Shown here: one piece after another, positions 1 to 33,669 of the stretch
How the letters are laid out: the number at the start of each line of letters is the position of its first letter
Numbering within the stretch: position 1 is the first letter of the stretch
From: a virus
Strand: one strand, 5' to 3'
Virus record (IMG/VR): IMGVR_UViG_3300010412_000048
Span: 1 to 33,669 of that record
Length of the DNA stretch: 33,669 bases
Position numbers and translations under genes: made by a program
The notes under the pieces: generated by a model
Told to the model about the DNA's origin: nothing
The model's input: only the letters and a program-made list of their open reading frames with translations
Database searches by the model: none

Positions 1-938
1 GCGCTTCCTTCGATGACGCGGACGAGATTCGCCTCCAGATCATCGCGGATGATCCACTCCAGACCAGGGCCCTCGAGGTCAAGGGTGCTGTTCGTGGTGA
101 CGTTGACCGGGGTTGCGCCCTGGTTGTCGTAGGCGGTCTGACGATCCACCGTGGCAGACGTCGGGATGTCAATGTTGGCACCCTTGAGGAAGTCCTGCTC
201 GGTGATGTCTTCGAGAGCCTTACGCTCGCGCACCGAGTAGTGAATGATCTTGTTCTCGATGTCGGCCACAGGGACGGCCTCGAGATCGGTACCCGCTGCA
301 TTGAGACGGACGAAAGACAGCTGAGCTTGATTCGGTGTGGTGCCGGTCATCGTGTGACCGTCGGTACCGTTCTCCGTCTGGAATAGAGCGTAGATAGTTC
401 GACCGCTCGACAGGATCGGATCGTGCGTCACCGAGTCAACGATGGTGCAGAGGTTCTTCGGCGAGACGTTGGTGGCACCCGAAACCTCGTCGAGGTTGTG
501 AGCACCGAACGATGTGGCTTGTGCAGCAACGATTCCCGCAGTGGTCACCGCACCGACTGCCGCGGTAGTGTTTGTCGGCAGTTCGCCAAGAAGCAGAACC
601 TCCCAGTTCTGCGCAGCGGAGACCGTGACATCGACGTGCACAAAAGTGTCCACGAGGACGCGCTTGCGCTCCAGGGCATGGAGGTCGGTGTTGAGGTCGT
701 TGACGCCGCGCTGGGAACCCGTGTCGAGGGCAGACGGCGTATTGATGTCATCCCACCAGTTGCCCACCTGCACATCGAGGAGCCGCGACAACATCGAGCG
801 GATGTTGTTGAGGTCGTCGTTGAGGTTCGCTGGGTTCGTCTCGAAGTTGGCTTCGGACGGTGCGATGGTGTCGTTGTAGTTGGCAACCGGGTAGGACTGC
901 CGAATCTGCGTTTCTTGATCGAGAAGTTGAATGGCCAT
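1..938 (-). CDS. Partial virion structural protein, probably tail fibre or appendage (C-terminus beyond window)
   Basis: The reading frame is open from an ATG at 938 to the window edge, giving 312 codons with no stop, so the C-terminus is missing. The start is supported by a GAGGGG ribosome binding site about 7 nt upstream. The protein begins MAIQLLDQETQIRQSYPV. It is rich in Thr, Asn, Asp and Ala and has few Cys, as is usual for virion appendage proteins. Near residues 35-75 there is an amphipathic stretch with LNDDLNNIRSMLSRLLD, of the kind that organises trimeric fibres. It is the last gene visible in the minus-strand unit that includes TerL, and it has its own sigma70-like promoter just upstream (980-1008), which suggests strong expression. 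No enzymatic motif was recognised. A tail fibre is more likely than a head protein, but this rests on composition and context only. Confidence 0.65.
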   Translation of the reverse strand, partial: MAIQLLDQETQIRQSYPVANYNDTIAPSEANFETNPANLNDDLNNIRSMLSRLLDVQVGNWWDDINTPSALDTGSQRGVNDLNTDLHALERKRVLVDTFVHVDVTVSAAQNWEVLLLGELPTNTTAAVGAVTTAGIVAAQATSFGAHNLDEVSGATNVSPKNLCTIVDSVTHDPILSSGRTIYALFQTENGTDGHTMTGTTPNQAQLSFVRLNAAGTDLEAVPVADIENKIIHYSVRERKALEDITEQDFLKGANIDIPTSATVDRQTAYDNQGATPVNVTTNSTLDLEGPGLEWIIRDDLEANLVRVIEGS

Positions 939-979
939 TGGGATCCCCTCTTTGAGCTACTGGATGGTGAACGTAGAAA

Positions 980-1008
980 ATTCTAACACTGGGTTTTTGG
1001 ACGGTCAC
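980..1008 (-). promoter_or_regulatory. Candidate sigma70-like extended -10 promoter
   Basis: Read on the minus strand, GTGACC (1003-1008, 4 of 6 to TTGACA) is followed by exactly 17 nt and then TAGAAT (980-985, 5 of 6 to TATAAT). The -10 is preceded by TG plus one base, so it is an extended -10. Transcription would start near 973, ahead of the ribosome binding site of the gene starting at 938. The box lies in the 66-nt gap after the stop of the 122 aa gene. Host polymerase could read it without phage factors. Confidence 0.5.
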
Positions 1009-1373
1009 CCATCCAAGTCGATGAGAGTGATGACATCTCCGACCTTGAGTTTCTTCTCAAAACGAAGCTGACCCAAGGCCAAGCTAGTCCCAGGATACAC
1101 GTCTCTGCCCGAACCCGCACCACTGCCACTCGTTTGGCGGTTTCCGTTGAGAAAAATGTCGTACCCAGCCAGGAAGGCTGCCGTCGACAGGTCGCCGAGA
1201 TCTGTGTCTAGGTTGTTGTCGCCGGCAGGCCCAGAGACATCGACATTGGGGTTGATGGGTGCTGTGACCGTTGCAAAGACGATCCTCCGGTCGAGCGGCG
1301 AGAGACCAGAACCAGGCGTAGTTCCTCCGGAGTCGCAGAGCCTGCACGATGCTACGCCGTTACGAAAAGCCAT
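1005..1373 (-). CDS. Small hypothetical protein downstream of terminase (122 aa)
   Basis: I do not recognise this protein. It starts at ATG 1373, four bases after the stop of the 128 aa gene, and ends 66 nt before the next gene. The N-terminal part (MAFRNGVASCRLC) has two cysteines. The middle is Gly/Asp/Asn-rich with a low-complexity SGSGAGSG stretch near residue 86, and the C-terminus (KVGDVITLIDLDG) looks like beta strands. Its position between TerL and an appendage gene suggests a virion or head-tail component. There is no strong ribosome binding site, so it is probably translated by coupling to the upstream gene. Confidence 0.6.
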   Translation of the reverse strand: MAFRNGVASCRLCDSGGTTPGSGLSPLDRRIVFATVTAPINPNVDVSGPAGDNNLDTDLGDLSTAAFLAGYDIFLNGNRQTSGSGAGSGRDVYPGTSLALGQLRFEKKLKVGDVITLIDLDG

Positions 1374-1377
1374 TTGA

Positions 1378-1764
1378 TCAAACCGGGGACTGGATGGTTA
1401 CGCGGGCGATGATTGGAGAGGACGATCCGGTCGTTCTCACGACCAGGGTCTGGAGGTTCGTGAGGACGAAGGAGTCGGCCAGGGTCGTGAGAAAATCGGT
1501 CTCGGTGGTCCCGCAGAGGATGAGGAGCTCGTCGCCCTCCTTGTCGCGCTTGTGGACGGTCCAGGCAGTTTGGCCGTCGAGCTTGAGCTCAACACTCCGG
1601 ACGAAGACCGGAGCCTTCAGAGCGAAGTCAAAAAGTCCTCCCACCGTGTCCGGAGGATAGGCCTCAATGCCATCGGCACGAACGACTGTCGTAGTAGGCA
1701 GAGAGCCGTCAAAGTCGCTCCCTGCCTGCATTCTCTGCTCCATCGTTCGGAGACCAAGGGCCAC
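1378..1764 (-). CDS. Small hypothetical protein immediately after TerL (128 aa)
   Basis: The gene begins with GTG at 1762-1764, directly after the TAG stop of the terminase gene. A GGGGAGG ribosome binding site lies inside the end of terL, so translation is probably coupled. The protein looks mostly beta: its core reads PVFVRSVELKLDGQTAWTVHK, followed by a Thr/Leu/Val-rich segment. It has no signal peptide or membrane segment. Function is unknown. Its place in the packaging operon would suit a head-completion, connector or decoration protein, but no sequence motif confirms that. Confidence 0.65.
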   Translation of the reverse strand: MALGLRTMEQRMQAGSDFDGSLPTTTVVRADGIEAYPPDTVGGLFDFALKAPVFVRSVELKLDGQTAWTVHKRDKEGDELLILCGTTETDFLTTLADSFVLTNLQTLVVRTTGSSSPIIARVTIQSPV

Positions 1765-3543
1765 CTAGAACCTCCCCATGGCGATGTCAGCCGCCAGCTT
1801 GCAATAGACCGCACTGTGAAGGGCATCATCAGGCTGGTCAATGGGGTGGTCGTACATCATCGTCCGGGTGCGCTCATTGTACTCCACATATTCCGCGAGG
1901 ATATCCTTCGCGAAAGGCTCGAAATGCTCCCACTCCGGAAAGATGAATTTGTTCTGTTTGATGCCCTGGAAGAACTGGGAGAGGACCGCGTTCCGGTTGA
2001 TGATGAACTTGAAGGCGTTAGCGTCCCAACGCTTGCGCTCTCCAAGGTTCGAAGAATAGGCGAACTGCATGACCCCTTCGCGGCCACGGGCCTTGAAGAG
2101 CCTGCTGTTCATTCCCCATCCGTGTCCCCAGTCGGCTCCGATGATCTCCACGTTCCAGTAGGAGCAGAGGTGGAGAACGTCCGGAAGGATGAGCTCGGGG
2201 TCAACCTCCTTCCCGGTGTAGCGTTTCATTAGGAAAGGCCAGAACTCATCGCTGCCGATGTAGCCTCCGATTGTGAGCACGGTCCAGGAGGCGAACTTCT
2301 TCTTGCCGCCGGCGACCTCGCCTTCTTCGCGGCCCTCGCCCCAGTCGATCCCGGCGAAGATTCGCATTCCCGAGTGCCTCGGGGTTCGCTGAAAAGTGAA
2401 GCGCTGGTTGTCTACGCCGCGGACCTGCTTGGTTGGGTAGCAGTTCTGCTGAAGATCCATCCTCGTGACGGGCGAGGACGCGTTGTCGAAGGAGAAGCCG
2501 AGGATCTCGTTGTTGAACTTCGACTCGGGCCATTTCTCGAAGGGTTGATAGATCTCAGCGCGCCATGCCTCGGCCGACTGCTTCCATGGCACCATGAGCT
2601 GAGAGATGTGGTACCCGGTGTAGAACTCGTTCGGCTCGAAGGTGACCCACTGCCCGGCCTGTGCATTGAGTGGCCTCTGACAGTTCGAACAAATCAGTCC
2701 GTCTTTGCCGATGTTTTTCGAGTCAAGGAAGTTCCAATAGCGCGGTGTCTTGCAGTCACATGGAACAAGCCACTCGTTCTGAGTTGACCACTTCCAGTAC
2801 TCCTCGAGGGTGTTCGAGAAAGTGAGGGGGGTGCCGGCCAGGAGCTCCGCACCTTCGACACCTGCGGAAAGTCGCGACGCTGAGAGCGACTGCGAGATGA
2901 CCTTGATGTTGTCCTTGAGGAGATCCTGGGTCTCGTCGAAGAGAACCCTCGAGGCTGGAATACCTCGAGCTCGAGCTGCGGTAAGGAATGCATACCGCAG
3001 GAACATGTAGGAGCCATTGAGCAGCGTCTTCTCGAAGACCTGGTCGGTGATGCCCTTGCCGACGAAGACCCGCTTCAGGAAGGGCGAATCGTAGATCGTG
3101 GGGCGTAGCTTCTCATTGGAGTACTGCCTGGTCTGCAGGGCGGACGGGGAGACGTAGAGGCTTCTCCAGTGTGGCCTGATGACTGATTCGAGAATCTGAA
3201 TGTTGCAAAGGGTCGTGGACTTTGCGACCTGGCGAGAACACTTGAGGACCATGCGCGGGTCGTTCGAGTTGAAGACCGGAAGCATGAAGGCGTGGTTGTC
3301 GAGTCGTAGTGGCTTGCCGAGGTGGTAGAGAATTGCCTGTGCAATGTCACTCTTCCTCCCTGTGAAGGAGGCGCTAGTCGAACCTGGCTTGTGAATCTCT
3401 TTTAGGCGTGGCTGCCAATCGTAGATCTCGTTCCAATCGATCTCTGGAACGAGATTTGGCTGGTCGAATGCCTTGTCGGTGAAGTCGAACGGATCGACAT
3501 CCATCTCATCGAGCTCATCGATTTCTTGCTCGACAACGTCCAC
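1765..3543 (-). CDS. terL: Terminase large subunit (packaging ATPase and nuclease)
   Basis: This is the motor that translocates and cuts phage DNA at the portal. The ATPase half has a Walker A-like loop SRQVAKST (residues 103-110), a Walker B strand ending RVLFDE (199-204) and a motif III-like LAGTPL (235-240). A Cys cluster follows (C262, C264, C285, C288) that looks like a zinc ribbon, as in lambda gpA-type terminases. The RNase H-like nuclease half has Asp in FAGIDWG (D400), IIGADWG (D471) and DQPDDALH (D572/D573), consistent with the metal-binding acidic triad. At 592 aa the length is normal for the family. It starts at GTG 3543, sharing one base with the TAG of the upstream gene, with GAGGAAGAG as ribosome binding site. 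Oddity: the Walker A glycine before Lys is Ala (RQVAKS rather than RQxGKS). Confidence 0.93.
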   Translation of the reverse strand: MDVVEQEIDELDEMDVDPFDFTDKAFDQPNLVPEIDWNEIYDWQPRLKEIHKPGSTSASFTGRKSDIAQAILYHLGKPLRLDNHAFMLPVFNSNDPRMVLKCSRQVAKSTTLCNIQILESVIRPHWRSLYVSPSALQTRQYSNEKLRPTIYDSPFLKRVFVGKGITDQVFEKTLLNGSYMFLRYAFLTAARARGIPASRVLFDETQDLLKDNIKVISQSLSASRLSAGVEGAELLAGTPLTFSNTLEEYWKWSTQNEWLVPCDCKTPRYWNFLDSKNIGKDGLICSNCQRPLNAQAGQWVTFEPNEFYTGYHISQLMVPWKQSAEAWRAEIYQPFEKWPESKFNNEILGFSFDNASSPVTRMDLQQNCYPTKQVRGVDNQRFTFQRTPRHSGMRIFAGIDWGEGREEGEVAGGKKKFASWTVLTIGGYIGSDEFWPFLMKRYTGKEVDPELILPDVLHLCSYWNVEIIGADWGHGWGMNSRLFKARGREGVMQFAYSSNLGERKRWDANAFKFIINRNAVLSQFFQGIKQNKFIFPEWEHFEPFAKDILAEYVEYNERTRTMMYDHPIDQPDDALHSAVYCKLAADIAMGRF

Positions 3544-4439
3544 TACTCTTCCTCGGGGGTCTTGCTGTTGTCGTCCTTCGGCGAAACCTCTCCGACGAGC
3601 TCGGTCAGTGATACGTGTTGAATCTTTTCAATCTGCACCGAGAACATGCTGTTGAAGTCGCTTGCCCCGATCTCGTCGTCTCCTCCAAAGGCCTTCTTGG
3701 TCGTTCCGAGAGAGTTGATTGCCTTGATGGTGGCATCGTGCCATTTGAGGGCGCCGGCCGACTCAGGGTCCGGCTGGGCCATGCAAGCTTTGTACTGGGT
3801 GTGCGCGGTAAGGGCGAGGTCCTTGAGGATCGCCTCCGGGTCAAAGTTGACCTCGACGCCCAGGTAGCGACGGGCATCGGCCGAGCTCGGGGAGCCAAGG
3901 CCAAGGCCGATGTAATGGCGCTCCTCCTTGGTCTTGAGCTCGGCCATGAAGGCTTGCCATCCGGCCCTGCCAAGGAGCTCGATATCCCAGAAGATGGTTG
4001 TGTAGAGATCTAGCGTCTCCTCGTCGACGCCCAGGTCGAACCGCGTCTGAACAAGGCTACAGATCTCGTCCGAGGGAACCTCTGACAAGAGGAGCATTCC
4101 CACGACAGCTCGCGCATGTGGGTTTACGAAGATTTGGAACGCCGTGTCGAGAGCGGGGGACGGCTTGGCCCCTCCGAATTCGCGCTGAATCATCCAGAGA
4201 GGAGCGAAGCCCTCCTTCTCCGCCCACTCGATGAAGCCCTCTCGAGCGACAAGCTCCTGGTCGTCGTCCGCGTCTATGTACTGCGAAACGGAGTAGGGAG
4301 CCGACTTGCGGATGTTCGTCCGACAATCGGCTTCCCACAGCGCGCCGACAGACGGAAGGCCATAGCGGTCTAGCGTCCGATCGACCGGTACCTTACGCGA
4401 TACAAGGAACCGTAGAAATCGCTCGTATGGGTAACGCAC
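3543..4439 (-). CDS. Hypothetical protein upstream of TerL; possible small terminase subunit (298 aa)
   Basis: Directly upstream of terL, sharing one base with its start codon. The protein is largely helical and acidic, with a Lys/Asp/Glu-rich tail ending TPEEE. No helix-turn-helix, ATPase or nuclease motif is clear. The position is the usual one for a small terminase subunit, but 298 aa is long for that family, so TerS is only a hypothesis. The start is GTG at 4437-4439, six bases after the TGA of the 735 aa gene. There is no good Shine-Dalgarno sequence, which suggests coupled translation or a slightly different start. Residues 140-175 contain a regular heptad-like hydrophobic pattern around the sequence LDLYTTIFWDIELLGRAG. 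Confidence 0.6.
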   Translation of the reverse strand: MRYPYERFLRFLVSRKVPVDRTLDRYGLPSVGALWEADCRTNIRKSAPYSVSQYIDADDDQELVAREGFIEWAEKEGFAPLWMIQREFGGAKPSPALDTAFQIFVNPHARAVVGMLLLSEVPSDEICSLVQTRFDLGVDEETLDLYTTIFWDIELLGRAGWQAFMAELKTKEERHYIGLGLGSPSSADARRYLGVEVNFDPEAILKDLALTAHTQYKACMAQPDPESAGALKWHDATIKAINSLGTTKKAFGGDDEIGASDFNSMFSVQIEKIQHVSLTELVGEVSPKDDNSKTPEEE

Positions 4440-4445
4440 GAAGAA

Positions 4446-6653
4446 TCATCGCGCGAACCCAATGGGAGCCGCGGCCTCAATGAGGCGGCCGCCGACAGGT
4501 TTACGGGCGGTACGCCTGGGGGCCGCGGTTTTTTCTGTGTGGGACTCCAGCATCTTCAGTCGCCCAAGGCCCTGGATGACCTTCTGAAGATGGTTGAGCG
4601 CAGCGCGCGCGTGTTCTTCGGGGATGTCCTCCATTCCGAGCCGCGAGGCAAGAAGAAGCTTCGAGAGCATGTGGCTTACCTCCCAGAGCATCGGCTTTGC
4701 CGCTGCGAACCGGGCCACATTCGACTCGTTGATGAACCCAAGCGACAGGACGGCATCGACGGCCTGGGCGTCATCGATGCTGGCGGCGATCTTGGCGAGC
4801 TCGTCAATGGGCGGTTTCATCGTTTCGATGAGACGCTTCTTGCTTGGAGACGCCGTCTTGACTCGCAGCTCTGTCGAGGGGAAGGAAAGGTGGTGGACTT
4901 CGAGCTGGATGCGGTTTCGAACCCCATCGAGAACCTCTGCGGTCTTCGTGTGGTCGAGCCCCCAGTAGCTCAAAAGGAACTCCGCCTCATGGCGAGCGAG
5001 GTTGTTGAAGTCGAAAGCCACCTTCTCTCCCACAGGAGTCTTCCCCTGAGGGCGAACAGAGGCGTACTTGGCGATCTGTCCTCCGCGGAAGATGTAGCGA
5101 CCGTTGGCGGTGGCGACCTTGACGGGATTCTTGTCGAGGTGCTCGAGGGCGATCCTCTTGAAGTCGTCGGGGCTCTCCGAAACCGTACATAGGCGAGGCA
5201 TCCGGACGAAGAACATCTTGGCCGAGACCAAGTAGTTGTCGCCGGGGCCCATGAGCGGGCCGAGGTCGCTGCGCTGGCTGTCGGTGAGCTTGACGATGCC
5301 GTTGACGTTAGGTGAGAGGATGAGGTTCGCCTGCTTGCCCTGGTAGTCGTTGACCCCAAGGCTGCGAAGGTTCTTGTAGACCGTAACGCTGGTGACCTGG
5401 AAAGGTACCGTAGCGAGGATCCGCTCTCCGTCGCGGTAGACAAGGGTGCCGATTTTCCCGGTGTCTGGGCGGTCGGCCTTCAGGGAGACATCGGCATCGT
5501 CGTTGATTGGAATTCCTGCGATGCGGCTTTGCATCGAGGCGAGCGCCTTGCCAAGGAAGAGCTTGATCGGCTTCGAGTTGCCGTCGAATCCAACCACGTT
5601 GGGAATGACCCAACCCTTCGCCAGGACGCCATCGCTGTCCTTGACTCCGTAGCGGCCGAACTTGTCGACGGTGGAGACGATTCGGTCGTCCTGAAGAGGG
5701 TCGAAGACCCAGGGGTTCCTGTGTGGCCCAAGGCTTGCGGCGTAGGAGCCAGAGCCATCGACGCCATTGCCGGATGGACCATCGACCTCTTGGCCATAGA
5801 CAGGCTTCGGAGGCGTCAGGGTGAAGTGTCCGAAGCGATCGAGGCAGATGAAGGGGTCTTGCTCATAGTCCCAGAGCTCCGCCCTGCGCATGTCGAGGAA
5901 GGCCTTGAGGCCCTGGCGATCGGTGGAGACCATGACGGGGTCGTAGACCTCGTCTGGAGCCGAGAAGAGCCGGTACTTGTTGGGACCATCCTTCTTGATC
6001 GTGAAAGTGGACATGGTCCGCTCTCGGTTTTCGGCGTCCTGCTCCGTCGGCTTAGGTTTGTCGCTGGCGTATTTGCAGATGAGATCGAAATTGTTGCGAC
6101 GCTTGAAGCCGGCGAGGATCCGCGGGTCCTTCTCGACTGCGGTTTTGAGCATGCGCAGATCGTTGGCGCCCAGCGTTCCGCCGATGATGCTGAGCATCGA
6201 GACGGGAGACGAATAGGAGTACTTGCCACCCATGGGCGGGTTGCGAGTGTCGGCGAAAACGTCATCCGTGAGATTCGGAGGACGGCGCTGGGTTGCGATT
6301 CCGGCGCCAAGGCTGCTCTGGTAGAAGAGCTTCGCCAGGTTGTCGTCGCTGAGAGGGTAGACCTTCCCATCTTTGAAGAAGAGGTCGAGCGGCGCGAGGT
6401 GCCAGGCCTTGACGATGATGGGGATACCGATCGAGCTCCCGTTCGACGGGTCGGTGGCAACTGCCGATCCGACGGCGTACCCTTTCTCGTCGTCCACCTT
6501 CTGGAAGGTCACCGTCGTGGAGAGGCCGAGGTCCTTCGGCAGCTTCTCGTCCACCATGGCGCTGATTTCCTGCTGCCACTCCCGCACGTTGTCCGAGAGT
6601 TTCTTGTACTGAACCCTGCGGAACATCGGGTCTTCTGAGAAAAGGTTTTCCAT
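4446..6653 (-). CDS. Large hypothetical virion-associated protein (735 aa)
   Basis: I do not recognise the family. The frame continues upstream to 7016, but the real start is ATG 6653 (MENLFSEDPMFRR): AGGAGA sits 6 nt ahead of it and the frame upstream would overlap a clear gene. The N-terminal 280 residues are mixed alpha/beta with Trp and Tyr; the middle (about 310-520) is beta-rich with many Gly/Asp turns; the last 180 are helical, ending in a basic tail. Short KTA-type peptides occur near the C-terminus (VKTASPS 598-604, EKTAAPR 707-713) and resemble peptides in portal-module proteins. It lies between a baseplate-type gene cluster and terminase, so a structural or baseplate/tube role is plausible. 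No signal peptide, membrane segment or enzyme motif was found. Confidence 0.7.
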   Translation of the reverse strand: MENLFSEDPMFRRVQYKKLSDNVREWQQEISAMVDEKLPKDLGLSTTVTFQKVDDEKGYAVGSAVATDPSNGSSIGIPIIVKAWHLAPLDLFFKDGKVYPLSDDNLAKLFYQSSLGAGIATQRRPPNLTDDVFADTRNPPMGGKYSYSSPVSMLSIIGGTLGANDLRMLKTAVEKDPRILAGFKRRNNFDLICKYASDKPKPTEQDAENRERTMSTFTIKKDGPNKYRLFSAPDEVYDPVMVSTDRQGLKAFLDMRRAELWDYEQDPFICLDRFGHFTLTPPKPVYGQEVDGPSGNGVDGSGSYAASLGPHRNPWVFDPLQDDRIVSTVDKFGRYGVKDSDGVLAKGWVIPNVVGFDGNSKPIKLFLGKALASMQSRIAGIPINDDADVSLKADRPDTGKIGTLVYRDGERILATVPFQVTSVTVYKNLRSLGVNDYQGKQANLILSPNVNGIVKLTDSQRSDLGPLMGPGDNYLVSAKMFFVRMPRLCTVSESPDDFKRIALEHLDKNPVKVATANGRYIFRGGQIAKYASVRPQGKTPVGEKVAFDFNNLARHEAEFLLSYWGLDHTKTAEVLDGVRNRIQLEVHHLSFPSTELRVKTASPSKKRLIETMKPPIDELAKIAASIDDAQAVDAVLSLGFINESNVARFAAAKPMLWEVSHMLSKLLLASRLGMEDIPEEHARAALNHLQKVIQGLGRLKMLESHTEKTAAPRRTARKPVGGRLIEAAAPIGFAR

Positions 6654-6661
6654 GAGGTCTC

Positions 6662-7114
6662 CTATAGCAGCGGAACGATCGGGTTTGGCGGCGCCAGCAG
6701 CTGCACCTTTACCGATCCGAGTGTAAATCCAGCGATCACGGAGGCCAAGCCCTGTGCTTGCTGGTCTGGGGTTGCGTCGTCTGGCTGCGGACTGCTGACA
6801 CTCCCGGAGGGAATGATTGCAGACACGATCCCTGCCTGCTCTGGGACCGGTAGCCCTGCCCAAAATGTCACAAGGGCCTGAATGAAAAGGGGAGGCCCGC
6901 CGCCAGCGAGCTCGGGGTTGAAGGCGGTCGTGAGTGCGGCCGCGAGAGGGGCTTCCTTGGCGGTTGCGGCTGGAACTCCTCCGATCTTGGCCCAGTCGGT
7001 GTAGGCCTTGGCCCATACCCGAGCCGCCTCCGGAGTGGTTTGCGGAGCCTTCTCGGCATCAAACAGAATCTTGAAGCCGTCGCCGAGCGTCGTGATGTGA
7101 GCTCCGAGTGGCAT
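6662..7114 (-). CDS. Hypothetical structural protein (150 aa), baseplate cluster
   Basis: The gene starts at ATG 7114, sharing one base with the TGA of the spike-like gene (TGATG), and its TAG stop is followed by the ribosome binding site of the 735 aa gene, so all three are likely co-translated. The protein is small, rich in Ala, Pro and Gly, and mostly hydrophobic-neutral. It has a helical N-terminal half (ARVWAKAYTDWAK, residues 31-43) and a strand-rich C-terminus ending PNPIVPLL. No cleavable signal peptide is seen. Context (overlap with a baseplate-spike-like gene) suggests a minor tail or baseplate protein. I know of no catalytic motif in it. Confidence 0.65.
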   Translation of the reverse strand: MPLGAHITTLGDGFKILFDAEKAPQTTPEAARVWAKAYTDWAKIGGVPAATAKEAPLAAALTTAFNPELAGGGPPLFIQALVTFWAGLPVPEQAGIVSAIIPSGSVSSPQPDDATPDQQAQGLASVIAGFTLGSVKVQLLAPPNPIVPLL

Positions 7115-8079
7115 CAGAACTCCACAGGTTCTTTCGTTGTGAACATGAACGTAGAGAGGATCTTATCACCGAGCTCGCTTTTCAGGCTCTCAAGGTCGAT
7201 GGGGGTAGGAGGAATCGGTGGAGTGGAAGGCCCCCAGGCTGTGTTTACCTTGAGATTCTTGATGATGTCCATGAGAGTGTTCATGGCGTCAACCAGGGCA
7301 TTGCCGAGGACAATGGGCTCATCGGCAGACTCGCCACCCCACTGGTACTTGGGACCCTCCCCAATCCAGTGCCCGTCACTGAAGTACCTCTCTCGTGTCT
7401 TGACCGTGGTCTGCTCCGAGCTGGAGATGATGGTGACCTCCTCGAGGACCAGAGACCTGCGGACGCTATTGCTCAGGTCGCCATGCTCAATCGTGAATCG
7501 GTCGTAGGTCGAACCGACCTGATGGAGGAACTGCTCTCGATGAACAGTCTCAGGCTTCGTGGTCCCCGGCTCCTTGCGACCGCGCTGAGCCATGTAGCCA
7601 TCGACGCTCTGCTTGAAGTTGGATGCGCGGAAAGACATCCACCACTGCTTCTCAAGGGGGTTCAGGGTGATGCTTGTTCCGGCCCCGCCCTCGATCATCA
7701 CCGCGCCCCCGCGCTTGAGAATCACCGTCGCCCCGCCCTTGGTTCGATAGACCTTGTCCCCCGACGTGAGGTTATCCTCTGGGAGCCCGAGGACCGGGTC
7801 GTCGTCGTTGCTTTCGTCGAAGACAGCCGGGGCGGTAAAACCAACGATGAAGCACTGGCCCCCGTCGGCGGTAGTCACGGCTACGCATTGGGATCCGGGG
7901 CGAGGTTTCGTGAACTCGCCTCCGCCATCGGTATCGGCGTCGGGGGTCAGGAGAAGGGCATTGGGAAACGGATGCCCCATCGTCGAAGTGAACCGGTAGG
8001 TTCCTGGGTGCTTGACGCTTTCTTCCCCGAGAGTCCCGTAAAGGATGAGGTTGGCGCTAGGATTTACCCCGTTCCACAC
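7114..8079 (-). CDS. Baseplate spike / gpV-like assembly protein (321 aa)
   Basis: This looks like the OB-fold plus beta-prism spike protein at the tip of contractile-type tails. The N-terminal part (residues about 35-95) has OB-fold-like strands including RPGSQCVAVTT and GQCFIVGF. It is followed by a short Gly-rich strand block (KGGATVILKRGGAVMIEGG, about 114-132) that matches the start of the gpV/gp45-type beta-helix. The C-terminal part has the typical helix LGNALVDAMNTLMDIIK and then a GPSTPPIPP segment, a pattern common at the end of baseplate assembly proteins. The start is a GTG at 8079; an in-frame TAA lies 12 nt upstream, so no earlier start is possible. It heads the minus-strand unit 8079-1. 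Confidence 0.7.
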   Translation of the reverse strand: MWNGVNPSANLILYGTLGEESVKHPGTYRFTSTMGHPFPNALLLTPDADTDGGGEFTKPRPGSQCVAVTTADGGQCFIVGFTAPAVFDESNDDDPVLGLPEDNLTSGDKVYRTKGGATVILKRGGAVMIEGGAGTSITLNPLEKQWWMSFRASNFKQSVDGYMAQRGRKEPGTTKPETVHREQFLHQVGSTYDRFTIEHGDLSNSVRRSLVLEEVTIISSSEQTTVKTRERYFSDGHWIGEGPKYQWGGESADEPIVLGNALVDAMNTLMDIIKNLKVNTAWGPSTPPIPPTPIDLESLKSELGDKILSTFMFTTKEPVEF

Positions 8080-8114
8080 ACCGCCATGTTACCCCAGAGG
8101 ACACGCAATCTGCT

Positions 8115-8122
8115 GGCATAAG
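8115..8122 (+). promoter_or_regulatory. GGCATAAG motif, copy 1 (candidate phage promoter/operator)
   Basis: The octamer GGCATAAG lies in the 96-nt divergent gap between the spike gene (minus) and ssb (plus), 53 nt before the ssb start. The same octamer occurs at 16843, 17233 and 25360, always on the plus strand ahead of plus-strand genes. No TTGACA-like box is found 15-19 nt upstream, so it is not a normal sigma70 promoter. Role inferred from position and recurrence only. Confidence 0.5.
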
Positions 8123-8140
8123 GTACTTGTACAACTAAAA

Positions 8141-8158
8141 CCTCAGCGGGTGCTGAGG
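8141..8158 (+). promoter_or_regulatory. Stem-loop in ssb leader, next to the ribosome binding site
   Basis: CCTCAGC (8141-8147), a GGGT loop and GCTGAGG (8152-8158) form a perfect 7-bp hairpin. It ends directly against the AAGGAG ribosome binding site (8159-8164) of ssb. It has no U-tract, so it is not a terminator. It could insulate the ribosome site, protect the 5' end of the mRNA, or be a protein-binding site for translational control of ssb. Confidence 0.55.
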
Positions 8159-8175
8159 AAGGAGAAAGAAATCAA

Positions 8176-8595
8176 ATGGCAAACGAAGTAGTTTTTACTG
8201 GCTACCTGGGTGCAGATCCAGAGACCAGGACGGTTGGCGATACAACCGTAACCTCCATCCGAATCGCAGACACCGAGAGGTGGAAGGACAAGGACGGCAA
8301 CAAGCAGGAGCGCACGACCTGGTGGAACGTGAACTTCTGGGGCAAAAGCGGAGAGACCATCGCCAAGTTCTTCAAGAAGGGCGATTGGATCTTCACCAAG
8401 TCGAAAATCCAAGTCCGCAAGTGGCAGGACAAGGAGGGGAACGACAGGTGGACTACCGAGGGCAAGGGCACCTACTGGGAGTTTGGCCCGAAGACTTCGG
8501 AGAAGTCTGGCGGCGGCAGCGGAGGTGGCAACGATGGCTACGGGAACTACGAGGATCCTGGACCGGGAAGCAGCGACGACGACATCCCGTTCTAG
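8176..8595 (+). CDS. ssb: Single-stranded DNA-binding protein (SSB, 139 aa)
   Basis: This is a bacterial-type SSB that coats single-stranded DNA during replication and recombination. The OB-fold domain spans about residues 1-105: it opens MANEVVFTGYLGADPETR, close to the classic SSB N-terminus, and includes the WWNVNFWGK strand and the GDWIFTKSKIQVRKW strand. A Gly/Ser-rich linker follows, and the last residues are DDDIPF, the conserved acidic tip that recruits replication and repair proteins. The length (139 aa) is short but normal for phage SSBs. It opens the plus-strand cassette 8176-9634, behind a GGCATAAG motif and a leader hairpin. It interrupts a long run of minus-strand virion genes. 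Confidence 0.95.
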   Translation: MANEVVFTGYLGADPETRTVGDTTVTSIRIADTERWKDKDGNKQERTTWWNVNFWGKSGETIAKFFKKGDWIFTKSKIQVRKWQDKEGNDRWTTEGKGTYWEFGPKTSEKSGGGSGGGNDGYGNYEDPGPGSSDDDIPF

Positions 8596-8622
8596 CCAAC
8601 CCCGTATCAGGAGGATCCCACC

Positions 8623-9111
8623 TTGCTATTCTATGCCCACCATGAAAACAAACGGGTGAAAGAGCCAAGCCCGACAAAGGAAGACCTCGTCCTACCCACA
8701 GGGTCTTTCTTCGTGAAAGAGAACGGACTTCTCTGTGAGCTCAGTCCACCACTGGCAGGGCTCTCTGGCAACTATTGCTGGAGCAGCTCTCCGTTCCCAA
8801 TCGCAGCCCTGAGGCTTCTGATTGTCGCCCCGGACACGGACTCGTTCTGGGTTGTCATGAAGAACCTCAATCTGCGAGTCGAGGAAACCGACCAGCTTGC
8901 CGATGGCTTTGGCTGTGTCGATCGATTCGACGAAGGGGACATCGATGATTCGGCGTACATTGCCCGAGATATCAGGCAAATACTCTCTTGGACACCGAAT
9001 CTCGCGACGCACTGCCCAATCTCATCAGTTGCCCACGACCTCGGACGGATCAGAACGATGCCTCCGTGCGACCTGGGGAATTTCGTTGGGGCGCATATTG
9101 GGCTAGCATGA
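8623..9111 (+). CDS. Hypothetical protein in the ssb cassette (162 aa)
   Basis: The gene lies 27 nt after ssb. The only usable start in frame is TTG at 8623, well placed behind AGGAGGAT. The coding look of this strand (natural codon choice, end 7 nt before the next gene) is better than that of the 106-codon frame on the other strand. The protein has no match I recognise. It has a Pro/Leu-rich middle (about 40-70), a strand-like segment ALRLLIVAPDTDSFWVVMK, an acidic segment around DRFDEGDIDD, and six Cys without a clear metal-site spacing. No signal peptide. A DNA-metabolism or regulatory role would suit the neighbours but is not shown by sequence. Confidence 0.55.
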   Translation: MLFYAHHENKRVKEPSPTKEDLVLPTGSFFVKENGLLCELSPPLAGLSGNYCWSSSPFPIAALRLLIVAPDTDSFWVVMKNLNLRVEETDQLADGFGCVDRFDEGDIDDSAYIARDIRQILSWTPNLATHCPISSVAHDLGRIRTMPPCDLGNFVGAHIGLA

Positions 9112-9118
9112 GCGTCCT

Positions 9119-9634
9119 ATGGAGGCAAAAGAGCTAGACCGCAGCAAGCTGTCCCCCGCGCAGCTGAGAGTCCTCGAGGATGTTGAAAAGCGCGTTGCTG
9201 AGGCCAAGAAGATTCTGGACCTACAAACCCCGGAACACATCAAAACCCTCGGCAAAATCCTCAGACGCAGCGTGGAGGACGGAAGCCTGGTTGAGCTCCA
9301 AGCCTTCCTCGAAGAGAACGAAGTTGTAATCCCGCCTGCAGAACTCAAGGCCTTCAGAGATCACCTGATCATTCATCGGGTAGATCTGAAGGACCTTGAG
9401 CCTGCAGCGCGTGAGCGCCTTTTTCTTAGAGCCCACCTTCGAGAGGACTCGAGAAATATGACGCAGGACTACAGAGAGGCCGGGTACCGTGGAAAGCAGC
9501 TTCGCTGCAGAGACTGCAGGTGGTTCATCAGCGCCCCCATGGACGGCGACAACAACGGCGAGAAGTCTTGCGTCGAGCTCGGGACGAAGGGTGCCGATCT
9601 CGCCTGCTACGGATTCACCAAGAAGCCAAACTAG
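9119..9634 (+). CDS. Small helical protein with a C-terminal Cys4 site (171 aa)
   Basis: Residues 1-120 are strongly helical and charged, with a coiled-coil-like opening segment (LRVLEDVEKRVAEAKKIL). The C-terminus carries four cysteines in the order CRDC, then SC, then AC (about residues 129-164), ending ACYGFTKKPN, a likely zinc-binding knuckle. Such small Cys4 phage proteins often bind nucleic acid or a polymerase, but I cannot assign this one. It starts at ATG 9119, eight bases after the previous stop, with no good ribosome binding site. Its stop overlaps by four bases with the stop of the zincin gene on the other strand, the two TAG codons sharing a palindromic CTAG. Confidence 0.7.
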   Translation: MEAKELDRSKLSPAQLRVLEDVEKRVAEAKKILDLQTPEHIKTLGKILRRSVEDGSLVELQAFLEENEVVIPPAELKAFRDHLIIHRVDLKDLEPAARERLFLRAHLREDSRNMTQDYREAGYRGKQLRCRDCRWFISAPMDGDNNGEKSCVELGTKGADLACYGFTKKPN

Positions 9635-10635
9635 GTGCTACGGAACCCGCGCGCCGGGTTGTGCAGAGACTCAAGAAGGTCCCGGTAGTAGGCCTTGTTG
9701 CTTGGAGGCTGAAGCTTCGCGACCTCCTTGCCGTTTGCGGAGAGGCTGCTTGTCGGCTTCGTGGTCTTCGGCTTGGCCGCCGGCGGCCTCATTCGCCAGG
9801 CCGAAGCCGCGCTTGCCCGAAGGATGCGTGGCGTCTGCTCGAGCGCCTCCTTTTCATGGCCGTCCTTGGACCCACGCACGCTCTCCACAACCCTCTTGGT
9901 GACGATAGCCGCAATGATGGGGGCAAGCGCTCTCGTGAGATAGGTCCCGAAGGCCGGCGCCATCGACTTGGCAGTCTCCATGGCTCCAGGGCCGAATTTT
10001 TTACCTCCTGCGATGGCGTGACCGCTCGCACGGGCCTCCTCGAGGAGCATCGGGGCATAGGTGGCCCCCATGAGGGCTGGCGCATTCTCGTAGGCGAACT
10101 GGGAGAGCTCACCAGCGTCCTCCTGGTCGCGGAGAAGGTTCAGGCCGATTGCTGCGCGGAGTAGCTTTCCTGGCCGGCCTCGCGAGAGAGAGTGGCCAAT
10201 GAGAGAGGTGTCTCGAAGACCGCGGCTTCCTAGGATGGGAGAGGCGTGGCCGATCTCGTGAAGGGCACTCGGAACGTGGCTCTTGCCCAGCCTGACAACG
10301 CCCTCATCCCCAATGCCACGGAGGGCGAAGTGGCTTCCTTCTCCAGGCCCGGCGGCCTCGATTGCTGCCGTGACGCCCTTCCTGTCGGCGAACCCTCGGA
10401 TCTTTTGAACCTCATCCGGCGTGAACTCTGCGATCTGCTCGAGAGGAGTTCCCTGGGGAGCCTTGATCGCCAGGTCGGCAGTGGACTTCTCGTACATCTC
10501 GAGCGGGATCCTGCCGTATGGCTCAAGCATCTTTGGCGTGAGGAACAGCGACGCTGCCCCGGCGAGGGCAGGCAGGAAGTTGTCTTCCTCTCTTTTCTCT
10601 CGCGGAGGGATTCCTGGGTATTCGATCTCATCCAT
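9631..10635 (-). CDS. HExxH zincin-like membrane-associated protein, coupled to the RNA polymerase gene (334 aa)
   Basis: The central part has VPSALHEIGHASP (HEIGH at residues 126-130), the zinc-binding and catalytic motif of metallopeptidases. About 70 residues later comes PMLLEEARASGHAI (E199/E200). That spacing and the ExxAS pattern resemble gluzincins of the YugP type, where the Glu is the third zinc ligand. There is a hydrophobic N-terminal patch (LPALAGAASLFLTP) and a probable membrane-active helix (LTRALAPIIAAIVT, about 233-246), then a basic, Pro/Lys-rich tail. The start ATG shares one base with the TGA of the RNA polymerase gene (TGATG), so the two are made together. Possible roles include processing of virion proteins or of the polymerase, or host-envelope action; none is proven. 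Confidence 0.75.
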   Translation of the reverse strand: MDEIEYPGIPPREKREEDNFLPALAGAASLFLTPKMLEPYGRIPLEMYEKSTADLAIKAPQGTPLEQIAEFTPDEVQKIRGFADRKGVTAAIEAAGPGEGSHFALRGIGDEGVVRLGKSHVPSALHEIGHASPILGSRGLRDTSLIGHSLSRGRPGKLLRAAIGLNLLRDQEDAGELSQFAYENAPALMGATYAPMLLEEARASGHAIAGGKKFGPGAMETAKSMAPAFGTYLTRALAPIIAAIVTKRVVESVRGSKDGHEKEALEQTPRILRASAASAWRMRPPAAKPKTTKPTSSLSANGKEVAKLQPPSNKAYYRDLLESLHNPARGFRST

Positions 10636-13600
10636 CAGTACACGCCCTTCTTCTTCGAGAGGCCGGCCGGCTCATCGCCAAACTCCGCGCCATAGGCGAA
10701 GGCTGGGATGGGCGAATATCCGTGGATGTCTGACTCACCGGCGGAACCTGCGCCCTCGATTATGGCATCTTTGAGGTACTGGTAGCCCATCTGGCTCATC
10801 CAGTCGTCTCGCATCAGCGGAGCTCGCTGAATTCCTGAGAGGAAGGGCTGGTGATCGATGGGCTTGGGGCCGACCTCGACCTTGCTGATACCTGCCCTTT
10901 CGAGGATGTTCTTGACCCTCTCGGTGATGACGGTCCCCTTTTTCACGCCAGGCATATCCTCCTGAAGGCGGTGCCCGAGAGCCTCTTCGATCATCTTCTT
11001 GCCGAGCGACTTGTTGTTGAAGTCCTCGACGGCTGTGTAGGGGGCAATGTCTCCGGGGAGGAACCCGCTGTCGCCCGGGTCGAGCACCTTCGTCGTGTTC
11101 CCGACAGCTCTGAGCACCGTTTCGACAGCGCGCCGTTTGATGGGAACGCCTTGCTTCTGGTAGGCGTCCTGCACCTGGCTGGAGATGTACTCCTGGGCGG
11201 GGAGCATTCCCTTGAGATCGGCAAGCTCGTTCGGCTGCGCCAGTCCGGCAGACAGGATGTCGCCCTTCTCGACCGACTTCCCGGTCCTGACCATCGACGG
11301 CTCCCAGAGCTCGTTCGGGATGAAGTGGGTCGTCTTCCCAATCTTCACGTTCTTGCCCGTTCCACCTGGCGCCTCCTTGACGGATTCCACCTTGCCGCTG
11401 ACCTGGGCGAGAGTGGCCTTGCCGCGCTTGATCTTCTGCATCTTGAGAAGCTTGTCGATCTTGTCGTAGCCCGTTGCTACGCCGCGGGCCTGAGACACGC
11501 CGCCGGAATGGAAGGTTCGGAGCGTCATCTGGGTCAAGGGTTCACTGAGAGCCTGCCCGGAGATGGCGCCGATGTTGTCGCCGATCGCAGGAAGCTGCCC
11601 ATTCTCGGTAAGCCCGTAGCACTTTGCACAAGTTCCCTTAGGGAGCTTGCAGGTCAACGGAGACCGCACTTCGACCTTCCCAACGTGTCGCTCTCGCATG
11701 GTGTTGAGGAGCCCAGGGGTGACAGGGTTTCCAGCTCTCGCAATGATGGTTCCGTTGACAGAAACATCCTTTGCCAGAAACCGATCCTCTACATCTGGGC
11801 TGTCGATTCCGATCTCGAGGCCCTTGGATGTTTTGCAGTCGCTGTCGGCAACGACATTGGTGATCGATGCCGCCATGATGTCCTTGTTGAAGGCACCGGG
11901 GACACTGGTCTGGAGTTGCTTTTCGGTTGCAACAGTTCGCGCCCCGTAGAGCGTATTCCAGTAGTCAGAGAACTTGAGGCCCTGGGCGAAAGACCTAGTG
12001 ACAGGGAGAGGGATGGGGTCGCCTTTGTGGTCTGGAACCATGAATGGCGACGAAACGATCTGCTTGAGCTGGGTGATGTTGCCTCTGGCTCCAGAGCGAA
12101 CCATCAGGTCGAAGTTGTTGTCTTGTTCTCCAAGACGCTTCTTCATGGCCTCCTCGAGCTCGCCATTGGCCTTGTCGAGAATCTCTCGCGCTCTCTCGAC
12201 GCCCTTCGGGTCACTGAGTTTCAGCTTTGCGATGCTCTGCTCAGTCTTCTTGAAGATCTTGTCTCGCTCCGGAATGGCCGGGGTTAGATCGTTGATGCCA
12301 ACGGAGAACCCGGTCTTGTAGGTGTGCTCATCGCCCATGGCCTTGAGCTTGTCGATGACCTTTCCGTGCTCGCGAGGCGCCACCTCGGCCATGTCCTTCA
12401 TGAGGTTGCCGAGGTTCTTTTTGTTGAGCTCGACGCCGCGATACTTTTCCTGCAGTGGCTTGGGGAGCTCCTTGATGATGCTCTCGCTCTTCTGAGGATC
12501 CTTGGACATCATGTAGAGACCAAGCGCAGCTTCGTTCTGCGGCTGCGTCATGATGCCACCGGTACCTGGGTTGAACAGGTTGTTGGATGGGAGCATGCGC
12601 TCCGCCTCCTGCACCGCCTCGGTGAGCACGGGTACGTGAACCGTCATTGCGTCACCATCGAAGTCGGCGTTGAACCCCTTCACGACAAGCGGTGGAATCT
12701 TGATTGCCTTGCCATCTGTGAGGCGAGGCTTGAAGGCCATGATGGAGAACTTGTGAAGGGACGGTGCCCGATTGAGTAGGACTGGCCGTTCGGCCATCTC
12801 AGCCTCGAGGGCTGCCTTGGCAACAGGAGTGCGCTTTCGAACTTCCTCGGCTGCCATGAGTGGCGACTTGCCGGCGCTGTTGACGAGCCGCCTTGTGACG
12901 AATGGCTCGAAAAGATTCCACGACATCTCCTCCGGGAGGCCAACCTCGTCCAAGCCGAGCTTTGGCTCAGGAATGATGGTTCCGCGGCCGACAAGGTCCT
13001 GGTTGCGCTTGAGGACCTTCTTGATGAACATGCCCTCTTTCCCCGACTTTGGTGCGCCCGTGATCTGCGTGATAAGGCCCTTTGGAGACCGTTTCTGTGG
13101 GTACCTGAAGATCGGGTCACCAAGACCAGCAACTGCCTTCGTTCCGTTGTAGAGGTCCTCGCGGAGCTCAGCCTTGATCTCGTCGGTGAGATAGGGGACG
13201 GTCTTCTGCCACTCGAGCTCGTTGTTGATGAGGCCTACATCTCGGTAGAGCGTGTTCACGCCGGGGTTCGAGAGCTGTCCGCCCTCGAGCTCAATGACCG
13301 GTCGAAACTGGGGCGGTAGAACCGGAATTTTCGTCTGGATGTACGCATCCTCCGGCCGAAGGTTCAACTTCTTCAGAGCGGAGAGGTACTTCAGGCTCTT
13401 GTTTGCAGCATCCAGCTTTGCAGTTGTCTTTGCCGTCTTCGCTTCGTCGGTCTTCTTTTTGATCTCATCATCGATGTCGATCTGCCTGAGCATCGCCTGG
13501 AGGCCAGCACCTCCGGTGACACCCGACTCTGCCCACTCCCCCGTCTCGGGATCGACAAAGAGCTTCCCTGACGTAAGGCCGTTGTACTGGGCCTGGTTCA

Positions 13601-16600
13601 GTCCCGTCAGAGTGCGGATTGGCTTCTCAAACGCAGGGTTCGGAATTGGCTCTGCCAGCTCGATGTGAGACCACTTGTCGCCCTGGCGGCCACCTGTGAT
13701 GTCGATATCCATGAGCCCACCCTTCTCTTCTCGAAGGTCTTTGCCCCGGACGAAGAGCGGCTCCTTGATCGCGCCGTTTGAGAGCCTGGCAGTGTGCTCG
13801 TCCGTCATGGGACCGAGGACCATCTTGGATCCGCGGCGCTGGACGTTGACGCCAGCCCCCTTCAAGTAGGCTTCGAATTTGTTGTAGGCAAAGGTTGGCA
13901 CCGGCGGCGGCTTCACCATGCCGCTCTTGTGGCCACCCTTTAGCCAGTTCCAGAAGTGGTCGTTCTTCGACGCCTTGTAGGTGGCCATCTCTCGTAGGTT
14001 GGCGCGGCTGCCATGGGAGAGCATCGAGTAGAAGGTGAGAAGGTCGAGTGACTTTGCGCCGTCCTCGCCACCGCGCAGAGGAGACTTGTTCGCGTCGTAC
14101 TTGCCATCAGACCTGGCCGAAAACTGCGAGGTCGCCTGCTTGTTGAGCTTCAGGAAATACTGCGGTCCCACAAGCACTTCCCCCAGTGGGTCCTTGGAGT
14201 GCGGATCGAACAGGAGCTCCTTGTCGGACACCTTCGTCTTTTCGAGCTCCTTCTTGATGGTCTCGACGTAGTCTTCGCCGGAAAAGTTGTCGACCACATA
14301 AGTGGCGTTCAGCTTGTCGGCCATCTTGGCCGCCGCGGTTTCGAGCATCTGGGAGGGGTTGATTCGACTGACAATGCCGTGAGGGTTCAGAAGGATGTCG
14401 ACGTTCTCTCCGTCTCCTGTATGGGGAGCCTCGCCGTCTGGAATGATCTTCGTGATGATGCCTTTGCCGCCGTGCCGGTTTGTGAGCTTGTCGCCGATCT
14501 GCGCTGGCTCTTTCGTCTTGACGTAGACCTTGACCTTCTTCCCGGTCTTGACGACATCGACGACCTCTCCGTCGACGTCATTGGTCCACGACTCCATGTG
14601 GCCTCGCCTAGGCTTTGCGTTCGGCGAGATCTTCCTCATGGCGATATACTCAGGGTCCTGCCTGTTCTCTCTGGTTCCGACCCAGAGCGGGTCGCCCCTC
14701 TTGACGATCTGACCCTTCCGAACGATGCCATCTTTGTCGAGCTTCTTCTGCTGCTCTACATCGAGTCGCCCCGGATCCCAGGCAAGGAAGGCGTCGAGGT
14801 CGTATTCGTCGCCCTTGTCGGGAGAGACCGCATGCTCATGAATGTGCTCACTCGAAAGCTTCTTGGCAGCTGTCTCGGTGATGACAATGCCGTCCTCGAA
14901 GTTGAGGCCCTTGTATGGGACGTAGGCAGCGCGAAGGTTCGTACCAATCGCCAGGGTGCCGTCCCTGGTGAAGTTGGAGTCGGCTATTACCTGCCCCTTC
15001 TTGACCTGGTCGCCCTCTTTGACAGTTGGCTCACCATGGAGAAACGCCTTTTTGTTGAGCTTCAGGTTGTTGAAGATTGGCTGCTCGACCTTCCCGTCCT
15101 TTGTGGCGATGATGATTCTGTTGGGGGTCACCTTCTCAACCACGCCGTCCTCGAGGGCGCGTACCGAAAAGCCCTCTCCGATCCCTTCCTCCATCGTTGA
15201 CCGGCCAGCCTTCACTTGCACAAGCGGCGCTTCTCGCTCAGCGAGAGGAATTGCCTGCTCGAGCATCTTCGTTGCCATTTGGGCACGAACGCCCTGGGCC
15301 GACGGCAGGAATGGGATGGTGTTGGAGGAAATCGAGAAGGCTTGCTTCGGTGACGCTAGGACAGCGTCGATCTTCGAGGCATCGACAATGCCGAGCTCGT
15401 TGTCCTTGAGGAGAGCTTTCACCTTCTCGTCGATGAACTCGCCGTTTTTGTACTGGTCCGGGAACGCCACGTTCAGGCTGCGCATCTCAGACGGAGAGAC
15501 ATAGCGAGACTTCTTGGTCTTCGGGTCGAAGATCCTCGTCATCAGGCTATCGCCCTGACGCTTCACGCCAAGCGGGAGGTTTCCAACCACGCCGATCTTC
15601 CCCGAGTCTGGGGTGTGGATCGGGTCAAGGAAGCCGAGGTGCGATGGATGGACCCCGCGCTCTTCGTCTCGGATCACGTTCTCAGACGAGACGCCGCCCT
15701 CGCCAAGAATCGTGACCTTCGACATTCCGTTGAGGATGTTCAGTGGATTTGTCTGGTCGGTAGTGCTCGCAAGCTGGGACTGAGTGAAGAAGTTTGTCAC
15801 CGCAGGGGTGAACTCGTTCGAGCTCACCAGCTTCGAGATATCCGTTGGCGGGGCCTTGCGATTGTTCAGTCGCCAGTAGACCTTCTTGCGAAACTCGGCC
15901 AGCTTAGGCGCGAGCTCACCGCTCTCTTGCAGCAAGCGCTCGCGGATGAGATCCCTTGTCCCCATGACCTTTTTGAACTCGAGCGCCTGGCGATCGTCGG
16001 GCTTCCGTTCTCCACGGGCAGCCTTGAGGAGCTCGATGGAGCCGCGAAAGACTGCCTCCGGGGAAGCGTTTTCGAACGCCTTCCCGACAGTCTCCTTGGT
16101 GACCTCTGGACGCAGCTCCGTGTCCTCGAGGTAGTCGGCGATGGCCTTTGCTGCGGCATCAGGAGAATCCAGCTTGCTGCCGGTAAGGTACTCGGCCGCC
16201 TTGATGACCGCCGTCTCTTGCTGCTTTTTGGGAACGGCTTTGTTCGCCGCAAGGACGTCTTCGCCCCAGGCTTTCGCCAAAGCCGAGTCGGAAATACCAA
16301 TCCTCGAGAGGATGGGATAGAGGGGGATCGGCGTCTTGTTCTGCCCCCGAATGAATCCGAACGTCGCCTCCTGATCGTTGTATTCGATGTCGAAGGGGCG
16401 GCCCTTGATGTTGATCTCGGTCTTCTTCTCGCCAGTCTTCTTCTCGGTGACGTAGATGCCAGGCTTTCGCCGGAGCTGGTTCTGCACCTGGTAGTGCTTT
16501 CCGTCGACGATGAAGCTTCCGAGGTCGGTGTTCTTGGGAAGCGTCGCAACCTTGATACGCTTTGCCGATGAAAAGACCTTTCCGGTCTTTCGGTCGATGA

Positions 16601-16823
16601 GGTCCAGCGATGCGTAGACCGGGACGCCCCAGGTCTTGTCTTTTCGAACGGCTTCTCTCTGAGATTCCCAGTCCGACGAGTTCTTCGTGTCGTCGATCCA
16701 GACCTTGTTGACCCGGATCTGGCGATTCGTTCCCTTCGCCTGGATGTCCAACGCCTTCGTGAACGCAGCAACGACGTCCTTTTTCAGTCCCTCGAACTGC
16801 GTCCCGTAATCAAGCGTTTCCAT
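10635..16823 (-). CDS. Single-chain multisubunit-type RNA polymerase (beta-beta' fusion, 2062 aa)
   Basis: DNA-directed RNA polymerase with both catalytic barrels in one chain. Beta half (about 1-998): fork/rif region around DQTNPLN (356-362), GLNFEDGIVITE (639-650), and GDKLTNRHGGKG (777-788) with both active-site Lys. It ends with a beta-type C-terminal helix near residue 995. Beta' half (about 1000-2062): WSHIEL (1051-1056), IPVLPPQFRP (1166-1175), RPVLLNRAPSLHKF (1346-1359), catalytic NADFDGD (1385-1391), SGARGN (1577-1582), a zinc site C1663/C1725/C1732/C1735 and trigger helix TLRTFHSGG (1767-1775). The N-terminal beta' zinc ribbon and E. coli-type lineage insertions are missing, which explains part of the shortfall from about 2750 aa for E. 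coli beta plus beta'. ATG 16823 follows AGGTGA at close spacing. No alpha, omega or sigma gene is in the window. Confidence 0.95.
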   Translation of the reverse strand: METLDYGTQFEGLKKDVVAAFTKALDIQAKGTNRQIRVNKVWIDDTKNSSDWESQREAVRKDKTWGVPVYASLDLIDRKTGKVFSSAKRIKVATLPKNTDLGSFIVDGKHYQVQNQLRRKPGIYVTEKKTGEKKTEINIKGRPFDIEYNDQEATFGFIRGQNKTPIPLYPILSRIGISDSALAKAWGEDVLAANKAVPKKQQETAVIKAAEYLTGSKLDSPDAAAKAIADYLEDTELRPEVTKETVGKAFENASPEAVFRGSIELLKAARGERKPDDRQALEFKKVMGTRDLIRERLLQESGELAPKLAEFRKKVYWRLNNRKAPPTDISKLVSSNEFTPAVTNFFTQSQLASTTDQTNPLNILNGMSKVTILGEGGVSSENVIRDEERGVHPSHLGFLDPIHTPDSGKIGVVGNLPLGVKRQGDSLMTRIFDPKTKKSRYVSPSEMRSLNVAFPDQYKNGEFIDEKVKALLKDNELGIVDASKIDAVLASPKQAFSISSNTIPFLPSAQGVRAQMATKMLEQAIPLAEREAPLVQVKAGRSTMEEGIGEGFSVRALEDGVVEKVTPNRIIIATKDGKVEQPIFNNLKLNKKAFLHGEPTVKEGDQVKKGQVIADSNFTRDGTLAIGTNLRAAYVPYKGLNFEDGIVITETAAKKLSSEHIHEHAVSPDKGDEYDLDAFLAWDPGRLDVEQQKKLDKDGIVRKGQIVKRGDPLWVGTRENRQDPEYIAMRKISPNAKPRRGHMESWTNDVDGEVVDVVKTGKKVKVYVKTKEPAQIGDKLTNRHGGKGIITKIIPDGEAPHTGDGENVDILLNPHGIVSRINPSQMLETAAAKMADKLNATYVVDNFSGEDYVETIKKELEKTKVSDKELLFDPHSKDPLGEVLVGPQYFLKLNKQATSQFSARSDGKYDANKSPLRGGEDGAKSLDLLTFYSMLSHGSRANLREMATYKASKNDHFWNWLKGGHKSGMVKPPPVPTFAYNKFEAYLKGAGVNVQRRGSKMVLGPMTDEHTARLSNGAIKEPLFVRGKDLREEKGGLMDIDITGGRQGDKWSHIELAEPIPNPAFEKPIRTLTGLNQAQYNGLTSGKLFVDPETGEWAESGVTGGAGLQAMLRQIDIDDEIKKKTDEAKTAKTTAKLDAANKSLKYLSALKKLNLRPEDAYIQTKIPVLPPQFRPVIELEGGQLSNPGVNTLYRDVGLINNELEWQKTVPYLTDEIKAELREDLYNGTKAVAGLGDPIFRYPQKRSPKGLITQITGAPKSGKEGMFIKKVLKRNQDLVGRGTIIPEPKLGLDEVGLPEEMSWNLFEPFVTRRLVNSAGKSPLMAAEEVRKRTPVAKAALEAEMAERPVLLNRAPSLHKFSIMAFKPRLTDGKAIKIPPLVVKGFNADFDGDAMTVHVPVLTEAVQEAERMLPSNNLFNPGTGGIMTQPQNEAALGLYMMSKDPQKSESIIKELPKPLQEKYRGVELNKKNLGNLMKDMAEVAPREHGKVIDKLKAMGDEHTYKTGFSVGINDLTPAIPERDKIFKKTEQSIAKLKLSDPKGVERAREILDKANGELEEAMKKRLGEQDNNFDLMVRSGARGNITQLKQIVSSPFMVPDHKGDPIPLPVTRSFAQGLKFSDYWNTLYGARTVATEKQLQTSVPGAFNKDIMAASITNVVADSDCKTSKGLEIGIDSPDVEDRFLAKDVSVNGTIIARAGNPVTPGLLNTMRERHVGKVEVRSPLTCKLPKGTCAKCYGLTENGQLPAIGDNIGAISGQALSEPLTQMTLRTFHSGGVSQARGVATGYDKIDKLLKMQKIKRGKATLAQVSGKVESVKEAPGGTGKNVKIGKTTHFIPNELWEPSMVRTGKSVEKGDILSAGLAQPNELADLKGMLPAQEYISSQVQDAYQKQGVPIKRRAVETVLRAVGNTTKVLDPGDSGFLPGDIAPYTAVEDFNNKSLGKKMIEEALGHRLQEDMPGVKKGTVITERVKNILERAGISKVEVGPKPIDHQPFLSGIQRAPLMRDDWMSQMGYQYLKDAIIEGAGSAGESDIHGYSPIPAFAYGAEFGDEPAGLSKKKGVY

Positions 16824-16842
16824 CAGTCACCTACATCGTCCC

Positions 16843-16850
16843 GGCATAAG
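16843..16850 (+). promoter_or_regulatory. GGCATAAG motif, copy 2
   Basis: An exact copy of the octamer in the divergent gap between the RNA polymerase gene (minus, start 16823) and the small plus-strand genes. It lies 20 nt from the polymerase start and 128 nt before the ATG at 16979. It could act on the plus strand, like the other copies, or as an operator for the polymerase gene. The rest of 16851-16978 is relatively AT-rich with no convincing gene; a weak CCTC/GAGG hairpin is near 16878-16890. Confidence 0.45.
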
Positions 16851-16978
16851 AAGATCGTGGAAAGAATCTACCGCTGTATCCCCTCAAAGAGGAGCCAAAG
16901 CACGAAAAATACTATCAAGAATCCGATTGCACCGGAAACACCTCTTCAACCCCTCAACTACAAGAAAACTAACCATCC

Positions 16979-17239
16979 ATGTACATCTATCAAACGCACG
17001 AAACTACACCGACGGCAAGAACCAAGCAGGTTTTGCCGTCACGAACCGTCCCCGTTGCTCAATCTGCTTTCGGGCAAACCGCCAACAATGTTGTCGCTCT
17101 CGGTGGGGCGTTGGTATCGCTCGGAAGCAGGATGATCTTCTGGGCATCGGCGACAGCTCTCTCTCTCGAGCTCCTTCGACGAGGAATCCTCCTCCTCTCT
17201 CCGCGGTCAACCAGGCATACCGAGCCTGCGCAGGCATAA
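16979..17239 (+). CDS. Small membrane protein (86 aa)
   Basis: A short open frame starting MYIYQTHETT. Residues 39-75 are hydrophobic (ALGGALVSLG, then MIFWASATALSLEL), consistent with one or two membrane segments, followed by a basic C-terminus. Its stop codon lies inside the third GGCATAAG motif, 24 nt before the next gene. There is no clear ribosome binding site, so confidence is moderate. The next gene starts with a similar MYFY sequence and also encodes a membrane protein, so the two may be related in role. Overlapping alternative frames here look less coding-like. Confidence 0.45.
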   Translation: MYIYQTHETTPTARTKQVLPSRTVPVAQSAFGQTANNVVALGGALVSLGSRMIFWASATALSLELLRRGILLLSPRSTRHTEPAQA

Positions 17240-17240
17240 G
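17233..17240 (+). promoter_or_regulatory. GGCATAAG motif, copy 3
   Basis: An exact octamer 24 nt before the ATG at 17264. It overlaps the TAA of the 86 aa gene. A partial direct copy (CAGGCATA) lies 19 nt upstream at 17212-17219. Unlike the other copies, this one has no minus-strand gene diverging from it, which favours a plus-strand role. Confidence 0.5.
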
Positions 17241-17263
17241 AATCGGAGAAGAAAGGAGGTCCG

Positions 17264-17752
17264 ATGTATTTCTACAGAGAAAAGGACGGTGGCTGGCAGC
17301 CTCAATTCGGGGGTAATGCCAGCCATACGACCACGGTACTGAAGGGCGCAGCCGCGGCAGTGATCACAATCCCTGCACACGGGTTCGTTCTCAACAAAGC
17401 GCAGGTGAACCTCGCAGCATCCGCTCCGGCGACAGCGGCGGCGGCATCTCCTGCGATGGGGTGGCTCAAGACATTCTTCGGGGCATGTGTCTGGGCCGCG
17501 ATGATCGCCGCTGGTAGCCTCGTGTATTCCCATTTCGTGGGGAAATGGCAACAGAAGGGCTATCCCATCCTACCGGTCGCAGCAATGACCGCAGCGGGAG
17601 GGGGTCTGCAGCCCAGTATGCAACCGAGCATCGGCGGGGCCATTCCGCTCGGGGGGAGCACTCTTCATCAACCGGCCCCAAACCAACGACAAGAGCCGAG
17701 CAGAACCAACGCCTCTCGGCAGACGAGTTTTCTCGACGAATTTGAGGGATAG
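17264..17752 (+). CDS. Small membrane protein with a Gly/Pro-rich tail (162 aa)
   Basis: The start ATG 17264 has a perfect ribosome binding site (AAAGGAGGT). The protein opens MYFYREKDGGWQPQFGG, then has an Ala-rich region and one clear membrane helix (WLKTFFGACVWAAMIAAGSL, about residues 67-86). The C-terminal 60 residues are Gly/Pro/Gln-rich and end SFLDEFEG. No enzymatic motif is seen. It converges on the spanin-like gene with a 1-nt gap. It could be a phage membrane or virion internal protein; the function is unknown. Confidence 0.7.
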   Translation: MYFYREKDGGWQPQFGGNASHTTTVLKGAAAAVITIPAHGFVLNKAQVNLAASAPATAAAASPAMGWLKTFFGACVWAAMIAAGSLVYSHFVGKWQQKGYPILPVAAMTAAGGGLQPSMQPSIGGAIPLGGSTLHQPAPNQRQEPSRTNASRQTSFLDEFEG

Positions 17753-17753
17753 G

Positions 17754-18215
17754 TCAGTCGACCGCGTCTCTGATCAGGAATCCAGCGAGCACGGCTGTTG
17801 ATACAGCGGCGGCGGTCCAGGCCAGGGGAGATCCCCACCTGGGCCGCACTCGCTCTTCCTGATATTTTTTATCTAGGTCGATGAGATCCTGCGTGATCTT
17901 GTTGTTCCTCTCGATGAGAAGGGCTTCGTTCGACGTGAGAGCGGCGATCTGTTTCTGAAAGTCGATCTTCTGCTCCTCGAGGATCTCCACCCGCTCCTCG
18001 AGCTTCCCGAGAATGACGTACTGGTGACTGATGAGAGCATCGGCCTTGAGTACTGCGACCCATTCGTCGAGCTCGTAGGCGCAGAGCTCGCGACCATCCT
18101 TGGTCGTGACGAGCTTGCACTCGGGAATGTTCTTTGCCCTGGGCGGCGGCGGGTTAGCGAATGCCGGCGTCCCGCCAAGAACGGATAGAGTCAATAGCGC
18201 GCAAATCAGCCTCAT
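17754..18215 (-). CDS. Spanin-like coiled-coil protein with signal peptide and C-terminal membrane helix (153 aa)
   Basis: The frame is open further upstream, but ATG 18215 is chosen: it follows AGAGGAGA by 7 nt and begins a signal peptide (MRLICALLTLSVLGGTPAFA) with a likely signal peptidase I site after AFA. Then come a Pro patch, a long coiled coil (about residues 60-125, LEERVEILEEQKIDFQKQ) and a C-terminal hydrophobic helix (TAAAVSTAVLAGFLI). It overlaps the preceding coiled-coil membrane gene by 62 nt, an arrangement typical of Rz/Rz1 pairs that fuse inner and outer membranes at lysis. No lipobox Cys follows the signal peptide, so it is not a standard outer-membrane lipoprotein. The spanin call is by context and architecture. 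Confidence 0.6.
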   Translation of the reverse strand: MRLICALLTLSVLGGTPAFANPPPPRAKNIPECKLVTTKDGRELCAYELDEWVAVLKADALISHQYVILGKLEERVEILEEQKIDFQKQIAALTSNEALLIERNNKITQDLIDLDKKYQEERVRPRWGSPLAWTAAAVSTAVLAGFLIRDAVD

Positions 18216-18597
18216 AGCGTTTCTCCTCTGCTCGGATGTCTGCGTCGATGATACGCAGCTTCTCCTCGGCACTGTCGATCCGCTTCTGGGCTTCTTCGAC
18301 TACCTTGTGACCCTCGGCCACCTTCGCGTCGACTTCGGCTTTCTCTTTCAGGATCTTGGCCTTGTTCTTTTCGTGCCGGAGCTTCGCGAGCTCCTTGTTG
18401 CGTCCCCAAGAGATCCATGACCAGAGGGCAATGCCGGCAAGGACGACCGCGATGATGATCAGGGTTCCCACCCATGACTTTCCACCGCCGGTCGCTTTCT
18501 TGTTCTCGGTGACAATGCCCTTGAGCTGGTCAAGGAGCTTGTGGGGGTCGAAGGAGGGTTGCTTTGCCTCCTTCGACTCTTTTCCTGCTTCGGGCAT
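18154..18597 (-). CDS. Inner-membrane spanin-like protein (147 aa)
   Basis: The order of parts matches an i-spanin (Rz type): a short charged cytoplasmic N-terminus, one membrane helix (WVGTLIIIAVVLAGIALWSW, about residues 42-61), then a long charged coiled coil facing the periplasm (residues 65-135, KILKEKAEVDAKVAEGHKV). The start ATG 18597 shares one base with the TAA of the holin-like gene (TAATG). Its 3' end overlaps the next coiled-coil gene. In lysis such proteins connect to an outer-membrane partner. An unrelated membrane-anchored coiled-coil virion protein cannot be excluded. Confidence 0.6.
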   Translation of the reverse strand: MPEAGKESKEAKQPSFDPHKLLDQLKGIVTENKKATGGGKSWVGTLIIIAVVLAGIALWSWISWGRNKELAKLRHEKNKAKILKEKAEVDAKVAEGHKVVEEAQKRIDSAEEKLRIIDADIRAEEKRYEADLRAIDSIRSWRDAGIR

Positions 18598-19271
18598 TAG
18601 GCCTCGGAGGGAGCTTCCACGTCCATGGGAAGGGGATCCGAGGGGTCCTTGCGGCGCTCGAACAAGTGGGCTTCGATCAGGCCCTCGAGCTTCTCGCGTC
18701 CGATGTCGGGCAGGCCGGCAGCCTTTCCAACCTCGATTGCCCAGTTCACACCAACCTCGAGGATCTCCGGACCAGGGATGGCCTTGCCCTCAGTGGCACT
18801 CTTCAGCTTGTTGCGCGCCCATTCGCCGGCGCGGTTAGCCGCCTTGCCTGCGATCTTGGCCCACGCATCGAGCTGCTTGTCGCCAATGTCGATCTTGAAC
18901 TTCTTACGGAGCCACGCGAGCAAAAGTCCGGCGAGTCCGGTAGCGAGCGTCCCAAGGATGGGAAGTAAGATCGCCATGACTTCGTCACTGAGCTTCTGGA
19001 GCGCTGTTCCGCCTGCAGCAGGAGCTGGTTCAGCGGCGGGGGCTTCTGCCTTGGGTTCTTCCGGCGCTGGCGCAGGGGCGGGATCGGCGGCTGGCTCTGG
19101 CGCAGGAGCGGGATCCGCGGCCGGTTCGGCAGGGGCCGCAATCCCAGCATCGCTTTGGGCAAGTGCCAGGTGAGGCGTGGTGATGATGCCGAGCGCGCAA
19201 ACGAGCGCCAGGGCACTAACCAGCCGAGCGCTCGCCTGACCAATCTTTTTTAGCTTCTTGAAGTTCTTCAT
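18597..19271 (-). CDS. Holin-like membrane protein with Pro/Ala-rich linker (224 aa)
   Basis: The frame extends to 19322, but ATG 19271 (MKNFKKLKKIGQ) is supported by AAAGGAGA at 7 nt. The N-terminus is a signal peptide or membrane helix (LVSALALVCALGIITTP). It is followed by a low-complexity Pro/Ala linker of about 45 residues (repeated PAPEPAADPA-type units) and a second membrane helix (MAILLPILGTLATGLAGLLL). The C-terminal part is amphipathic and helical. The last half resembles holins of the LLH superfamily in layout. It precedes two spanin-like genes, forming a plausible lysis cassette, though no endolysin gene is adjacent. It overlaps the 115 aa gene by 56 nt. Confidence 0.55.
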   Translation of the reverse strand: MKNFKKLKKIGQASARLVSALALVCALGIITTPHLALAQSDAGIAAPAEPAADPAPAPEPAADPAPAPAPEEPKAEAPAAEPAPAAGGTALQKLSDEVMAILLPILGTLATGLAGLLLAWLRKKFKIDIGDKQLDAWAKIAGKAANRAGEWARNKLKSATEGKAIPGPEILEVGVNWAIEVGKAAGLPDIGREKLEGLIEAHLFERRKDPSDPLPMDVEAPSEA

Positions 19272-19563
19272 CGCTGTCTCCTTTGGTGCGTTGGGGTTCC
19301 TTAGCCCAGTAGTGAACCACAAGTACGATTTCTTCGCTGGTGGTCACGACCTGGTCTTGGCCCGAACCTTCCCGGGTTGTCGTCTTCCGCGAGTATTCTC
19401 GCATCATTTCGATCTTGATGCCGTTGGAGGCATCATTGGCCCGGTTTCGGAGATCAGCGTAGCGCTCAAGGTCCTCGTCCTCGAACATGCTGAACTTCTC
19501 GGCGTGGAACACGCCATGGTCGCTGTTGCCAAAGGAGGCCCTGATCGGAGTTGCGGATGCCAT
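19216..19563 (-). CDS. Small hypothetical protein after portal (115 aa)
   Basis: The start ATG shares one base with the TGA of the portal gene (TGATG), and the 3' end overlaps the holin-like gene by 56 nt. The protein is soluble, charged and mixed alpha/beta: a helical middle (FEDEDLERYADLRNRANDA, residues 27-45), then a strand pair with many Thr/Val (EEIVLVVHYWAKEP), and an acidic/basic tail. I do not recognise it. Its position suggests a head-related or regulatory protein co-translated with portal. Confidence 0.65.
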   Translation of the reverse strand: MASATPIRASFGNSDHGVFHAEKFSMFEDEDLERYADLRNRANDASNGIKIEMMREYSRKTTTREGSGQDQVVTTSEEIVLVVHYWAKEPQRTKGDSDEELQEAKKDWSGERSAG

Positions 19564-21611
19564 CAGACGACTCCTCCTTCACGCCGCGGCGGCGCCGCCT
19601 GCGGAAGTGGCTTCATGCGCTCGGCAGCCTCGCCGGCTGTACCGCCGGGGCCCATCTGCATGAGTAGCTGCTCGACGATTCGGGCCATGTTCGGCATCTT
19701 CTGCCGTAGCTCGTTGAGTACCTGGCCCTGCTGGTCGGGCGAGAGCTGTGCGATCCGGTTGGCCCACTGCTTGGCGACCCTCGAGGCGTCGAGCTCGAGG
19801 ACCTGGCCTCCCGCGGGGGCCCCGGCCTGCTCACCGGCCTGTCCGGCGGCCTGCCCCTCCACGGCCCCGGCTTCCTGCTGAGCTGCCTGCTGGGCCATCT
19901 GCTGGTCCTGGGCGAGCTCGCTGGATGAGGCCGCCTGCTGTGGCTGCTGGGCCTGCTGTGGCTGCTCCTGGCCCTCCTGGGGCGGCTGGCCTTCTTGAGG
20001 AGGTGCCTGTCCCTCCTGGCCCTGAGTGGCCTGCCCCTGGGCCTGCTCCTCCTGGCCTGGCTGGCCGCCGGAGGACTGCCCCATGGCTTCGTTCATGGCC
20101 TCCTGGGCCCTGGCCTGGTACTTGGCCTGGATGATCTGAGCCTCGCCCTGGGCCTCCGTCTGGGCCTTCATTGTGATGGCCTGAATCCGGTTCCTTGCCT
20201 CCGACTCCTTCTCGATCATGGCCTGCTCGTCGTCGTAGTCGAAGCCGAGCTCGGTGAGCATGGTGTGGTCGGAGATCTTGTTCGCCGCGTTGAGCTGGAT
20301 GACGATCTGCTTGCGCTGGATGTCGTCCGCCATCTTGAACTCGGTGAAGCCGATGTCCACGTCTGGAAGCGAGAGGTAGAGCCTGATCCGGTTCTTTGCC
20401 CAGTTGACGAACCTGAGCAGGAGCCTTCGGTAGAGAAGGAAGTGGTTCTCAAGAGTCCTCAGGGACACGCTCGAGCCTGACCACGACAGGCCGCCGAAAA
20501 CGAATTCGATGGGGACGCCCATGCCACCCGTGATCTCTTTGTTCGTGACTTCGATCTCGGGTCCTAGCAAGAGAGCTCGGCCGTCGCCCCCCAATCTCTC
20601 GAAACCAAGAGGCACCGACACGACCGAGATGTAGTTGGGGTCGATGCGCCATTTGCGGATTTCTGTCTGCACTGTCCCCTGCCAGCTCGAGAGATTGACG
20701 TGCTGGTAGGGGTCTTGCTGTGCGTTCGCCTGCGGGAAGATGAACTCAAGCGGCATGATGCGCTGCAGGGCAATTGCCTCCTGAGCGCGACGAAGAACGT
20801 AGAGGTAGAACATGCGCCCCATCGAGTGAATGATGAGCGGCTTGCCCCAACCCATGTCCTGCTCTGCAAGAGTTGGGCGTTTGAAGTGGAAGATGTTCTG
20901 GTCGGAGAGGGCGATATCGCGCCTCTTCTTCATCGCATTGAGAAAGACCTCCGGGATGTCGACGAGGATTTCTCGGATTCCCTGCTGGATGGCCTTTTGG
21001 ATCTTGTTCGGAATACGGTAGCGATACTTCGACCGGCCCGTGATGGGGTTGTAGTGGATGTCGATGTTCTTCGGATCCCATCGGACGAAGTTGATGCCTG
21101 TGCGGTCTCGCACTGGCCTGTCGACAATCTTGCCAACCGTCTGGGCGCTACATCCCTTGCAGCGCATGTGGAACTCGTAGTTCTTGAACTGGTATTCGAA
21201 CTCCGGGTCCGACAGCTTGTGCATCTGGTTGCACCCTTTGTGAGGGCACTGAATCCAGCGAATGAACGGAAGATTGATGGAGATGAATGCGTTGCCGTAG
21301 CAAAAGTAGTCTAGGCCGATCTCGATGAGGAACGGCTTCATGTTGAGCGTGTCCTCGAGGATCTCCTGCCACCCATCGCGGACATGCTTTTGGTCGGCGT
21401 TGTAGACGAAGTTCGTGACCGGATACTCGGCAATCTTCGTCACAACGGAGCCGATCATCGGGTCCTTGTAGAAGAAGTACTGGCACCACCGGAAGAGCTC
21501 CTTCACGGTGGGCGGCATGTAGGTCTGAGCAATGTCGAAGAAGGGCGACGGATAGACCGTTCCCCTTCGTCTGTCTCGACCTCCCAGGCCGCTGAGTTCT
21601 TCGCCTGCCAT
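19563..21611 (-). CDS. Portal protein with a zinc-ribbon-like insertion and Gln-rich tail (682 aa)
   Basis: The portal forms the dodecameric ring through which DNA enters and leaves the head. Recognisable portal features are the N-terminal helix pair (DPMIGSVVTKIAEYP, 50-64), the DYFCYGNAFISI strand (101-112) and the long central helices near residues 250-300. Unusual is a Cys cluster, C122, C127, C151 and C154, that looks like a zinc ribbon inserted in the wing. From about residue 500 to 600 there is a low-complexity Gln/Gly/Pro/Ala tract, then a helical C-terminus ending EGGVV. The gene starts at ATG 21611, 20 nt after the upstream stop. No other gene here fits the portal role. Portal and TerL are about 16 kb apart, which is not the usual adjacency. 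Confidence 0.85.
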   Translation of the reverse strand: MAGEELSGLGGRDRRRGTVYPSPFFDIAQTYMPPTVKELFRWCQYFFYKDPMIGSVVTKIAEYPVTNFVYNADQKHVRDGWQEILEDTLNMKPFLIEIGLDYFCYGNAFISINLPFIRWIQCPHKGCNQMHKLSDPEFEYQFKNYEFHMRCKGCSAQTVGKIVDRPVRDRTGINFVRWDPKNIDIHYNPITGRSKYRYRIPNKIQKAIQQGIREILVDIPEVFLNAMKKRRDIALSDQNIFHFKRPTLAEQDMGWGKPLIIHSMGRMFYLYVLRRAQEAIALQRIMPLEFIFPQANAQQDPYQHVNLSSWQGTVQTEIRKWRIDPNYISVVSVPLGFERLGGDGRALLLGPEIEVTNKEITGGMGVPIEFVFGGLSWSGSSVSLRTLENHFLLYRRLLLRFVNWAKNRIRLYLSLPDVDIGFTEFKMADDIQRKQIVIQLNAANKISDHTMLTELGFDYDDEQAMIEKESEARNRIQAITMKAQTEAQGEAQIIQAKYQARAQEAMNEAMGQSSGGQPGQEEQAQGQATQGQEGQAPPQEGQPPQEGQEQPQQAQQPQQAASSSELAQDQQMAQQAAQQEAGAVEGQAAGQAGEQAGAPAGGQVLELDASRVAKQWANRIAQLSPDQQGQVLNELRQKMPNMARIVEQLLMQMGPGGTAGEAAERMKPLPQAAPPRREGGVV

Positions 21612-21631
21612 GCGAGATGCCTAGCCTCTTT

Positions 21632-22888
21632 TTAGATCAGCCCCTCGCCGCCTGTCACCAGTCCTTTGCCAAGGATCACGCGATGACCAACGACTGTCGC
21701 CAGACCCGCGTTGATAAGCTTCTGTTTTTCGGCGCCCGACAGAGATCCCCATCCCTGGTCGCGCATCTTTTCGTAGGAACCCTTGAGCGTGGCCCCTTCT
21801 CCGGCAGCTCCCTCCGAGGCGGCCGCACGAGACTCGCCCTTTCCTCCGGCCTCTGTTCCCTTGGCCGCGTTGCCGGCCTGCTCCGCAGAGCGCTGCCGTT
21901 CAACCTCTGACATCTCCTGGTTGCGCTGCAGCTTGTCTCGCTGCTGCGCCGCCGCAGACGGCTCTGGAGCAGTGCCAGCCGCAGGCTTGGTCGGCTCAGC
22001 CTCGACCTTCGGCTGCTTGCTCCGGGGAGCCTTGCCTTGCTGAATGTCTTTCCGATCGATGTGCTTGGTCCGCGCCTTTTCCAGTTGCCCCGTGCGCTTC
22101 TCAACCTGGCCCGTAGCCTTCTGGACTGCGCGCTCGGAACGAGCCGTTATGCCAGGCCCCACCTGCGCCCGTAGTCCCGCTGGGAGCCGGGAGAGTTTTT
22201 TCTGCTCGGCAACAGCCTTCGCCTGTACGCCCTCGAGCTGTTTTTCAGCTTTTCCAAGGCGGACCTTTGCTGTGTCACGGGCCGCATTGGCAACCTCGAC
22301 CCTTCTTGCGTTCCATGCTCGACGGGGGGCGCCCATGACAGACTTTGTCCTTGCGGCAAAGCCAAGTCCCTTGGTCGCCTCGAGGCCAGTCTTGGCGGCA
22401 CGGAAGGTTCGAGCAAGGCCAAGGAGTGCTTCCTTGTCGAGCTCGGCAGCCTTCACAAGCTCGAGCCCTGCTCCGCGGATCTCGTCATCGATCCATTCGG
22501 AGTACTCCTCTCCGCCAAGCTTGTAGAGCTCGGCGCGAGCAATCTCGAGGTCGTGTTGGATGGTCTCGGCGGCAACCTTGTCAAAGAGCTCAGCAGCCTG
22601 CTCGGCATCCATGTCGACCTGGTTGATGATGTTGTCGAAGTGGCCAAGTCCGCGGCGAACTGCGCCAAGACAAATGCCCGATGGGCCGGCGGTCTTGACG
22701 ATGAACAGGTCGTTCTCGAGGCGCGAGGCAACCTTCTCGAATCCGTTCACGTTTGACGACTTGGCACTCGCTGTCTTGACCACGGGCACGTTGGCGCGCG
22801 GAAGCTCCGCTTCAGCAGCCTCCTTGGCCAGGTCTTGGAAGAAGTCTTTTTCGTCGTCTTCGTACAGGTAGGAAAAGTGGTTCGTCAT
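21632..22888 (-). CDS. Virion-associated coiled-coil protein upstream of portal (418 aa)
   Basis: ATG 22888 (MTNHFSYLYEDDEKD) is chosen over a longer frame to 22909, because AAGGGGG lies 8 nt upstream and the previous gene ends at 22891. The first 150 residues are acidic and helical. A long Lys/Ala/Arg/Glu-rich stretch (about 190-370) is predicted coiled coil or disordered. The C-terminus is Gly-rich and hydrophobic (AGLATVVGHRVILGKG). Two VKTA-type peptides occur early (residues 37-41 and 64-68). The location just before portal and the composition suggest a scaffold, inner-body or ejected virion protein. No protease or lysozyme motif was seen. Confidence 0.6.
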   Translation of the reverse strand: MTNHFSYLYEDDEKDFFQDLAKEAAEAELPRANVPVVKTASAKSSNVNGFEKVASRLENDLFIVKTAGPSGICLGAVRRGLGHFDNIINQVDMDAEQAAELFDKVAAETIQHDLEIARAELYKLGGEEYSEWIDDEIRGAGLELVKAAELDKEALLGLARTFRAAKTGLEATKGLGFAARTKSVMGAPRRAWNARRVEVANAARDTAKVRLGKAEKQLEGVQAKAVAEQKKLSRLPAGLRAQVGPGITARSERAVQKATGQVEKRTGQLEKARTKHIDRKDIQQGKAPRSKQPKVEAEPTKPAAGTAPEPSAAAQQRDKLQRNQEMSEVERQRSAEQAGNAAKGTEAGGKGESRAAASEGAAGEGATLKGSYEKMRDQGWGSLSGAEKQKLINAGLATVVGHRVILGKGLVTGGEGLI

Positions 22889-22890
22889 AG

Positions 22891-23082
22891 TTAGCCCCCT
22901 TGCGCCCACAGCGGGCCTCTGCCCCGGCCGCGAGCTGGGTCAAAACCCTCCTCGACAACCCGGTCTGCTTCTTCCTCGATTGATTCTCTGATGCGATCCA
23001 TGAACTCTAGCCGGAACTCGGAGATCATACGCCCGATCTCCTGAGCAGCCTCAAAGTCGTCTGTTTTCTTCGCATCCATCAT
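22891..23082 (-). CDS. Small acidic helical protein (63 aa)
   Basis: The gene starts at ATG 23082 in a 4-nt ATGA overlap with the previous gene and stops two bases before the 418 aa gene. It encodes MMDAKKTDDFEAAQEIGRMI followed by alternating Glu/Arg helices and ends in an Arg/Gly-rich, disordered tail. It is probably a small structural or assembly protein; I recognise no family. Tight coupling on both sides makes it a real gene despite its size. Confidence 0.65.
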   Translation of the reverse strand: MMDAKKTDDFEAAQEIGRMISEFRLEFMDRIRESIEEEADRVVEEGFDPARGRGRGPLWAQGG

Positions 23083-24125
23083 GGCACAGGCGGGCTTTGA
23101 GTAACAGAAGAGCTGGAAACTCCGGGCACTTCCTGACGAAGCGCTTCGCGGCCTTCGAGATATCGCTTCACTACAAAGAGCTTCAGGAGGTGGACCCCGA
23201 TGGGATCCTTGTCATCCCACTCGATTTCCTCGGGTGGGACGTGCTGGATTTGCTCCCAGGCGTTCCTGACCTCGAGCTTCATCCCGACGGTCCACTCCTT
23301 GCGGTCGAGCACTTCCTGCGCTCCGTCGAACCATTCTTCCGGTGCGTAAACCCAGCCATGGTCATCCAGCACCGCAGCTATGTACGCCTTGACCTCCCAG
23401 GCGAACTCCTCGTCCGCACGAATTCCGCGCAAGACCTGGACGGTGAAGGCAACCTGCATCGGGGTCATGGGCTGAAACGCTCCGAAGATCGGAACGAAAT
23501 CATTCCATGCCTGGCCACAGTTTTCGAAGGTGTCCCAGTCCAGCCACGGGACGTCGGTGACCGCAGCCAGCGAAAGCGCTTGGATTTTGTTCCTGGCGAT
23601 CTCTCCGACCGGTCCGAAGTCTCTCCGCAGCGCCCACCACAGCGTGTCCGGCTCCCACTCCGCCCAGTCCTCTCCGTAGCGCATGTTGAGGATGTCGAAC
23701 ATCTGAAGAGGGTGTCCCCGCCTGTCCGTAAACATCTTCCCATGAGTCGTTCGGGACGGCAGCTCCGGCTCTGGAGCTGGTTCTTCGCCCTCCTCGAGGA
23801 CTGGCTCTTCGTCGATGGCGGGAGCCCCGCCTACGTCGAAGGCTTCTACGGCCTCTTCGGGCTGCTGTGGTTCACCTTGAACAGAGCCTTCCTCTTGCTC
23901 AGGCTCGTTATCTTCGGCTTGGGTTTCGGCTTGGGCTTGTTGGGCAGGAGAATCGTCAGCCCCTGCTTGTTCTTCAAGCTGGGAGAGGATGCTCGGCGAG
24001 ACCGTTTTGACACCTAGTGCCTCCGCTGTTTCGGGTGCAAGGTCAGCAGCGGCCTTCCCTATGCCGTCGTCAAGGAGGGCATGGAAGAAGTCCAGATCTG
24101 CCGCTGTCGTATCGCGTCGGCCCAC
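23079..24125 (-). CDS. Hypothetical portal-module protein with acidic linker (348 aa)
   Basis: Residues 1-50 are helical and end in VKTVSPS (39-45), which resembles peptides in neighbouring virion proteins. Residues 55-125 are a low-complexity Glu/Gln/Pro/Ala linker. The C-terminal 220 residues form a compact, Trp-rich helical domain (MFDILNMRYGEDWAEWEPDTL and following). No enzyme motif is visible. The start is GTG 24125, three bases after the TAA of the 381 aa gene; a weak GAGG is nearby. It is likely a virion component, but head or tail is not clear. The Trp-rich domain with an acidic tether could act as a partner-binding module. Confidence 0.6.
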   Translation of the reverse strand: MGRRDTTAADLDFFHALLDDGIGKAAADLAPETAEALGVKTVSPSILSQLEEQAGADDSPAQQAQAETQAEDNEPEQEEGSVQGEPQQPEEAVEAFDVGGAPAIDEEPVLEEGEEPAPEPELPSRTTHGKMFTDRRGHPLQMFDILNMRYGEDWAEWEPDTLWWALRRDFGPVGEIARNKIQALSLAAVTDVPWLDWDTFENCGQAWNDFVPIFGAFQPMTPMQVAFTVQVLRGIRADEEFAWEVKAYIAAVLDDHGWVYAPEEWFDGAQEVLDRKEWTVGMKLEVRNAWEQIQHVPPEEIEWDDKDPIGVHLLKLFVVKRYLEGREALRQEVPGVSSSSVTQSPPVP

Positions 24126-24128
24126 GGC

Positions 24129-25274
24129 TTACGCCTCGCCAGAGACGACCTGTTTGATGAGAGCCTTCTCGGGCGCCGGAAGCGACTCGAAGATCTCAGC
24201 CGGGTTCTCTGCGAATTGGCGGGCAAAAGACTCACCAAGGTATCCGCCGATCTTCTTGATCGTGGCTTCCTTGCGAAGGTCTGCCTCCGTGATGATCATG
24301 CCATCGACGTCTGCCGACCAGGCAGAAGCACGCTTCGACATCGTGCTGGCGAACGGATCTGCCAAACCCTTGTCGTAGTAGCGGGTCAGGTTGGTTGCCT
24401 GGTCGAAGGTCTGAAGCGCTGCCGCCATGTCCGGCGGACTGGTTTCGTGTAGCGAGGCTGCAAGCTTGTCGAGGACCTCGCGCGCGCCAGGGTTCTGAGG
24501 GAGCAGAGACTTCCGCTGCTCGAGGTGGGCATGGACATGGCTATTCCAGTCGACGCCGGCCCACTTGTGGAGCTGCTCGTTGTCGGAGACGTCCACGCCG
24601 AGCTCGTCAGCGCGGTGCTGAACCGAGACCGCAAAGCGGTGTCGATACTCCGGTGGCAAATCCATGGCGTACTGGTCGAAGTAGTTTGCCGCCAGCTTGA
24701 CGTGCTGCGCGTCGGGCATTGCGTACTTCCTCATGACCGAACCGTCACCGCCTTGGATGACGAGGGCGAAGTGTTCATCGGGCATGTTGACGACGGCATT
24801 GATCTCTGCGGCAGAGGCCGTCTTCTCGATGAGCTCGCGCTGGGCTAGTTTGCGCAACATCCAGCTCGATTCGGAGCCCTCGACGAAGACGTTGTTCTGG
24901 GCCTCGCCGTCTTCGACTCGCGCTGCGTAGGCATCGACCGCCCTCGAGGCCGGGACACCGTAGGCGTCGCACGCTTCCTTGATGAACTTCGCAGCCACGA
25001 ACCTGGCGGGGAAGGCCAGCTTCTCGTAGGTGTTCCCGAAGTACTGTGCTGAGAGCCAGGCGTTGCCAGGATCGTTGACCGGGAACTTCCGAAGGACGGA
25101 GGCGCGCTTGGTCAGGTAGATCAGCCCGAAATCTGAATCTGGCAGGGCCCCGTGCTGCTCAGGGGTCAGCAACGAAACGTCTGTGTTCTTGAGCTCGACC
25201 GGCATGGCGACCTTGGACATGAGCTCGTGTTTGCTGTCGTCGTAGAAATCGAGGATTGCAGCAGCGATTGACAT
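24129..25274 (-). CDS. Virion-associated protein with a duplicated domain (381 aa)
   Basis: The protein contains two copies of an approximately 65-residue unit, residues 44-108 and 164-228. Both start with PD then a hydrophobic strand, then RKF or RKY, then a run with YF, and end in a helix followed by GV. Repeat 1 has RKFPVNDPGNAWLSAQYF; repeat 2 has RKYAMPDAQHVKLAANYF. The rest is helical. One EKTAS peptide (150-154) lies between the repeats. The start ATG 25274 follows GAAGG at a usable distance. It opens the portal module, downstream of a possible sigma70-type promoter. Function unknown; a capsid- or core-related protein is plausible. Confidence 0.65.
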   Translation of the reverse strand: MSIAAAILDFYDDSKHELMSKVAMPVELKNTDVSLLTPEQHGALPDSDFGLIYLTKRASVLRKFPVNDPGNAWLSAQYFGNTYEKLAFPARFVAAKFIKEACDAYGVPASRAVDAYAARVEDGEAQNNVFVEGSESSWMLRKLAQRELIEKTASAAEINAVVNMPDEHFALVIQGGDGSVMRKYAMPDAQHVKLAANYFDQYAMDLPPEYRHRFAVSVQHRADELGVDVSDNEQLHKWAGVDWNSHVHAHLEQRKSLLPQNPGAREVLDKLAASLHETSPPDMAAALQTFDQATNLTRYYDKGLADPFASTMSKRASAWSADVDGMIITEADLRKEATIKKIGGYLGESFARQFAENPAEIFESLPAPEKALIKQVVSGEA

Positions 25275-25304
25275 ATGTGGACCTTCCCCTGGGAGCAGTG
25301 AGTG

Positions 25305-25333
25305 ACGGTATCAGTTGGATTCTACACGGTCAA
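25305..25333 (-). promoter_or_regulatory. Candidate sigma70-like promoter for the portal module
   Basis: On the minus strand TTGACC (25328-25333, 5 of 6 to the -35 consensus) is followed by 17 nt and TACCGT (25305-25310, 3 of 6) with an extended-type TG one base upstream. An alternative -10, TAGAAT, lies within the spacer at 25319-25324 but lacks a good -35. The site is 31 nt upstream of the ATG at 25274. Confidence 0.35.
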
Positions 25334-25359
25334 CGACCCCGGAACACACCCCCTTTCCA

Positions 25360-25367
25360 GGCATAAG
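25360..25367 (+). promoter_or_regulatory. GGCATAAG motif, copy 4
   Basis: An exact octamer in the divergent gap between the 381 aa gene (minus) and the plus-strand genes at 25372 and 25494. It is 127 nt before the longer gene and only 5 nt before the small frame at 25372; if it is a promoter, that small frame would be leaderless. Confidence 0.45.
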
Positions 25368-25371
25368 GTTT

Positions 25372-25497
25372 ATGAAGGCAGAGCGCAGCTTTCATTTCAA
25401 TAGCTCAAAGCGTGGCAACGGTGCGGCCATGTCTGAGAGCCACCCAACAAACCAGCCCAATAGGGCACCCATGCACCAGATTGTGGATCCACCATGA
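25372..25497 (+). CDS. Possible small leader ORF (41 aa)
   Basis: ATG 25372 opens a short frame (MKAERSFHFNSSKRGNG...) that ends with TGA in a 4-nt ATGA overlap with the next gene. This geometry fits translational coupling, and the next gene has only a weak ribosome binding site of its own. The frame has AAGG three bases before its start, which is too close for good initiation. It may be a true small gene, a leader, or chance. Confidence 0.3.
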   Translation: MKAERSFHFNSSKRGNGAAMSESHPTNQPNRAPMHQIVDPP

Positions 25498-25919
25498 ACG
25501 AAAAAGCAGAAGCAAAAACCCACACCATTTCTCCGGCCCCGACCTCTGAGTCGTCGCCCGCACCCACCGAGGTCAAAGCGGACGACGGGGAGAAAAAGAA
25601 GACGGAGAAGAACTGGCTCGGCCAGGGCATCGATACTCTTGGCGATGCCGCAAGGAAGCATCCTTTCCTGGCCACGGCCGGAGCGGCTGTTGTCGGCGGC
25701 GAGGTCAAGGAGCACATCGTCGATCCCATCGGCGGCAAGATTGCCGGCGGAGTCAAGAAGATCCTTGGCCGCGGCAAGGACGTCGGCGAGAAGGTACTGG
25801 CCGAGCAAGCGGTCGAGCAGGTCAACGACCAGGTCGCCGAGGAAGCAACGATGAATGCCTTCGGAATCGGAAGCATCATCAAGGGAATCGCCAAGGGTTT
25901 TGGCGCCCCGATCGACTGA
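25494..25919 (+). CDS. Small basic protein with Gly-rich hydrophobic segments (141 aa)
   Basis: Reads as coding on the plus strand, with GC-rich third positions; the two antisense frames here look like shadows. The N-terminal 40 residues are disordered and rich in Pro, Thr, Ser and Lys. Then come ARKHPFLATAGAAVVGGEV (about 53-71) and GGKIAGGVKKILGRGKDV, which resemble short membrane-active or amphipathic segments, and a C-terminus GIGSIIKGIAKGFGAPID. It is probably a membrane-interacting phage protein, possibly virion internal or a small effector. A hairpin follows the stop immediately. Confidence 0.65.
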   Translation: MNEKAEAKTHTISPAPTSESSPAPTEVKADDGEKKKTEKNWLGQGIDTLGDAARKHPFLATAGAAVVGGEVKEHIVDPIGGKIAGGVKKILGRGKDVGEKVLAEQAVEQVNDQVAEEATMNAFGIGSIIKGIAKGFGAPID

Positions 25920-25993
25920 GAAATAAGACGAGCGCTCAGGCTCCTCTCGTCCCCCCGGCGACGGGGGGGTGGGATGGAGCCTGCGTCTATTTC
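25920..25993. terminator. Bidirectional hairpin terminator between converging genes
   Basis: A large inverted repeat fills the gap between the stop of the plus gene (25919) and the stop of the minus gene (26001). The outer arms are GAAATAAGACG and CGTCTATTTC (one base unpaired), the next arms AGGCTCC (25938-25944) and GGAGCCT (25976-25982), and the inner arms CCCCCC (25951-25956) and GGGGGG around a GGCGAC loop. AT-rich outer arms supply a U-rich tract on both strands. Confidence 0.75.
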
Positions 25994-26000
25994 TTAGCTA

Positions 26001-26297
26001 CTAGACCAGTGTCGTGAAGTCGGCGCTGCCAGAGTCGGGCACCTTGATCTTCTTTCGAAGATTGATGTCCGGAATGTCGAGCTCGACGGTGGCCCCTGCG
26101 ACGAGGTCGATGGAGAAGGTGCCATCTTCTTCGGTGAACGCCTCGATCTGGTCCGATGTGATCCCAGCGCTGCCGGCTACCTGTCCACCCATGTCCTGCT
26201 CGGTGGACTCGATGCGAACCTTGATCTGTGCTCCTTGAACAGGAGTGCCGTCTGCCTTGCAGATGGTTCCGGTGACAGTTGCAGTCGTGGCGGGCAT
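26001..26297 (-). CDS. Stand-alone beta-sandwich domain protein (98 aa)
   Basis: It resembles the Ig-like / carboxypeptidase-regulatory-type beta-sandwich found in phage tail and capsid decorations. Strands read VTGTICKADGTPVQGA, then IKVRIES, then DGTFSIDLVAGATVELDI, ending in a PDSGSADFTTLV strand. The same pattern makes up the C-terminal half of the 206 aa protein encoded about 1 kb upstream in the same unit, so the two share a domain by duplication. The start ATG 26297 follows GAAGGA. A small virion appendage or decoration role is likely. Confidence 0.65.
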   Translation of the reverse strand: MPATTATVTGTICKADGTPVQGAQIKVRIESTEQDMGGQVAGSAGITSDQIEAFTEEDGTFSIDLVAGATVELDIPDINLRKKIKVPDSGSADFTTLV

Positions 26298-26299
26298 GG

Positions 26300-26602
26300 C
26301 TATTCCTTCTTCTCCGACCGCTGATCAGGGAACTTCTTCGACGACATGTGAAAGGCGAGATGGCAGTACCCGGCCACGAGTGTAGACATACCTGAGGTGA
26401 CCAGCGCCACGAGGTGCCTGTTCACCGTGCCCGCGACCATCCATGCGCCAGCAATCGACGACCAGACAAGTAGAATGATCGCCGCGCAAATTGCGAGACT
26501 GATCGGGTTCGACCTGTTGACCCACGATCTATAGAACTTGAGCAGGATCGGGATCCAGAGGATGACTCCCATTCCGGCGATGACGAAGTAAGCTGTGACC
26601 AT
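26300..26602 (-). CDS. Small membrane protein, three predicted helices (100 aa)
   Basis: Hydrophobic segments at about residues 3-22 (AYFVIAGMGVILWIPILL), 34-55 (SLAICAAIILLVWSSIAG) and 62-82 suggest three membrane helices, with a charged C-terminal tail ending RSEKKE. It lies between two other small membrane genes with very short gaps. The start ATG 26602 has a weak GAGATGGA site. It is holin- or antiholin-like in size and shape, but I recognise no family. Confidence 0.6.
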   Translation of the reverse strand: MVTAYFVIAGMGVILWIPILLKFYRSWVNRSNPISLAICAAIILLVWSSIAGAWMVAGTVNRHLVALVTSGMSTLVAGYCHLAFHMSSKKFPDQRSEKKE

Positions 26603-26608
26603 TCCATC

Positions 26609-26878
26609 TCACGCTTTACCGGCTACCTTCTTCTTCGTCTCGGGGTACCAGGAGCTCATGCATTCAGATGAGGCGCCTGGCGCATTTGTAGGTGCGCGGC
26701 CGAAACGCTGCTTGTGTTTCTTTTCTGCGATCTCGCCGATCTCGGGCAGCGCCCTCGAGGCGACATCTTCCGTCTGGCTCTGAACGCTTCGACTCTTTCG
26801 AGCCGCAATCACCAGCCCCACCAAGGTGACGGCCATGATGACTGACCAGGCGATGAAGGAGATTGTGCTTGAGTTCAT
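26609..26878 (-). CDS. Small membrane protein, single N-terminal helix (89 aa)
   Basis: One N-terminal membrane helix (TISFIAWSVIMAVTLVGLVI, residues 5-24) is followed by a basic, soluble tail with Lys/Arg-rich segments and a Cys. The start ATG overlaps the TGA of the 75 aa gene in an ATGA, and the stop is 7 nt before the next gene. Tight coupling with its neighbours makes it credible. Function unknown. Confidence 0.55.
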   Translation of the reverse strand: MNSSTISFIAWSVIMAVTLVGLVIAARKSRSVQSQTEDVASRALPEIGEIAEKKHKQRFGRAPTNAPGASSECMSSWYPETKKKVAGKA

Positions 26879-27102
26879 TTGCCAGAGCTTTCTTCGGTGG
26901 TTGGGAAACTCCCGGTCCCATTCCTTGCCAGGTCGATGTGGTAGTCCACGCTCTTCGCAAGGAGAGCAGTGGCTTGCATGTGGGAGTTCATCAGCTCGAA
27001 CAGCCGATCCACACGCCTCTCAAGGCGCCACATGAACCACACGGCAACAAACACTGGGAAACCAAATTCCCGCAGAAGTGCTATGCCGTGCTCGAAGGTC
27101 AC
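26875..27102 (-). CDS. Small YvrJ/holin-like membrane protein (75 aa)
   Basis: The frame extends upstream but is unlikely to be translated there, because it would run into the 206 aa gene. GTG 27102 is the best start by sequence character, though its ribosome binding site is poor. The N-terminus has one membrane helix (REFGFPVFVAVWFMWRLERR, about residues 11-30), then an amphipathic helix (VDRLFELMNSHMQATALLAK) and a polar tail. The GFP..a..W...RLE pattern resembles small YvrJ-type phage proteins, some of which sit near holins. It ends in a 4-nt overlap with the next gene. Confidence 0.5.
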   Translation of the reverse strand: MTFEHGIALLREFGFPVFVAVWFMWRLERRVDRLFELMNSHMQATALLAKSVDYHIDLARNGTGSFPTTEESSGK

Positions 27103-27124
27103 GACACCAGGGTAGCACGGTCTC

Positions 27125-27745
27125 CTATAGGTCTGTAAACAGGGCCGTGGCCTGGTCGGGAATCGTAACCCTACGATTGTAGCCAATCGAGGTGATCTCG
27201 AGTCGGAAGGTCGCGCCACGAACGAGCCCGAGGTCAAAGTCGCCGAGCTCGTTGGTGTAGGTGATGACGGGTCGGTCGGCGGTAATGCCCCGACTCTGGG
27301 CATCCTTGTAGACAGGCTCCAAGGTTGCGCGCACGAGCTCGTTCGGGCTGGCCTCGCCCATCGAGTTGAAGATGCGACCGGTCACAGAGCAGAGCTCTGG
27401 GCTCGTCACGCCTGGGACGGGACCGAAGGCGAGGTCCTCGTATTCGAGCACCAGGGTGCCAGACGCGTTCTGCTTCTTGACCACGTAGCTCGAGGATTCG
27501 GCCAGATCATCAAGGCTCTGATCGAAGTCGAAGTGGTACCGTCCGGGAAGGTTCGTCGAGTCCGTCTGCGTTCCGGCGTTCTCGACGATGGTTGGCTGCC
27601 AGGTGCCATCCGATGCCTGAAACCACTTCCCGTCGGCAAGCCGCTGAATAGCGAAGGTGGGGGATTGTCCGATGACGCCAGCGCCAGCGGTAACAACGTC
27701 CAGGGTAATTCGGGCCGTAGCCCCAAGGCTTTCGCGACGCATCAT
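27125..27745 (-). CDS. Two-domain beta-rich virion protein (206 aa)
   Basis: Residues about 1-110 form a beta domain of the kind found in phage tail-tip and fibre proteins (ATARITLDVVTAGAGVIG, WFQASDGTWQP, RYHFDFDQSL). Residues about 112-206 match the 98 aa protein encoded downstream: VTGRIFNSMGEASPNE, then NELGDFDLGLVRGATFRLEI and a closing TIPDQATALFTDL. The start is ATG 27745 (a second ATG follows) with GAGGAGCT at 7 nt. It probably contributes to a tail appendage near the tailspike. Confidence 0.65.
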   Translation of the reverse strand: MMRRESLGATARITLDVVTAGAGVIGQSPTFAIQRLADGKWFQASDGTWQPTIVENAGTQTDSTNLPGRYHFDFDQSLDDLAESSSYVVKKQNASGTLVLEYEDLAFGPVPGVTSPELCSVTGRIFNSMGEASPNELVRATLEPVYKDAQSRGITADRPVITYTNELGDFDLGLVRGATFRLEITSIGYNRRVTIPDQATALFTDL

Positions 27746-27746
27746 T

Positions 27747-28061
27747 CTACGAGCTCCTCTTGACCAGCTTGCCCCTCTTGGAGTCGTAGGTCCACTCCCC
27801 GGGCGGCAGGCTCATTCCGGCGGCGATGGCGGCCACAACGTTGCCCCTCTTCATGTCGGCCTCGAGGGCTCCGCCCTTGGCCTTGGTTAGGCGAGCCTTG
27901 GCCTGGAGGTAGCGAGCCTCAGCCTCGGAGTAGTCGAGGTAGGCGGCACCGAGCTCGGCGTAGGCCTCGAGCGACCAGCCCCCGGCTTCCTCGATGGCAG
28001 CTCGCTGGTCGTCGTCGAGATCCACCTCTGCCGGGGGGCGAATGGGGGAGACTTCGCTCAC
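27747..28061 (-). CDS. Hypothetical helical protein (104 aa)
   Basis: It begins at a GTG that overlaps the TGA of the upstream gene (GTGA). The protein is helical and Ala/Glu-rich in the middle (LGAAYLDYSEAEARYLQAK, about residues 37-55), with a disordered Pro-rich N-terminus and a C-terminus ending KLVKRSS. No family was recognised. It is likely a small assembly or chaperone-type protein for the tailspike operon; that is inferred from its place directly after the tailspike gene. Confidence 0.55.
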   Translation of the reverse strand: MSEVSPIRPPAEVDLDDDQRAAIEEAGGWSLEAYAELGAAYLDYSEAEARYLQAKARLTKAKGGALEADMKRGNVVAAIAAGMSLPPGEWTYDSKRGKLVKRSS

Positions 28062-28240
28062 CGACGGAGCTCCTTCATCTGTAGACGCATCTTCTCTTGG
28101 GCAATGGCAGCCTTGGCGTTGTTGGAGCTGTTCTCGCCGAACGCATACTTCGAGGAAGCAGATACCGACTCATCCGCCTTGCGAAGGGTCTCTGTCGAAA
28201 GGGTCGGAACCGGCGGAAGGGGTGGGTACTTAGACTTCAC
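28058..28240 (-). CDS. Small hypothetical protein (60 aa)
   Basis: The start is GTG 28240 behind a strong AGGAGGAA ribosome binding site that overlaps the end of the tailspike gene (11-nt overlap of the two frames). It begins MKSKYPPLPPVPTLS, then a Ser/Ala/Lys-rich helix (NNAKAAIAQEKMRLQMKEL). Unknown function, perhaps a small assembly factor. The strong initiation site supports it as real. Confidence 0.6.
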   Translation of the reverse strand: MKSKYPPLPPVPTLSTETLRKADESVSASSKYAFGENSSNNAKAAIAQEKMRLQMKELRR

Positions 28241-31200
28241 GATTCGTTCCTCCTAAGTTCGGGGTTGAGCTTAGGTTGCTTGTCCCCCATTCATCGAAGG
28301 TTTTTGCACTACGAATGTCAGCCCAATAGGTCGGCGCCACATTCAGGTTGTCCAGGACGTTCCCGATGAACGTTCCGTCGCGAACAGCGCTCTCAAGACG
28401 AACATTCGCATACGAACCAGTGGCATCCTGAACTATTTTGTTGCCAATGAAAACATTCTTGGTTCCACCAATAGCGACCCCGTTCCTGCTGCCGCCGCCA
28501 AGGGCCCCGACGTAGTAGTTGCCGATTGCGATAGAGGAACCCCACTTCAAGCTAGCGTTGGTGATCGTCATGACATCGAGTCCTGCATCCTCGATGAAGT
28601 TGCCAACGATGACTCCGCTGCCGATCAGGTGGAGGCAGTAGGCATCCCCTGTTGTGGCATTCGTTCGTCTGATCTTGTTGTTGGCGAAAATTCCGTTGGT
28701 GATAGTGCACGCAACGGTCTCTCCCGTATCGTTTTCGAAAAAGTTGTCTGTGACGACGTGGTCTTCGCAGGTGTAGACGGTCATCGCCTCCCAGTTCGCA
28801 GCAGCGCTTTTTACCACGTTGCCGCGAATGATCATTCGATGACACCGATAGATGAAGAACCCAACGCCTCCCGCGAGGCCATCGGTGACGATATTGTCTA
28901 GCAGGAAGACATCGCCCTCCGTGGTGTCTCCAATGTCATCGTCAATGTCGATTTGACGATATCCGCCAATCACTCTGTTTCCGGCAAAGATGATCCGGTC
29001 CCCCCGAAGGAAGAGCGCCTTTCCACCGGTGCCAACCGCAGAGCTTAGGTCGAGGTAGTTGTTGACAATTCGCTCGTAGCCTTCAGTAGCGGTGCGAGAG
29101 GTCGCTGGGGTGCAGTCTACGAAATAGAGACCTCCCTCCCAGTGGTTCCCGGCAATCAGCGCACCTCTTGAGCGCGCATTGATTACGAGGAAGTCTCCGA
29201 CGTTGTGAATGACCGTGTTGTTGAGAATGTAATACGGGGCCGCATCTCCGGACGCTGGGCGATTGCAGATGAAGATGTCGTTGATGAAAGACGAGTTCGG
29301 ATTGACTACGTTGTCCGCAATCATTCTGATTCCGGAAAGCGTTGACGTCGGCTGGGTCACAAGGTATTGCCGACAGGTAAAGTTCACGAAGCTTGCCCAG
29401 CCGTTTGCCGTCCCCAGGTCTGTGTCCGTGACCGTATTTTCGGTTACCCAGGCATTCACCGTCGTTTCGCCGATGCGAACAACAGCACCCTGGACGCTTG
29501 CTCCACTTGCAGCTGCTGCGGCAAAAACGTTCCTGAAGATGTAGGCGTTCTCGATAAGGCCGGTTGTGGTCGACGCAAGATCGATTCCGTCGTACTCCCC
29601 GCCTTCGAAGTAGTTGTTTGCGATCGTCAGGTCTTTGCAGCTGAAGTTCGAGGATACGTCTACGACTCTCTGCCAGCCGGTCGTTCCGCCAACCTGGCTC
29701 AGGTCAGGAGCTCGAACAGAGCACCTGTCGATGACGACATCGTGGAACGAGTTCGAGAGCATGATGGCCGGATCGTCATCGACCGTTGGCCCGCTGGTCG
29801 CATTGCTCTTGATGAGCAGGTTGTGTATGCGAACCGTAACCTTCTCGTCTCTGTCAGTGGCACCGTTGAGACCATTGCACCAGATTGCTGGCTGGGTGGT
29901 GTCTGTCGTTTTGATGCCAGCCCTTTCCCCGACCCCGCGAATGATGATGCCACCAAGATTGGTGCTGAAGAAGTCGATGTACAGGTGGGCGCCAACGGCG
30001 CGGCCTTTGCCGGCATCGAGGTCGCACTCGCCGGTGACGATGATTTCCCCCACCTCGTTTCGGTCTTTCCGAATGAGGTACTCGACGGCTCCGTAGATGG
30101 AGAAGAAGTGGGTTTCGTCTGCGTCGACGTCTGCGCCTTCGGGGCCGACGATGAGGGGTCCCTTCTGGTAGTTCTTGCCGATGCAGAATCGAAAGTCGAT
30201 GAACTGCTCGAACCCTGTGTTGACAGAGTTCGTCTTCGCGATGAGCAGCATGCAGACGTTCGGGTCGTCCGTGTTGGGCAGGGACGTATCACGGTGATGA
30301 ACGCCAACCTCGTCAACCCAGTAGTAGTAGGTCGTCGAGGCTACTGTGCTCGTGCTGATCGTGAGCGGTCCAAAGCTCCAGACCTTGCCCCCGGCAATGT
30401 ACTCGCCTGCGGTGTAGTCTACCGCAGTGCCCGTACCCTCGCTTGGGGTGCACCCGAAGAGGACACCAGACTTGATGACGCCTTTGTTGAAGTTGCTGAC
30501 CAACGTTTCGTGTGCTGCAATTGCCGCAGTGTTGGCAGCGATGTCGACATCGTTGGAGTCGATGTTGGCTTTGTTCGTGTAGACGGCATGGAGCAGCGAG
30601 TTGGCCCCCGCGGGCAGAACGTCTCCCCCCACGCCAGAGTCGGAGAGGGGGATGTTCGGCGTCGCGCCCGCACGAGTGTTGTCGTCCTGGAGATGGAGGG
30701 TTCCGTCGACGGTCTTGACGACCTTGCCGACGCCCGTGACGGAGTCGGTAGCCGCCGTGATGCCGGCGACGTTCTCGTCGTCCTGGCCGACGATGTTGAG
30801 CGGCGATGTTCTGGTGACTGCGCCTGTGCCGTCGACCAATCCGATGCAGCCAACAACCATAGGGTTGTCGTTGGTCTGGTCAATATCGAACTCGTTGACT
30901 CCACTTCCGTTGCCAAGGCAGCCTCGAATGATGGGCCTCGAGCACGAGCTCAGCAGAACAGCCTTTGCCGTACCAGACTGGTTCGCATTGGCGAAATTGC
31001 ACTGATCGATCAGTAGGTTCCTGGCATTCGATGCTTCGATGAGCCCGCTTAATCCAGTGACGTCACCTAGAAATGCCACGCCCTTGATGAGGGCCTGATC
31101 GCTATAGAAGACGCTGATAGCCGGAAGGCTGATTGGGTCTCCAACAAAGGAGACGTTCTGGATTGATCCACCAGACGGGAAGATCGTGATCGTTGCTCCG

Positions 31201-33647
31201 GCCGGAGCGCCGCCAAGCTGTGATTGCGAAAGCAAAAGCCTACCCGCGTAGGGGCTTTTGTACGGCAGTACCTTCAGTACCCGGTGAAAGCCGGACGTAG
31301 CCATCTGGACGAGGTCGCCTTCTTTGACCACCCCGCCAAACGAGGCGGTTCTCTCGACAATGTCGCCGTTGATGTTGTTGATCGACCACGAGGACACCGA
31401 GGTCCCAAGGCGAAACTCATAGCCCTCGAACGAGACTTGACCATCGCCACGAAGCGAGACTCCGGCAGCGAGCTGGAGAGCTCCAGGGGCGACACCGGTC
31501 GAGATGTTTCGATAGTCACCTGGACGAACGACCACCTCTCCGCCGAGACGGTTTGCCTCGCGAACGGCATCGTAGACGGCATCGAATCCTTGGAAGTCTC
31601 CGTCGCGACCAACAAGGAACGGGTAGTTCATCTTCTTGGGACGAACATTGAAGGTCCGAATCCGGTCCTCCGTCACCGTTCCGTCGGGAGCCTCATAGGA
31701 TGCCAGATAGACGTCCTTCGGATGGCTCCGCTGCCGAACCGCATTGGAATCGTCCTCGAGTGTCGCGAAACTGTGAATCTTGCCGTCGTAATTCGTGAGG
31801 TCAGTGAGCGACGACACGAAGTCCCCGAGAATGCCTCGGACAAGAAGAATGTCCTCTTCTTCGCCTCCTGCAACTCGAGTCGAAAGGTTTCCGCCGGCGT
31901 TGTAGACCTCGACATCGCGTCGAAGAATGTGCTCATGGATGTGGCCATTGGAGGCGAAGGCCACATCGAGGGTCATCGAATAGATGAAGAAGGGGGAGCT
32001 ACCGCCATCGTGCGTGAGATAGGCAATCTGCACCTCGCCGCGCTCACCGGTGACCACGTCAACGGAGACTGCTTCTGAGTCGGGTACAGCCCCAAGACTC
32101 ACCAGGGCGTAGCCGAGTCGCTCCTCGAAGTGCGGGGCAAAAACCAGGAGGTCGGTTCCGTCGCCGATTGCAACAGCCGTGACTTCGTCGAAGTCGTTGA
32201 CCGTGACACGGGCTCGGCGGATGCTGGTGAGAACATTCGATACGACACCCTGCGGGTCAACGATGCTCTCTGCGCCAACGTCGGAGCCGACCAAGTAGGT
32301 GTCCAGCGAGACGAGGTTCTTGTTGGCATCGATGACTGCGTAGACGAAGTCTCCGTAGCGATTGGACCCCGTGCCCGTCGCGTAGACGATGTGGGCATTG
32401 CCCATTCGGTCAAGCGCAATGTCTGGATCGACATCGTTCTTGCCGGTGTTGGCGCCGGCGACAATGGCCGGAGCTCCAGGGGCGGTTCCGAAGTTGGCCG
32501 CCAGGGCGCTCGCCTTGACGTAGTAGATCTGCTGGCTGGGGCTCCCGCCTTCGTTGTGCTCAAAGACAACGTGAACCTGGTCTTGCCCGTCGAGAGCGGC
32601 GCGAACTCGAGTGACCGTTCCGGTCATGTTCCCGATCGTCACTGGCGCATCGACCTGGGCCCCGTTGGTCCCGTTGAAGCTGCCCATCTGAAGATCGGTG
32701 CCGGTCGAGAACAGACAGATCAGGGCATCGTCGCTAGCCCGCTGGCCGACAATCCAAACACTGCTGACATTACCGCCCGTGGCAAACGTCGTCGTCTTCG
32801 CGTAACCAGCCCCAGCAAAACCGCCTTGGGTGTCTACGCCAAGGGATGCTCCTTGGCCTCCGAAGGCAAACCAGATCTCGCCCGTCAAGCCATTTCTTTT
32901 GGCATAGACGGCAGGGCGAGAGCTGTAGCTAGGGGCGGTGCCGTTGTCGACCTCCTGCTGGAGATACCCCCCGGCGTTGAACTGTCCGCCGAAGAGCTGC
33001 TTGATCTCTGCTGAGAAGGGCTCTCGCTGCCGCAGGACGATATAGTCCTGGCGGCCACTGCTGGCATGCGAGCGAAGCGGGGTTTCGTTGAAGGCCTGTG
33101 CAGAAGCTCCGGCCAGACTGGGGAGGTTGCGACGAATTCCTGCGGGGTCGACAACCAGGCCGGGGGTGATCCGAATCTTGTCGAAATTGCTTCCGCTGAG
33201 TCCATAGGACTCCTCTACCTCGGCTTCGACGCCGGGCTCGGCCGCAATGGCCTTCGCGCCTTGAGCGTTGACGGACAGTGGGTTCTGCCATGCACCGCCG
33301 GTCTTATATGCGATGACAACGCCAGTGGAGGCGAGGACTAGGTCTCTCGTGACCGAGATCGTGACGAGGGTCGTGGGGTCGTCATCGGGCGACGACGCAA
33401 TAACGAACCACGGTTCCGGATCAGTTGGAACGGCAAGGCCGGTAATTTCGGACTCGATCTCGACGATGAGGCCGCGCTGTACGAATGCGACAGGAGCAAT
33501 CGTGATGATCGATCCGTTGTCGGACGCGGCTCCGCCAGAGAGGTATCCATCGGCGCCCAGGATCTTCTCGGTCAGAAGCTGGAACGTGTTCCCGGTGTAC
33601 GGTGACCGGAAGCTGACCGTCTTGTTAGCTAGTGCTGTGACCGACAT
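28230..33647 (-). CDS. Giant tailspike: propeller-like region plus two beta-helix regions (1805 aa)
   Basis: The N-terminal 230 residues look like a virion-attachment region. Residues about 240-600 contain repeated D-x-x-G-x-x-H/VY strands (VRAALDGQDQVHVVF, DIALDRMGNAHIVYA) suggesting a beta-propeller, sialidase-like fold. From about 676 a pectate-lyase-like segment starts (PFLVGRDGDFQGFDAVYDAV), and a second begins near 1190 (LIVGPEGADVDADETH). It is followed by a long right-handed beta-helix with dozens of short repeats such as IIRGNVVK, VVTDNFFEN, IFANNKI and FIGNKI. Such proteins bind and often cut surface polysaccharide, and they fix host range. It starts at ATG 33647 after GAGG. No catalytic residues could be assigned, so depolymerase activity is unproven. 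Confidence 0.85.
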   Translation of the reverse strand: MSVTALANKTVSFRSPYTGNTFQLLTEKILGADGYLSGGAASDNGSIITIAPVAFVQRGLIVEIESEITGLAVPTDPEPWFVIASSPDDDPTTLVTISVTRDLVLASTGVVIAYKTGGAWQNPLSVNAQGAKAIAAEPGVEAEVEESYGLSGSNFDKIRITPGLVVDPAGIRRNLPSLAGASAQAFNETPLRSHASSGRQDYIVLRQREPFSAEIKQLFGGQFNAGGYLQQEVDNGTAPSYSSRPAVYAKRNGLTGEIWFAFGGQGASLGVDTQGGFAGAGYAKTTTFATGGNVSSVWIVGQRASDDALICLFSTGTDLQMGSFNGTNGAQVDAPVTIGNMTGTVTRVRAALDGQDQVHVVFEHNEGGSPSQQIYYVKASALAANFGTAPGAPAIVAGANTGKNDVDPDIALDRMGNAHIVYATGTGSNRYGDFVYAVIDANKNLVSLDTYLVGSDVGAESIVDPQGVVSNVLTSIRRARVTVNDFDEVTAVAIGDGTDLLVFAPHFEERLGYALVSLGAVPDSEAVSVDVVTGERGEVQIAYLTHDGGSSPFFIYSMTLDVAFASNGHIHEHILRRDVEVYNAGGNLSTRVAGGEEEDILLVRGILGDFVSSLTDLTNYDGKIHSFATLEDDSNAVRQRSHPKDVYLASYEAPDGTVTEDRIRTFNVRPKKMNYPFLVGRDGDFQGFDAVYDAVREANRLGGEVVVRPGDYRNISTGVAPGALQLAAGVSLRGDGQVSFEGYEFRLGTSVSSWSINNINGDIVERTASFGGVVKEGDLVQMATSGFHRVLKVLPYKSPYAGRLLLSQSQLGGAPAGATITIFPSGGSIQNVSFVGDPISLPAISVFYSDQALIKGVAFLGDVTGLSGLIEASNARNLLIDQCNFANANQSGTAKAVLLSSCSRPIIRGCLGNGSGVNEFDIDQTNDNPMVVGCIGLVDGTGAVTRTSPLNIVGQDDENVAGITAATDSVTGVGKVVKTVDGTLHLQDDNTRAGATPNIPLSDSGVGGDVLPAGANSLLHAVYTNKANIDSNDVDIAANTAAIAAHETLVSNFNKGVIKSGVLFGCTPSEGTGTAVDYTAGEYIAGGKVWSFGPLTISTSTVASTTYYYWVDEVGVHHRDTSLPNTDDPNVCMLLIAKTNSVNTGFEQFIDFRFCIGKNYQKGPLIVGPEGADVDADETHFFSIYGAVEYLIRKDRNEVGEIIVTGECDLDAGKGRAVGAHLYIDFFSTNLGGIIIRGVGERAGIKTTDTTQPAIWCNGLNGATDRDEKVTVRIHNLLIKSNATSGPTVDDDPAIMLSNSFHDVVIDRCSVRAPDLSQVGGTTGWQRVVDVSSNFSCKDLTIANNYFEGGEYDGIDLASTTTGLIENAYIFRNVFAAAAASGASVQGAVVRIGETTVNAWVTENTVTDTDLGTANGWASFVNFTCRQYLVTQPTSTLSGIRMIADNVVNPNSSFINDIFICNRPASGDAAPYYILNNTVIHNVGDFLVINARSRGALIAGNHWEGGLYFVDCTPATSRTATEGYERIVNNYLDLSSAVGTGGKALFLRGDRIIFAGNRVIGGYRQIDIDDDIGDTTEGDVFLLDNIVTDGLAGGVGFFIYRCHRMIIRGNVVKSAAANWEAMTVYTCEDHVVTDNFFENDTGETVACTITNGIFANNKIRRTNATTGDAYCLHLIGSGVIVGNFIEDAGLDVMTITNASLKWGSSIAIGNYYVGALGGGSRNGVAIGGTKNVFIGNKIVQDATGSYANVRLESAVRDGTFIGNVLDNLNVAPTYWADIRSAKTFDEWGTSNLSSTPNLGGTNREV

Positions 33648-33669
33648 TTAGAGCCTCGCAATCACGCGC
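33648..33669 (-). CDS. Possible C-terminal end of the upstream gene (partial)
   Basis: A frame ending RVIARL and TAA stops directly before the ATG of the tailspike gene. Only seven codons, including the stop, are in the window. The position fits the tight gene packing elsewhere, but the stretch is too short to support a gene by itself. Confidence 0.3.

Follow-up and report, generated by a model that had tools for sequence, protein, structure and literature searches.

The stretch of viral DNA analyzed here (an IMG/VR virus record of 33,669 nucleotides, hereafter the window) encodes the beta and beta' parts of a bacterial-type RNA polymerase (RNAP) as one chain, on the strand that carries the portal and terminase genes. 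We propose that this single-chain catalytic core is likely carried in the virion and directed by a sigma factor to the early genes. The particle evidence comes from a cultured relative, Salmonella phage Arash, and the activity is a prediction.

Gene layout around the RNA polymerase

The main genes of the window are:

1765..3543, minus strand: terminase large subunit (phrog_675, 2.6e-51; PF05876; homolog of Arash gp1)
8176..8595, plus strand: single-strand DNA-binding protein (SSB; phrog_44, 1.6e-33), the first gene behind a promoter-like motif and on the strand opposite to RNAP
9631..10635, minus strand: ORF of 334 aa, function not assigned, downstream of RNAP and overlapping its stop codon (TGATG); conserved in the close subclade
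10635..16823, minus strand: single-chain beta-beta' RNA polymerase, 2062 aa (ORF, Pfam domains, alignment, AlphaFold models of the halves)
19563..21611, minus strand: portal protein, upstream of RNAP on the same strand (phrog_16240; 55 related loci; homologous to Arash gp204)

The RNAP gene runs without interruption from an ATG start to a TGA stop, and the plus strand of the same interval is full of stops; the intact frame of 2062 residues that had been read from the sequence alone is therefore real, but its strand had to be corrected to minus. Along the protein the Pfam domains follow in the order Rpb2_2, Rpb2_3 and Rpb2_6, then Rpb1_1, Rpb1_2, Rpb1_3, Rpb1_4 and Rpb1_5, not all of which reach the curated cut-off. 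Beta makes up residues 1 to about 1000 and beta' about 1001–2062. There is no linker, and the end of beta and the start of beta', read from the alignments, both fall within approximately residues 985–1005.

A second, larger IMG/VR contig of the same phage (G001, 69,439 bp) spans the window in full at 99.8–99.99% identity, and the full-length RNAP frame recurs in more than 40 other contigs, with relatives down to about 35% identity. Since two overlapping assemblies agree and the frame is full length in relatives, a misassembly joining two genes was rejected, and the fusion passed the check for a frameshift or assembly artefact that the sequence-only reading had proposed.

That reading had placed the gene among portal, spike and terminase genes; the portal and the terminase large subunit stand, while the spike found no support. 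Among homologs of Arash virion genes, portal and terminase lie in the window, and capsid, hub, sigma and baseplate lie outside it. Most virion-strand neighbors of RNAP gave no Pfam or PHROG match. They include a virion-strand protein of 1805 aa (28230–33647) and one of 856 aa (4446–7016), the latter conserved in 41 related loci. ORFs with a weak resemblance to spanins and holins lie between the portal and RNAP (18154–19322). Neither the Rfam nor the tRNA scan gave a hit in the window.

Anatomy of the enzyme

The sites within the RNAP gene to which we refer are:

11499..11528, minus strand: trigger loop MTLRTFHSGG, residues 1766–1775, with R1769 and H1772 (sequence, alignment)
12651..12671, minus strand: catalytic Asp triad NADFDGD, residues 1385–1391, the three Asp invariant in 85/85 rows
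13671..13691, minus strand: site of the missing beta' zinc ribbon, residues 1045–1051 (61/61 versus 24/24 rows)
14463..14489, minus strand: catalytic beta lysines K779 and K787 (GDK-LTNRHGGK-G), invariant in 85/85 rows
14535..14549, minus strand: position at which the flap tip is lacking, residues about 759–763; compared with bacterial beta, about 12 aa are missing (alignment; gap in the HMM alignment)

All of the catalytic motifs that had been picked out beforehand, namely NADFDGD, both beta lysines and the trigger-helix Arg and His, were located in the protein. In an alignment of 85 enzymes (61 phage and 24 bacterial rows) the three aspartates and two lysines show no variation at all. The DxDGD triad and the two lysines reside in two double-psi beta-barrel domains, which makes this a two-barrel (multisubunit-type) RNAP.

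Two elements of the bacterial enzyme are missing. The N-terminal zinc ribbon of beta' has no cysteine in any of the 61 phage rows, compared with at least four in 24/24 bacterial rows, and the region is shortened to about 17 aa versus 49 in bacteria. The flap-tip region measures 28–34 aa in 61/61 phage rows versus at least 41 aa in 24/24 bacterial ones. HMM alignments to solved structures revealed the same losses. The clamp-helix region is kept. In bacteria the clamp helices bind sigma region 2 and the flap tip docks sigma region 4; with the flap tip absent, any sigma must bind this RNAP in another way. The suggestion that the enzyme might be minimal thus holds for the zinc ribbon and the flap tip, but not for the remainder, which is near full size.

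The two halves were modelled with AlphaFold from phage alignments of 30 rows (mean pLDDT 82.9 and 84.9). The beta half matched bacterial beta in the PDB (E 9e-73, TMq 0.72) and the beta' half bacterial beta' (E 4e-63, TMq 0.79), both over nearly the full length, with approximately 20–26% identity to the solved chains. The search for alpha that had been recommended was carried out with PF01193 and PF01000: no homolog was found in the window's phage or in any other phage record searched, fused or split, most of these records being fragments; the controls were positive.

Fused and split relatives

A profile search of viral contigs returned at least 321 RNAP relatives, 80 of which were kept. At least 45 of these IMG/VR relatives have a single ORF, either the whole enzyme or one running into the contig end; 34 are split, and one has a partial fused ORF. 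The same single frame occurs at 64–68% identity in another four contigs, of which two are nearly identical. The enzyme had been thought to represent a distinct, unsplit lineage, and distinct it is; it is not unique, being one of at least 45 single-ORF relatives, some of which probably fall within the published mReC set (PMC7481178). The split always occurs at about residue 1440–1457 (numbering of the window protein), downstream of DFDGD and the beta' catalytic domain, and beta is still fused to the N-terminal half of beta' in the split forms. Cultured members of the group are Arash (gp206 and gp216) and Vibrio phages D69, D181 and D148. The best 80 matches in the genome collection were ordinary cellular rpoB and rpoC genes of only 25–32% identity, hence there is no close host copy among them.

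Several features of the relatives deserve mention. Fused ORFs of 2391–3010 aa in four loci (L064, L067, L071 and L078) contain intein-like inserts, which sit at HTPE of beta, next to the catalytic lysines, immediately behind DFDGD and within the trigger loop; those of L067 and L078 were confirmed to have LAGLIDADG domains. In Vibrio phage D181 (L195, 2884–8398) an annotated homing endonuclease interrupts the beta ORF, probably as part of a mobile intron. At the position of F1771, lysine replaces the trigger-helix Phe in all 23 split-type enzymes, and at that of R1769 arginine is found in 0/23 split types, while the fused types have Arg in 13/38 and Lys in 16/38. The matches in some phage-labelled records, for example OR846602, OR844998, OR847295 and CAKLQH020000005, resemble host rpoBC operons and suggest contamination.

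Phylogeny

In a concatenated FastTree phylogeny of the 61 phage and 24 bacterial rows, the phages were fully separated from the bacteria and the split forms made up one clade; the fused forms need two changes. A beta' tree computed under a mixture model with a eukaryotic-virus outgroup joined all phage RNAPs in one clade (support 98) and the fused and split forms in another within it (support 100). Outside the latter fell those phages in which beta' has a gene of its own (Rhizobium RHph, Vibrio Va2, Vibrio 1.031.O and Yersinia GN1). Since fused and split forms are one clade with the separate-beta' phages outside, the beta-beta' junction would most simply have arisen once, at the base of this group. 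As to whether fused or split was the first state within it, the two trees differ.

The phage RNAP clade lies outside the sampled bacterial phyla. An origin inside one host phylum was not seen in the trees, leaving a grouping with Patescibacteria that is not rejected (p-AU 0.37); for this reason a position outside all bacteria is not claimed. The trees, and the lack of a close cellular copy, bear out the view that this is a phage-encoded, bacterial-like enzyme with a lineage of its own and not a member of a single host clade.

A diverged sigma factor

The standard sigma profiles PF04542 and PF04545 gave no match in the contigs of the window's phage. Arash gp10 led to a diverged sigma in the same phage, at G001:24682–25578 on the RNAP strand (blastp 1e-15). 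The gene adjoins a baseplate-hub-like gene ahead of the baseplate genes, an arrangement also seen in Arash. Its matches to TIGR02997 (2.8e-9) and phrog_351 (1.2e-6) are weak, far below the NCBIfam curated cut-offs, but consistent, and on this basis we regard it as a diverged member of the sigma70 family.

A three-row profile detected gp10-type sigmas in 19/26 RNAP-bearing records, and in 17 of the 19 such records of at least 100 kb. Among 50,697 phage records gp10 matched only Arash, D69, D181 and D148, the cultured carriers of this RNAP. Sigma distances track RNAP distances (Mantel r 0.937, p 1e-4, n 17), for which vertical descent alone could suffice. The sigma search called for by the sequence-only reading has thus yielded a diverged sigma, encoded by the same phage, that co-occurs and co-varies with the RNAP, and the enzyme is not sigma-free.

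Other sigma-like genes were observed. Three close relatives encode a small protein that combines a sigma region 4-like HTH with a Cys-rich stretch (G002:51023–51472, G007:44692–45153 and G016:3620–4051), which is absent from G001; G007 has a gp10-type sigma as well. A second, more ordinary sigma70-like gene occurs in several relatives and in Arash and D69 (L187, L188, L189, L190, L010 and L011); gp196 of Arash is missing from the proteins listed for its virion.

A promoter-like motif on the opposite strand

The 8-mer GGCATAAG is enriched in the intergenic DNA of six close records, with 47 sites versus about 7 in shuffles. In these close relatives, whose sites are not independent, all copies are on the strand opposite to RNAP and the virion genes. 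The motif is followed, 13–16 bases from its start, by T-R-A/G-A and often by a ribosome site and a start codon. In the window it precedes all three plus-strand gene clusters, one of which begins with the SSB gene. The copies located by motif search are:

8115..8122, plus strand: ahead of the SSB gene cluster
16843..16850, plus strand: close upstream of the RNAP start and directed away from RNAP
17233..17240, plus strand: 23 bp ahead of the plus-strand gene 17264–17752
25360..25367, plus strand: ahead of the plus-strand ORF 25494–25919

In Arash an unbiased count gave GGTATAAG as the top intergenic 8-mer; of its 31 copies, 30 lie on the strand opposite to RNAP, and T-R-n-A recurs at +13 to +16. 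The promoter-like motif GGYATAAG-N5-T-R-n-A is thus common to Arash and the window clade. Across 25 records, GGYATAAG was found 206 times on the opposite strand versus 50 times on that of RNAP, the reversed-pattern control giving 73 versus 74; certain subclades (G010, G011, G017–G019, G021 and G025), as well as Rhizobium phage RHph, have a weak excess or none. A search for a separate promoter motif on the late strand found none.

Virion proteome of phage Arash

Published mass spectrometry of Arash particles includes both the polymerase and the sigma. The RNAP homolog gp206 was the most-detected protein, with 3516 spectra and 128 unique peptides (PMC10585845), and gp216, the C-terminal half of beta', was represented by 40 peptides, the sigma gp10 by 24 and the helicase gp217 by 38 (PMC10585845). 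Expressed as spectra per residue, gp206, gp216, gp217 and gp10 gave 2.0–2.4, compared with 1.5 for the portal and 4.3 for the capsid. These counts are noisy, one protein having 932 spectra from only two unique peptides. Since the sample contained 116 proteins, carry-over from the lysate is possible, as its authors allow (PMC10585845).

A virion location had been missed in the sequence-only reading. By analogy with Arash the window enzyme is probably also carried in the virion, although the Arash enzyme is the split form and only about 34% identical to that of the window, which speaks against extending the packaged holoenzyme to this phage.

Proposed mechanism and alternatives

We envisage that one polypeptide would provide the whole beta and beta' crab claw, including the two-barrel active site, bridge, trigger loop and clamp. 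With the entire claw supplied by a single chain, the alpha platform for joining the halves would not be needed, and the enzyme may be independent of alpha. The RNAP would be made late, from the virion gene strand beside the portal gene, and packaged with the phage-specific, highly diverged sigma, whose gene is part of the tail/baseplate module. Once ejected into the next cell, the holoenzyme would recognize GGYATAAG-N5-T-R-n-A promoters, situated mainly on the opposite strand ahead of early and replication genes such as SSB, and the early genes would be transcribed without the host enzyme. Whether the whole lineage possesses such a self-sufficient particle system, consisting of an alpha-free one-chain RNAP, a sigma and its own early-strand promoters, with the fusion ancestral and re-split once in the Arash branch, is a question on which we are evenly divided.

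The RNAP might be a non-virion enzyme, made in the infected cell for the late virion-strand genes as in phiKZ-like phages, with GGYATAAG being read by host RNAP. The RNAP gene is itself on the late strand, and the late genes, with no distinct motif found on their strand, lack another obvious reader. Furthermore, TGGTATAAG resembles the extended -10 box of host sigma70 promoters, as does the Arash form of the motif, so host RNAP could use the sites. However, the motif is common to phages that differ in base composition and probably in host, which argues for a shared phage enzyme as its reader; the Arash homolog is the most-detected virion protein and is found there with its sigma; and an enzyme first made together with the late genes cannot easily start those genes. 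We therefore consider this reading unlikely. A hybrid enzyme, in which the phage chain depends on alpha, omega and/or sigma taken from the host, would agree with the bacterial fold over nearly the full length and with the retention of the clamp helices, to which sigma region 2 binds in bacteria. We give little credence to such a hybrid, given that a dedicated phage sigma exists, that a fused chain could in principle do without the alpha platform and that identity to the solved bacterial chains is so low.

A host rpoBC operon, a horizontally captured fragment or a misassembly, each without phage function, is refuted by the data. Phage-labelled records resembling contaminating host rpoBC do exist, and Helicobacter has a fused rpoBC; but portal and terminase genes flank RNAP in dozens of contigs, the second assembly agrees with the first and no close cellular copy occurs among the best genome-contig matches, on which grounds host contamination was rejected. 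In addition, the phage clades have support of 98–100 and the catalytic residues are kept over deep divergence. A virion-carried, sigma-directed enzyme for early transcription remains the reading that we prefer.

Comparison with known polymerases

The mReC enzymes (PMC7481178), to which the window RNAP is related, are similar in being bacterial-type phage beta and beta' in a deep clade apart from cellular RNAPs, and belong to tailed phages, some of more than 200 kb. Our trees likewise place the phages separate from cellular RNAPs and near bacteria, and metagenome 3300017989, named in connection with mReC, also yields a fused member of the present set (L051). The mReC paper describes beta and beta' as subunits; no single-chain form, virion location, sigma or promoter is mentioned in the main text (PMC7481178). 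None of 18 fused or split records, many of them incomplete, has the mReC capsid marker PF07068, which is present in Rhizobium phage RHph, whose beta' gene is separate. For the terminase, with the comparison confined to the window, the mReC family PF03237 was not reported in the scan that gave PF05876.

Arash, D69, D181 and D148 share with the window phage the RNAP clade (about 34% identity), the fusion of beta to the N-terminal half of beta' and the sigma family; in Arash the portal gene is two genes upstream of RNAP and a promoter-like motif is present as in the window clade. They differ in the split of beta' after the catalytic domain, and their RNAP is annotated only as 'subunit beta' or hypothetical. 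The trigger helix of Arash reads GTKH versus RTFH in the window enzyme.

Single-chain phage RNAPs with beta-like and beta'-like parts are already known from crAss-like phages, whose mode of action the window enzyme would share: phi14:2 gp66 has both barrels in one chain, is packaged in the virion and carries out rifampicin-resistant early transcription (PMC10136315). These enzymes are very diverged and undetectable with beta and beta' profiles (PMC7481178), which the window protein matches strongly; in the 60 of 68 rows of phage matches listed for the window protein at E<=1e-5, none bears the name of a crAss-like phage. The RNAPs of phiKZ/AR9-type jumbo phages are also of the multisubunit type, lack alpha and omega and occur in virion and non-virion forms, but they are strongly diverged, encoded by four or five genes and have no recognizable sigma (PMC7598289). 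The rpoBC proteins of Helicobacter and Wolbachia (NF007172, NF011417) are one-chain beta and beta' as well, but cellular; in the concatenated tree Helicobacter branches within Campylobacterota, and the window protein scores 528.6 against NF007172 versus a cut-off of 5372.

Significance

If the proposal is true, this phage would possess a single-gene, near-bacterial RNAP core that dispenses with the alpha assembly platform, and would ship a sigma-directed holoenzyme instead of a bare polymerase. The roles of alpha, the beta' zinc ribbon and the flap tip could be addressed with one expressed protein, with Arash as a cultured test system. The mReC RNAPs known from metagenomes, the puzzling set of proteins in Arash virions and unannotated phage sigma genes would then be parts of one system.
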